Shown: positions 1-64,000 of the stretch, piece by piece
Position numbering within the stretch: the stretch's first letter is position 1
Layout of the letters: every line of letters begins with the position of its first letter
DNA from: Isoetes taiwanensis
Lineage: Eukaryota > Streptophyta > Lycopodiopsida > Isoetales > Isoetaceae
Reading direction: 5' to 3'
DNA length: 64,000 nucleotides
Assembly: GCA_021234155.1 (NCBI GenBank)
Contig: JAJEKV010000028.1
Span: forward strand, 17,100,825-17,164,824
The notes under the pieces: generated by a model
Databases searched by the model: none
What the model saw: the letters and a program-made list of their open reading frames with translations, nothing else
Told to the model about the DNA's origin: nothing
Position numbers and translations under genes: made by a program

Positions 1-633
1 TCATATACTGATCTATTAGATCAAACCATTTACACTTCTCAGATCTTTCTGCACCTAAGAGATTATTTTGGGCTTTGTCATTTATATAGTCTCCATAAAC
101 TGCTTGCCACTTCTTCCTGCACCCATCAGAATCTTTATCCAAGTCTGGACAACGTGCCACTAACTGCAAGTACAGTTTTCGCCATATATCAAAACCCTGC
201 TTTCCAACTTTAGTAATAAATTCTTCGTGCATTTTGCCACGTAAATGAATTAGAGCAACTACCCAATTATCTTTCCAGTTTGTGCCTCTACCTTTCTGCA
301 CATCTCTAGCAGGGGCTTTTGCAGGCTCCTTTGCTTTTTTTCCACGAGGCTTTCTTTTTTGACTTGAGTCTGGAACTGCTTCAACAGGGGTTTGACTTGG
401 CTCTGTTACAATAGGTGGACCAGAATAAGGAAATATTTAAGGGATAGTAGATCGTCTTGCAACAGGAGCACGTGATAGTGGCTGAAAATGGATTGGATAG
501 TTTGGAAGTTGAGGAATAGGATGAGAGGAAGGTATCTCTTGAGATTTAGAGTCCTCAAGGCTCTGAACATAAGGATAAGATGAATATCCTTGAGGCATGA
601 AGGAATAACCATCAAAACAATCAAATTCTGCCA
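1..633 (-). pseudogene. Myb/SANT-like protein of PIF/Harbinger type, partial
   Basis: Read on the minus strand from an ATG at 633, the frame runs off the left edge with one in-frame TAA near 438-440. The N-terminal part is rich in Pro, Ser and Tyr. A basic stretch follows (KRKPRGKKAKEP), then a trihelix/Myb-like domain with regularly spaced Trp residues: TNWKDNWVVALIHLRGK, DIWRKLYLQLVARCPDL, GCRKKWQAVYGDY and KCKWFDLIDQYM. The same block order and spacing occur in the Harbinger-associated ORF near 12.4-12.7 kb, so I read this as the DNA-binding partner ORF that PIF/Harbinger elements carry beside the transposase. A host trihelix-like gene is the alternative. The single stop makes the copy doubtful as a functional gene. 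No transposase is visible beside it in the window. Confidence 0.6.
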
Positions 634-899
634 TGGCGATGTCTGGGAATCTAAAATGCAAAATAAAGAAAAAGAAAACTAGCATGAGTCGAAAAAGGCC
701 AAAAAAAATGCAAAGAAGAAAATGATGTGCAAAAGAACCAAAAAAAAAAAAAAATGCAACATAGAAGCAGAAGGAAATGATGTAATCTACATTTTAAATG
801 GTAATACATGATCTTTGCAACCATGAGTTGTGACTATTGCAAAAGATTAACATAAAATGATTGCATGAGATGCAAAATAATGCAACAATGCAGACTGAA

Positions 900-1200
900 A
901 TTGACTATACAATAAACAATATAATGCAACAATAAACTGTATAATGCAACAATAAACTGAAATTGAAGTTGACAGAATTGGAATTAGACAAGTATAATAA
1001 CAGACCCATCATGAGAAGCACAATCATAAATTGGAATGCTAACTATAATAACAGACCCATTTTTATAACAGACCAATAGAAAGTACAATAACAGAGCCAT
1101 TTTTATTGAACGAACAGAATCGAAAATGACCAGCTTGAACAAAATCAGAAGAACATGGACAACAGAAAAAATAGAAGAACATGGACAACAGAAACTAGAA
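900..1200. repeat. short direct repeats, AT-rich
   Basis: Several short motifs recur: an ATAATGCAACAATAAACTG unit near 920-960, AATAACAGACCCAT near 1000-1060, and an AGAAGAACATGGACAACAG unit twice near 1145-1195. I see no gene here. Confidence 0.5.
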
Positions 1201-1261
1201 ACAACAGAATAATCCTTATAGAAATAATAGACATGCAATTCGATCTGCAAGTAGAGGAATT

Positions 1262-1400
1262 TCGGCCTGCAAATAGCTTGAAGTCGGCCTGCAAATAGCT
1301 TGAAGTCGGCCTGAAAATGGCTTGAGGTCGGCCTCCAAACAGCAAAATCGGCTTCCAAATAGCCCAATCGACCTCCAAACAGCCTAATCGACCTGCAGCA
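1262..1400. repeat. minisatellite, about 22-bp unit
   Basis: About six diverging head-to-tail units of roughly 22 bp, built on TCGGCCTGCAAATAGCTTGA. The left units are nearly identical and the right units drift (CCTCCAAACAGC and similar). It is non-coding as far as I can see. Confidence 0.7.
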
Positions 1401-2782
1401 GATGGTTTTCGACTAGCCCAATTCCATCTGCAGCGACTTGCCTTCCTCTACAAATCTATACAACCCTTCTGGCATAAAAAAGGAGGATGGATGCTTCGAT
1501 TCTAGGAAGTGGAGCAGTTCTAGGCGGTTACAGTTCCAATCCATAGACATTCCAGTCTGATGCAGCGATTCTTCTTCGATTCTTTTTTTTTATGACTCCC
1601 TGAATTTTCGGCAAGGAAGGCTTCTCATTGGATAGGTGTGGTGGTCGTATTTTCTGGCTGGCGGGGGATTTCCCCAGGAAGAAAATAAGGCTCCATAGCA
1701 GTACGGCCTTCATATGCGACGTGTCTTAAATTTTTAAGTGGAAAAACCAGTATGACTTTTATGCTTATGTGGCCCAATTATCTCTTCAGAATATAAGACA
1801 GCACTACCATGGAAAAAGCGCCTAATAATGCAAAATAAAATAGACTAAAAAATTTGAGTGGAAAAGGTTCCATAATGGTCCAAATGGGTCCAAAAGGAAG
1901 GGCCCAACTTTGAACATGGTGGCCTGGACAAATTTGCCCTTCAGTGACGGGCGAAATGAAGGGCGGAGCTTTTTCAACAGGCCAGCTATGGCGGAAGTGG
2001 CAGCCAGCCCAACCAGACCGTGCCATTTGCTTGGATTACACTTACACTATGCTTCAAGAAAATGTACAAGATCAAGTTAGATTGTTCCTGTCCAATGCGG
2101 CAGATCGGGAATTTAATCCAAATCCGTTTATTAGACTTAAATGCCGCCATGCTGTAGAATTTAGCCGGTGGAACAAAAGAAAATTGCATGGATTCAGCTT
2201 TGTCCATGCTCTGTCAATGGATTTCTTTTGTTGGAAGCCTCGTGATCTTTTGAAGCCTGTCCTTTTCGTCTTTACACGGAATAGAAAAAAGGACTAAACC
2301 TTGGCCTGCATGATGGATGGTGTCGTGTTCAAAATGTTCATAATATTTTTATGCTGGAGTGCCAGATGCATGTCCTTGATATACTTCCATTATGAATGAG
2401 CTCCGGCGATGAAGACTCTGTTCTATGGGTTGGGCAGTCGCCGCCCTCCCTGTGTTGCCTTTCTTGTTTTGTAGCGAAAAGAAGCAAATATAGTATTAAG
2501 ACTTGACAGGGGTTGCCATAATTCGGGCTCAGAAACTGGGATCAGTCTGCCTGTTCCTTCTGCCTATTTGATTGATGAACCGCATTTGGGTCAATTTAAG
2601 AATGCAGCTTCAGTTATAATCCAACTTAATTCCATAATCCTAAGAATAACAGGAGCCAGATGTTTCGAGAAATGAATACTGCAACGTAGGTCTGTTACCT
2701 ATCTGTGAATATGTCCAACTTGTGGAATTCAAATCAGAAACAAGGATCCCTTTTGGTAGGGAAGAGCCCATAGATCAAGAGC
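1401..2782. other. region upstream of RBOH, no gene seen
   Basis: Short overlapping ORFs on both strands show no recognisable domain. The stretch probably holds the promoter and any 5' untranslated exons of the RBOH gene starting at 2783, but I could not identify a TATA box or exon with confidence. Confidence 0.4.
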
Positions 2783-5700
2783 ATGGATCGTACTATTGCG
2801 GATATGAACAAGAATGTTAGTGTTCAGAAAACTGGGACCGCTTTCACAGTAGTGAATACAGAATGTGGGCAAAACACCTATCTGGAGCTAACTCTGAACA
2901 TTTCTGAGGAATCCTTGGACCTTATCGTTGAACAGCCATCTCAGAAGGCCAAGAATACTTTGGCTGAGCTATTCCGACAAGCGAAAAAGATTTCTCAGGA
3001 GTTCAAGCGACCCAATGCCTCTTCTCCGCAACTCAACAATGCAGTTCAAAATAGCCCACTATTACCCAGAAAAAGGCTTACAAGAACCATATCTGGTGCA
3101 GAAAATGCTCTGCAAGGGTTGAGATTTATAAACAAAACCACTAGTAATGCTGATCCGGCGACACAATGGGCCTCTGTGCAAAGTCGTTTTTATAAGCTCG
3201 CAAACAAGGAGGGCCTACTTTCTAAGGATGATTTTGGCGTATGCATAGGTGGTTCAGTGAAGATTTAAAGTATAGCAATCTGTAAATTTTGTATTAGATT
3301 CTTGAGACTTACAGTCAGTTTTCTGTTCAGGCATGGATGGTAGTACAGAGTTTGCTCGGGAGCTCTTTGATGCCCTTGCACGCAGAAAAGGGGTTCATCT
3401 TCGAAGCATAAACATAGATCAGCTGCGAGAGTTTTGGTTAAAAATATCAGACCCAAGTTTTGATTCGAGAATGCAGATTTTCTTTGACATGTAAGTTGTT
3501 TGCATGTCACTTCAGGTAGCCGTAGCCACCATTTTTTTACTACATCTCTGATGCAGGTGTGATAAAAATGCTGATGGCCGTCTTTCTGAAGACGAGGTTA
3601 AAGAAGTACGTACATGTTATAAACTCTAAGTTGCATCGCAGCTAATTATTATTACATGCAGGTCCTTAGACTGAGTGCATCTGCAAATAACCTATCCAAA
3701 CTGAAGGATAGAGCTGAAGAATATGCAGCTCTTATCATGGAAGCATTGGACCCCCACAGTGTTGGATATATTGAGGTGAGAAACCACATAACCTCCCAAA
3801 TTCAAGGTACATAAGTTGTCAGTTCATTTGTCTGTCTGTTAAATGGTAGGCTGCCAGTTTTTTGAGTTGCAAATTTGAACTGCAGTTATCTCAACTGGAG
3901 GCATTGATGCAAGATCAAGCAGCTGGTTTTGAGACTGATTCTTGCATCAACTACAGCCAAGCATTGAGTCAACCTTTGGTGTCTACTGAACCTAGGATAG
4001 TTCACACCCTGGCCAAAAATGCTTCATACATTCTTCTTGAGTATTGGCGCAGAGTGTGGATCTTAGCTCTGTGGATTGGCATCATGGCTGGATTATTTGC
4101 CTGGAAGTTCATTCAGTACAGACATGAAGCATCATTCCAAGTTATGGGATACTGTGTATGCACAGCTAAGGGAGCAGCAGAAACCCTCAAGCTAAACATG
4201 GCTCTGATACTTCTACCTGTTTGCAGAAGTACAATAACTTGGCTTCGTTCTACACTTGCAGGAACAATCATTCCATTTGATGACAATTTGAATTTTCATA
4301 AGGCGAGTATTGTCTTCATTTTCTCTTTTTTCCAACAGTGAAAGGAGATTGCTCCTAACATTATGGTGAATTCAGATAATTGCTGGAGCTGTGGTAGTTG
4401 GAACTGTTTTACATGCAGGTCTTCATCTAACCTGTGACTTCCCGAGACTTATTAATTCTCCAGAAGATAAATTTTTGCTTATCGGACGAGGATTCCATTA
4501 TAAAAAGCCCTCTTATCTTGATCTCGTGAAATCAATAGAGGGAATAACAGGAGTTATAATGGTTATCTGCTTGGCTATCGTGTTTGTGCTTGCAAGCCAT
4601 TGGTTCAGAAGGAATCTTGTAAAGCTTCCCTGGCCTCTTCATCGTATGACGGGATTTAATGCTTTCTGGTACTCACACCATCTTCTTGTGGTGGTTTATG
4701 TGATGCTTATTGTACACTCTATCTTCCTGTTTCTCCATCATGAGTGGACAAAGAAAACTGTAAGTCTTGTAGTGGCTTGGTTAATGACAAACAAATTCAA
4801 TCCATCTAAACAGGTGATCCATTACAGACATGGATTTATCTGGCTGCACCAATGTTGCTTTACCTTGGGGAGCGTAGCTTCTCTGGATTTCGCACACAAC
4901 ATTACACTGTGCAAATAATTAAGGCACAGAAGTTCTACAACGTAACTTGGTTTCTATAACTATTGAGCACTTACTACTATGTGCAGGCTGCAGTGTATCG
5001 TGGCGATGTTCTCTCTCTTCAGATGACTAAACCACTGGACTATAAATACTAAAGTGGGGTGTATTTATTCATCAAGTGTCCATCAATCTCACCATTTGAG
5101 TGGTATGTAAAGCATATTTGACCTTTAAGATTAATCCATTTGAGAACTGAGTCTTAAAGCATCATTTGGCAGGCATCCATTTTCCATCACCTCAGCACCA
5201 AGTGATGAATATTTGAATGTTCACATTCGTACATCGGGAGACTGGACAAGGGAGATGAAAAACGTATTCTCAAAGGTATACTTATAAGAAACTTTCTTTC
5301 AGATAAGCAATGCTCTGCATCCATGGTTATTTCCTTAATATATAATGTCAATGACTGTATAAGGTACGTCGATTGAATAAAAGTGATGTGCTACAAGCGG
5401 AACAAGGGAATGGAGATCCAACAAGGTAATATATTCACAGCCAAGACTGTTTATATCTAGGTATCTAACACATTTAGTACTAGCCAGGTTCCCGAAGCTG
5501 CTGATTGATGGCCCATATGGAGCACCTGCACAAGACTATAAAAAATATGATGTTTTACTTCTAATAGGGCTTGGAATTGGTGCTACACCCTTCATTAGTA
5601 TTTTGAAAGACATACTAAATGATCTAAAGTCCCATGAATCAAGACATGTAAGCAAGAATATGGTCACCTCAATTTAGCTTAGAGATTGATCATTTCCTGT

Positions 5701-6394
5701 TATGTAGAATGAAGTTAGTTTATCGGTTGAAAGTGTGGGCAAGAGGTCATCTCGAAAGCACAATGGGCCAACGAATGCATACTTTTACTGGCTCACAAGG
5801 GAGCAAGGATCATTTGAATGGTTCAAAGGAGTCATGAATGAAGTTGCTGAAATGGACCACAAGGTTTACACACTCCTGTTATCCAAATTTATAATTTGAA
5901 CCACTTAAAGATATTAACTTGGGGATCTTCTCCACCAGGCTGTTATAGAGATGCACAACTATTTAACTAGTGTATATGAGGAGGATGACGCCCGCTCAGC
6001 ATTAATAACACTGTTGCAATCATTACACCATGAAAGAAATGGTGTTGATATTGTGTCTGGAACACAGGTATTTTTGTGACAAGTTTTGCATGTGCAGTAA
6101 ATGTACTTAACTAAAAAAGTTTTACAGGTTCGGACACACTTTGCAAAACCAAACTGGCAAAAAGTATTTTCTAGGCTTGCAAAGATCCACCCATTTGCAA
6201 GAATAGGTGAGGTGACTAAGGTGGAAGGAATCTACTTTTTGCATTAATAGGCTGGAGGTTGTTCTCACCAGAAAATAATTGCAGGTGTATTCTACTGTGG
6301 CTCTATCCTTCTTGCGAGGGAGATTGATGCATTGACAAGGGAGTACTCTCATAAACGTACTACCAAATTCATTTTTCACAAGGAAAACTTTTAA
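2783..6394 (+). CDS. RBOH: RBOH-type NADPH oxidase gene with one in-frame stop
   Basis: Plasma-membrane enzyme family that transfers electrons from NADPH through FAD and two hemes to oxygen, making superoxide for signalling. Fifteen inferred exons join in phase into 866 codons, a normal length: 2783-3248, 3331-3490, 3557-3605, 3662-3775, 3886-4302, 4376-4759, 4828-4923, 4987-5102, 5173-5275, 5364-5425, 5488-5647, 5708-5863, 5939-6067, 6128-6206, 6285-6394. Visible signatures are the N-terminal respiratory-burst block, EF-hand-like segments ([23 protein letters not shown]), transmembrane heme region ([16 protein letters not shown]), FAD-side [15 protein letters not shown] motifs ([19 protein letters not shown]) and the C-terminal FHKENF. 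Codon 584 (5050-5052) is TAA where the family has Lys in KYKSG, so only 583 residues would be made. The introns after 4302 and 4923 need GC donors to preserve the protein. It is either a recent pseudogene or carries a sequencing error. Confidence 0.9.
5050..5052 (+). other. premature stop codon in RBOH exon 8
   Basis: TAA lies in frame directly after codons for DYKY and before SGVYLF. The family consensus at this place is KYKSGQY or similar, so a single A-to-T change (AAA to TAA) explains it. All exons downstream remain open and conserved, which argues that the change is recent or an error. Confidence 0.8.
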
Positions 6395-7732
6395 GATATG
6401 GAAGGCGTATGTTAACCTGCCATTCAACACAATGTAATATACAACAGATGAATAAGCCTTGCTAGGCGGATATGGAAATGCATTTGGCATGATGCTTTAG
6501 GAAATAAGCGAAGTTGATTCCAAAGTGAACATGAAGGAGCCTTAACAATTTGGGAAGAGAAAGGAAAAAGTTCTTATTTTATTTGTTTCAAATGTCCTCC
6601 ATACTATTGAAAGAGATAGCTTCACATGAAAAGCGTGAAGCTATACACATGTACAGAAAACTTAGTACATACAGTGTTAAACAAGCTACAAAAGCTTGCT
6701 GATCAAGTACAAAAGTTGAATTGATTGGCTATGTGTTTGGTGTCATCATAGCTAAATTATTGATGTGGCTTTTTTTGCAAGGAATGTTTTGTGGCCACCA
6801 ACAGGAATCCAGTCACTAAGGATTATGCTACATTGATATTGAAAAATATCGCTTTATTTTTTGCAAGTGCATGTAAGAAGGGCACTTTAACAGCATCAGG
6901 CCAGGGAACACGACGTAAGAAAGATCAAAGCAAAGAGGTTCGTTTTGAATGTCATGGGATGGCGGCCATGGCCGACACTTTGGGCCGCCATGGGTCCATT
7001 GTAATGTACACACAAGTTTGGACAAATTACTGATCCAACCATCCACGTTCTTCTGACAACCAGCCGACAAATTGTGTGAAAAAGTGCCAATGCTTCTCGT
7101 GAATCCGTTATGCTGATTTATCCCGTTGAATTGAATTTCAACTTAACGAAAAGTCGTCCCTTGTCCATGAGTCCATGGCCATCACGGATGCCAAATTTAA
7201 GGGCCGGGCCAAGGCCAAGGCCCATGGGGCAACCATGTCATCGTGCTGATTGCCATGTCAATTTTAATGCCACGTCAGCATGCCAAACACGTAAAAAACA
7301 CTTACGGTGGAATCACACCTATGCCCACCCGTCGTCTAAAAATATTTAGACCAATAGGAAAACGTGTTTTGTTATTTTTGGGCACCTCTATTATCACACT
7401 ATGGATGCCTTAAACGCGGGCAGGCGATCCATTCTGGTCAGGGGAGTCAGTCTGCCCAGGATCTTGGGCGCATCACAGCTCAGCATGAAAATCCATCCTG
7501 GCAGATCGATTTCTTGGAGCCTCTCTCGAATTTGTTCTCATCAAAGAAAAATTACTCTAATATGAATGCTTTTTCTCCAATTCATGCAAGAACGTGCAAC
7601 ATTTTATTGGTTTCAATGCAATTTATATCTATTAACATGCTTATATTCTCCCTTCATGTCTATTATTTTTTGTTAGATGATGAGTTGAAAATGCTCCTGA
7701 TTGATTGATGGCACTGTTTCTTCTTATGTAAT

Positions 7733-7850
7733 AACCCTTTGCTTAAAATTACTATCTTTTTTCGTCAATTTTATAGGGCGTAAAACTTTTGCCACCCTTT
7801 GCTTAAAATTACTGTCGTTTTTCGTCAATTTTATAGGGCGTAACTTTTGC
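7733..7850. repeat. two-copy tandem repeat, about 60-bp unit
   Basis: Two adjacent copies of a segment beginning CCCTTTGCTTAAAATTACT and ending TTATAGGGCGTAA...CTTTTGCCA, differing at only a few positions. Confidence 0.8.
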
Positions 7851-9195
7851 CACTATTTGTGGAGCGGCACCGCCAATCCCCTGCTAATCCCTTGTTTCTT
7901 GATGTGCCCTATTTCCCTGCTCTGTTTCTTGTTGTTGCTTCTGCCACAATTCTCCCACAATCGTACTGCAACTGGAATGCTTCTGTAATCGGACTGCAAC
8001 CGTACTTCTGCAATCCGATTTCTGCTTTGATTAACTAGAAGCATCGAAATAGCTTTAGAATGAAATGGAATTTGGTCAATGGATGTATATTAATAGCTTT
8101 AATCCCCGGGATTGAGGCTTCTGAAACACCTGAATGCTCAATATTTACAGTCTGTTTTCGGACAGATTTAACATTGAAGGTTTGTACCCCTATTTCCTGT
8201 GAAATAGGTGGACCTACCTCCTTTTTACCAAACCCCTTACAAGATTCATAGATTTCTTCTTCCCATATTTTCTGGGAATGGCATAGCTATCCTTTAAAAA
8301 CCCTACATGAATGCGATAAGAACGTTTCCATTTGATCTTGAAGGTCGTCTAAGACCAAACCTACAACCTCATTGCTGCCATAGCTTCTCAGCCACAGCCC
8401 CCTATCTGCCATCGTTCTCTTAGATGCCACGTGGCAAATTATTACTGGACATAATTTTAGCAAACAGTTATTACGTCCTGTAATTGCCACAAGTCGGGCA
8501 TTCCCCCTGTAAAGAGCACCGGCGGCGCTGCCAAACTTAGTGGAGCACTCATGGCTCCGCCGCTCATACACCGCCTTGTTTGGCGGGGCCACCGGAGCCC
8601 TTTGCAGGGCGGAATGCTCCTCCTCATGGCAACTACCTAGTACAAAAGCGCCATTGATAAGTAAAATTATGCATGTAAGATATTGTTTACATGAGAAATT
8701 TCCAACACCGAGACAATTTGACCCCAAAACAATTCAAAAGGAGTACATTCCAGAGGACCAAGCAATAATTTGGGCGGGCCGAATTCAGAAGAATTTTCAT
8801 CTGCAATAATTGGATAGGTTGTCAATCATGGTAAAGTTCAACATCAAGCATCCCAACATTCAAAAGGTTCCAACAATTGACAACGGGGAATGACCTAGTT
8901 TGTAATACGGATAGATAATATTATAGAAACTCTATCAAAATGTTGAGGAGCTTTGGGATATTCAGTTTTCCAAAAAAAAGTTCGACAATAAAGAACACTG
9001 TCTTCAAGGAGATATATGCATAAGTAGAAAATGCTAAACGACGAAAAGTTAAAATTGTAGCATAAATGTGCATATTCTTGAAAACAATCAATAGCAATTG
9101 GATTTTACTTATTCCAACTTCAATTATAAAGCCAAATGAAAGACTCGTTTCAGTTGAGGTGGATATTTTATCTAAACATGATGACAAGTTCACAG

Positions 9196-9228
9196 GTTTT
9201 TAGAACACGATGACACTGTTCTAAAAAC
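9196..9228. repeat. perfect 12-bp inverted repeat
   Basis: GTTTTTAGAACA and its exact reverse complement are separated by 9 bases. A second 8-bp stem (AAGATAGC/GCTATCTT) lies about 30 bases downstream. Neither has a T-run or gene context that would make it a terminator here. Confidence 0.6.
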
Positions 9229-10488
9229 AGCGGGTCTATCTTTGATATCGTTTTAAGATAGCTGCGCTTTTACATGCTATCTTTGCAAACAACTAGTATA
9301 ATTACCATAAGAGATTTGCTTTATCAGTTCTTTGTATTGAGGGTTTTATCTTGATAGATCTAAAGTTTATGCTGTATTTTCTGTGACCCGCAAGAGTGTG
9401 GTAGATATGATATTGCCAAAAACTTATCAATAACTTTTTGTAGACTTCATGTCTTAGGTTATAGTCTTGTTTCAGATACAGTGCCATTATGGATATCCTT
9501 GATGTGATACAATCTCATTGATAAGTTGAACAGGCTCTTAGTGGCTTTATTAACAATATGCCTTGTGTCTGGCTCTTGTTATCTGAGTTAACAATAATTA
9601 AAATTACGTGTGATTGTCCGATCTCCAGGTATATGTAACAATAGCTTTTGGGAAGAAGTGATAATCCATGTCTACTGTTTTATTTCTGGACATCGCTTCC
9701 ATCCGTTGTCTCTTGGAGAATCCCACACTTTTGTTTCAGCTGTATTATGCTGCAAAAATATATTTAATACTACAGTTCATGAACAACAGACTTACTGCCA
9801 TACCTCCCTTGACACGCATAAGAATTCAAATCAAGGTTCACAGATCCGGATTTCATGAAGCTAATCTCAAAACAATTTTGTGCGTGCTTCTAAATTCTGT
9901 CCTGGAGTTGGATGTCGAAATCAGGTCATCACTTTACCTATGACTGGTTGAAGCATCAGTTCATGAGCATCATGCTTTTAATAAGATGGATATCTCTGCT
10001 CCTGTCAGGTTTGAAGCTCTAGGTGTTGCAGCTTTAGAAGAAATCATAGATATCGGATCTGGAAATTTCCATGAGGACATGACATAGTTCATCTCCGGAG
10101 ACATGGATCCTGCAGTAATTGCTCCATGATCAAAAGCTTGAAACTGGACTTCATTGCAGGAACATCTACAAGCACACCAAGAAAAGGCAATCAGATTATA
10201 TTCGAAAATATGCATTGTCAATATCATGAAGAAAACCTTTGTCTGCACGTATATGCTTCAAGTACGTGAATTCAGTTTGTCATATTCAAAGTGGATAATG
10301 ATCTAATTTATGATGGTGTTCAAAAACACCAATTCTTATGATAGGAAATTAAAGCCCTATAAGAACAAAAAATGGTCACCTAAATGAACTTGTCGACCAA
10401 TTTGGCGAAACTGCTTTCAACCCTCTCGAGGATGTCTACCTTTCTTCACTCATCTTGTCGATGTTCTTGCAAGGATTTGTTCATTTCC

Positions 10489-12700
10489 CTACCTGCAACA
10501 AGAACTTGCTCTAAGAGGCCAACTGCAATGTTTTTTTGAGATGAATGAATCTGCAGTCTCAGTCTTTACTTCGTTCAGCTCACTTTTGTAGTCAACATCT
10601 TTCTTAAGCTCTCCATCTAATTGGACTTCTCCATTCGTCATTGTGTCATCGTATTCTTCATCATCAATTGCACCTGCATGCATATGTTTTCTCACATTTG
10701 CTTTCTCACTAAATAACTATCCATCAATTCATAATGACCACAAGATTCCTTCGTGACGTTCCAGGGAAATATACGCTATAAATACGTATATTTCTGGGTC
10801 CGTCACTATACAAGTCTACTTCGTAGTCTTGTATACCTTAGGAAGTGGCATGGGTGCATATCTAAGTTATGTATATAACTTAGATAACCTTAGGATAAGA
10901 CCCATGTCCCACATGGCCTTATCCTATTGGGCAGCCGCCACGTGGCCATATCCTTTTGGAACCACAAGTCATCCCATGTGGACCCTAACCTATATTAACC
11001 TAAACCCTAACCCTAGTCCTCTTTTCCTGACCCTAACACCCTGGGAACCTTCTTCGCACTCGAAACCCCGTTTCGAGCGTCGTTTGCTGTGGCATAGCCT
11101 AGTGCAGCAGCCCCCAGAGTGTGTGCATGACCTTGGAGTGAGGACGGCTTCGACCACTTCGAGGATCATGGAGATGCCAGGAATGGGAGGGAGCACTTAG
11201 GGAGCAGGTATTTGGAGTAGTGTTCATCGTAGTTCATCTGGAAGTTAGCACTCCAGATGAATCAGTATTTCATATCTAGAGTAGAGCCATCCTAGAACCC
11301 TTATTCAACATCTTGAACCCTAATCAAGGAACCCTAACTGTAAGTTAGATATGTATGATTAGGTTAGATGTTATTCGGATGATTATCATGATATGATATT
11401 GTATGATGATGGCTGATCATGTTTGCTCCTCTTGTATTGGGAAGGGGGTAGAGACCTAGCAGCCTTACTTAGTAATGCTCCTAGTTAGACCCTTTAGTTC
11501 CTATTATTATGCGGCATGTGCATAGGAACCCACCGGACTAAGGGGGCTATGATGTGACTCAGCACTACACAACGGGGCTAGAGGAGATACAGAGGGAGGG
11601 TCCCTGCTGAACGTGGCTACTGGGGACCCCATAGCGGGCTAGGCTTATGGCCACTTCGTGTGGGCCGGGCATGGGTTCGACACCTCTTGGGGCAATGGTG
11701 TTGCCCTTCCTCTCAAGAGTTGCAGGCGTTGGCCTGGCTCTTACTTTGGGGGGTAAGTCGGGGATGAATCATGTGTCGCCACGATTCTCTAGCCGCCCGC
11801 GGAACCTCTAGACCCTGGGAAGGGGAGATGCAACCCTTCCAGCCTCGACGGACCAGGGAGATGCAACCTGGAGTAGTCCTGATGGGTGATACCATGGGAT
11901 TGCATATCCGGAAGGCTAGAGTCATGCCAGAGCCTGATCTAGCCCATCTGCAAAGTATGTACAGGAGGGGCTGATGGAGTGGTCAACCTTAGCCATTGTC
12001 TACAGCCAGCCCCGCCATTGTTATGACTCAGTCTGCTCTATCTTGAGGCCTAGCCGTCAGTCTACCTCCCCATGAGTCTGAGCCTTGGGTAGGAGCTCTC
12101 ATATTTTATGGCGTATGATTATCTCTGTTATAGCTATGGATATGTGGATGTGCTACCCTTCCGGGTAGTATGATGTATTGTTATTGCTAGTTCTGATGTT
12201 GTTTATGCTTCCGCTGTGATAGGAGCCCATAGGGGAAGGGTGCGCAAGACACCTTCGTGTCCCCTTCCCGCACTAGGGATACCCTGGAGTGCGGGATAGA
12301 CGGAGGGCCCGTGCGGTCGAAGGACCGGATGGGGGATTTCCTACGGAGTGTACGGCGTGGCGCCGTATATTTTGTAAGTGTCACATCCTTTCTATCATTT
12401 CTTGATACCTGATTCCAGGCAACATCTGATTGATATTGTTTAAAAACATTTCTCCATTTTTTCATGCAAGCTCCTGTATCCCTACTGAAATCTGGACATA
12501 ACCCAATGATCCTCACACGAACTTTGTCCCACAAGTTGATTCCCTGTTTGGGTGGACGTTCAAAATTTGGAGTTCAGCTCACCACGAGCATGTATCAAGG
12601 CAATCACATGTTTTTCTGGCCATTTCTTCCTATTAGACTCTTCCTCGTTAAGAACCGTCATCGACATTGACAACCTCTTTAGCAACTTTCTTGCTTGTGA
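10489..12700 (-). pseudogene. Harbinger-associated Myb-like ORF, split by a solo LTR
   Basis: The N-terminal half lies at about 12690-12391 on the minus strand: a basic stretch, KKWPEKHVIALIHARGEL, then, after a frame change, LWDKVRVRIIGLCPDFSR and ACMKKWRNVFKQYQSD. The solo LTR at 10752-12385 interrupts it in the codons after NDRK. On its far side (10746 downward) the frame resumes with residues resembling CKWFDLIDQY of the ORF at 1-633, then after another one-base shift an acidic tail (GAIDDEEYDDTM). This is the DNA-binding companion protein of PIF/Harbinger elements. It is broken by a stop, frameshifts and the LTR. The transposase sits just upstream on the same strand, at 13152-14681. Confidence 0.6.
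10752..12385 (+). mobile_element. solo LTR of a Gypsy element, copy 1
   Basis: A 1634-bp segment begins (C/T)GTGACGTTCC and ends AAGTGTCACA, flanked by a perfect 5-bp duplication TCCTT (10747-10751 and 12386-12390). No internal retroelement sequence is present, so two LTRs have recombined to one. It is homologous to the LTR at 52415-54105 read on the minus strand, with shared blocks such as CTTGAGGCC...AGCC.TCAGTCTA, TGATGGAGTGG and GACACCT.CGTGTCC. The first 140 bp contain three strong hairpins. It lies inside the Myb-like ORF. Confidence 0.85.
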
Positions 12701-13151
12701 TCTTTACCTATTGCTGCCCCTTCCCCTTTTTTCTCTTCTTACCATCTTCTTTTTGTCTATCTAGAGATGAAGACGTGAGACATGGTGCAACAAGTGTAGG
12801 AGAAGTCACACTTATGGCTGAAATGGCATTTGATATTGTGGAAGTGGTGTACTAGAGGCAAATTGATGAACCGGTAAAACTAGTGGAGAGGGTATACCAG
12901 GCAATGTTTGGGATTAGGAACCATCAGTCTGAAATCATTTTGTTGAGTGCATGGAACGTATTCTTTCTGATTATAGATACATGTTAATACAACAGATAAC
13001 AATTTGGCAACTTATTATAAACAAGAGGAGTATTCACACGACAAAACAAGAGGAGGATTATAAATAAGAGCCATCATCAATAAGACAATTTGAACAAAGA
13101 TAGCAAATACGTAATAAGCTTGTTAACAACAACAAATACTTTCTGTTTTGC

Positions 13152-14681
13152 TTATGAATGAGGAAGAGAAAACTCGCTTCCGGAGTCTACTTCTTGAATT
13201 GCAGCTTCAAAATGCTTGCTAACCAGCTCATGAGTTTTATTTTGAAAGAGAATATTAGCAAGTGCATTGCGTCTAATAGCGTCAGGAGGTATTTTTAATT
13301 TTAGTAGCACATGCCCATCATCTAAATTTCTTGAATAAGCTTCATCTCACGATAATCTTTGCCCATGCACTTTGTAAATTCCATATCACGCAAAAGCTTT
13401 GAGTCTCAGTTACCTTGCTTTTACTTCCTTGACTACTCTCAATTTTATGGCGTTTCCTTTGTGCTTTCAAGGCTTCCTCATGTGCAATGGAATTCTCCAA
13501 TTCAATCTTGGCCTTTGTAACCCAGAAGTCTTCAAAACCATCTTTATAGATAATGCAAAGATTATGCACGACTAAACAGGTTGATACAACCTTTATCACA
13601 TTTTGTAGATCCATGTCATTTCTCTTGAACAATATCCTAAATCTAGCCTTCAATCTTCCAAAGGTTTGTTCGACTGGCATCCTTGTGCATGATTGCACAT
13701 AATTCCAATAATATTATTCTCGACTCATGTCATCTTTGTGTCCTTTAAAAGGACTAAGCATGTAATCACGCGGTGGATAGGTTGCATCCCCAACAAGACA
13801 ATAAGGATTGATAAAGTCTTTAATAATGCTTTGGCCTCCTGCGGACCTTTGAAACAGAGTCCAATCGTGAATACTACCTGGCCAGCCAACATCAAAGTCC
13901 CAAACAATTCCTTTACGAGAGACTATCAATTGCAAAAGAATAGAATGGAAGCCTTTCCTGTTATAATACTCTTGAGAGCAATGATTGGAATATGCAATCC
14001 ATCTATAGCTCCAATGACATATGGAATTCCATGAATTTCCTGAAACTTCTTTGCTAAAATTTTCATCCGTTACAGTGAAGGCCATTTGATGTAAAGACTT
14101 TTGAGCTTATAATTCACCGCATTCACGAAGTCCATTCTGACTTGTTGAGCAGTAGCATAGCCTACTCTGTATGAATCTGCAATGCCAGTCAATGTGTCCC
14201 CTGTGGCAAGTCTAGACAAAGCCAACATCACCTTTCTTTCCATTGGAATAGCCATCCTAAAGCAGGTATCGTTTTTCTAAAAAACTGGGCCTAAACTCCT
14301 ACATAAATAATCAAAAATGTCTCTAGAAATATGTAATCTTTTCTTAAATTCATTCTCATGGTATATATTCTGTAACATTGAATCTAAACCTGGCCCTCCT
14401 TTGTATGCCCATAGTCTCCTTTTTGTGTTTCTGTGTATAATCTGGGATCTGTATTCAATAAGTAATACCATGACTAACCTATTCCATGCAATGAACATGG
14501 AAAGTAGCTGAATCTGATCCTCTACAAACACCTTTAACAATTGAATCATCAGCAACAACACCATTTGCAGGAGTTGCCTTCTCTCAACTTGAGTTAATGC
14601 AGCTCTTTTTGAAATCTCCTCTTCTATTTGCGACATTGAATGGGTGCATTGCTCTTCTATTGGCTGTGATTCATTGTCCAT
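13152..14681 (-). pseudogene. PIF/Harbinger DDE transposase, copy 1
   Basis: DNA transposase of the PIF/Harbinger superfamily. Fragments in order on the minus strand are: 14681-14277 (N-terminal region ending RDIFDYLCRSLGPVF); 14255-14070 (ERKVMLALSRLATGDT and helix-turn-helix-like GYATAQQ); 14085-13714 (catalytic core with second Asp in GWPGSIHDWTLFQRS and GDATYPPRDYMLSPFKG); and 13698-13342 (third acidic residue in RMPVEQTFGRLKARFRILFKR). The first catalytic Asp lies in a GAIDGLH block in another frame. The frame changes before EYYNRKGFHS are shared with the second copy, so the element was dead before duplication. The C-terminus near 13347-13390 differs from copy 2 at CTG sites. Confidence 0.85.
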
Positions 14682-14834
14682 TCTACAGAAATTTGATATT
14701 AAGACACATAGATTTGAAAGAACAAAGAATTTTGAAGAAAGACGTCAAAAAGCAAAGGGCAATAACTTTGAAAAAGATTTAAACAAGCATGGATTTCAAT
14801 GAAGGAATTAAAAAGATCAAAAATCAGCATGCAA

Positions 14835-14890
14835 GAATTTGGACAAGGAATAGAGTTACAGGAATTTGGACAAGGAATAGAGTTACCTCA
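14835..14890. repeat. 27-bp direct repeat
   Basis: GAATTTGGACAAGGAATAGA followed by GTTACAG/GTTACCT occurs twice in tandem upstream of the transposase. The same pair is present in copy 2 near 24553-24605. Confidence 0.7.
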
Positions 14891-15165
14891 ATCGAACATG
14901 CCTTGCCAAACACAATGCGTTCTCCGTCGTTGCCTTTGGCGGGCTTTGTATAGTCATCACATGCTTGTATGTCCAGCATGGCTTTTACGTGGCTCTAAAG
15001 GGGCGGGCAATAATATGATATCCATGCCTTGGCCACTATAACACCCTTCCCACGAAAGGAAAATTTAAAAGACGAGCGGGCACAAGTGTGATTCCACCAC
15101 TAGCGTCGTGCCACGTAGCACTATTTCAAACCAAGAAAGTAAACGATTTTTTTTTTTTTTTTTTC

Positions 15166-18100
15166 CTTAAAAGGCATTTGTGACATGATTGGATGACCGG
15201 GGCGAAAAGACCATTAGCAAGGAATACCTTGAAAATATATTAGAACTTAAGCTTGTAAATATATGCCACATAGTGTATACATGTAAATATTAGCATGTAA
15301 TAATTAGGATGGCAGAAATAAAGTATAGTAGACCCCCAGATGTGAAAATAGGAAAATTAAAAAAAGGAAAACGTAAGGTTTTTTAACATTTGAAAAGTAA
15401 AATTAAGGGATAAGGATTCACCTAACTTTTTTTTTTTTTTTTTGGCCTTGATGAGTGAATGGATTGTGGCCGGCCGAGGAAAATCCGACAGGCTATACAT
15501 AGATATGGATTTGATGCGGATTTTTTAGATAAAGGAATTGCCGAGAAAAAGAGTTGACAGTTCACTGAAGCTAAATGGTAATGGTTCTGACGGTTCACTG
15601 AAGCTAAAAGGTAAGCTAAAAGGTAATAGTTGCAAACTCATATGGGCAAAGCCTAGGGCATAAAATCGACCTACGGGCTACAAGGGATAGTGGAGAGGCT
15701 GATTTGAAAGCTTTGGATTGCCCAGTTCACACACATAGGCGCGATGGAGTCAAACCTTTAAGATCACTATGCCATTGGTTTAAAAGCACACCTTAAGCGG
15801 AAAGGGATTATATGGAGGAATTTGATTCGGATGGGTACCCATCTGATTCGAACTGATGAGTCGATACTAGAGGAAGAATGGCATAATGTTGAAATCAAAC
15901 TTGCTTAGAAAGTCGGAGGATTGCAATATGGAAGGCTAAGCATGGGGGATTAAGCCCCGGGGCATAATACAAATGTTTGAGGATCTAACAAGTATGGTGG
16001 CAACAACAAGCACAAAAATGAGGACATGCATTGTAGTGCAAGTTACAAAAAGCGTGGTTCAGTTAAGCAAGGCGAAGACTATGATTATGAAATGGAAGAT
16101 AATCGGGTTTGGTGAACACTTGTATGATTACCGCGGCTTATATAGGCTATTCTAAAATTATTATTACATTGATTTCATATTCTTTGTTTAGCGATTTCTT
16201 AACTAGATATGGCTTGGGGTTAAAAGGGTTACAAAAGGTGATCGAAAAGTGAGAAACCTTATGTACCTTTACCCGCACCCTACCATTATCATGCTAATGT
16301 GGTGTTGGTTGGCTGCAGGTGCAGTTTCTCCCTCTTTTGTTCTCTTTTTTTTCAAGTTTAAGATCTGGTTGGGAAGAACAGTTGATGAAGGAAGGTTCTA
16401 GCAGCAGCTCGAAGTAAATGTTTCTGGTGAATATTATTAAAGGGAGGTCTACCTAACTGAATCATTTCTTCCTCGGAATTATAAGCATGTCTAAGTATTT
16501 AAACTTGAACAGCTCATTTTGTTGAATAGATGCAAAAATCTGTTTTATGGAGCTCAAGATCGATTGTATTTATAGGCTTTGTTCATGAAAGTAATATATC
16601 TGTTTCTGTTACACTGATTAAAACAATATATTAATATTAATAGAACAGAAGGTATTTGAACATGTTTGTATATTCCATAAACTGATATAAGGCACATGAA
16701 ATATTAATCATGTTTTACACTGACCAGCAGTATAAGATTGTAGTCCATTAGGCCTAAACAGTACTGAATTTGATGAAAGGCTCGGTGCATAAAAATAATG
16801 GAATTGAACATATACTTAATGTAATTAAATGGCACACTAACTTTGAAGGGTGTAATTGATTAACATAGTTTAAATGGATCTTTGAACCATGTTATAAGAG
16901 TTTGTGGATAAAGTGCCATCATGGATCTTGATCCTAGTATGTCTGAATATCTGCTATGAGGATTGACTTGTGCGGATGTCATGCTAGTGGGTTTGTGGTT
17001 TAGACTAGAGTGGACTGGATTTTTTTAGGGATTTACGTTCCTTGGTTATACGGGGGGTCACTAAATCCTCAAACTTCGGAGACTTGGTTCATGATAAATC
17101 TGATTTGCTATCGGTATGTTACATAATGATTATTTTCCAGCATTTTTACTTCTTGGTTGGTGACATACATGGTAAGGGTACAACATATGATGTGATTCTA
17201 CCCAAATGGAATAAGAAGCTTCTTGATATTGGCTACAACACATTCAAGGCTGAAGTGCCAAGTTATGCGGTACAAAATATTTTTATGTTGCATCAAGGAT
17301 ATTAGGAGCATGAATACATATTACAAAAAGGAGATGGCGGAACCCACGAACAATATTGGCTGATCTTTGCACCTAGGGTTCAATGAATGGATCAAGCTTT
17401 TCTAATATCAATGCGTGTGGGGATGATGTTGATTAAATTGTACAAGTTATTGACACAATATCTATTGATCTACCGAGACAAAATATATCAATGGACAATT
17501 GAGGAGGACATGTGCAAAGTCAACATCTGGCGGCTTGCACCTTACAGAAAAAGGCATACAAAGTTAAGAAGAAAAGATAAGACCATGGAGGTCATACAAG
17601 TGGATGATCTGGATGGTGCGGATGACCCCTTTGATTCCCCTACTCCTTTATTAAGGATAAAGCGGACCTTAATCCCGAAGTTAACAACTGCAGTGAAGTG
17701 CACAATAGTGAATTTGAATTTACACTTAATAACTGCCTAAATTTTCTTATTATACCAGGGCGTTTAGTAGAAAGCCACGCGGTTATATCAATCGGGGGGA
17801 TCCCGGAGGACCCGAAACTTTGGACAGCAGCTCCCCATTAACGAGGATACTTGGATTATTCGGAGGTATTACTAAGAATCGGTAGAGTGCAAAGTGTGGT
17901 TTTGCCAAGGCAATGGAAAAGTTTGTATCAATGGAGGAAATAAAATGCAGCATTGATACAAGATTTTTTGATAAGAAATGCACTAAAAGCAGTTACATGT
18001 ATGTTAGTCAGAAAGGTCATATGACCTATTCATCAATTGATAGAAATGAGTTCTACCTCAAAAAGACTATGGAGGACCATGTGCAGGTATATTAAGTGCA

Positions 18101-19981
18101 TCTCTGTGATGATCGTGGAAAAAAGAAAAGCAAAAGTGGCATCTGTTGACAACATGACTGGATAGATCCACGCGGTTATGGTACATGCTAAACAATTTGG
18201 AAACTATTTATCCTAACATATGCATTTTGCCGGGTTGCTAGCCTTTAGGGTTCCTTAAAGGACCTCTCGAAAACTAGCATCATGGGATACTTATCCTACT
18301 TGGAAGTCGGGGAATTTTTAATACACATGGCACTCAAGTTTGCTTTGAGACCCATGGTGTGATCTTAAAATCCGGCTGTACAAATGCAAATGGTTGAACC
18401 ACAGTAGCAAAACAATCGGGCCCACTTCTAAGGAGACCCGGTAAAGTTTGCTAGCAACCCGATGGCGGTGCGGAAGGGCATGGAGGTCCTTACGGTAGTA
18501 CATAGAAGTGTGGTGACTAGGCCACCAAGAATCACCATTAAACCCGACTTTTGAGGCTGACAGAGTGAATCGAATGCATCGATTGAATGCATTGGCACCC
18601 GAGGGCGCCATGGAGCATTACATTACCAAAGCAAAGAATCTTGAAGCAAGAAGAAATATTGATGATGCCAGGGCGAGCTCATATATCAAATATAGGAAAA
18701 AGCGGTTATGATACTAAGCGTAAAAAGTTTTATTTATATACCTATTGGTTGAAGGTCAAGTACCTTAAAAACTCTATTTGATGAGTATAAACTCTTGCCA
18801 TTTGGCCACAAAAGCAGAAAAAGCGATTCGGTACAATGTATTGGAAGAACCCGGATCTAGATAAATGGGCTTAGCTTTAGTTTTTAATAAGTGGGTTATG
18901 TTGATGTTTCTGGGATATTTAAGACCATTAGCGGGAGTTATCGGGGGAGGTTTTATTTGGTTGATAACAAACCTAAAAGCGGTACTAGGGTGATACATTG
19001 CAAATTCTTATCAAAATGAGGGGATAAGATATGCTTACCTAGAATATTTCAAAAGGTTCTTTGTAGAATGTTTTGGGGAAGCGAGGCCCGAACATGATGA
19101 AGGCAACCATGTTTGGATGAAGTACATTGAGAATCTTAAGGACATGTTCTATAAACCCTTCTACATCTTTGCCCAAGATAAAAAAGTCCCATGTCCTTGC
19201 GAGAACCCCAATCTTGCCTCTTTCATTGACCACGATATTGGTCACATAAAACGACCAAGTTGACCATCATTAGGAACAAAATGCTTTCAATCTGTTCAGC
19301 AAAGGCCTTAATCATATACCGATATGGTACAAGTGGGTAAGGAGTTTAAAAGCGATTGAGCAGTATGTGGCGCATTTTTGATGCTGCAGTTCACGTACCA
19401 CGATATTGGGGATGATGAAGTTAGCAATTTCAAGGCTAGGGTTGTTGATATTCTTTGCCCGGCCGGGATCGATTGCACTAAAACTTGAAAGTACCAAAAA
19501 TTCCCCATGATGGATGATCACGGTTATCAAAAATCTTTGATTGGCTCATTAAAACTTTTACATTCTTTGGAGTAGACAAAGCTTCTAATAACCCATCCTT
19601 TATTTGTCCCTCACAGCACATTAGAATGATGGCTCTTGAGCGCATAATGGCCACGACTTTCAGCCTATTCTAGATACATGTGGATTCTGGACCAAATTAA
19701 AGAAGTAGCATTCAGAAATAATTGGGTATATTGGCTTTGGTCGGAGGACTACCATATTTACTAGAAGTTTTTAAAGCACAAAAGACTATATAGGTGGATA
19801 GCAGATACCCCACAATACCATCTATACGAAATCTCTCCCGGATAGTCCTTCTTTGGATTAAATAACATATTGAGTAATTGGCACGAGATCACCCGAGGAA
19901 TGTTATGTGCGACATACATCTGATGATGCACAGCAAAGAGTTAACTCATGTTGGGTTGTTAACTCCATTTTTGAAATCACT
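15166..19981 (+). mobile_element. reverse-transcriptase element, degraded truncated copy A
   Basis: Colinear with 24887-29732: the LTR-like segment 15166-17338, then the internal region to 19981, where it stops abruptly at the duplication junction before the catalytic RT motifs. No long ORF survives. Nearly all disruptions relative to the later copies fall at CAG or CTG trinucleotides (for example CAG to CGG, GCTGAG to GTGAG) as substitutions and indels. The decay may therefore be largely sequencing error. Compared with the other two copies it also lacks 14 bp near 15177. Confidence 0.75.
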
Positions 19982-22110
19982 TTTTGTAGTCAACATCTTT
20001 CTTAAGCTCTCCATCTAATTGGACTTCTCCATTCATCATTGTGTCATCGTATTCTTCATCATCAATTGCACCTGCATGCATATGTTTTCTCACATTTGCT
20101 TTCTCACTAAATAACTATCCATCAATTCATAATGACCACAAGATTCCTTTGTGATGTTCCAGGGAAATATACGCTATAAATACGTATATTTCTGGGTCCG
20201 TCACTATACAAGTCTACTTTGTAGCCTTGTATACCTTAGGAAGTGGCATGGGTGCATATCTAAGTTATGTATATAACTTAGATAACCTTAGGATAAGACC
20301 CATGTCCCACATGGCCTTATCCTATTGGGCAGCCGCCACGTGGCCATATCCTTTTGGAACCACAAGTCATCCCATGTGGACCCTAACCTATATTAACCTA
20401 AACCCTAACCCTAGTCCTCTTTTCCTGACCCTAACACCCTGGGAACCTTCTTCGCACTCGAAACCCCGTTTCGAGCGTCGTTTGTTGTGGCATAGCCTAG
20501 TGCAGCAGCCCCCAGAGTGTGTGCATGACCTTGGAGTGAGGACGGCTTCGACCACTTCGAGGATCATGGAGATGCCAGGAATGGGAGGGAGCACTTCGGG
20601 AGCAGGTATTTGGAGTAGTGTTCATCGTAGTTCATCTGGAAGTTAGCACTCCAGATGAATCAGTATTTCATATCTAGAGTAGAGCCATCCTAGAACCCTT
20701 ATTCAACATCTTGAACCCTAATCAAGGAACCCTAACTGTAAGTTAGATATGTATGATTAGGTTAGATGTTATTCGGATGATTATCATGATATGATATTGT
20801 ATGATGATGGCTGATCATGTTTGCTCTTGTATTGGGAAGGGGGTAGAGACCTAGCGCCTTTACTTAGTAATGCTCCTAGTTAGACCCTTTAGTTCCTATT
20901 ATTATGCGGCATGTGCATAGGAACCCACCGGACTAAGGGGCTATGATGTGACTCCAAGACTACACAACGGGCTAGAGGAGATACTGGAGGGAGGGTCCCC
21001 ACTGAACGTGGCTACTGGGGACCCCATAGCGGGCTAGGCTTATGGCCACTTCGTGTGGGCCGGGCATGGGTTCGACACCTCTTGGGGCAATGGTGTTGCC
21101 CTTCCTCTCAAGAGTTGCAGGCGTTGGCCTGGCTCTTACTTTGGGGGGTAAGTCGGGGATGAATCATGTGTCGCCACGATTCTCTAGGCCAGCCAACCCT
21201 CTAGACCCCGGGAAGGGGAGATGCAACCCTTCCCCGCCTCGGCCGACCCGGAGATGCAACCTGAGTAGTCCCGATGGGTGATACCATGGGATTGCATATC
21301 CCAAGGCTAGAGTCATGCCGTGAGCCTGATCTAGCCCATCCGCAAAGTATGTACGTGAGGGGCTGATGGAGTGGTCAACCTTAGCCATTGTCCACAGCCA
21401 GCCCCCGCCATTGTTATGACTCACCGCTTCTATCTTGAGGCCTAGCCGTCCGGTCCCTACCTCCCCATGAGTCCGAGCCTTGGGTAGGAGCTCTCATATT
21501 TTATGGCGTATGATTATCTCTTATAGCTATGGATATGTGGATGTGCTACCCTTTCCGGTAGTATGATGTATTGTTATTGCTAGTTCTGATGTTGTTTATG
21601 CTTCCGGCCGTGATAGGAGCCCATAGGGGAAGGGCGCAAGACACCTTCAGAGTCCCCTTCCCCGCACTAGGGGATACCCCGAGTGCGGGATAGACGGAGG
21701 GGTCCGCATGCGTCAAGGACCGGATGGGGGATTTCCTACGGAGTACGGCGTGGCGCCAGATATTTTGTAAGTGTCACATCCTTTCTATCATTTCTTGATA
21801 CCGCATTCCGTGCAACATCCGATTGATATTGTTTAAAAACATTTCTCCATTTTTCATGCAAGCTCCTCAGATCCCTACCAAAACTGACATAACCCAATGA
21901 TCCTCACACGAACTTTGTCCCACAAGTTGATTCCCCGCTTGGGGTGGACGTTCAAAATTTGGAGTTCAGCTCACCACGAGCATGTATCAAGGCAATCACA
22001 TGTTTTTCTGGCCATTTCTTCCTATTAGACTCTTCCTCGTTAAGAACCGTCATCGACATTGACAACCTCTTTAGCAACTTTCTTGCTTGTGATCTTTACC
22101 TATTGCTGCC
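19982..22110 (-). pseudogene. Harbinger-associated Myb-like ORF, copy 2, split by solo LTR
   Basis: Same arrangement as 10582-12700: acidic tail segment left of the LTR, Myb-like segment right of it, with the same frameshifts. The right flank near 21780-21930 differs from copy 1 at CAG/CTG positions, which removes the WRNVFKQY reading frame seen in copy 1. Confidence 0.55.
20150..21778 (+). mobile_element. solo LTR of a Gypsy element, copy 2
   Basis: Begins TGTGATGTTCC and ends GTAAGTGTCACA, flanked by TCCTT at 20145-20149 and 21779-21783. It is the duplicate of 10752-12385. Its first base is T, giving a proper TG...CA terminus where copy 1 has C. Positions 20830-21760 carry many small differences from copy 1 concentrated at CAG/CTG. 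Confidence 0.85.
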
Positions 22111-22543
22111 CCTTCCCCTTTTTTCTCTTCTTACCATCTTCTTTTTGTCTATCTAGAGATGAAGACGTGAGACATGGTGCAACAAGTGTAGGAGAAGTCA
22201 CACTTATGGCTGAAATGGCATTTGATATTGTGGAAGTGGTGTACTAGAGGCAAATTGATGAACCGGTAAAACTAGTGGAGAGGGTATACCAGGCAATGTT
22301 TGGGATTAGGAACCATCAGTCTGAAATCATTTTGTTGAGTGCATGGAACGTATTCTTTCTGATTATAGATACATGTTAATACAACAGATAACAATTTGGC
22401 AACTTATTATAAACAAGAGGAGTATTCACACGACAAAACAAGAGGAGGATTATAAATAAGAGCCATCATCAATAAGACAATTTGAACAAAGATAGCAAAT
22501 ACGTAATAAGCTTGTTAACAACAACAAATACTTTCTGTTTTGC

Positions 22544-24399
22544 TTATGAATGAGGAAGAGAAAACTCGCTTCCGGAGTCTACTTCTTGAATTGCAGCTTC
22601 AAAATGCTTGCTAACCAGCTCATGAGTTTTATTTTGAAAGAGAATATTAGCAAGTGCATTGCGTCTAATAGCGTCAGGAGGTATTTTTAATTTTAGTAGC
22701 ACATGCCCATCATCTAAATTTCTTGAATAAGCTTCATCTACTGATAATGCTGCTCCATGCACTTTGTAAATTCCATATACGCAAGAGCTTTGAGTCTCAG
22801 TTACCTTGCTTTTACTTCCTTGACTACTCTCAATTTTATGGCGTTTCCTTTGTGCTTTCAAGGCTTCCTCATGTGCAATGGAATTCTCCAATTCAATCTT
22901 GGCCTTTGTAACCCAGAAGTCTTCAAAACCATCTTTATAGATAATGCAAAGATTATGCACGACTAAACAGGTTGATACAACCTTTATCACATTTTGTAGA
23001 TCCATGTCATTTCTCTTGAACAATATCCTAAATCTAGCCTTCAATCTTCCAAAGGTTTGTTCGACTGGCATCCTTGTGCATGATTGCACATAATTCCAAT
23101 AATATTATTCTCGACTCATGTCATCTTTGTGTCCTTTAAAAGGACTAAGCATGTAATCACGCGGTGGATAGGTTGCATCCCCAACAAGACAATAAGGATT
23201 GATAAAGTCTTTAATAATGCTTTGGCCTCCTGCGGACCTTTGAAACAGAGTCCAATCGTGAATACTACCTGGCCAGCCAACATCAAAGTCCCAAACAATT
23301 CCTTCACGAGAGACTATCAATTGCAAAAGAATAGAATGGAAGCCTTTCCTGTTATAATACTCTTGGGAGCAATGATTGGAATATGCAATCCATCTATAGC
23401 TCCAATGACATATGGAATTCCATGAATTTCCTGAAACTTCTTTGCTAAAATTTTCATCCGTACAGGTGAAGGCCATTTGATGTAAAGACTTTTGAGCTTA
23501 TAATTCACCGCATTCACGAAGTCCATTACAGCTTGTTGAGCAGTAGCATAGCCTACTCTGTATGAATCTGCAATGCCAGTCAATGTGTCCCCTGTGGCAA
23601 GTCTAGACAAAGCCAACATCACCTTTCTTTCCATTGGAATAGCCATCCTAAAGCAGGTATCTTTTTTCTAAAAAACTGGGCCTAAACTCCTACATAAATA
23701 ATCAAAAATGTCTCTAGAAATATGTAATCTTTTCTTAAATTCATTCTCATGGTATATATTCTGTAACATTGAATCTAAACCTGGCCCTCCTGGGTGAAAG
23801 CATGCTAGGGTGTACCATCTAAAGTACCTATTTAGGTAGTACAAAACTACCCAGAAAAGTACCCAGCACTGGGTACTGGGAACTTGCAAAAATGCCGCAA
23901 TAAACAATAAGTTTGAGAGTTAATTCATTTATTTTAGTCATTAGTAGTATTGTTATCCTCTAGTACTATAGATTGACATGCTATTGACCTTCAATTCAAA
24001 AATTTTCGATTGATTTTAATGGAAAGAAAAAACAGAAAGTACCAGTTTTAAAAGTACCCAGTGTAGGTACTTTTGAGGGTTCCAAAAGTGGTACACCGTA
24101 GCATGCTTTTACCCTCCTTTGTATGCCCATAGTCTCCTTTTTGTGTTTCTGTGTATAATCTGGGATCTGTATTCAATAAGTAATACCATGACTAACCTAT
24201 TCCATGCAATGAACATGGAAAGTAGCTGAATCTTATCCTCTACAAACACCTTTAACAATTGAATCATCAGCAACAACACCATTTGCAGGAGTTGCCTTCT
24301 CTCAACTTGAGTTAATGCAGCTCTTTTTGAAATCTCCTCTTCTATTTGCGACATTGAATGGGTGCATTGCTCTTCTATTGGCTGTGATTCATTGTCCAT
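22544..24399 (-). pseudogene. PIF/Harbinger DDE transposase, copy 2, with MITE insertion
   Basis: The duplicate of 13152-14681 is better preserved at both the middle and C-terminus. Fragment 23646-23317 includes the first catalytic block (VIGAIDGLHIPIIAPK). Fragment 23476-23105 carries GWPGSIHDW. Fragment 23089-22544 (181 codons) carries VEQTFGRLKARFRIL and a complete C-terminus. The N-terminal segment 24399-24115 is separated from the rest by the MITE at 23792-24114. The one-base frameshift before EYYNRKGF is shared with copy 1. Confidence 0.85.
23792..24114. mobile_element. MITE inserted in the Harbinger transposase
   Basis: A 323-bp insertion absent from the otherwise identical place in copy 1 (near 14397). 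The termini are inverted repeats of about 25 bp, GGGTGAAAGCATGCT... and ...AGCATGCTTTTACCC, flanked by a 4-bp direct repeat TCCT at 23788-23791 and 24115-24118. A 3-bp duplication with slightly longer termini is also possible. It has no coding capacity. The interior has several AAGTACC motifs in both orientations. The superfamily is not clear to me. Confidence 0.85.
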
Positions 24400-24886
24400 T
24401 CTACAGAAATTTGATATTAAGACACATAGATTTGAAAGAACAAAGAATTTTGAAGAAAGACGTCAAAAAGCAAAGGGCAATAACTTTGAAAAAGATTTAA
24501 ACAAGCATGGATTTCAATGAAGGAATTAAAAAGATCAAAAATCAGCATGCAAGAATTTGGACAAGGAATAGAGTTACAGGAATTTGGACAAGGAATAGAG
24601 TTACCTCAATCGAACATGCCTTGCCAAACCTGTGCGTTCTCCGTCGTTGCCTTTGGCGGGCTTTGTATAGTCATCACATGCTTGTATGTCCAGCATGGCT
24701 TTTACGTGGCTCTAAAGGGGCGGGCAATAATATGATATCCATGCCTTGGCCACTATAACACCCTTCCCACGAAAGGAAAATTTAAAAGACGAGCGGGCAC
24801 AAGTGTGATTCCACCACTAGCGTCGTGCCACGTAGCGCTATTTCAAACCAAGAAAGTAAACGATTTTTATTTTTATTTTTTTCTTC

Positions 24887-27097
24887 CTTAAAAGGCATTT
24901 GTATTATGTGATAGGTGACATGATTGGATGACCCAGGACGAAAGACCATTAGCAAGGAATACCTTGAAAATAGATTAGAACTTAAGCTTGTAAATATATG
25001 CCACATAGTGTATACATGTAAATATTAGCATGTAATAATTAGGATGGCAGAAATAAAGTATAGTAGACCCCCAGATGTGAAAATAGGAAAATTAAAAAAA
25101 GGAAAACGTAAGGTTTTTTAACATTTGAAAAGTAAAATTAAGGGATAAGGATTCACCTAACTTTTTTAGGGCAGAGCGCAGTAGTGAATGGATTGTGACG
25201 GAACTGAGGAAAATCCGACAGGCTATACATAGATATGGATTTGATGCGGATTTTTTAGATAAAGGAATTGCCGAGAAAAAGAGTTGACAGTTCACTGAAG
25301 CTAAATGGTAATGGTTCTTACGGTTCACTGAAGCTAAAAGGTAAGCTAAAAGGTAATAGTTGCAAACTCATATGGGCAAAGCCTAGGACATAAAATCGAT
25401 CTACGGGCTACAAGGGATAGTGGAGAGGCTGATTTGAAAGCCTGGATTGCCAGATTCACACACTTAGACTGGCAGTGAGTCAAACCTTTAAGATCACTAT
25501 GCCATTGGTTTAAAGCACACCTTAAGCAGAAGGCGGATTATATGGAGGAATTTGATTCAGATGGGTACCCATACAGTTCAGACAGTGAGTCGATACTAGA
25601 GGAAGAATGGCATAATGTTGAAATCCAAGCTTGCTTAGAAAGTCTGGAGGATTGCAATATGGAAGCTGGTAAGCATGGGGGGATTAAGCGCCCAGGGCAT
25701 AATACAAATGTTTCAGGATCTAACAAGTATGGTGGCAACAACAAGCACAACAGAAATGAGGACATGCATTGTAGTGCAAGTTACAAAAACGTGGTTCCAG
25801 ATTCGCAAGACGAAGACTATGATTATGAAATGGAAGATAATCAGGTTTGGCTGAACACTTGTATGATTGCACAGCAGCTTATATGGGCTATTCTAAAAAT
25901 TATTATTACATTGATTTCATGTTACTGTTTAGCAGATTTCTTAACTAGATATGGCTTGGGGTTAAAAAGGGTTACAAAAGGTGATCAGCGAAGAGCTGAG
26001 AAACCTTATGTACCTTTTGGCCCCGCACCCTTTACCATTATCATGCTAATGTGGTGTTGGTTGGCTGCAGGTACCGGTTTCTCCTCTTTTTGTTCTCTTT
26101 TTTGCTTTCAAGTTTAAGATCTGGTTGGGAAGAACAGTTGATGAAGGAAGGTTCTAGCAGCAGCTCGAAGTAAATGTTTCTGGTGAATATTATTAAAGGG
26201 AGGTCTACCTAACTGAATCATTTCTTCCTCGGAATTATAAGCATGTCTAAGTATTTAAACTTGAGCAGCTCATTTTGTTGAATAGATGCAAAAATCTGTT
26301 TTATGGAGCTCAAGGTCTGATTGTATTTATAGGCTTTGTTCATGAAAGTAATATATCTGTTTCTGTTACACTGATTAAAACAATATATTAATATTAATAG
26401 AACAGAAGGTATTTGAACATGTTTGTATATTCCATAAACTGATATAAGGCACATGAAATATTAATCATGTTTTACACTGACCAGCAGTATAAGATTGTAG
26501 TCCATTAGGCCTAAACAATACTGAATTTGATGAAAGGCTCGGTGCATAAAAAATAATGGAATTGAACATATACTTAATGTAATTAAATGGCACACTGGCT
26601 TGAAGGGTGTAATTGATTAACATAGTTTAAATGGATCTTTGAACCATGTTATAAGAGTTTGTGGATAAAGTGCCATCATGGATCTTGATCCTAGTATGTA
26701 CAGATAATACTGCAACAGGGATTGACTTGTGCAGATGTCATGCTAGTGGACTGTGGTTTAGACTAGAGTGGACTGGATTTTTTTAGGGATTTCTGTTCCT
26801 TGGTTATACCAGGGTCACTAAATCCTCAAACTCGGAGACTTGGTTCATGATAAATACAGTTTGCTATCAGAGTATGTTACATAATGATTATTTTCCAGCA
26901 TTTTTACTTACTGGTTGACTGACATACAGGGTAAGGGTACAACATATGATGTGATTCTACCCAAATGGAATAAGAAGCTTGCTGATATTGGCTACAACAC
27001 ATTCAAGACTGAAGTGCCAAGTTATGCAGTACAAAGTATTTTATGTTGCATCAAGGATATTAGGGCGCATGAATACATATTACAAAAGGAGATGGCC
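24887..27097 (+). repeat. left LTR-like direct repeat of the RT element
   Basis: 2211 bp, nearly identical to 30930-33160. It holds a complete 191-codon ORF (25542-26117) and the first part of a second ORF (from 26915) that continues into the internal region. TG...CA ends are absent. Confidence 0.8.
25542..26117 (+). CDS. unknown 191-residue protein with two hydrophobic segments
   Basis: Starts ATG within the LTR-like repeat. The N-terminal third is acidic (EEFDSDGYPYSSDSESILEE). The middle is Gly, Asn and Lys rich and ends in an acidic patch (DSQDEDYDYEMED). Two hydrophobic, possibly membrane-spanning segments follow at about residues 108-135 (LIWAILKIIITLISCYCLA) and 168-190 (FTIIMLMWCWLAAGTGFSS), separated by a basic linker. 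A related ORF of 199 codons is in the right repeat (31584-32183), differing at a few residues, so the frame has been kept in both. A CAG/GTACC sequence near 26067 could be a splice donor joining it to the ORF from 26915. I recognise no family. Confidence 0.5.
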   Translation: MEEFDSDGYPYSSDSESILEEEWHNVEIQACLESLEDCNMEAGKHGGIKRPGHNTNVSGSNKYGGNNKHNRNEDMHCSASYKNVVPDSQDEDYDYEMEDNQVWLNTCMIAQQLIWAILKIIITLISCYCLADFLTRYGLGLKRVTKGDQRRAEKPYVPFGPAPFTIIMLMWCWLAAGTGFSSFCSLFCFQV

Positions 27098-28453
27098 AGA
27101 ACCCCTGAACAATATTCGGCAGTGCTGCACCTAGGGTTCAATGAATGGATCCAAGCTTTTTCTAATATCAATCGTGTGGGGGATGATGTTGATTAAATTG
27201 TACAAGTTATTGACACAATATACAGCAGTCTACCAGACAAAATATATCAATGGACAATTGAGGAGGACATGTGCAAAAGTCAACATCTGGCAGCACTGCC
27301 TGCCCTGGAAAAGGCATACAAAGTTAAGAAGAAAGATAAGACCATGGAGGTCATACAAGTGGATGATACAGATGGTGCAGATGACCCCTTTGATTCCCTA
27401 CTCACTGTTAAGGATAAAGCGGACCTTAATGCCGAAGTTAACAACTGCAGTGAAGTGCACAATAGTGAATTTGAATTTACACTTAATAACTGCCTAAATT
27501 TTCTTATTATACCAGGGCGTTTAGTAGAAAGCCACGCGGTGCTATGCAATCAGGGGATCTGGAGGACCCGAAACTTTGGAGCACTGGCTCCCATTAACAG
27601 GGATACTTGGATTATTCTCGGAGGTATTACTAAGAATCAGGCTGAGGCTGCAAGTGTGGCTGCCAAGGCAATGGAAAAGTTTGTATCAATGGAGGAAATA
27701 AAATGCAGCATTGATACAAGATTTTTTGATAAGAAATGCACTAAAAGCAGTTACATGTATGTTAGTCAGAAAGGTCATATGACCTATTCATCAATTGATA
27801 GAAATGAGTTCTACCTCAAAAGACTATGGAGGACCATGTGCCCGTATATTAAGTGCATCTGTGATGATCGTGGAAAGAAGAAAAGCAAAAGTGACGCATG
27901 CAATGACAACATGACCTGGATAGATCACGCAGTATGGTACATGCTAAACAATTTGGAAACTATTTATCCTAACATGTCTGTTGCTGCACAGGTTGTAGCC
28001 TTTAGGGGGTTCCTTAAGGGACCTCTGAAAACTAGCATCATGGGATACTTATCCTACTTGGAAGTCAGGGGAATTTTAATACACATGGCACTCAAGTTTG
28101 CTGCAGACCCATGGTGTGATCTTAAAATCGGCCTGTACAAATGCAAAATGGTTGAACTCTGTAGCAAAACAATCAGGCCCACTTCTAAGGAGACCAGTAA
28201 GGCTGCTAGCAACTTCAGTAGGCAGTCTGGAAGGAGCATGGAGAGTCCTTCTGGTAGTACGCAAAGTGTGGTGACTAGGCCACCAAGAATCACCATTAAA
28301 CCGACTTTTGAGACAGCAAGTGAATCGGAGAATGCATCGATTGAATGCATTGGCACCCAGGCCGCCATGGAGCATTCTGTTACCAAAGCAAGGAGTACTG
28401 AAGCAAGAAGAAATATTGATGATGCCAAGGACGAGCTCATATATCAAATATAG
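26915..28453 (+). pseudogene. RT element first internal ORF, one in-frame TAA
   Basis: The frame runs from inside the left repeat (GKGTTYDVILPKWNK...) across the repeat/internal boundary to 28453, with a single TAA at 27194-27196 after GDDVD. The later part (27269-28453, 394 codons) is open. Residues CSIDTRFFDKKCTKSSYMYV and a Ser/Thr-rich tail are visible, with no domain I can name. The same TAA occurs in copy A, so it predates the duplication. The ORF lies directly upstream of the RT and may be its gag-like or N-terminal partner. Confidence 0.5.
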
Positions 28454-28670
28454 GAAAAACGGTATGATACTAAACGTAAAAAGTTTTATTTATATACCTA
28501 TTGGTTGAAGGTCAAGTACCTTAAAAAACTCTATTTGATGAGTATAAACTACTGCCATTTGGCCACAAAAACAGAAAAACAGATTCCAGTACAATGTATT
28601 GGAAGAACCAGATCCCGATAAATGGGCTTAGCTTTAGTTTTAATAAGTGGGTTATGTTGATGTTTTACAG

Positions 28671-30738
28671 ATATTTAAGACCATTAGCAGGAGTTGTCAG
28701 GGGAGGTTTTATTTGGTTGATAACAAACCTAAAAGCAGTACTAGGGTGATACATTGCAAATTCTTATCGAAAATACAGGATAAGATATGCTTACCTAGAA
28801 TATTTCAAAAGGTTGCTGTAGAATGTTTTGGGGAAGCAGGCCAGAACATGATGAAGGCAACCATGTTTGGATGAAGTACATTGAGAATCTTAAGGACATG
28901 TTCTATAAACCCTTCTACATCTTTGCCCAAGATAAAGAAGTCCCATGTCCTTGCAAGAACCCCAATCTTGCCTCTTTCATTGACCCTGATATTGGTCACA
29001 TAAGAACGACCAAGTTGACCATCATTAGGAACAAAATGCTCAGAAATCTGTTCAGCAAAGGCCTTAATCATATACCCGATATGGTACAAGTGGGTAAGGA
29101 GTTTAAAACAGAGATTGAACGAGTATGTGACGCATTTTTTGATGCACACAGATTCACGTACCCTGATATTGGGGATGATGAAGTTAGCAATTTCAAGGCT
29201 AGGGTTGTTGATATTGCTGCCAGCAGGATCAGTATTGCACTAAAACTTGAAAGTACCAAAAAATTCCCCATGATGGATGATGCAGTTATCAAAAATGCTG
29301 ATTGGCTCATTAAAAACTTTTACATTGCTGGAGTAGACAAAGCTTCTAATAACCCATCCTTTATTTGTCCTACGCACATTAGAATGATGGCTCTTGAACG
29401 CCTTAATGGCCCTGACTTTCAGCCTATTCTAGATACACATGTGGAGTTACAGACCAAAATTAAAAGTAGCATTCAAGAAATAATTGGGTATATTGGCTTT
29501 GAGTCGGAGAGACTACCATATTTACTAGGGGTTTTTAAAGCGCACAAAAAAGACTATAGGTGGATAACGAATGCCCACAATACCATCTATACCGAAATCT
29601 CTCAGATAGTCACTGCTGGATTAAATAACATATTGAGTAATTGGCCTGAGATCACCAGAATGTTATGTGCCAGCATACATACGATGATGCCTGGCAAAGT
29701 TAACTCATGTTGGGTTGTTAACTCCATTTTTGATGTGGTGATTAATCTTCCTCCCAAAATACATGAAATTTTCGTAGCAGATATCACTAGATGTTATGAA
29801 AATATCCCATTAACTGGTGATAGAGGGATATGCATGATAATTGAAAATGTTATAAAAGCTGCATGGAGATGGCAGAAAAGTTTACACCAAGGCTATGATT
29901 TATGGTTAAAAAGAGGCAGCAATGGCTTTGTAGTCAAGTGGTTCAAGACTGAACCTAAAGGGAAGTGCTGGTCCAGACTTGGGATGGAAAAATTCATCAA
30001 GGCCAATCATTGGCTACTCTCAAATTGTGTAATTGCCATGGGTAATAGCATGTGGCAGCAGGTATGTGGGATCCCAATGGGCTTCTCTTGCAGCCCTAGC
30101 TGGTGTAACTTGTATCTAGCCTGGTTTGAGGCTGACTTCATCAAAACATTAGCAAGAGGTGGGAAGTTTAAGGAGATAAGCATGTTCAAAGATATGTTCA
30201 GATATATTGATGATCTATTAGCCATCAATTGCCCTATTATTAGAGACTTTTTGAAGGTCGTGCTGGAATATGAAAAAGACCAAATTAGCATATATGATAT
30301 GAGGAAATTAGGGATTAAAGAAGAAACTACTTTTCATGAGAAATATGGGCAGGAAAATAAATGCAGTTACAGGGCCAATTTCCTAAATATGACCATAGAA
30401 TTAGTTAACAATCTGAATGGCCTGTACCAAACCATTAGATACGACAAAAGGGATGTGTTACCGTTCAAAGCACTAAAGTTTGTGCATGCTGATAGCTGTA
30501 GACCGTATCACCAAGCCAGAAATGTTATATATCTCAAGTCCTACCGTATATGTATGTTAATTCGTGTCCTATCAAAGCAGCAATGGACATTGCCGGTCTC
30601 ATTAGAAGCTTCAACAACAACGGGTTTGATGTGCATGGGTTAGTGAAGAAAGTCACAAAGTACATCATGGAAGGATGCTTCCCGGGATTGAAGTTTGACA
30701 AGCAAGCTTTACTACAAGAAATTGCAACCTGCTTTTAG
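28671..30738 (+). CDS. reverse transcriptase, non-LTR type, about 660 residues
   Basis: Blocks in order: GRFYLVDNKPKSSTRVIH (about 28700); CPCKNPN...DIGHIRTTKLTIIRNKMLRNL; a DKASNN block (residues 170-176 of the frame from 28823); LPYLLGVFKAHKK; first catalytic Asp in VADITRCYENIPL; WQQVCGIPMGFSCSPSWCNLYL; the catalytic pair in RYIDDLLAI; and FLNMTIEL...IRYDKRDVLPFK as thumb-proximal region. Frame 28823-30643 is open for 606 codons. A one-base shift near 28835 separates it from the upstream block, but copy A has the base that restores the frame. Another near 30540 separates the C-terminal 62 codons (30550-30738). A possible acceptor (TTTTACAG) precedes 28671. Function: RNA-templated DNA synthesis for the element. 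Confidence 0.8.
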
Positions 30739-30929
30739 TAAAAAGGTACTTACCAGTATAATCCAGGATTTCGTATGACTAACATGCTAGGGTTGATAGT
30801 GATATGATAGGGTAAGGGATGGACCCCAGCTGTAATAAGTAGGGGTCCACCCTCCCTACTATTACAGATTTCAGTATTTGGTCCACTATTATCCTATGGT
30901 AGGAGGTAGGCTTTTTTTCTATTTGCATT
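30739..30929. other. RT element 3' untranslated segment
   Basis: Short non-coding stretch between the RT stop and the right direct repeat. It contains an imperfect inverted pair (GGGTAAGGGATGGACCCCAGC and TAGGGGTCCACCCTCCC, both near 30810-30860) that could form a hairpin. Confidence 0.4.
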
Positions 30930-33160
30930 CTTAAAAGGCATTTGTATTATGTGATAGGTGACATGATTGGATGACCCAGGACGAAAGACCATTAGCAAGG
31001 AATACCTTGAAAATATATTAGAACTTAAGCTTGTAAATATATGCCACATAGTGTATACATGTAAATATTAGCATGTAATAATTAGGATGGCAGAAATAAA
31101 GTATAGTAGACCCCCAGATGTGAAAATAGGAAAATTAAAAAAGGAAAACGTAAGGTTTTTTAACATTTGAAAAGTAAAATTAAGGGATAAGGATTCACCT
31201 AACTTTTTTAGGGCAGAGCGCAGTAGTGAATGGATTGTGACGGAACTGAGGCAAATCCGACAGGCTATACATAGATATGGATTTGATGCGGATTTTTTAG
31301 ATAAAGGAATTGCCGAGAAAAAGAGTTGACAGTTCACTGAAGCTAAATGGTAATGGTTCTGACGGTTCACTGAAGCTAAAAGGTAAGCTAAAAGGTAATA
31401 GTTGCAAACTCATATGGGCAAAGCCTAGGGCATAAAATCGACCTACGGGCTACAAGGGATAGTGGAGAGGCTGATTTGAAAGCCTGGATTGCCAGATTCA
31501 CACACTTAGACTGGCAGTGAGTCAAACCTTTAAGATCACTATGCCATTGGTTTAAAGCACACCTTAAGCAGAAGGCGGATTATATGAAGGAATTTGATTC
31601 AGATGGGTACCCATACAGTTCAGACAGTGAGTCGATACTAGAGGAAGAATGGCTTAATGCTGAAATCCAAGCTTGCTTAGAAAGTCTGGAGGATTGCAAT
31701 ATGGAAGCTGGTAAGCATGGGGGGATTAAGCGCCCAGGGCAGAATACAAATGTTTCAGGATCTAACAAGTATGGTGGCAACAACAAGCACAGTAGAAATG
31801 AGGACATGCATGGTAGTGCAAGTTACAAAAACGTGGTTCCAGATTCGCAAGACGAAGACTATGATTATGAAATGGAAGATAATCAGGTTTGGCTGAACAC
31901 TTGTATGATTGCACAACAGCTTATATGGGCTATTCTAAAAATTATTATTACATTGATTTCATGTTATTGTTTAGCAGATTTCTTAACTAGGTATGGCTTG
32001 GGGTTAAAAAGGGTTACAAAAGGTGATCAGCGAAGAGCTGAGAAACCTTATGTACCTTTTGGCCCCTCACCCTTTACCATTATCATGCTAATGTGGTGTT
32101 GGTTGGCTGCAGGTACCGGTTTCTCCTCTTTTTGTTCTCTTTTTTGCTTTCAAGTTCAAGATCTGGTTGGGAAGAACAGTTGATGAAGGAAGGTTCTAGC
32201 AGCAGCTCGAAGTAAATGTTACAGGTGAATATTATTAAAGGGAGGTCTACCTAACTGAATCATTTCTTCCTCGGAATTATAAGCATGTCTAAGTATTTAA
32301 ACTTGAGCAGCTCATTTTGTTGAATAGATGCAAAAATCTGTTTTATGGAGCTCAAGGTCTGATTGTATTTATAGGCTTTGTTCATGAAAGTAATATATTT
32401 GAAAGTAATTAAAACAGTATATTAATATTAATAGAACAGAGTACACTTGGGTCTGGATATTAATACAGAAGGTATTTGAACATGTTTGTATATTCCATAA
32501 ACTGATATAAGGCACATGAAATATTAATCATGTTTTACACTGACCAACAGTATAAGATTGTAGTCCATTAGGCCTAAACAGTACTGAATTTGATGAAAGG
32601 CTCGGTGCATAAAAAATAAAGGAATTGAACATATACTTAATGTAATTAAATGGCACACTGGCTTGAAGGGTGTAATTGATTAACATAGTTTAAATGGATC
32701 TTTGAACCATGTTATAAGAGTTTGTGGATAAAGTGCCATCATGGATCTTGATCCTAGTATGGACAGATAATACTGCAACAGGGATTGACTTGTGCAGATG
32801 TCATGCTAGTGGACTGTGGTTTAGACTAGCGTGGACTGGATTTTTTTAGGGATTTCTGTTCCTTGGTTATACCAGGGTCACTAAATCCTCAAACTCGGAG
32901 ACTTGGTTCATGATAAATACAGTTTGCTATCAGAGTGTGTGACATAATGATTATTTTCCAGCATTTTTACTTACTGGTTGACTGACATACAGGGTAAGGG
33001 TACAACATATGATGTGATTCTACCCAAATGGAATAAGGAGCTTGTTGATATTGGCTACAGCACATTCAAGACTGAAGTGCCAAGTTATGCAGTACAAAGT
33101 ATTTTATGTTGCATCAAGGATATTAGGGCGCATGAATACATATTACAAAAGGAGATGGCC
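30930..33160 (+). repeat. right LTR-like direct repeat of the RT element
   Basis: 2231 bp, nearly identical to 24887-27097. It differs by scattered substitutions and a small rearrangement near 32395-32470, where a TATTAATA-containing segment is duplicated with an added GAGTACACTTGGGTCTGG stretch. It ends at GGAGATGGCC, where the sequence switches to an FCP1-like coding fragment instead of the internal region. Confidence 0.8.
31584..32183 (+). CDS. unknown 199-residue protein, right-repeat copy
   Basis: Second copy of the protein at 25542-26117, starting MKEFDSDG instead of MEEFDSDG. It has a handful of residue changes and an eight-residue longer C-terminus (ends QDLVGKNS). Both hydrophobic segments are conserved. 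Conservation of the open frame in both repeats suggests recent duplication or selection. Function unknown. Confidence 0.5.
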   Translation: MKEFDSDGYPYSSDSESILEEEWLNAEIQACLESLEDCNMEAGKHGGIKRPGQNTNVSGSNKYGGNNKHSRNEDMHGSASYKNVVPDSQDEDYDYEMEDNQVWLNTCMIAQQLIWAILKIIITLISCYCLADFLTRYGLGLKRVTKGDQRRAEKPYVPFGPSPFTIIMLMWCWLAAGTGFSSFCSLFCFQVQDLVGKNS

Positions 33161-33796
33161 TCAGTTGTAAAAGAAACTGCAAGTAAGTACCTCATTTGCA
33201 GGCCAGGGTATCATGAGTTTGTGGAGTGGGCACTGCAGAGGTTTGATATTGTGATTTGGAGTGCTTCTCTACTTCGGAATACAAAAGATATGGTGGATGC
33301 ATTGTTCCCTGATTTGCAGACCAGATTCTTGAAGGTATATGGTCAAAAGCATTGCTATGCATGCGAGCATCCAACCAGCAAAGAAAAGCAACTTTTTTTC
33401 AAGGAGTTGAAGGTTGTACTTGAGGATTTTCCTCAATATCATGGTATGATTTTTCTGGTTGATGACAGCCTACACAAAGGGTTTCTAAATCCTGCACACA
33501 CAACCGTTCCTGTTATGCCTTTCAAGGGGCAAGAAGAGGACAACTTTTTGCAGAAGTTTGTGTGTCCAGCTTTGGAATACTTGTCTTCTCATACAGTACA
33601 GGAAACGATCTCACAAATTGACATCTTTGATGCATGGTTGGACAAGGAGACGATGCAAGCAGTCTTTGGATTCTGCCTCAACAACTATCTTGTCTCGGCC
33701 TACTATATCCTCAATGCTCCATTAGAAGTACAAAGGCAGCTGCTGGGCACCCTTCCTGGCGAGGAGCATGACTCTGAAGACTTTGATGACTCATGA
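32978..33796 (+). CDS. FCP1/NIF-type phosphatase fragment fused to element sequence
   Basis: Residues 1-61 come from the RT element repeat. The rest (33161-33796) matches the C-terminal half of the FCP1-like HAD phosphatase domain: CRPGYHEFVEWALQRFDIVIW, SASLLRN, KEKQLFFKELKVVLEDF, and IFLVDDSLHKGFLNP, in which the Asp pair is the metal-binding motif. The first motif carrying the nucleophile (DLDxT or DLNG) is absent, so no phosphatase activity is expected as it stands. The frame crosses the junction without a stop. A GT/AG pair (AAGTAAGTACC...TTTGCAG near 33180-33202) could instead be an intron remnant of the source gene. The N-terminal half is not found elsewhere in the window. Confidence 0.65.
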   Translation: MTDIQGKGTTYDVILPKWNKELVDIGYSTFKTEVPSYAVQSILCCIKDIRAHEYILQKEMASVVKETASKYLICRPGYHEFVEWALQRFDIVIWSASLLRNTKDMVDALFPDLQTRFLKVYGQKHCYACEHPTSKEKQLFFKELKVVLEDFPQYHGMIFLVDDSLHKGFLNPAHTTVPVMPFKGQEEDNFLQKFVCPALEYLSSHTVQETISQIDIFDAWLDKETMQAVFGFCLNNYLVSAYYILNAPLEVQRQLLGTLPGEEHDSEDFDDS

Positions 33797-34100
33797 AGTA
33801 ACCATTGTACACTACTTTTTTGTAATATATATGTATGATTACTTTGTCTTATCTTGAGTATTGAGTGATCTTGAGTGATGTCTCTAATCTTGAGTGTACA
33901 ATTTTCTGTAATATATATCAAGCTTACTCTCCAATACTACAAGCATTGTTTCCAATACTAAAATACTCCAATACAAAGAAATTAATACTACAAACATTGT
34001 CTCACAAGCATTGTCACCAATACAATGATCAAAATTTGAGACAAGTACACAAGTAACTACAGACCTGTTACAATGATAAAACAACTAGGTCAAAGCATAT
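33797..34100. repeat. low-complexity spacer
   Basis: Repeated CTTGAGTG/CTTGAGTA words near 33850-33900 and CCAATACTA/ACAAGCATTGT words near 33935-34020. No gene seen. Confidence 0.5.
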
Positions 34101-37100
34101 TCAACCTTCATATGGCAGACTGTCAAGGATCATCTGGTGAGTAGCCTGTTCAAGGGAAAATCTGTTGGTGCCAGAAATCTGATTCATCTCAAACTTGATA
34201 GCTGATACGTGATGACTGTACTGGAAAGTCAGGTCTTTGTCTTCAAGTAGCTCCCAACTACCATCTGGCTGGACAACATAGTACAAACCAGCCAACACAT
34301 GTTCATCCACATTGAAGGTCTGACCCCAGCAAGATATGACCACATAGAAATCTGCATTCTCCTGATTTCCCTCCTTGGCTACAACAGCAAAGTTATCACC
34401 TTCCTCTACGTTTCCACTAAGCCATTCTCCATCACCTTCAAAAAATGCCTCATCGATTTAGGGTCTTCGCATTCCTTCACCAGTAGACTTATCTGGCTTT
34501 AGTGTAACATATTTCCACTTCTTCAACCTGTACTTGTTCACACAAGATGACCAGTTTCCTTTCAAACAGTTACCCTAGAAACAACTTAAACCTCTATGAG
34601 CCACCCTTGTGCTTGATTTGGCCAAGTATGTCCGGATGCTATGTATTTGCTTGGTCCCTTCCACCACAAACGCACGATCAAATGGTCCGTCCTATCAACA
34701 TCATCCTTTCCACTACCCGGAAGTACCGCAAGGAGACAACAAGTATTGCGGTTCACAGACAAAGATAATACAAAGACTACTCATCACGTTACAAGGTTCA
34801 CGTGACAAAGACTTAAAGCGGATGAAAGCACTATTCAAAGACATTACAGCCGGCTTTTACAAAGCAAAGACTACTCAACAGAATACAACAGATGAAAGCA
34901 TAATACCTTTTGATGTCCCCGTTGTTGGTACCTTCATTCCAACGAAGTTGCGAATTCATTGTGCATCAGCCAAGACCCCTAAATCTCACCCCATCATACT
35001 TGAGCTTTTCTCTAGTTAATGCCCCTTTAAGGACTGCCCCTTGCCCATCGTGTTCTCCCTTACCATGGGCTGTCCCAAAGAAATTCCATACTATTTCCTT
35101 CCCTAGCTCATGGTGATATCTTGGTAGGAAATAGAATGGCGGCAGATTTGAATTGGCTAGAACAACCATCCGACCAAACTATATGCCCGGAGAAATCTAC
35201 ACCATTTGATACAAGCCATGAATTGTGCTTTCTAAGACAAGGTTTGCACAAAAGAGTGTCATGAAGCTTGTCATCACTCAAGTAAAAATGGGTTTCCTTC
35301 AATAGCTTTCTGATCCTGTAAACCCATGTCCATCCTATACGTGATGTGGACGAGAATTGTTATCGGTCATTGTGCCAATGCCGCTTTGAACCTCCCTTTG
35401 TATTTTTATGTTTGTAATTCTCTGCAAAAATCAATTCTGAAATAATGGTGCCATCTTGGATATTGTCCAGGCAACTCTGAATTGCATGGCCTCGCCATCT
35501 AGCCCTATAATTGTGTGGCACGAATATCTTCAATGTGGAACACGATATGAAATGAAATCCTTCATCGCTGTTCTCTTGTAAGACAATCTAAGGACCGCTT
35601 TGGTCCTTTATTTTTTTTCCCTTGCCATTTGAGGTCTCGTCTTGTGTTGCAGCTTCCGTGACCGTGGTCCCACCAAATTTCCTTGGATTTCTTACTTTTG
35701 TTTCCCTTCTTCTCAACTTCTGCTGCAGCTTCAGGTTGTGTCCCAGCAGCTACCTTGGATTTCTTACTTTTGTTTCCCTTCTTCTCAACTTGTGCTGCAG
35801 CTTCAGGCTGTGTCCCACCAGCTACCTTGGATTTCTTACTTTTATTTCCCTTCTTGGTGGCATTGGCTCTTTTCTTTCTGCTGCCACCTGGCACCTCCTT
35901 GGTAACGCAGTCTGCAACTCCACCAGCTTCTTCTGTCTCCACTGGAATCTGTAACAAGGTCTGTAGCATAAAACAGAAGATTAGCGCAAGTTGAAAGCAT
36001 AAAAGCAGTATTCAGCGGATGACAGCACATATCAGCATGTTTCAGCAAGCAATAAAGAGAGTATTACCTTTTCAAACGTCTTCCATTCAAGCAAGAACTC
36101 ATGATTCTTGGACATATAGGAAGAGTTTTTATGCCACACTTCTGACATGTCTGCATCAAGCAGTCATGTTTATGCCATTCTTCACCCTCGCTCTTGTTGC
36201 AAACCACAGCCCTCCAGAGCTCGCTGGTTGAGTCATACGTATGTTGGCTGGCCAGACACTTCTCACCAGGTCCACAGACCTCGCAGGTGCACTTGCACTC
36301 TTCACCTGTGTGACCTCCATAAGGTGCAAGGGATAAGAAATTCGGAAGCCTGACTCTCCAACAGTGTTCACAACATCTTTCTTGCAAGGAGAAACTCTGC
36401 TATTTTGTTTCCAGAATTCTGTTATGCTTTGCTTGCAAACAGGGGTGACCATTTCCAAGGACGGTTTCTAATTTTCTTAATGCAGCAGTTGCAATTGTTG
36501 ACCTCATGCAACCTATCATAAGAAATATTGCACATTAATCAATGAACATATCCCAGCCAGCATCACTCAGCAGATACAAGCACTTAAAAGCATGAAGAAG
36601 CACAGGCATGAAAGCAAGAATTAGATGTACCTAACAGCCCTGCCATAGTGGAATTGCATCTCGATTTTGTGGAAGAAGTCATCACCGATTAATCGAGGTT
36701 CGGCTCTCCAAATATCATGGTTCCTTTGCCTCTTTGTGGCTTCCATTGTCTGCATTTCAAGTTGTTGAGCAAAGACCCCGGCTGCCTTTGCACTCCTTTG
36801 GATTTGGCAAAATTCCGTGTTCTCGAGATTTCCATTTCGTGGTGATGAACCACCCTCTTCATCACATCGGCCTTGAGTTCGGGTGAATGCTTTTTGGTGA
36901 GCTTGTTGAAGTAATCAACTACAAGCTTGGCTATTTCTTGCCTGCGTCTCGTGCTCAGATCCTCCCGTTCAACCGCTGCTTTCCTCATCTTATTCCGTAA
37001 TCTGTATTCTCTCTTTCTCTCTGCATCCAATTTCTTGTAAATTGCAGAGGAAACTGGATCTTCACGCAATATTTCCTGTGTTGCATTGACATCCAACAAA

Positions 37101-37138
37101 TGAACACCTGATTGGAATTCATCAGGCCGAAAATCCAA
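34101..37138 (-). pseudogene. transposase-like gene with FAENY, SDGC and HGKG motifs, broken
   Basis: Pieces of one protein in order on the minus strand: a basic N-terminal region (37138-36689; ERKREYRLRNKMRKAAVERED); a Cys-rich segment (36458-36064; CEHCWRVRLP, CKCTCEVCGPGEKC, CLMQTCQKCGIK), probably zinc-binding; a Lys-rich repeat region (35969-35562); then a core at about 35480-34960 with ELIFAENY, FYLSDDKLHDT, IVWSDGCSSQFKS, WNFFGTAHGKGEHDGQGA; and a C-terminal piece (34343-34101; VLAGLYYVVQPDGSWELL). This motif series marks a family of presumed RNase H-like, mobile-element-associated ORFs that I know from cnidarians, molluscs and non-seed plants. Frame changes and stops separate the pieces, although some gaps could be introns. 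The acidic residues in SDD, SDGC and HDG are candidate catalytic positions, by inference. Confidence 0.6.
35677..35855 (-). repeat. 72-bp coding tandem repeat, 2.5 copies
   Basis: Encodes 24-residue units KKGNKSKKSKVA(G/A)GTQP followed by EAAA(Q/E)VE. Two complete copies and a partial third lie within the transposase-like gene. The Lys clusters resemble nuclear localisation signals. Confidence 0.8.
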
Positions 37139-37465
37139 TGCTAAATGTGTGATTGCCTCCCGTGCCTGTATCGTGGAGCCATGAAATTCCCGAGAGAGGG
37201 AGAATAAGTGAATTGAGGGAGAATTTTTCGCGCCATGAGGTCGTGGTAGTTCTTCTGGCTCGATCGAATTTGCAACGCACTACCACTGGGCGAAAATCCA
37301 GCCAAAATCCCATAATCATTTTCCCTAACGGTTCGCTGATGAGGTGGGCGTCGAAGTACATGAAGGGCGTCAAAAATATGACGAGCAGTTACGCCCACCA
37401 GCACCCAAATTAAGCAAAAGCAGGGGTGCTTTAAGCGGGCTAAAACCCTGCTATAAGCATGCTAC
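37139..37465. other. 5' flank of the transposase-like gene
   Basis: Minus-strand reading continues open in pieces (37404-37141) without recognisable domains. Repeats of AAGCATGCTA near 37450 lead into a palindrome. It probably holds the untranslated leader and end of the element. Confidence 0.35.
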
Positions 37466-37489
37466 AAGCATGCGTCCGGACGCATGCTT
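37466..37489. repeat. 24-bp perfect palindrome
   Basis: Half-site AAGCATGCGTCC followed immediately by its exact reverse complement. It lies between the transposase-like gene and the PPR fragment and may mark an element end. Confidence 0.8.
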
Positions 37490-38964
37490 TTGATACCCAC
37501 CAGCATACTTTTACCCATGTATATAAAATCTGGTAGCATGGATAACGCCTCTCAAATGTTCAATATATTGTCTGCCTATAATGTTGTGTCGTGGAATGTG
37601 ATGCTTTCAAAATGCACTCGCCAAGGCTCCAGTAAGGAAGCTGTGAGATTCTTTTGCAAATGCAAGAACATCTGAAACCTGATCAGGCGACCTTTGTAAA
37701 CATTTTGAATGCATGCATTTATTTAGGTTCCATTGAGTTGGGCAAGTGAATCCATGTTGTTATAATGATGGCTCAATATGGTTCTAATATTGTTGTGGGA
37801 TAGCATGGTCATTGACATGTATTGCAAGTGTGGAAGCATAGACGATGGTTGCCACATGTTTGACAGGATACCAGCACATGATATTGTAGCATGGACTGCT
37901 GTTGTTTTAGATCATGCTCAACATGGAATGGCAAAAATAGTTAAGCTTTTTCATATGATGCGACAGGATATAACAGCAGACAACATTATATTTGCAAATT
38001 TGTTGTGGAATATGGAAAGTGGTTCCATGCTGCCATCTTGACTTTTCTTTTGGATTAGACGTCTTTTTAGGTGCCGCTCTTATTGCGATGTATGTTAAAC
38101 GTAATAGCATACATGATGTTGAGCAAGTTTTTGTCATGTTATCACGTCAGATGTCAGCTGGGTTGCAATGATTGCTGGGTACATCCAGTATGGACTGAAT
38201 TCTAAAGCCCTAAAGCTCTTTGATTTGCTGAAGGAAAATGTTTTAGAGCCAGATTGCACGACATTACTACTATTCTACCTGTTTCTGTTGCTCTAATGTC
38301 AATAAGCTGGGCTAAATGGTTTCATGCTGGAATACTGAAGATTAAAAATGAACGAACTGATTCAGTTGCCAGTGCTCTTGTCGATCTGTACGGACAATGT
38401 GGAAGTTTACAAGATGTTGACCAAGTTTTTGATACGATTCGAGAACATGACATTGCTTTATGGAGATCAATTATCACATGGCATGCCCATCATAGGGATG
38501 CCAATGGAGCTCTCAAGCTGTACGAGTACATGCGATATAAGGACATGAAACTCGACAATATTATACTGGTTACAGTTTTGGGTGCATGCTCTGAAGTTGC
38601 TTCATTGGAAGGGGTTAAGCTTGTTTATACTGATGTCTTGGAAATGGGAGTTAAGTTAAATGTGCATATGGGCAATGCTCTTGTTCATGCATATGCCAAG
38701 TGTGGGAATCTGGTGAATGCGCAGGAAATTTTTAATAATATGGATGTACGCGATGTCATTTCATGGACTATAATGGTTTCAGCACATGCTCAACATGGGA
38801 ATGGGTTACAGACCCTTGAGTATTTTAGAAGCATGAAACTTGAGCATGTGAATCCAGACAAACTCTCTTTTATTGCTATTCTGTTCACATGCAGTCATTC
38901 ATCCTTGGTCGACAAAGGTTGCTTTGCCTTTTCTTCAATAACTGAGAAGCATAGACTAGCAACA
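37484..38964 (+). pseudogene. PLS-type pentatricopeptide repeat protein, broken
   Basis: PPR proteins bind organellar RNA. Recognisable repeats include SILLPMYIKSGSMDNASQMF; VIDMYCKCGSIDDGCHMFDR with DIVAWTAVVLDHAQHG; ALVDLYGQCGSLQDVDQVFD; and ALVHAYAKCGNLVNAQEIFN with DVISWTIMVSAHAQHGN. The long open part is 38254 onward. At least four frame changes or stops occur before it (near 37672, 37750, 37800 and 38040). The gene is cut at 38964 by the LTR of Copia element 1, after the HSSLVDKGCFAFSSI block. The sequence beyond the insertion is not in the window. Intronless in what is visible. Confidence 0.8.
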
Positions 38965-39201
38965 TGTTGGATAATCAAGTCACATCAGGAATCTACTCAG
39001 CAGGAATCTCAGATTCCATCTGTTTAACTACTTCTCTTTGTTTAGTTTCTGAGCCATAAATGGACTCAACCTATTGTATTCATAGGAGATTCTATTGTTG
39101 CTATAAAAGGGAACTCTAGATAGATGATCGAACACGCATCTATCTGCCTTACATTTGCGCCTTTGCCTATTCTGTGATTGCTTACGGTTATAACCTTAAC
39201 A
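38965..39201 (+). mobile_element. Copia element 1, 5' LTR
   Basis: Begins TGTTGGATAATC, contains a TATA box, and ends CTTAACA just before a primer-binding-like sequence. It inserts into the PPR pseudogene. The 3' LTR is not in the window. Confidence 0.7.
39102..39109 (+). promoter_or_regulatory. TATA box of Copia element 1 LTR
   Basis: TATAAAAG about 100 bp before the LTR end, in the expected place for the element's own promoter. Confidence 0.5.
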
Positions 39202-39216
39202 GGTTATGGGCCTACG
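39202..39216 (+). other. presumed primer-binding site of Copia element 1
   Basis: GGTTATGGGCCTACG follows the LTR directly. It does not have the common initiator-Met pattern TGGTATCAGAG, and the matching tRNA was not identified. Confidence 0.4.
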
Positions 39217-39339
39217 CACAAGCTTCTAGACGTATTAGTCGCCATCTGCTTTTATTCTTCCGTTCTTTGTCAAGAACTCTGTTCCTTTGCTTCATTTGTG
39301 TCTCTTTCAAAAAAGAAAAAAAAAACTTTGCAAAGCATC

Positions 39340-39999
39340 ATGGATGCAAATTCTGCTACCATCTCGCCTGCTGAATCGCTTTTGATTCCTCGCTTCACTG
39401 GCAAAAACTTCCAAATGTGGAAATGGCACATGCAAATGATTCTTGAGGACAAACAGCTTTGGAAAGCTGTGAATCCAAACTCTGCATCTCTGCCAGCAAG
39501 CTCTGAAAGGTCTGAACCGATCATTGAGGTTGTGATTGATATCCCTTCTCAGGCTGATTTTTTTGAAAAAGATAGGAAGGCTAGATTGATCATTTCAACT
39601 ACCTTGGATGATACTCCTGCAAGGTTTGTCAAGGAAGCCAACTATGGAAGATTACTGTCTCGATGAGTTACATCTCAATGGAGGAGGAGATGTCATGGAT
39701 CATGTCTGTCAGATGGACATGTTGGATGATCCATATGCAACTGGAATGCCAATAACAGAAGATAAGAAAGTGTGTATGTTGTTGAATAGTTTGTCCAAAG
39801 CATTTGAAGGTTTAGTCATAAATCTTGAAGGAAGATTGGATGATTACACGTTTGATACAACATTAGATCGAGTTACGAATGAAGCTCTTCGTCAGGAAGA
39901 AATAAGTCAATCAAAAGGGACTGATTCTCTCATGCTTGCTGATCTCAAGCCAAATAAAAAGAAGGGAAAACTACCAAACTACCCTTATGAGTTTATGTA
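39340..39999 (+). pseudogene. Copia element 1 gag, frameshifted
   Basis: Starts ATG at 39340. It shows the Copia Gag N-terminal pattern LLIPRFTGKNFQMWKWHM and the domain continuing through LLNSLSKAFEGLVINLEGRL. A frame change near 39640 splits it into 39340-39666 and 39608-39963. The foldback element at 39964 and Copia element 2 at 40207 then interrupt it within the zinc-knuckle region (CYRCQ at 40190-40206 resumes as QKGGHLAKEC at 46305 onward). Confidence 0.8.
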
Positions 40000-40142
40000 A
40001 TTACCAAAATGCCCTTATGAGTTTTAAAATTACAAAAACGCCCCTGCACGCCTACTATACACAAGGGCATTTTGGTAATTTTGAAACTCATAAGGGTATT
40101 TTGGTACTTACACACTCATAGGGGTATTTTGGTAGTTTTCCC
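39964..40142. mobile_element. foldback MITE in Copia element 1 gag
   Basis: 179 bp, almost entirely two long inverted arms of about 80 bp starting GGGAAAACTACCAAA and ending TTTGGTAGTTTTCCC. Each arm contains diverged repeats of a TACCAAAATACCCTTATGAG word. The 5-bp flank AAGAA occurs on both sides (39959-39963 and 40143-40147). Confidence 0.8.
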
Positions 40143-40206
40143 AAGAAAGAAAGACACCAGGAAGCCAAGATTGGATAGGACCAAGATCACTTGTTACAGA
40201 TGCCAG

Positions 40207-41055
40207 TGATGGTTATTTAATGACACTTAATAAATAGCTAGATGTCTAGTAAGATTTTCAACCTTCTATTTCAACAATCATCCAAATACAACAATCATCC
40301 AAATACAAGTTATTGATCTAGTGAAAAGCCAAAATATGGTCACTAATTTCCACTTAGATCATTTGCACTTCCAAAATTATGAGCACTTCAAGTCTTGCTC
40401 TCATTCCTATATCTTGATGCATTCCAGCAATTTACCATTAAATTTAACATTCAACCATTGAATATAATATGGCCAAAGTCACTGTTCATCGGGCATTGAC
40501 CGTTTACTGTAGCAAGTTTGACTCCGGAGATGAATTGGTTGAATCGGCTCCTCCTTACTTCATCGAATCCATCTGTATACATAAACTTTGTGATATCTTC
40601 TATTTATCAATCCCTGAACAGCTCCGACGGTTATGGGATTGGATGAACTTACCAATCCTGTTTGTAACTCTCATTTGAAATATCCCACAGGATAAGTGTC
40701 AAAATTTAGCCGTCATTGATTGCCTTCATAACAATTAAAATAATTCATATCTTGACTTCAAAGGTTTCAATGGTTTTCCAATGACTAATAATGTTCAATG
40801 CTACATGTTCATAACATGTTCTACAATGTTTGCATTGCTTATCTTAAGTTGTAAAATCCCCTTCACCTTAGCTTAGATTTCATATGAATATAGACTAACC
40901 TACTGCCACTGCTTCTCATAGGTTGTCAGGCTTAGATTAATATGAATATAGTCTAACCTACTGCCACTGCTTCTCATAGGTTGTCAGACTTGTTAGCTAG
41001 CCAGTACTTTATTGATTGGCCTTCAAATATTGATTCTCACATGGCATGACTTATA
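40207..41055 (-). repeat. Copia element 2, 3' LTR
   Basis: Nearly identical to 45444-46303. Both LTRs contain the same internal tandem duplication of about 58 bp (40873-40990) that includes CTACTGCCACTGCTTCTCAT twice, and a doubled CAATCATCCAAATACAA word. Confidence 0.85.
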
Positions 41056-41389
41056 CATTTAGTTGTCTTCTGAATTTTGCAAACTTGATCTCTGGCAGTG
41101 CTTTGGTAAATACATCTGCTACCTGGTCATTTGTATCAACATATCTCATATTTATGAGTTTTTTCTCTGCTAAATTTCGTATAAAATGCATGCTTAGTTC
41201 AATGTGCTTGGTTCTATCATGATATACTAGATTCTTAACTATTGCTATACAACTCTGACTGTCAGTCCAGATTTCTGTAGGACCTTGTTGAATACATCCT
41301 AACTCATTCAATAACCTTCTCAACCACACTAATTCCTTGGCAACTAGAGAGGATGCAGCATATTCTGCTTCAGCTGAACTCATTGCCAC
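41051..41389 (-). pseudogene. Copia element 2 RNase H domain
   Basis: MSSAEAEYAASSLVAKELVW is the Copia RNase H signature, followed by TDSQSCIAIVKN and HRDRTKHIE-like residues (YHDRTKHIELSMHFIR), ending with VADVFTKALP. It is separated from the RT by a TAG where the family has Trp (near 41411), so one G-to-A change in TGG explains the break. Confidence 0.9.
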
Positions 41390-41410
41390 TGCTGCTTGCT
41401 TTTTGCATCT

Positions 41411-42527
41411 CTAGGTTATCACACCTCCTCCTAAATATATAGCATAGCCAGAAGTTGATTTTCTAGTATGCAGATCTCCTCCCCAATCTGCATCACTATA
41501 ACACATCATAGTTAGATTTTCTGAGTCAAAGCATATACCATGAGTTTGAGTCCCCTTTAGATATTTAAGAACTCGTTTTGCTGCCTCCCAATGTTCTTTA
41601 GTAGCATCATGATTTCTTCTGCTCAAAATATTGACTGCATAGGCTATGTCAGGTCGAGTACTATTTGCCAGAAATAATAGGCATCCAACCAAAGCTCTGT
41701 AAGGTACATTTTGCATTTGAATAACCTCATCATTTGAGACATCATGTACATCTGTCAGTCTATGTCCAGCTACTATTGAAATCTTTAATGGTTTGGATTC
41801 AGTTAGCTTGAACCTTTTCAGCATATTTTCTACATGTGTACTTTGATGCAACTTTATCCATTTCTGTTCTCTATTTCTAACAACCTCGATCCCAAGAAAC
41901 TTCTTAAGTTCACCTAGGTCTGACATTTGAAACCTAGATTTTAATATACCTTTGCATATGTTTAGAATTTTCAAAGAGCTTGCAACCATATTACAATCAT
42001 CTACATAGAGTGCAATAATGCAATATTCTCCATTTTGCTCAAATCTATAGAGATTCCCATCATTTTGCAATTTTTCAAAGCCCTGTTCTTGTAAGAAATA
42101 ATTTATACATAAATACCATTCTCTTGATGATTGTTTCAATCCGTATACAACCCTGTTAAGCTTCCAGACCATATCCTTACCATGTGAATATCCAGGAACC
42201 TGTTTCATATAAGCCTCCTCCTCAAGAGTAGCATTTAAAAATGTAGTTTTTACATCCATGTGGCGTAGCTCTAATCATAGCATTAGCCATAGCTAGCAAA
42301 ACTCTAATGCTTGTAAGCTTGACTATGGGAGAGTAGGTTTCATCATAATCTCTTCCTTTTTTCTGCGTGTATCCTTGAGCAATCAATCTTGCTTTAAATT
42401 TTTTACTTCCATCAGGATTTAATTTAACTTTATATAACCACTTACTTCCAATTATGTTCTGTTTACCATCAGCCTTAACTAGCTCATATGTTTTGGTTTC
42501 TTCAAAGGATTTGAGCTCATCATTCAT
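41411..42527 (-). pseudogene. Copia element 2 reverse transcriptase, frameshifted
   Basis: Two overlapping frames. 42527-42222 holds SKWLYKVKLNPDGSKKFKARLIAQGYTQ and YDETYSPIVKLTSIR. 42259-41411 begins MDVKTTFLNATLEEEAYMKQ and includes GLKQSSREWY, the catalytic YVDD in CIIALYVDDCNMVA, and DIAYAVNILSR. An indel near 42245, just after the codons for ATPHG, causes the frame change. RNA-templated DNA synthesis for the element; inactive in this copy. Confidence 0.9.
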
Positions 42528-42532
42528 GGCAG

Positions 42533-43994
42533 CTATCCATTTATCCTTGTCATGACTTTGTTCTCAAAGCTTTGTGGAATAACTGCATCCTCCAGAATAG
42601 CCATAATTTGTTCTTGCTCAAAAGTGACACCTCTTCTACTTCTCCCTAATTCATTTCTGCCATATAGTTTCCCTTCTTCTAACTTTGCTTCCTCTACTAA
42701 TTTTTCTGCCTGAGTCTTCCTTTTTTTCTTCTCTATATGATGACCAGCTAATTCTTGTTCTTCAGCTTGCATTTTGATCATTTCTGGAATTTCATTTTCT
42801 GCTGAGCTTGAGTTTAACCTTTCTTCTTCATAATCATCTTCATCATTTATTTCAAACTTAGGCATCTCTGGTCGTGTTATGACAGTTTTAACTCCCTTTT
42901 TATATCTGTCCTTGTAAAGTATGCTCTCATTGAACAAAACATCCCTGCTGATTATGACAGATTTAGTTTCAAGGACATATACTCTGTATCCTTTGGATTG
43001 CTCATCATATCCTACAAGAAATCCTACTTCAGCCTTATTATCTAGCTTCTTCCTTAGTTCAGCTGGTACATGAGCATACACTAAGCAACCAAAGGCTTTT
43101 AGTTTTTCATAGTTTATCCTTTTATTTGGACTCCATAGAGCATCTGGAATATTTCCTTTTAGGCTAGCTGAAGGCAACATATTTTGTATTAACACTACAG
43201 TTTGTAATGCTTCTTCCCAAAGTTTGTTGGGCAGACCACTTCCCTTATCTTATCTTTATCATGGCTCTAACTGCATCCATTATAGTTCTATTCTTTCTCT
43301 CAGAGACCCCGTTCGGCTGAGGAGAGTATCTGCAGGTTAACTGCCTTTTAATTCCATGGCTTATACAAAAATGTTTAAATTGTTTAGCAAGGTATTCACC
43401 TCCTCTATCAGACCTAATGCATTTCAGTTTGACACTGGTTTCTCTTTCCATCTCTGCCACATATTATTTAAATGCACTCAATGCTAGAGATTTCCTTGCT
43501 AAACGATATGTCTTGCATTTCTTGCTATAGTCATCTGTGGATGTTATAAAGTATCTTTTGTTGGTTCTACTTTGCACATTTAAAGGGCCACATAAGTCAG
43601 AATGCACTAACTCAATAACTTCCTGATCTCTTGATTTACTTTTAGGAAATGGCAGCCTATTTAATTTTCCCAAAGCACATCCTTCATAAATAACTTCATT
43701 TGTCTTGTTGTCATGATAATTTATGTAACCTTGTTTCAATAAATATTTCAAATTTTTGTAATTTGTATATGCCAGTCTTCTGTGCCATAGATCAACACTG
43801 TCTTCTTGTATTGCATTTATGCTATGATGCACCACATTGTCCATTTCAAATAAATTGCCAACCCTTTTAGCAAAAAACTTTAATTTATTATCCAAGTACA
43901 CATTACATTTGTCTCCTTCAAATACTACTCGATAACCTTCCTGAGAAAAAGCGTTTGATTTTTGAGGAATATTTGGGTATCCTATCTTATGCAT
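42533..43994 (-). pseudogene. Copia element 2 GAG-pre-integrase and integrase, broken
   Basis: Order on the minus strand: GAG-pre-integrase with LWHRRLAYTNYKNLKYL and the zinc ligands CALGK...; integrase core first Asp in VHSDLCGPL (43994-43464); second Asp in CIRSDRGGEYLAKQF and Glu in PQPNGVSERKNRTIMD (43460-43245); then the C-terminal KLKAFGCLVYAHVPAELRKKLDNKA region (43195-42533). Stops or frame changes separate the three pieces. Confidence 0.85.
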
Positions 43995-44117
43995 AGACAG
44001 GTGGCTGCACTCAGTAGATTATCTCTGTCTGCTGAGATTTTATTCCCCTCTCTGCATCTATGTGTGTACTTTTTCTGGGATTTTGAATAAGAGTTTGTCG
44101 TCCTTCAAAAAAAAAAA
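43938..44117 (+). mobile_element. retroposed insert with poly-A tail and 17-bp target duplication
   Basis: 180 bp ending in A(11) is inserted in the Copia element 2 gag-pol frame. The 17-bp sequence AATACTACTCGATAACC occurs exactly on both sides (43921-43937 and 44118-44134). Poly-A tail plus long target duplication is the hallmark of LINE-mediated retroposition. I see no clear pol III A/B boxes, so it may be a SINE fragment or a retroposed transcript end. Confidence 0.8.
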
Positions 44118-44134
44118 AATACTACTCGATAACC

Positions 44135-45424
44135 CAAATCACATAACTGGCTGACAGAAATTAAATTTCTGTTTATTGCTGGTACACACAAAACATCTTC
44201 AATGTTCACAATATTGCCCTTAAGATCTTCTAGCTGTAATAGACCCCTTCCTTTCACCTCTTGAAGAGCTCCATTCCCTACTTGAATTTTTCTAGAGCTT
44301 GTAGTTGATATATTTTTCAAAACCTCAGTAGACTGAACTACTGATCTTTCAGCTCCACTATCAACTATCAGGTGATCAGATTTATTAGTAGCAATACTTT
44401 CATTCACAACAACAAATTCAGTATTTACCTCATCTTCGTCTACCTCCTCAGTAACTCCTTTGGAATTAACCTCCTGTTCTTGTGCAACATATGCTTTTTC
44501 ATAGCCTCGACCTCTTCTCCTTCCAAACCTGCCTCTACTTGGCTCTCCTCTTTCTCTAGATTTTCCAAAGCTCTTAGGTGTTGGACACTTTGATGCTGCT
44601 ACATGCCCTCTCCCTCCACATGTATAGCAATTAAACTCTTTCTTAAGCCTAGGGCATTCATTTTTATAGTGCCCTAACTCATGACAGTTATAGCACACAA
44701 CTTTTTCCTTCTTTTTGACAAACAAGACTTCTGGAGTTTCCTCATTCTGACTTTGCCTTAAGATCTTTTTTTGTTCCCATTCAGTTCTTAAGGTAGTTTC
44801 AGCTTCTTCCCTAGATTTACATGAGTTTCTTATGAATAAGGCCAAGGTCTCATTGTCACCTATAGCTCTAGATATTTGCAAGACCTGACTTCTTTCAGAA
44901 ATTACAACTCCAACACCATCCAAGTCAACTATTAAGTTGTCAAATTTACTGAAGAATTCTCCCACATCTTTATCCTCTCTTAATTTCAAACCTCTTAATT
45001 CATTTTCAAGCAAGTCTATTTGTGAGGAAGTTTTTTCCTCATAATGTTTCAATAGAAACTTCCACATTTCTCTAGGTCCAAGAGATCTAAGCTTAAGACG
45101 AATAGAGGGACTTACCTTGCATGAAATGATCCCTTGAGCTTCTTTGGCCTTGACTTGCAGAGACTTCCCTCCACTGGAGCCACTGACTCCTCCTCCTGTC
45201 ACACCTGCTGTAGACTGAGCCACTGTGCCAGCTGCAGACCCTGTAGAATCTGATCTGTTTAAAATTCCTGCTTCAGCACTAACAATCCCATTTGGATCTA
45301 CCAGATCCCAGAGGTCTTCCACCTCTAACACATATTTAATGGCGTCCTTCCAAGCCTGGAATCCTGGCCCGCCCTTGTACACATCTATAGTGTTCAACAA
45401 ACTTGCTGCAAATCTACTAGACAT
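44135..45424 (-). CDS. Copia element 2 Gag and protease
   Basis: Starts MSSRFAASLL at 45424 just inside the PBS and runs without interruption to the retroposed insert. Gag domain with WKDAIKYVLEVEDLWDLV, the LTR-Copia gag core (SIRLKLRSLGPREMWKFL, LRGLKLREDKDVGEF), two zinc knuckles (CYNCHELGHYKNEC and CYTCGGRGHVAASKC), then aspartic protease catalytic site LIVDSGAERSVV. Two knuckles rather than one is a point of note. The polyprotein originally continued past GYRVVF into the pre-integrase region. Confidence 0.9.
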
Positions 45425-45430
45425 ATTGTA

Positions 45431-45442
45431 CCTCTGATACCA
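45431..45442 (-). other. primer-binding site of Copia element 2
   Basis: Minus strand TGGTATCAGAGG, one base inside the 5' LTR, matching the 3' end of initiator methionine tRNA as in most plant LTR elements. Confidence 0.85.
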
Positions 45443-45443
45443 A

Positions 45444-46303
45444 TGATGGTTATTTAATGACACTTGATAAATAGCTAGATGTCTAGTAAGATTTTCAACC
45501 TTCTATTTCAACAATCATCCAAATACAACAATCATCCAAATACAAGTTATTGATCTAGTGAAAAGTCAAAATATGCCACTTAAATCATTTGCACTTCCAA
45601 AATTATGAGCACTTCAAGATTTGCTCTCAAGTCCTATATCTTGATGCATTCCAGCAATTTACCATTAAATTTAACATTCAACCATTGAATATAATATGGC
45701 CAAAGTCAGTGTTCATCGGGCATTGACCCGTTTACTGTAGCAAGTTTGACTCCGGAGATGAACTGCTTCAATCGGCTCCTCCTTACTTCATCGAATCCAT
45801 CTTTATACATAAACTTTGTGATATCTTCTATTTATCAATCGCTAAACAGCTCCGACGGTTATGGGATTCGATGAACTTATCAATCCTGTTCTTAACTCTC
45901 ATTTGAAATATCCCACAGGATAAGTGTCGAAATTTAGCCGTCATAACCATTGCCTTCATAACAATTAAAATAATTCATATCTTGACTTCAAAGGTTTCAA
46001 TGGTCTTCCAATGACTAATAATGTTCAATGCTACATGTTCACAACATGTTCTACAATGTTTGCATCACCCTTATCTTAAGTAGTAAAATCCCCTTCACCT
46101 TAGCTTAGATTTCATATGAATATAGACTAACCTACTGCCACTGCTTCTCATAGGTTGTCAGGCTTAGATTAATATGAATATAGTCTAACCTACTGCCACT
46201 GCTTCTCATAGGTTGTCAGACTTGTTAGCTAGCCAGTACTTTATTGATTGGCCTTCAAATATTGATTCTCACATGGCATGACTTATATGCTGATAATCCT
46301 TCA
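45444..46303 (-). repeat. Copia element 2, 5' LTR
   Basis: Pairs with 40207-41055. It ends ATAACCATCA at the PBS and differs from the 3' LTR by scattered substitutions and small indels, so the insertion is not brand new. Confidence 0.85.
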
Positions 46304-47798
46304 GCCAGAAGGGAGGGCATCTTGCAAAAGAATGCAGAGCTCTAACACCTATTCCATCACCAACAATTAGGCAAGCTCGATCTCCAACTATTGAGCAAAA
46401 CAACATGGTACAAGATTTTCTTTGCACAGTCATGACTGGTGATGTTTATCCTGCAGATCCTACTTGGTATTTGGATTCTGGAGCCATAAGCCGTATGTCT
46501 TTAAATTGCTCAAACTTTGTTTCCTACAGTCCCTTCTCTAGTCATCGATTAGTAAGGATGGGTGACAATCATCATCAATCTACTATAGCCTCAGGAACTG
46601 TTGCAATTCCACTTTAATCTGGTTGCATCAAGCTTGTCACTGATGTCTTGCATGTTCCTGGCCTCCATAAAAATCTGCTCTCTGTCCGTAAGATAACGGA
46701 TGCTGGACTGAAGGTTGTGTTTACATCAAATCTTTGTCATGTGACCAACAAGAAAAGAGACATACTGCTCACTGCAATCCGGTCTAGAAATCTCTACCAA
46801 ATTGAAGATGGCACCTCCATGGTTGAACAAACCATCTAAGCATTTTATTTGGCATTACAGATTTGGCCATATCTCTTCAGCTCGCCTTCACCATATTGTC
46901 ACAGAGAAGGAGTTAAGACCCACTATTCATGCCACAGCTCCCTGTAATGCTTGTCTCATGAGTAAAACCACCAGAGTACATTTTCCATCCTCTGATTCTC
47001 ATGCATCCCAGATTTTAGAGCTGATCCATGGTGATATTTGCAGCCCCATTCAGCCAACAACTGTAAGCGATGCTCGTTATATACTCATGTTTCTTGATGA
47101 TCATGCAAGAAAGATGTTTGTCTATTTGCTGAGATCCAAATCTGAAGCCTTTGACCAATTCATGGCATTTCAAGTGGAGGTTGAAAGGTTTACAAGAAAG
47201 AAACTGATTTCTCTTCGCACCGATGGTGGAGGAGAGTTTTGCTCCAACAAATTTGCAATTTATTGTTCTGAGCAAGGGATACAACATCAAATTACCTTGC
47301 CTTACTCTCCTGAACAAAATGGGATAATTGAGAGAACAAACAGGACCTTGATGGAGATGGCTAGAACCACAGCCATGCAAGTACCTGTCAAGTATTGGGG
47401 AGAAGCCATTCTTACTGCGGCATATATCAGCAACAGAGCACCTCATAGTGGCATTGTGCATCAAATTCCAGAAGAATTATGGTCAGGTCAGCCTATTTCT
47501 GTGAATCATCTTTGTGTCTTTGGCTGTAAAGCATTTCCACTCATGCATACTGGTAGAAAATCCAAAATGGCCCCAAAAACAAAAGAATGCATGCTTATAG
47601 GCTATTATTTGAATAGAAAAGCCTATAGAATTCTAGATCTTCAATCACAAACTCTGATTATCAGCGTTTCCTTCAATGAGCATGAATCTTGCTTCTCAGA
47701 TTGTGTCCCTAGTCCTGAGCCCTCACCAACCTTTGTTATCCTTCAAGATATTGAGTCCTCCTCTACCTCTGATATTCCTACTATCACAACATCCCCTA
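46304..47798 (+). pseudogene. Copia element 1 protease and integrase, continuation
   Basis: Resumes element 1 after the nested insertion with zinc-knuckle residues KGGHLAKEC. The protease site WYLDSGAISRMS follows (46405-46617), then pre-integrase (HVPGLHKNLLSVRKITDAG; WHYRFGHISSARLHHI) and integrase 46950-47560 with catalytic positions in IHGDICSPI, LRTDGGGEFCS and PEQNGIIERTNRTLMEMA. A stop at 46615 and a frame change near 46820 break it. The integrase frame 46802-47899 is open up to the CACTA terminus. RT and 3' LTR are missing from the window. Confidence 0.85.
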
Positions 47799-48479
47799 CA
47801 CTACAAAAACTTTGCCCTGTTACGACGTCTATTACGACGTCCAGACGTCGTTTGAACGTCGATGAACGACGCCAAAAAGTCGATAAACGACGCCTATAAC
47901 GACGTCTGCACGTCGTTTTACGACGCGGACGCGTCGCTATACGCGTCGCAACGGCGTCGTCTTAAAGCGACGACGTAACGTCGTTCAACGACGCCCGCGT
48001 ACGCATTAATGGCGCCACGCGGCCGGGTGGCCAACGGGCGTCGGCGAGCGGAGTTCGGCGTGGCGAAACGTGTATGATGTGTCGTTTAACGACGTCCACG
48101 CATATCGGGGACCACCACGGCCGGCGGCAATGCGGCGTTACCCGGTAGCCGTTCGGCGGCGGCGGGCGACCACGTACGCCGTCGTTTAACGACGTCGTAC
48201 AAGAGCGCCACGACGTTGCTTACGTGTATTAATTTTTTTTTTTTTTTTTTTTAAAAAGTAATAATAATACATTTATTATGAATGAAGTTAATACATTTAC
48301 TGTTAAAGCCTATAAAATGAATTTAACCAATAAAGAAATATAAGATTTTAACGTCATTAAATGATGTCGCTTAAATATATTAAAAAAATACAAAAATAAA
48401 TGAAGCCCCAATTTTTTTAGCTAAATACATTAATCAATAAATTAAGCTAATTACATTAATCAATACATTAAGCATATTG

Positions 48480-48900
48480 AAAATTAAATGCTTATCTGGT
48501 ACAAGGTGGCAAAGTTGTTTTGCACAAACAACGCCTTTGCTAGGAGTGTACATGCAAAACAATAAATTCAATGATTAGTAAAATATTAGTATAAATAAAC
48601 AACTTAAAGGAAAAAAAATATGGATAGATATGGAAAATCAATGGAAGTGACCACACACCACACTACATTGGGGGCCCCTTTAACAACCACTTTACATTAA
48701 GGTCTGTGGTTTCAATGTTGCGACCCCACTTCTTGGATAACAATTTAACCTAAATAAAAATAAAGCATTAGTATTTTATTAGCGTATTGAAAAAATTAAA
48801 TCCTTACGGAAGAGGTGCCAAGTTGTTTTGCAAGAACAACACATTTTGCTAGGAGTGTACATGCAAAACAAAAAATTCAATGATTAGAAAGAAATAGTAT
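48480..48900. repeat. diverged direct repeat pair, about 115 bp each
   Basis: Segments 48480-48593 and 48788-48900 share GCTAGGAGTGTACATGCAAA, AAGTTGTTTTGCA and AATTCAATGATTAG in the same order, diverged by scattered changes. Confidence 0.7.
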
Positions 48901-48961
48901 AAAAAAACTAATAAGGAAAAATTTTGGAAAGAAGAAGGGTCTCGTCTTTTAACGACGTCTT

Positions 48962-49215
48962 CTTAGATGGAAAAAAAATTAGAAGAAGAATGGAAGAATT
49001 CCGAAGAAGAAAAGACTAAGAAGAAGAGGAGGAACCCGAAAATGGGGAGGAAGAATACGAAGAAGATGAAGCGCAAGAGGAGGATTAAGAGTAAGAATTT
49101 GAATAAGAGGAGGAAGAAGTAGTATAAGAGGAGGAAGAATCGAAGAAGAAGATGACAAAGGGAATGGAAGAATATGTATGGAAGAAGGATGCAAGAATGG
49201 AAGAAGAAGAATGAA
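48962..49215. repeat. purine-rich GAAGAA tract
   Basis: About 250 bp in which the plus strand is almost only A and G, built from GAAGAA/GGAAGAA words. Open frames through it are composition artefacts. Confidence 0.7.
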
Positions 49216-49281
49216 GGTTGAAGGAAGAACAAACAACAAATACAAAAAGCCCTAAATCTACCCAAAAACAAGTTTAGACCT

Positions 49282-52200
49282 GCTAGAACCTGGCAACTCA
49301 TAGGGTTTATGTTTCGGAGGCTCTATCCTTATCAGATTTGACTAGGACCTTCATTGCGGTCTTGAGTAGAGGGGGTGTTGGCGCTTGAGCACGGACCCTA
49401 AAACCACCCGAAGCGGCTTGCCCCAAAAGTCCTCTCCCGAAGGCCACGCGACGGGCGGCAACTTCCCTTCTCCGGAACCGTGATCTGTCTCTGCCAATGG
49501 ACTCAGAACGTCGACATTGCCCTAGGCACCAAGTTTTGTGGCCAGAAGCCCACCCCTTCTCGAAGAAGCGCCAAACTATCTCATGTGCAACACACTCGCA
49601 GTCAATTGGCCTAGGATGTGGGCTGGCGAATCTGCAATGTAGAGGCGTAAGTGTTTCTTTCTTTTGCAAAACTGGCCGTGTAACTTGGTCCCTAAGTTAA
49701 TTTTGGCATTCGGACGATGTGGCGGTCGAATCGCCATTTCTGAACCTCACTTGAATGTCCTAGCGACAAAACACTTTGGCCAGCGGTTGGATATGTTCTC
49801 CCGGGCCGGATGTTGGATTTATTTGGACCTTCTCGAACCGGGTTCCTTGAACAAAGGATTCAACGGTTGGATCACGGGAACCGAGATCGAGAGTGTGTGG
49901 TCTTTAAGCGTCGCCCCGTGGGGAAGCGCTGCCCGAAAGGCTGCCTCGGGAAGCTTTTGGGGCTCGCCTCACGGGGTTCGGACTCTCCCCTCTAATGAGG
50001 AGGCCTTTCAAGGTCCTGGCCTTGTTTGACTTGGGCAAGTGTGCCCGGCTTCGGCTGCCCAACAACACGCTGCCGGACCGTTCTAATGCAAACTATTTGA
50101 TCTAAACCTTATCCAAAATTTTTGAAAGTTGGCCTGTATGTTGGCGATGACTTAGGAAGCTAGCTAACAAAAATCAGAATTTAAGTCCGTACTATGCATT
50201 AATTACAATTTATTTAATGTCTTGCTACCGCAAAAGTGGCCCTTGACTTCTAACCGCCACAACGGGAGGAGTACAGGTCCAAACTCCATTATGTCAGTTC
50301 CCCTTGCTTCGCGTTCTCAACTGCATGTGATCGGCTATGTCCCAAGTGCAAAAGATCAAAACTCGGCACCCAAAACGCAAACCCTGCTAGAACCTGGCAA
50401 CTCATAGGGTTTACGTTTGGAGGCTCTATCCTTGTCGATTTGACTAGGACCTTGCGCGTGTCTTGGCGTGGAGGGGGTGTTGGCGCCGAGCACGGACCCT
50501 AAAACCACCGGAAAGCAGCTTGCCCCAAAAGTCCTCTCCGAAGGCCACAGCGACGGACGGGCAACTTCCCCTCTCCGGAACCGTGATCTGTCTCTGCCAA
50601 TGGACTCAGAACGTCGACATTGCCCTAGGAACCAAGTTTTGTGGCCAGAAGCCCACCCCTTCTCGAAGAAGCGCCAAACTATCTCATGTGCAACACACTC
50701 GTAGTCAATTGGCCTAGGATGTGGCTGGCGAATCTTTAATGTAGGGCGTAAAGTTTTTCTTTCTTTTGCAAAACTGACCGTGTAACTTGGTCCCTAGGGT
50801 AATTTTGGCATTCTGGACGATGTGGCGAAGTTGAATCGCCATTTCGGAGCCTCCGCAATGTCCGAACGACAAAACACTTTGGTTTCTACAATGTCGCCCG
50901 CAGGACGCTTCGCGGTTTGATATGTTCTCCCAGACGGATGTTGGATTTTTTTGGACCTTCTCGGACCAGGTTCATTGAACAAAGGATTCAACGGTCGGAT
51001 ACGGGAACCGAGATCCGAGTGTGGTCTTTAGCGTCGCCCCGTGAGCACCGCCGAGAAAGGCTGCCGGGAAGCTTTTGGGCTCGCCTCCTGGGGTTCGGAC
51101 TCTCCCCTCTAATGAGGAGGCCTTGCAAGGTCCTGGCCTTGTTTGACTTGGGCAAGTGTGCCACCGGCTGCCCAACAACAAAGCTGCCGGACCGCTCGAA
51201 TGCAAACTATTTGATCTAAACCTTATCCAAAATTTTTGAAAGTTGGCCTCAGATGTTGGCGATGACTTAGGAAGCTAGCTAACAAAAAAAATCAGAATTT
51301 AAGTCCGTACTATGCATTAATTACAATTTACGAATGTCTTCCCTACGCAAAAGTGGCCCTTGACTTCTAACCGCCACAACAGGGAGTATGATCCAAACTC
51401 GATTCAATGGGCCCCTTGCTTCGTTCTCAACCGCATGTGATCGGCCACGTCCCCAAGTGCAAAAGATCAAAACTCGGCACCCAAAATGCAAAACCCCGCT
51501 GAAACCTGGCAACTCATAGGGTTTACGTTTCAGAGGCTCTATCCTTGTCAGATTTGACTAGGACCTTGCGCCGTGTCTTGACGTAGAGGGGGGGTGTTGA
51601 CGCCAGAGCACGGACCCTAAAAACCACCCGGAAGAAGCTTGCCCCAAAAGTCCTCTCCCCAAGGCCCTGGCGACGGGCGGGCAACTTCCCCTCTCCGGAA
51701 CCGTGATCTATCTCTCGCCAATGGACTCGGCGTCGACATTGCCCTAGGAACCAAGTTTTGTGGCCGTAAGCCCACCCTTCTCGAAGAAGCGCCAAACTAT
51801 CTCATGTGCAACACACTCGATCCAATTGGCCTAGGATGTGGTCTTTGAATCCGCAATGTAGGGCGAAGTGTTTCTTTCTTTTGCAAAAAAACCGACGTGT
51901 AACTTGGTCCCTAGGGTAATTTTGGCATTCCGACTTAGGAAGCTAGGTGACAAAAATCAAATTTAAGTCCGTTACTATGCATTAATTACAATTCACGAAT
52001 ATCTTGCTCTTTGCAAAAGTGGGCCTTGACTTCTAACCGCTGGGGAGGAGTACAGGTCCAAACTCCATTCTTTCAGTTCCTCTTGCTTCGCGTTCTCAAT
52101 CGCATGTGATTGGCCATGTCCCAAGTGCAAAAGACCAAAACTTCGGCACCCAAAACGCAAAACCCCGCTAGAACACGGCAACTCATAGGGTTTACGTTTG

Positions 52201-52414
52201 AGGCTCTATCCTTGTCGATTTGACTAGGACCTTGCGTCGTGTCTTGGCGTAGAGAGGGGCGCTGACGAAGCACGGACCCTAAAACCACCCGGAAGCAGCT
52301 TGCCCCAAAAAGTCCTCTCCGAAGGCCACGGCGACGGACGGGCAACTTCCCCTCTCCGGAACCATGATTCGGCTCTGCCAATGGACTGAGAACGCCGACA
52401 TTGCCCTAGGGACC
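49282..52414. repeat. tandem array of about 1.1-kb units
   Basis: Units begin GCTAGAACCTGGCAACTCAT at 49282, 50386, about 51498 and 52167. The first two are 1104 and 1112 bp, the third is shortened to 669 bp by an internal deletion, and the fourth is cut at 52414 by the Gypsy LTR. Shared landmarks per unit include ACCCTAAAACCACC, GTCGACATTGCCCTAGG and CTATCTCATGTGCAACACAC. No domain is recognisable on either strand. The units differ mainly by small indels at CAG/CTG positions. Confidence 0.85.
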
Positions 52415-54105
52415 TGTGACGCTCCCTGAACATATACGACCCCCGGCCGTATACATACGGGGACTTTCCCCTCCCATGGCGACTATATATCGCCCGCGGC
52501 GAGGCCCTCCGGCCTTAACCGGCCATCTATAGAGAGATGCCCGAGTGAAGGACACGGAGGTGTCATTCGCCCACGCCTTCAGGGACTCCTACGCTATGGA
52601 AGCGTGAATACATGTTAGCACACAAAGATAAATCATATATAAATAACCACCACGAAGGGTGGCGCATCCATCCAAATACCAACGGCAAAGAATATGCATC
52701 TAAACTAAGAAAACACCCCAAACCCCAGGTTCTACCCCGGTTCAGACTCCTGTGAGGATAGACTGATGGCTCGGCCTCAAGAGATCAGCGACGTAGATAT
52801 AACTGGCGCTATCGGCATAGAACATCGGCTAGGGTTGTCCACTCCATCCGCCCCTCCCCGTTGCACACTTTGCAGATGGGTCGATTCACGCTATGGCTTC
52901 GCTATAGCCTTCCGGAGACGCAGGCTCGAGGTATCACCCTACTGAGCCTACTCCAGGGTTCATGACGCCCCGGTCCGATGAGGCAGGTCGTGGAAGCGCC
53001 CCTTCCGTGATCATCAAAGGGTTCCATGGGTGAGCTAGAGAATACGTGCATCATCGGCCCCAGCATCCGTGCCGACTTACTCACCCTAAATCTACTCAAA
53101 GTGCAAGGTGCCCCATAATGGGTCACACCACTACACCCGTGGAGTGTCGATCCATACCCGCCCCCACGCGGACCGGCCATCGCCTAGCCCACCGTAGGAG
53201 TCTCGGGAGCCTTTATGCTCGTGCAAGACCCCACCCCCACTTCACCACCACTGTGTCCCTTCTTTGGTGCTAAGCCAATCCATAGCATCTATGACCCGTG
53301 GTCTCTTGTACACAAAAATGCCGCATCTAATAGGATAATGCAGGGGCTCTATCTAGGAGCATACTACAATACTACAATAAATGGGCTCGAGGGTCTCTTC
53401 CCCCTCGTAATCCCCCATCTCTCGAATGCTAACTAAACAGAGAACTACCAATCCATACTTTGAGCAAAACCAGAATCAAAATATAAAGAGAACTTACATT
53501 TACAACCAAGGGTTAGTTCCTACCACCAAAACACAGAGAAAGCAGACAAGACAACACACAAGTGCCCATCTGGGGCGCTACACTAGAATTCACAGCTTTC
53601 CTAGCCACCCACCTGAGTTCTGGCTGGACCCGTTACCATTGGGTGCTTCCATCTCCTGGGTCTTGGGGTTCAGCTTCAGCTACACAGGTTAAAGTGCGTG
53701 GTATGGTGGCGCTCTGCTTGGTATGGTGGCGGCACCTTGGTATGGTGGCGCCGGTTAAGGTGGTAGGCGCCAGCCCCCGTTCCTTTTGGACGAATTTTGG
53801 GAGTCAATTAGGGATAGGGATCAGGTTGACAGCCTAATTTGGAAGTCCCCATGCTGGCCAATCGATTTGGGCCAGGTGGCGCCTTCCCAAAGCATTAATT
53901 AGCCTAATTAATCCATTTAACCCTTAATTCCCTAAGTTATAGGTTATTATTTTTAATGATTAAATTAGCATAATCCCTTTTAGGACAACCCCCTAGGTTA
54001 CGATACCCCATGGTGGCGTACCTTTAGTGGGTGACGTGTCAGTATATTTATACGTATACCATATAAATACGTTACGTATACCGTATAAATACGTGGAACG
54101 TCACA
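52415..54105 (-). repeat. 3' LTR of the H3-carrying chromovirus
   Basis: 1691 bp. On the plus strand it begins TGTGACGCTCCCTG and ends GGAACGTCACA. Tandem ATAAATACGT/ACGTATACC words near 54045-54095 can fold into hairpins. It is homologous over much of its length to the solo LTRs at 10752 and 20150. Confidence 0.9.
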
Positions 54106-54116
54106 TTCTCCCCTCG
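54106..54116 (-). other. polypurine tract of the chromovirus
   Basis: Minus strand CGAGGGGAGAA directly before the 3' LTR. This is the expected primer for plus-strand DNA synthesis. Confidence 0.75.
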
Positions 54117-54643
54117 TTAAAAATAATGTTGTCCTCAGCATTGGGGTTAGTTGTTTAGAGACAGTTACTTAAAGAACTGAATTAGAAAGCAGTACATCGA
54201 CGTTAAAAGTATAACATTAATATGTTGAAATTATAGCATTCCGGACAGTAATACATTGAAGTTGAAAATATCAAAGTGCAAGCACCAAAGTGCATTTTAC
54301 AAAGTTCAGGGACCGGAGTCCGATTTAAAAACATCATAGACGACGAAAATCACACATGTAAACAAAGCGAATCCGAAAAGTTGGGTCATCAGCAACCCTC
54401 TATACATGGGCAGGTCACGAACTGCTCACTGGCCTGCACATGTCAATATATCAGTATATATCAATAATATAATTAGATTGTGGTTGAAGGGACCACCCCC
54501 TATAAATAAAAGAAAACCTATGTACAAGGAAACCTATCATGACTATAGTTTGCAATTCATTGCGGCATAAGGAATGGTGAAGTTCCCATTATAGCCAAGA
54601 CGAACGCAGCCTATCATCTACATGCTTTCGAAGCAATGCGTGG
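54117..54643. other. chromovirus 3' untranslated region
   Basis: Between the pol stop and the PPT. Only short ORFs, no recognisable domain. Confidence 0.5.
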
Positions 54644-57600
54644 TCATGTCAACACTAACAATACACCACGTCCTAGAGAACAGAAGGTGATCTCATCATC
54701 GGTAACTATTATTAAATACGATGCATCTACCCCTCTATTGCATGATTCGCGGCGAATCAAGCCTTCAAGCTTACCGCCGGAAGCGGGGTTGATAGCATCG
54801 TTGATGGTGCGGCCTTGAGACTCGCGCATGAAGTCCGGATAGTGCTTCTCAAGGTCTATCTTCATCACCCAAGTAGCATCTTCAACTGGTAAGTGCTTCC
54901 ACTTAACCAAGTATTGCAACATTTGAGTCCTTCTGGTCTGTTTATAAGCTCGATCAAGGAGAGCTTCAGGCACTATCTCCAGCTGCTCCTCTGTCATTTC
55001 TAGGAGGGTTGGGGTATCCAAAACCTCCTCTGGATCGGGTGGCAAATCCAAGCGATATGCCTGTTCTCCAACACGTTCAGTAATCTTGAACGGCCCAGCC
55101 CATCTGGGTGCCAACTTCTTGCAGTTACCAATCTTAAGCTTGGCTTGCTTTACTTTGATCTTAAGCCAAACCGATTCACCCACCTGAAAGACTCGTGGGG
55201 TTCTGTGTTTATCCGCTACACTCTTCTGACGACTGCATGCAGCTAATAAGTAACCACGAACTTCTTCAACCAAAGCTTGCATTTCGAGAAGGAGTTGTTG
55301 AGAAACCTCCACTTTAGAAACAGGATTATGCCATGTGTCTGGAGTAAGGCATTGATAGCCGTAATTTATCATAAAGGGAGACATTCTGGAGGACTCCTGT
55401 TTCATACTGTTATAGGCAAACTCTACCAGATAAATATAGTCAGCCCATTGTGATTGTTTACTCCACACATAACTTCGTAGCATATCCTCTATAATACGAT
55501 TGGTACGTTCTGTCTGACCATCCGTTTGAGGATGATAGGCCGTGCTCATAGCAAGCTTGGTCTGGATGGTGGCGAAGAAATCTTTCCAGAATGCGCTTAC
55601 AAACTTGGGATCCCTGTCGGATACAATAACTCTTGGCATTCCGTGCAACCTGAAAATCTCCTTTGCAAATAGGAGGGCGGTGTCAAAGGCGGTGTCGGTA
55701 GTCCGACATGGCAAGAAATGAGCCATTTTCGACAATTTGTCGACCACTACCATTAATGCATCATATCCACGGAGAGTACGTGGAAGGCCCACAATGAAAT
55801 CCATGGTTATCACTTCCCACTTTGCGTTGGGCACATCCAAAGGTTGCAACTCTCCTGGAACTCTTAATTGCTCAGCCTTGGTTTGTTGACACACCTGACA
55901 CTGCTTAATGTATCTAGCAATATCCTTCTTCATCGAAGGCCAAAAATAACTGGAGCGGATCTTAAAGTAAGTCTTCATAAAACCTGCATGTCCAGCTATA
56001 GGGCTGTTGTGTGTGTCATGGAGAATTAGCTTACGGACTCCTGAAGTCCCAGGTACACACAACTTATCTTTGTAATATAACAAGTTGCCCTCTTTCTTAT
56101 ACGAACGGAATGCTTCGCGTTCTTTGTCTGTGCGTGCTTCTTTATTCAAACTACCCCAAATATCACAGAATTCGGGATCTGTGGCTAAGGTCTGTTCTAT
56201 TTGCTTCCCAAACTCACTGGTGAGCGTGGAGATTGCGTTACAATGGGTTCGGGTTATCAAAGGATGTCGTGACAACGCATCCGCAACCACATTGTGCTTC
56301 CCAGGCTTATACATAATCTCGAAGTCGTATTCCTCTAGAAATTCCATCCATCTTCTCTGATGGAGATTGAGATTTGGCTGGGTGGATAAATAACGGAGAC
56401 TCTGATGATCCGTATCCAGCTGAAATCTTCTACCAAGAAGGTAGTGTCTCCAAATGCGCAGAGCGCGGACAACTGCTAACAATTCCTGATCATGGGTAGG
56501 GTATCGCTGCTCCGTCTCATTCATTTTCTTTGAATCATAGGCAATAACCCTCCGCTCCTGCATTAGGACTCCACCGGTAGCAATCTTACTAGCATCCATT
56601 GCCACCAATTTGTCCTTTTCAGGATCAGGCAAAGTGAGGACTGGTGCTGACGTTAAAGCATCCTTAAGCTTCTGGAAGCCTACCTGGACTTTTGTTTTCC
56701 AATGTTCCATCCAATCCTTCACCTTTTCGTGCTTTGTGAGATCAGTAAGAGGTGCGGCAATCGTTGCAAAATCCTTAACAAACTTCCGGTAATATCCTGC
56801 TAGTCCCAAGAAACTCCGGACTTCTGAAACATTACCCGGAATAGGCCAATCCTTTACTGCTTCTATTTTTGCTGGATCCGTAGCAATTCCCTCTGCCGAA
56901 ATGATATGGCCCAAATAATCCACCTTGGGAGTCGCAAATTTGCACTTAGAGAACTTGGCAAAGAGCTGATGACGTCTGAGCTTTTGTAGGGCCAAACGAA
57001 GATGTTTCTCATGCTCCTCCAGCGTCTTACTGTAGATGAGAATGTCGTCGAAGAAGATAACAACAAAATCATCCAAGTATTGTCGGAAGACATCATTCAT
57101 CAACCGCATGAAAGTTGCAGGAGCATTAGTTAATCCAAAAGGCATAACGGTAAACTCATAATGCCCATATCTAGTGCGAAAAGCAGATTTATGGATGTCC
57201 TCCTCCTTTATTCTTATCTGATGGTATCCGGAGCGTAAATCAATCTTTGAGAAATATTTGGCCCCTTGCAACTGGTCCATTAGATCATCTGCCCTAGGCA
57301 AAGCATAGCGATTCTTGATGGTATGCTTGTTGAGCTGCCTATAATCAATACACATCCTCAAGGACCCATCCTTTTTCTTAACAAAAAGGATAGGGGCGCC
57401 AAAAGGCGAAACACTAGGCCGAATGAAACCTAGGTTTAGTAACTCCTGAAGTTGCTTCTTAAGCTCTGCCAACTCCGGGGGACTCATACGGTACGGGGCC
57501 TTACTGGTAGGCTTAGTACCCGGTTCTAGAGCTATCTCACATTCTACCCCTCTAAAAGGAGGAAGCTTTTGAATCTCATCTGGAAAAAGATCGCTAAATT

Positions 57601-57814
57601 CTCGGAGAAGGTTAGCAATCCCTTCCGGCAAGGTGTCAATTACTTGCTTCTGCTTAGCATCTGACTCAATAGAGGCAAGTCTAATGACGCAAAGGAGTTT
57701 TCCCTGGCGTAACGCTTTTTCTAACTGCGCGATGGACATAGACTGCATAATAGGGTTGAATGGATCACCTTTTATAGTCACGCGTGCTCCGTTAGCGGCG
57801 TTGAAGGTAACCTC
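54644..57814 (-). CDS. pol: chromovirus Pol: RT, RNase H, integrase, chromodomain
   Basis: Open for more than 1045 codons after an in-frame TGA at 57815-57817 that separates it from Gag-protease. [23 protein letters not shown], catalytic Asp in [14 protein letters not shown] (about residue 181 counted from 57781) and the Asp pair in [13 protein letters not shown] (about 245). RNase [17 protein letters not shown] and TDHQSLRYL. Integrase: zinc region [12 protein letters not shown]...CQVCQQTK, catalytic residues in [20 protein letters not shown] and [15 protein letters not shown]-terminus: a chromodomain-like stretch [10 protein letters not shown]...[17 protein letters not shown], which in chromoviruses directs integration to particular chromatin. 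All catalytic residues are present. Reverse-transcribes and integrates the element. Confidence 0.93.
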
Positions 57815-59260
57815 TCATTTTTCGCAGTCTATATTGGCCTTTGCAGATGCCAAAAATTCCATCCCAACAATAAGATCATATTTGCCAATGTCCATTAACT
57901 CGGCACCCAATGCAACTGGTGCACCTGGCAACTGCATCTTAAGGTTAATGCGGCGGCCATGAGTGTGCCTAATCTTGCCACTGGCTAACGTGACTGGCTT
58001 TGGTCGGGATCTCAACGTTTCAAGCTGCAATACCTGGGCCATTCTAGGAGAAGCAAAATTATGTGTACTACCTGTATCCATCAAAATTATGAAAGGCTTA
58101 CTGTCTACTTGGCCTATGGTGGAAATAACAGAAGGCTGGCTTTCAACGTTGCCAGTTTCAATGGTTGCAAGAATATGAGACGCACCGTGAATGTACTCGG
58201 GAGCCTCGTCCTCGACATGTGGTGTGGACTCAAGATCATCCCAATCAAGGTCGGCCATGGCCAGTTGGGCAGTCTGCGTGACATAAGGACAATTCTGCAT
58301 GAAGTGGCCGGGTCGCATACACCTGTAGCATGCCTTATCTCGGCGGAGCTGTTCTCGAGCCTCTTTTGGAATAGACTGTAAAAGGTTCCGAACTTCCTTG
58401 CCGACGTTATTCTGCTTATCGGGCGTGCTGAAGGTGACTTTCTTTTCCTGGCGGCCATAAGAGTTCTGCTGAGAGGGCCCCGGACTTGGTGAGCGGGGTT
58501 TGTAAGGTGTGGACGGCCGTGGCTGCGAGTAAGGAGGAGGACGCGGATACTGGTTCCTTGGTGTGTCCTCCTCGAGGCTTAATGCCTTAGCCTCAGCTTC
58601 TGCAACTGATTTCGGGTCTATGGCCTTAACCATTCGTTTAATGGATGGGGCCAACCCTTCGATGTAGCCCTCCACCGCCCTCTTTTCATTCATCCCTGGT
58701 ACGTACAGCCTCAGGCGCATGAATTCATCAGTATAGGCCTGAACTGACATCCCCTTCTGCTCTAACCGGTAGAAGGTTTGGATTTGTTGGCATTTGTGCG
58801 CACGAGGCACGTAATGCGACTTAAAGGCTTTGGCAAACTTCCTGAAGTTGCATCTGCTCCTATCCAGATGTTTGGCTCTGGCATAGCCCTTCCACCAAAT
58901 ACGGGCAGCTCCTGTAAGGTTTGTGGTGGCAACCTTTCCTCAGATCCTTTTCACCATCCCATAGGATTTCCCAAATTCCTTCATCTCGCCGAGCCAGACT
59001 CGCATTTCAGCCCCCTCTAGATTTTCCATCAAATTGAGCCAATTTCCTATTCTTCCATATGCTGGTTATGGCTGTATCAACTGTTTTTCGGTACTCCTTA
59101 TCCCGACGATGTGCATGGACACCCGATGACATAGACGAGTCGAGGGACCTCGTAAGTTGCCGACCGAGAAGATGTGGCACTCGCCCTTAGAGGAACCTCG
59201 ATGACGCTTTGGGACCGGTGCCTCTTCTTCTACGGGTGCGGGATCGATTCAAAAGCGTAA
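57815..59260 (-). pseudogene. gag: chromovirus Gag C-terminus and aspartic protease, gag frameshifted
   Basis: The open part 58810-57815 holds the capsid C-terminal half (FYRLEQKGMSVQAYTDEFMRL), a Pro-rich linker, zinc knuckle CYRCMRPGHFMQNC, and protease with DTGSTHNF and IVGMEFL. It ends in DCEK-TGA in frame with Pol. Upstream, at about 59070-58800, the capsid core is recognisable (FDGKSRG, GAARIWWKGYARAKHLDR, FAKAFKSHY) but split among frames, so this copy probably cannot make full Gag. Confidence 0.85.
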
Positions 59261-59262
59261 GG

Positions 59263-59502
59263 TCAGCGTGGGTGGGGACTTGGCGGTAACGGAGGTAACT
59301 CTGGTCCATCCTCCTGGACATGCTGCGGTGGGTTGGTATTCAACACATAAGTCTGCAACTCAACTAGTTGCCTCTTCATCAACATAAGTTCCTCGCCGGG
59401 GGTTAACCTCATCGGCATTCGAGGGTGTTCCGCCAGCGGCATTATGCGGCAACCGCCTATATTGAGCATAAGAAGATATAAGCAGAATTTCAACAACATC
59501 AA
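59263..59502 (-). pseudogene. chromovirus Gag N-terminal segment
   Basis: Frame with MPLAEHPRMPMRLTPGEELMLMKRQLVELQ, a Pro-rich stretch, then a stop. The position just upstream of the capsid fragments and the heptad-like MLMKRQLVELQ suggest the Gag N-terminus. It is separated from the capsid by stops and frame changes. Confidence 0.5.
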
Positions 59503-59703
59503 GTCTCACAATAAGATCATTTTAGGTAGTACTGAAGCAAGAGTGAATAAGAGAAGACAAGAGAAAAGATTTTGATTATAAGTCAAAACAACTGTTACAT
59601 AGAAGAACTTCACACTGAAGATAGTTATCAACTTAAAGTCATATAATACACAAGTGGATTAGTCACACTGAACATAGTACAACAAAACTGAGGGCGTCCG
59701 GAC

Positions 59704-60200
59704 CTAGGGGTTCGCAAAAGGGTACATAATGGAATAGCGAACACTTTCGCGTACAGCTCTGATGAGCTTGTAACGTGCCCAGGCCTGGACGATGACAGGC
59801 TGATAATCCCATGTGGGGCTAATAATAAGGAGATTGAAAAGCCTCCTTAATGCATAGAAGATTTGCCACAGGTGGTCATTGGCATCCTCGAAAGCTTCGT
59901 GCCTGGACATACTCCAATAATCCCAAAAGTCGCGGGGTCCGCTTTTCAGTCATCAAAGGCCCGTTCTCGCAGGATATTAACTATCTCCATGCCCTTGTCT
60001 GGATCATAAGGCTCTTCCGGCTCTTCGAGTTCTTCGGGTTCATCCATCTGATAGTCACCCTCTCGTTCTGGATATTCTCCATATCTCTGGCCATAATCTT
60101 GTTCAGGAGGTCCTTGATCATCCCTCGGTGATCCTCTCCTCGTACTCCTCAAGTGTCTCTTCTGCAAGACAGCAGGAATAAATATATATACATTGAACAA
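59704..60200 (-). pseudogene. ORF-D, acidic, broken
   Basis: Two frames: 60200-59946 with an acidic stretch YQMDEPEELEEPEEPYDPDK, and 59910-59704 with HEAFEDANDHLWQIFYALRR. A possible splice acceptor (TCTTGCAG) precedes the first. I recognise no family. It lies between ORF-C and gag on the same strand. Confidence 0.4.
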
Positions 60201-60397
60201 TTTCCTTCTACCCCACTTTAAGGAAGAGAATTAGACATTGAAGAGAAAAGACAATCCAATGGTTTTCAATAATAGAAGAAGATACAAGGAAAAATCCTGA
60301 ATATATATAAGAAAAGAGTACATAGATTATGCCCATTAAAGGTAATGGCAATCAAAAATGACATAAAAGTAGATATAATTGTCTGCTTAAGGTAGAA

Positions 60398-61783
60398 CTA
60401 AGAGGTCGACCCTTCAACATCTTGTGCTTGAGTGCCAAACTCGGGCTCCGGTCGATGCTGTAGGAGTAGCACGCTAGGATTAACTGATGAAGCTATCTCT
60501 GGAGGAACATTTGTAGCCAATGGCGCCGCAACCAGCAGACTCATGTTCATCCAAGAACCAATCTCATGATCAAACACTGCAATGGCTAGATCACGATTCA
60601 CTAGGATGACCTGCTCAAGGTTAGGAGCTAACTTCTTATGGCCGACTGTGGTTGAAAGTGCCCTAAGTGCCCATACCGCCACCTCTGCTTGAGGTGCAAT
60701 TGCCTTAGCAAAGAAAAGAACCTGTCTGCTTGTAAAAGCCGACAAGAAAAACCGGGTAATATGGCATTTCAGCCCCTGAACCATTGGATGGGTTGAAGAG
60801 GCCAACTCAGACTCCAAATTCTGGGGCAGTTCCTCCTCCATAGCAAAGTCCTTCTCCTCCTGAGCATACTGGTTCTCATCACATAAATCCTCCATGGTTG
60901 GGTCGTCTTCAATCTTGACGACGACGTCGTTGATGTTGGGCACATGTGGCCCCGTAGCCTGAAAAACCGATTCAGGAATTGAAGATGGGGTACCCTGAAT
61001 CATTAACTGGCGTAAGGATAAGAGTGTGCTGATAGGCTCAACATCAAGAGGCTGATAGTTGAGCAGTTGGTGTATCTCCGGCTCATAGACGGGACGAGAA
61101 TAATCGATGAAGTCATGCTGCCCCTGACAATACTCGGCCAGCTCATAGAGAAGATGAGCGGTCTTCTGCTTGCCCTTATTGGCGATATGCTGATACGCCC
61201 ATTGAATGTCGCTCAGCAGCAAATAGTCTTGATCCCCAACCTTGATGGTAGGAAGCGAGCTTAAGCCGACAAGAGCTTGGCCCTTACTACGGGGTAGAGG
61301 CTTCTCTTTGGCCAATGCCCTCCATCTTACGAAGTCGGCATAGCTTATCTGCTCATCCTCCTCAGGATCCGGAGGAAGTGGGGACTTAGCTTGCTCCAAG
61401 GCCGTGTCGGTACCGTCAATATACCTATCCATGATAAGAGCAAGGGCAAACTGGGCATCAAAGTACAGCCCATTAGAGCCACAGTCAATGATGGGGGCGT
61501 GCTTAGCACGTCTGAGAATGCCCGTAAGAATATCATAACTATGGCGATCATCCCCAAACATGTGCTCTAAGATGTCCCTATGAAGATAGGGTTGAGGCGG
61601 CTCCCCGAAAAACTCTGCCTGGGGCAAGATTTCTTCATCATAGAACTCTAGAAAGGTCGCATAGTCAGGGTGTGCACGCATGTTGTCGATGAGATCGACT
61701 GTAGACTGCAACATGGGATCCAAGAGAGGGTAGGGAACCTGAGGATCCCATTGCTCGCCTCCCAGGCGGCCAGCGTACTCCAT
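60398..61783 (-). CDS. ORF-C, unknown 461-residue protein of the chromovirus
   Basis: Open frame from MEYAGRLGG. The same frame is open 25 codons further upstream, but that part looks like leader sequence. It is acidic and Pro/Leu rich, and mostly helical by composition. Segments such as YADFVRWRALAKEKPLPRSK and an acidic patch KIEDDPTMEDLCDENQ are visible. There are no zinc, protease or nucleic-acid motifs and no match I can name. The intact long frame in an element with a broken gag suggests it is a genuine gene. It may be an accessory protein or an unusual Gag-like structural protein. Confidence 0.6.
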   Translation of the reverse strand: MEYAGRLGGEQWDPQVPYPLLDPMLQSTVDLIDNMRAHPDYATFLEFYDEEILPQAEFFGEPPQPYLHRDILEHMFGDDRHSYDILTGILRRAKHAPIIDCGSNGLYFDAQFALALIMDRYIDGTDTALEQAKSPLPPDPEEDEQISYADFVRWRALAKEKPLPRSKGQALVGLSSLPTIKVGDQDYLLLSDIQWAYQHIANKGKQKTAHLLYELAEYCQGQHDFIDYSRPVYEPEIHQLLNYQPLDVEPISTLLSLRQLMIQGTPSSIPESVFQATGPHVPNINDVVVKIEDDPTMEDLCDENQYAQEEKDFAMEEELPQNLESELASSTHPMVQGLKCHITRFFLSAFTSRQVLFFAKAIAPQAEVAVWALRALSTTVGHKKLAPNLEQVILVNRDLAIAVFDHEIGSWMNMSLLVAAPLATNVPPEIASSVNPSVLLLQHRPEPEFGTQAQDVEGSTS

Positions 61784-61894
61784 TACTGCAGACGGACGAT
61801 GGGAGGAGGAAGAAAACAAAAGGAGTAAGAAATAATGAAACCCTAAAATGAATGTCAATAAAGTTTCTGGGCACGGCGTTCGAGGCGCCAGCTC

Positions 61895-61965
61895 ATAATT
61901 ATCTTTATATTATTTTATTTTTATTAATATTATATATATATATATATTTATATATATATTTTTTT
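61895..61965. promoter_or_regulatory. AT-rich (TA)n spacer upstream of ORF-C
   Basis: A run of TATATATA and ATTATATT words between the H3-like ORF and ORF-C. It could act as a TATA-type promoter for ORF-C or be a simple repeat. The sequence alone does not decide. Confidence 0.35.
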
Positions 61966-62067
61966 TCGTAAAAGAAAGAAAATCACAGTTAAAATAAGAA
62001 GTCAAAACAGTATTTGTATTAATATGTATATCGATTTACATAGATACAAAATTGTTGTTTTACATAA

Positions 62068-62628
62068 TCATGGCCGTTCCCCACGGATCCGGCGCGCTAG
62101 CTGAAGGTCTTTTGTCATGATCGTTACTCGCTTGGCATGAATTGCACATAGATTAGCATCGCCAAAGAGGGCCACCAAATAGGCCTCGGCTGCCTCCTGG
62201 AGAGCTAGAATAGCATGAGTCTGAAACCGGAGATCTGTTTTGAATTCCTGGGCGATCTCTCGGACCAGACACTGGAAAGGAAGTTTCCGTAACAAAAACT
62301 CAGTGGATTTCTGATACTTCCTTATTTCCCTAAGTGCCACTGTGCCAGGCTTGTAACGATGCCTCCTCTTAGGCTGGGGTAGAGCTCCAGGAACAGTTTT
62401 CCCAGCTGTCCTTGGATGCCTGGCCTTTCGGATGACCTCATCTCGCCAGTTATCCCCTGCAGCCTTAGCGATACTTCCCCGAGCCCTGAGCTGATCCCTA
62501 TACTGAGCACCCGATCTTTGGGGTGTCTTCTTCTGTTTTCGGTGAGGGACACGAACTTCTGAAGGTGGCTGTTCTTGCCGGTGCCTTTCTTCCTCTTCTT
62601 TCCTCAACCGCTCTTTTACGTTTGCCAT
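62068..62628 (-). CDS. histone H3 (H3.3-like) with replaced N-terminus, inside a Gypsy element
   Basis: 186 residues. Residues 90-186 align without gaps to H3 positions 39-135. My recalled comparison with plant H3.3 gives about 13 differences in 97: R42K, L60F, I62L, R69C, D77E, S86T, V89I, G102A, E105G, T107A, P121T, I124L, A135P. Tyr41, His87 and Leu90 are the plant H3.3-type residues. Lys56, Lys79, Arg83, Cys110, His113 and Asp123 are kept. The tail is not a histone tail: residues 1-89 are charged and coiled-coil-like ([13 protein letters not shown]), then basic ([10 protein letters not shown]). ARTKQ and ARKS motifs are missing, though Lys36 is matched by Lys87. Loop 1 is canonical, unlike CENH3. 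No introns. The ATG overlaps the ORF-A stop (TAATG). A nucleosomal or chaperone-binding role is inferred. Confidence 0.93.
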
Positions 62629-63401
62629 TACCTCGTTTGCATTCTCTTCAAGGCTTGCTCCTGTTCTACTTGCTGTTGACGGATGGAATCCTCCCGAAGC
62701 TTAGCAGCCTCCTCTGTCAATTGTGTTGCCTTCTGCGATTGCGCCAGGAGTGCGGCTTGCTCCTCTGCTTGCTTTTCCCTGGCTATCCGAATCTCTGTTC
62801 TTCTGTTAAGCTCCAGGAAGTAGCGTGGAGGGTTGGCTTGCATGTCCTGCTCGACAGCCCGCTGAAATTGGTCGGTGAAGAATGAGGGTGTTCCCGCTTC
62901 CCAGAGAATACGGTTAGTCTCCTCTTCATATGAAAAAGATGGGAGAATGTAGGATCCCCCATCAAAGAGGCACATCCCGTTTCCCAGGTAGCGGTACCCT
63001 GAAGCTGGGTCGTCCGATGCTAACCACTGTAGGTCTGCCTCTTGGGCCATTTGCAGACTGTTTTGGGCCTGCGTTTGTAAGGCCTCTTCTTCAGCTTGTT
63101 CATCCTCTCCTGGCGGAAAGAACCGTGCATACTTCTGGACACCATCTTCCTGTTCAATCACAATGCAGGTCTCCCGTATGGCATTGAGCTTAAGTACAAA
63201 GCGCTCATTATAGCAGAAGAGCAGGTATGGTATTCTGACTCCTTCGTAGAAACGTTTAACAAAATATTCCAGTATCTCCTCGGTTTTTGCCTCCGCTTCT
63301 GGCGATGGGTTTTGTTGTGGCAGCAGTTCGGCCATTAAAAACTCGATGAGAGTTTGAGAATGACGGGGCTTGCGCTTGTATACTTGCTTGACTGCCTCCA
63401 T
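62628..63401 (-). CDS. ORF-A, unknown 257-residue protein upstream of the H3-like gene
   Basis: First ORF after the PBS. Begins [21 protein letters not shown]. The N-terminal two thirds look globular ([40 protein letters not shown]). The C-terminal third is a Gln/Glu/Lys/Ala-rich probable coiled coil (about residues 195-255). Its stop codon overlaps the start of the H3-like ORF in TAATG, an arrangement used for termination-reinitiation in some retroelements. I recognise no family. The coiled coil continues in character into the N-terminus of the H3-like protein. Confidence 0.65.
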
Positions 63402-63873
63402 CCTTTTAAAGTAGGCGCTGGTGGGCGCTGGGCAGGCGCTTGGGGGAGAAAGGTATGGGACGGAGGTTGGCTATGGCAGAGAAGAGCTTCCAGTTCCGGC
63501 GGCTATGGCGGCTAGGCGGAGCTCAAGGGAGCACTAGGCGTTTAGGAAAAGTGAAAGAAAAGTTACCTCTGACTAACTTTTAAAATTTTAACCCTAAAAA
63601 AAACTTTTAATGAAAAAGTGGCGGGGCGCGCTTTTCGAGGTGGCGGGCACCCCCTACCCCGAGGTCGCCACCGTCGCCAGCAACACCCGGGTACCCCCTG
63701 CCCGTTGTCACCGGGTACACTCCTCTTAATTACACTTAAACCACATTAAAGCAATCATGACGGCATCCATTACACCACCCAAAACTCATACTACTCCAAA
63801 ATCCTCACTCACTAGCTAACGATCTATCGAGTTAGTATGTGGCCAGTGCAATAGTTTGGCTTCCCAGAACCAT
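63402..63873. other. chromovirus 5' leader
   Basis: Untranslated region between the PBS and ORF-A. GC-rich repeats of GGCGCT/GGCGGC words near 63420-63540, no ORF of note. Confidence 0.5.
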
Positions 63874-63885
63874 GCTCTGATACCA
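63874..63885 (-). other. primer-binding site of the chromovirus
   Basis: Minus strand TGGTATCAGAGC, complementary to the 3' end of initiator methionine tRNA, immediately inside the 5' LTR. Confidence 0.9.
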
Positions 63886-63886
63886 C

Positions 63887-64000
63887 TATGACGCTCCCTG
63901 AACATATACGACCCCCGGCCGTATACATACGGGGACTTTCCCCTCCCATGGCGACTATATCGCCACGAGCAGGGCCCTCCGTCTTACCCGGCCATCTATA
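63887..64000 (-). repeat. 5' LTR of the chromovirus, partial
   Basis: The first 114 bp match the start of 52415-54105 with few differences (a 2-bp TA deletion and changes around CGAGCAGGG). It continues beyond the window. Confidence 0.9.

Follow-up and report, generated by a model that had tools for sequence, protein, structure and literature searches.

Histones are thought of as a property of the host, and the silencing of retroelements works via the tails of histone H3. Viral genomes are known to encode histones as well, namely H4 in bracoviruses and histone doublets in giant viruses. Among mobile elements, hAT DNA transposons of Dothideomycetes captured and amplified histone H3, and the accessible part of the report on them describes these hAT-H3 copies as RIP-inactivated in Pseudocercospora fijiensis and potentially active in Pyrenophora tritici-repentis (PMC6710886). 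Ty3/Gypsy elements of orchids carry a 2-ODD (AlkB-like) ORF, and the accessible text of the same study, in which angiosperm LTR elements were screened, lists CHROMO, PMD, AIR1, AlkB, G-patch, KOW, ArgoL2 and B3 domains and names no histone (PMC9289625). A further report treats the chromoviruses of seed-free plants, among them Tcn1-type elements from lycophytes (PMC2864245). It is hence already known that a fungal DNA transposon has captured H3 and that plant Gypsy elements have acquired host domains, such gains being rare among LTR retrotransposons. Here we describe a chromovirus of the lycophyte Isoetes taiwanensis that carries an H3 histone fold as part of a fusion protein.

Structure of the element and its H3 fusion protein

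The window, i.e. the whole stretch of 64,000 nucleotides analysed, contains a Ty3/Gypsy chromovirus of 13.1 kb, whose coding strand is the minus strand and whose order on that strand is 5' LTR, primer binding site (PBS), ORF1, H3 ORF, ORF3, gag/protease, pol, polypurine tract and 3' LTR. The first 114 bp of the 5' LTR occupy positions 63887..64000, and the other 1558 of its 1672 bp lie beyond the window end in adjoining sequence that was read contiguous with the window (locus L029). The PBS (63874..63885, TGGTATCAGAGC), which we take to be of the initiator Met tRNA type, is followed by ORF1 (62628..63401), encoding an N-domain and a long helix that are joined to the H3 part in intact copies, and by the H3 ORF (62068..62628) as defined by the ORF list, Pfam and copy comparison, with a basic linker and an H3 histone fold of 96 codons (62074..62361; H39-R134 in H3 numbering). 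ORF3 (60398..61858) is open over 461 aa from its ATG and matched no Pfam family. The region of 5' gag and ORF4 (58940..60230) is not open in the window copy but is open in the relative L069, and it precedes the 3' part of gag with the protease (57815..58939) and an open pol frame for reverse transcriptase (RT), RNase H, integrase and chromodomain (54644..57814). A polypurine tract recognized by eye (54106..54118) and a 3' LTR of 1691 bp (52415..54105, reading TGTGACG...CGTCACA on the plus strand) complete the element, all of these features being on the minus strand.

The target site duplication GGACC is found at 52410..52414, and its second copy follows the 5' LTR outside the window. The insertion site is a tandem repeat with a unit of ∼1.1 kb (49237..52409), of which ∼190 bp resume past the other end of the element. 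As both GGACC and the repeat are present on both sides, this is a true insertion of 13.1 kb. An assembly join of a histone gene and an element, raised in the first-pass annotation, thus has a negligible probability, being refuted by GGACC on both sides and by ORF1 sequence adjoining H3 in all 20 other stretches examined. Gag, protease, RT, RNase H and integrase stand in Gypsy order, accompanied by LTR pair, PBS, polypurine tract and 5 bp target duplication. In Pfam searches the chromodomain scored 31.9 bits (cutoff 25.1), the integrase zinc-binding domain was above its cutoff and the integrase core, at 31.3 bits, slightly below (32.6). Gag has a CX2CX4HX4C knuckle, seen by eye and with Pfam E-values of 0.004-0.013, below the curated cutoffs. 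The LTR pair diverges by a K2P distance of 0.045 (BLAST alignment, slightly shorter LTR) or 0.063 (MAFFT alignment).

Elsewhere in the window, positions 10580-29733 and 30930-33160 form a tandem duplication with units of 9.4-9.7 kb that are 92-97% identical, the third copy being partial. Within it lie an ORF for a divergent reverse transcriptase (28823-30643; RVT_1 match weak) and a DDE_Tnp_4 fragment, with an NIF phosphatase fragment at the third copy. Positions 2783-4918 contain parts of a gene for a respiratory burst NADPH oxidase.

The H3 ORF, which runs from ATG (62628) to stop (62068) over 186 aa, matched the Pfam Histone family with 139.6 bits (cutoff 26.4; E 7.7e-41). Its top match among solved structures was the H3.3 chain 7ux9_E (E 5.7e-52), and H3 made up all 60 listed of its 177 PDB matches. 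Fold residues 90-185 differ from 7ux9_E at 12 of 96 positions. This identity of 87.5% agrees with the ∼87% estimated previously, and ORF, Pfam and PDB matches likewise confirmed that an intact H3-fold ORF lies between PBS and Gypsy gag on the coding strand of the element. The fold is hence above the curated histone cutoff with H3 as its nearest match, and a tree grouped it with land-plant H3 (see below). The canonical 38-residue N-terminal tail of H3 is absent from the fold and another module stands in its place; the linker resembled the H3 tail no more than shuffled linkers did in 18 of 18 proteins.

CENH3 is marked by a divergent fold and a longer loop 1. A CENH3 identity was rejected because the fold aligns to H3.3, the sequence with which it was compared in lieu of a host CENH3, over 96 residues without a gap and at the identity given above.

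Sister copies mostly read ORF1 and H3 as a single frame through the junction. A start-pattern scan found this fusion frame of 450-455 codons unbroken in 10 of 39 copies, one of which (L041) is out of register over ∼20 residues. In the window copy the frame starts at 63401 and its sole lesion is a 22 bp deletion at the junction, where the end of ORF1 overlaps the start of the H3 ORF as TAATG. The ATG of the 186 aa ORF is therefore a by-product of the deletion, and the ORF is the C-terminal fragment of a larger fusion protein that is split in this copy. Accordingly, what had been annotated as an intact histone gene is indeed an open reading frame, but not a stand-alone gene. The fusion protein consists of N-domain, long helix, basic linker and C-terminal H3 fold. 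AlphaFold modelled an N-domain block (residues 11-190) with pLDDT 65-87 and a helix (191-281) mostly with pLDDT 74-93, which looks like a coiled coil, and was unconfident on the H3 fold with the alignment of 18 sequences used. The N-domain matched no Pfam family above cutoff, and a search for its structural relatives gave no convincing match.

Genomic copies, subfamilies and origin of the H3 fold

The assembly searched comprises 1,658,258,908 bases in 1110 contigs. Using the DNA of the H3 ORF as query, 558 first-look candidates were obtained and 40 scored, window included; all 40 were matches, 86-100% identical, and lay on 33 contigs. The 39 other copies were fetched, 20 of them as 10 kb stretches and 19 as ∼1.4 kb. 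In the 10 kb stretches, H3 was preceded by ORF1 sequence in 20/20 and by an LTR in 17/20, and followed by ORF3 in 19/20 and by gag/protease or pol in 18/20. The parts missing were ORF3, gag/pol and LTR in L013 and the LTR in L012 and L021, while L026 has only 5' gag. Other Gypsy copies thus share the ORF at the same position, which the first-pass annotation had proposed as a check. N-domain sequence adjoins the fold in 38 of the 40 copies and the coil in all 40. The fusion frame is broken in 29 of 39 copies, six of 40 have a stop within the fold, and pieces of pol and gag carry stops too.

With a canonical H3.3 query, 9031 first-look candidates were found and 150 scored, namely 15 host H3 genes (97-99% identity) and 135 other matches (72-87%), many of which lie in open frames of 400-567 aa. 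Thirteen of the 135 were newly read, selected because their open frames were long or their ends unusual, while six others coincide with members of the 40 copies above. As all 19 non-host matches so examined were of the element type, we infer that the other 116 are as well. Three subfamilies were distinguished: subfamily 1 is that of the window, subfamily 2 has proteins of 409-419 aa and subfamily 3 one of 415 aa (L070, and L077 in part). In a subfamily 2 element (L065/L069) the order is unchanged; its ORF3 is 45% identical, an ORF4 is present, and its gag/protease and most of pol have 93% protein identity to the window, pol being interrupted. ORF4 of L069 is open and lies between the H3 fusion and gag. 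A further group (L107, L108 and L109) has the same N-domain with 39-42% identity to L070.

Between subfamilies, the proteins share 32-39% identity before the last 110 residues and 90-91% in the H3 fold, where 76-95% of silent sites differ and are thus saturated. For gag-pol, dS between L069 and the window is 0.83-0.87 and lower than for the 5' modules. Since gag-pol is closer than the 5' modules (ORF1-H3 and ORF3), these modules may have been exchanged between subfamilies.

In a tree of the H3 fold, a single branch set apart all 24 distinct element rows in each of 200 bootstrap trees (100/98), and they nested in a larger group of 31 rows that takes in Isoetes and plant H3 (97/93), although the fold offers few columns and the bootstrap had not settled. 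Their proximity to a host H3.3-like gene (L049) and to plant H3.3 was weak (87/63). Residues T86, I89, G105, A107 and L124 occur in 29 of 29 element rows and in none of the 15 host genes, and A102 in 28 of 29; outside the elements, I89 was found in two and L124 in one of 38 other eukaryote folds. Conversely, E77 is common to host H3 and 22 of the 29 element rows, as opposed to D77 in the 38 other folds, a pattern consistent with a lycophyte donor. Relative to host H3, silent sites have likewise reached saturation. One element clade and saturated silent sites between subfamilies point to a single, ancient and selected acquisition, and to judge from these sequences land-plant H3 was captured once, before the subfamilies split. 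The earlier suggestion of a recent capture does not withstand the saturation, either against host H3 or between subfamilies.

In plants, H3.3 is recognized by T31, Y41, H87 and L90. One of the 15 host H3 genes found (L049-L063) is H3.3-like (T31, H87) and 14 have A31 and S or T87, whereas Y41, L90, E77, an uninterrupted coding region and the start MARTKQTA are common to all 15. Of the three marks on which an H3.3 origin had been based, Tyr41 and Leu90 hence do not discriminate here and only His87 is informative; the elements have H87 in subfamilies 1 and 3 but F87 in subfamily 2, and position 31 could not be aligned. An H3.3 donor is compatible with the neighbours in the tree, albeit weakly. 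Capture through RNA, which the first-pass annotation saw as fitting the lack of introns, is not supported, since the host H3 genes found, among them the H3.3-like one, also lack interruptions, in a search that favours intronless genes and besides which host H3 genes with introns may exist.

Selection on the fold and the N-terminal tip

Pairwise NG86 estimates of dN/dS were pooled, with exclusion of codons with stops or indels; the copies had been picked for their DNA similarity to the window, a choice that enriches close copies without preferring silent to replacement changes. For the H3 fold, dN/dS was 0.042 (codon bootstrap 0.026-0.062) in 38 of the 40 copies, two with coverage under 90% being dropped, 0.033 in 10 intact copies and 0.046 in seven subfamily 2 copies. 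In a set of 21 copies, values of 0.054 for the fold, 0.16 for the N-domain and 0.255 for coil plus linker were obtained, and those of other parts were 0.101 for RT/RNase H (17 copies), 0.123 for ORF3 (20 copies) and 0.146 for gag (18 copies). In the 21-copy set, codon columns of the fold that have two states gave counts of silent against replacement changes of 15:5 where the rarer state occurred in one copy, 9:3 where it occurred in two or three and 11:0 where it occurred in four or more. Twenty fold positions, which we take to be contacts to DNA, H4/H3' or chaperones, were inspected in 41 stop-free element folds, a set outside of which the window copy, with its C69, falls. R49, R52, K64, R72, R83, F84, Q85, C110, H113, K115 and I130 were kept in all 41, R63, R116, K122, D123, L126 and R129 in 40, and R69 and T118 in 39, and S86 was replaced by T in all 41.

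A neutral captured gene fragment was rejected, as it would need a dN/dS near 1. The fold is thus better conserved than by neutral decay, as had been supposed, and none of the outcomes that the first-pass annotation had named as refuting came about, although many copies are broken. That the fold is a passenger, a host gene fragment conserved merely through recent capture, can be regarded as practically untenable: fusion frames broken as in dead copies of any element gene would suit it, but it is refuted by this low dN/dS, by silent sites saturated against host H3 and by three subfamilies in one H3 clade.

The subfamily 3 protein starts with MARTKGTKS and thereby resembles the tip of histone H3. 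Starts were fetched for 20 (40-92% identity) of 144 matches, and as 19 of these 20 reach query residue 1, the sample is biased to kept starts. All 12 matches of 51-92% identity, and 13 of 13 with L070, start with MARTKG, and in these 13 the codons for A, R, T and G vary silently (e.g. AGA, AGG and CGC) while the residues are unchanged. The remaining eight starts were MARTKST (two), MALTKST, MANTKST, MAHTKGT (two), MACTNGT and one that was unreadable. As a control, 13 further matches were fetched, none of which reaches query residue 1. MARTKG was present in L102 and L110, with a frame break beside each; L100 had ARTKGTKS without Met and L098 RTKGTKS out of frame; L099, L105 and L104 had MARIKG, MAHTKG and MAHIEG, respectively; L107-L109 had MPRFKLT; and the starts of L101, L103 and L106 were unrecognizable. 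In total, 17 of 34 copies read, L070 included, have a MARTK start. The subfamily of the window starts with MEAVKQ and similar, and subfamily 2 with MA[NI]TK or MTNTK, so that in these two subfamilies the tip has been altered or lost, and the MEAVKQ, altered and MPRFKLT starts indicate that it is not needed everywhere. The tip may be left over from the captured H3, whose tail would then have taken up the module, or it may have arisen later as a mimic. In subfamily 3, residues 7-8 are a Lys-Ser pair that could be a counterpart of Lys9-Ser10.

Possible functions and comparison with described systems

We propose that a Ty3/Gypsy chromovirus lineage captured land-plant H3 once and has retained it as the C-terminal domain of an accessory protein. 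The protein would be made and its H3 part would act as nucleosomal H3, pairing with host H4 and wrapping DNA, with the module in place of the normal tail and, in subfamily 3, an H3-like Lys4 tip (ARTK). As the normal tail is replaced, the usual Lys9 (ARKS) context is missing; chromatin on or near element DNA that took up the element-made H3, and with it the module, would be hard to mark by H3K9 methylation, and escape from this silencing would be the purpose. Selection over the whole fold argues for real use as H3 and not as a mere tag. We rate the chances of this explanation as even. A variant of it, in which the H3 variant sits in nucleosomes on element DNA and furnishes a chromatin of the element's own, bearing active rather than silencing marks, with a Lys4 tip in some subfamilies, appears rather doubtful, and slightly more so because Lys-Ser at residues 7-8 may yet function as Lys9.

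Alternatively, the H3 fold could anchor on H3-H4 or nucleosomes, with N-domain and helix bringing the Gag/integration complex and thus adding to the chromodomain. The same conserved contact residues, the long helix, modelled mostly at pLDDT above 80, as a candidate assembly surface, an integrase chromodomain hinting at an existing ability of such elements to read histones, and the location of the window copy within a tandem repeat all lend such a tether some appeal. We hold it to be a tentative possibility, however, as one insertion site was studied, no hot spot is evident among 40 matches over 33 contigs and an anchor has no obvious need for every DNA-contact residue. The position before gag, the basic linker, the helix and the kept DNA-contact residues would also suit a protein that compacts the RNA or cDNA of the element, either within virus-like particles or at nuclear entry, in the manner of a histone-like nucleocapsid; this is improbable, given that Gag already has its knuckle and that a packager could dispense with those faces of H3 that contact H4, H3' and chaperones. 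Very unlikely, finally, is a decoy or poison that ties up H3 chaperones, or the proteins that read and write Lys4 marks, by means of an H3-like protein with, in subfamily 3, the ARTK tip. Retention of this tip despite synonymous change and of the residues that presumably face chaperones is in its favour, but a decoy would have no need for the fold, DNA contacts included, to be nearly invariant throughout, and subfamilies 1 and 2 have altered or lost the tip. If the variant reading, in which the element furnishes a chromatin of its own, is correct, a retroelement encodes a histone variant within its normal life cycle. With an H3 whose tail has been exchanged and on which selection is no weaker than on RT, the element makes it directly testable whether chromatin can be written by parasites, and it is a natural experiment on the function of the H3 fold without its tail.

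A histone-encoding retroelement was not found in the openly accessible literature, as far as titles and abstract openings tell, and the word 'histone' is absent from the main texts of the Isoetes genome papers (including PMC8566536) and of a 2026 review on gene capture by plant elements (PMC13317346). With the non-seed-plant chromoviruses the Isoetes element shares the Gypsy pol and chromodomain in a seed-free plant, whereas the accessible text on those elements names no histone gene as cargo (PMC2864245). Like the orchid 2-ODD elements, it is a plant Gypsy retaining an extra host-derived domain, but that domain and its function, according to the accessible text, differ from the H3 fusion (PMC9289625). 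As in bracoviruses and giant viruses, a mobile genome encodes a core histone; those viral histones, however, belong to non-retroelements and are not H3 alone, and the N-terminal parts are unrelated. In fungal hAT-H3, too, a mobile element captured and amplified a histone H3 gene. The accessible part of that report describes a DNA transposon with H3 as cargo and neither a fusion protein nor selection on the element (PMC6710886), in contrast to the Isoetes element, which is an LTR retrotransposon with a fusion ORF whose H3 fold is under strong purifying selection.
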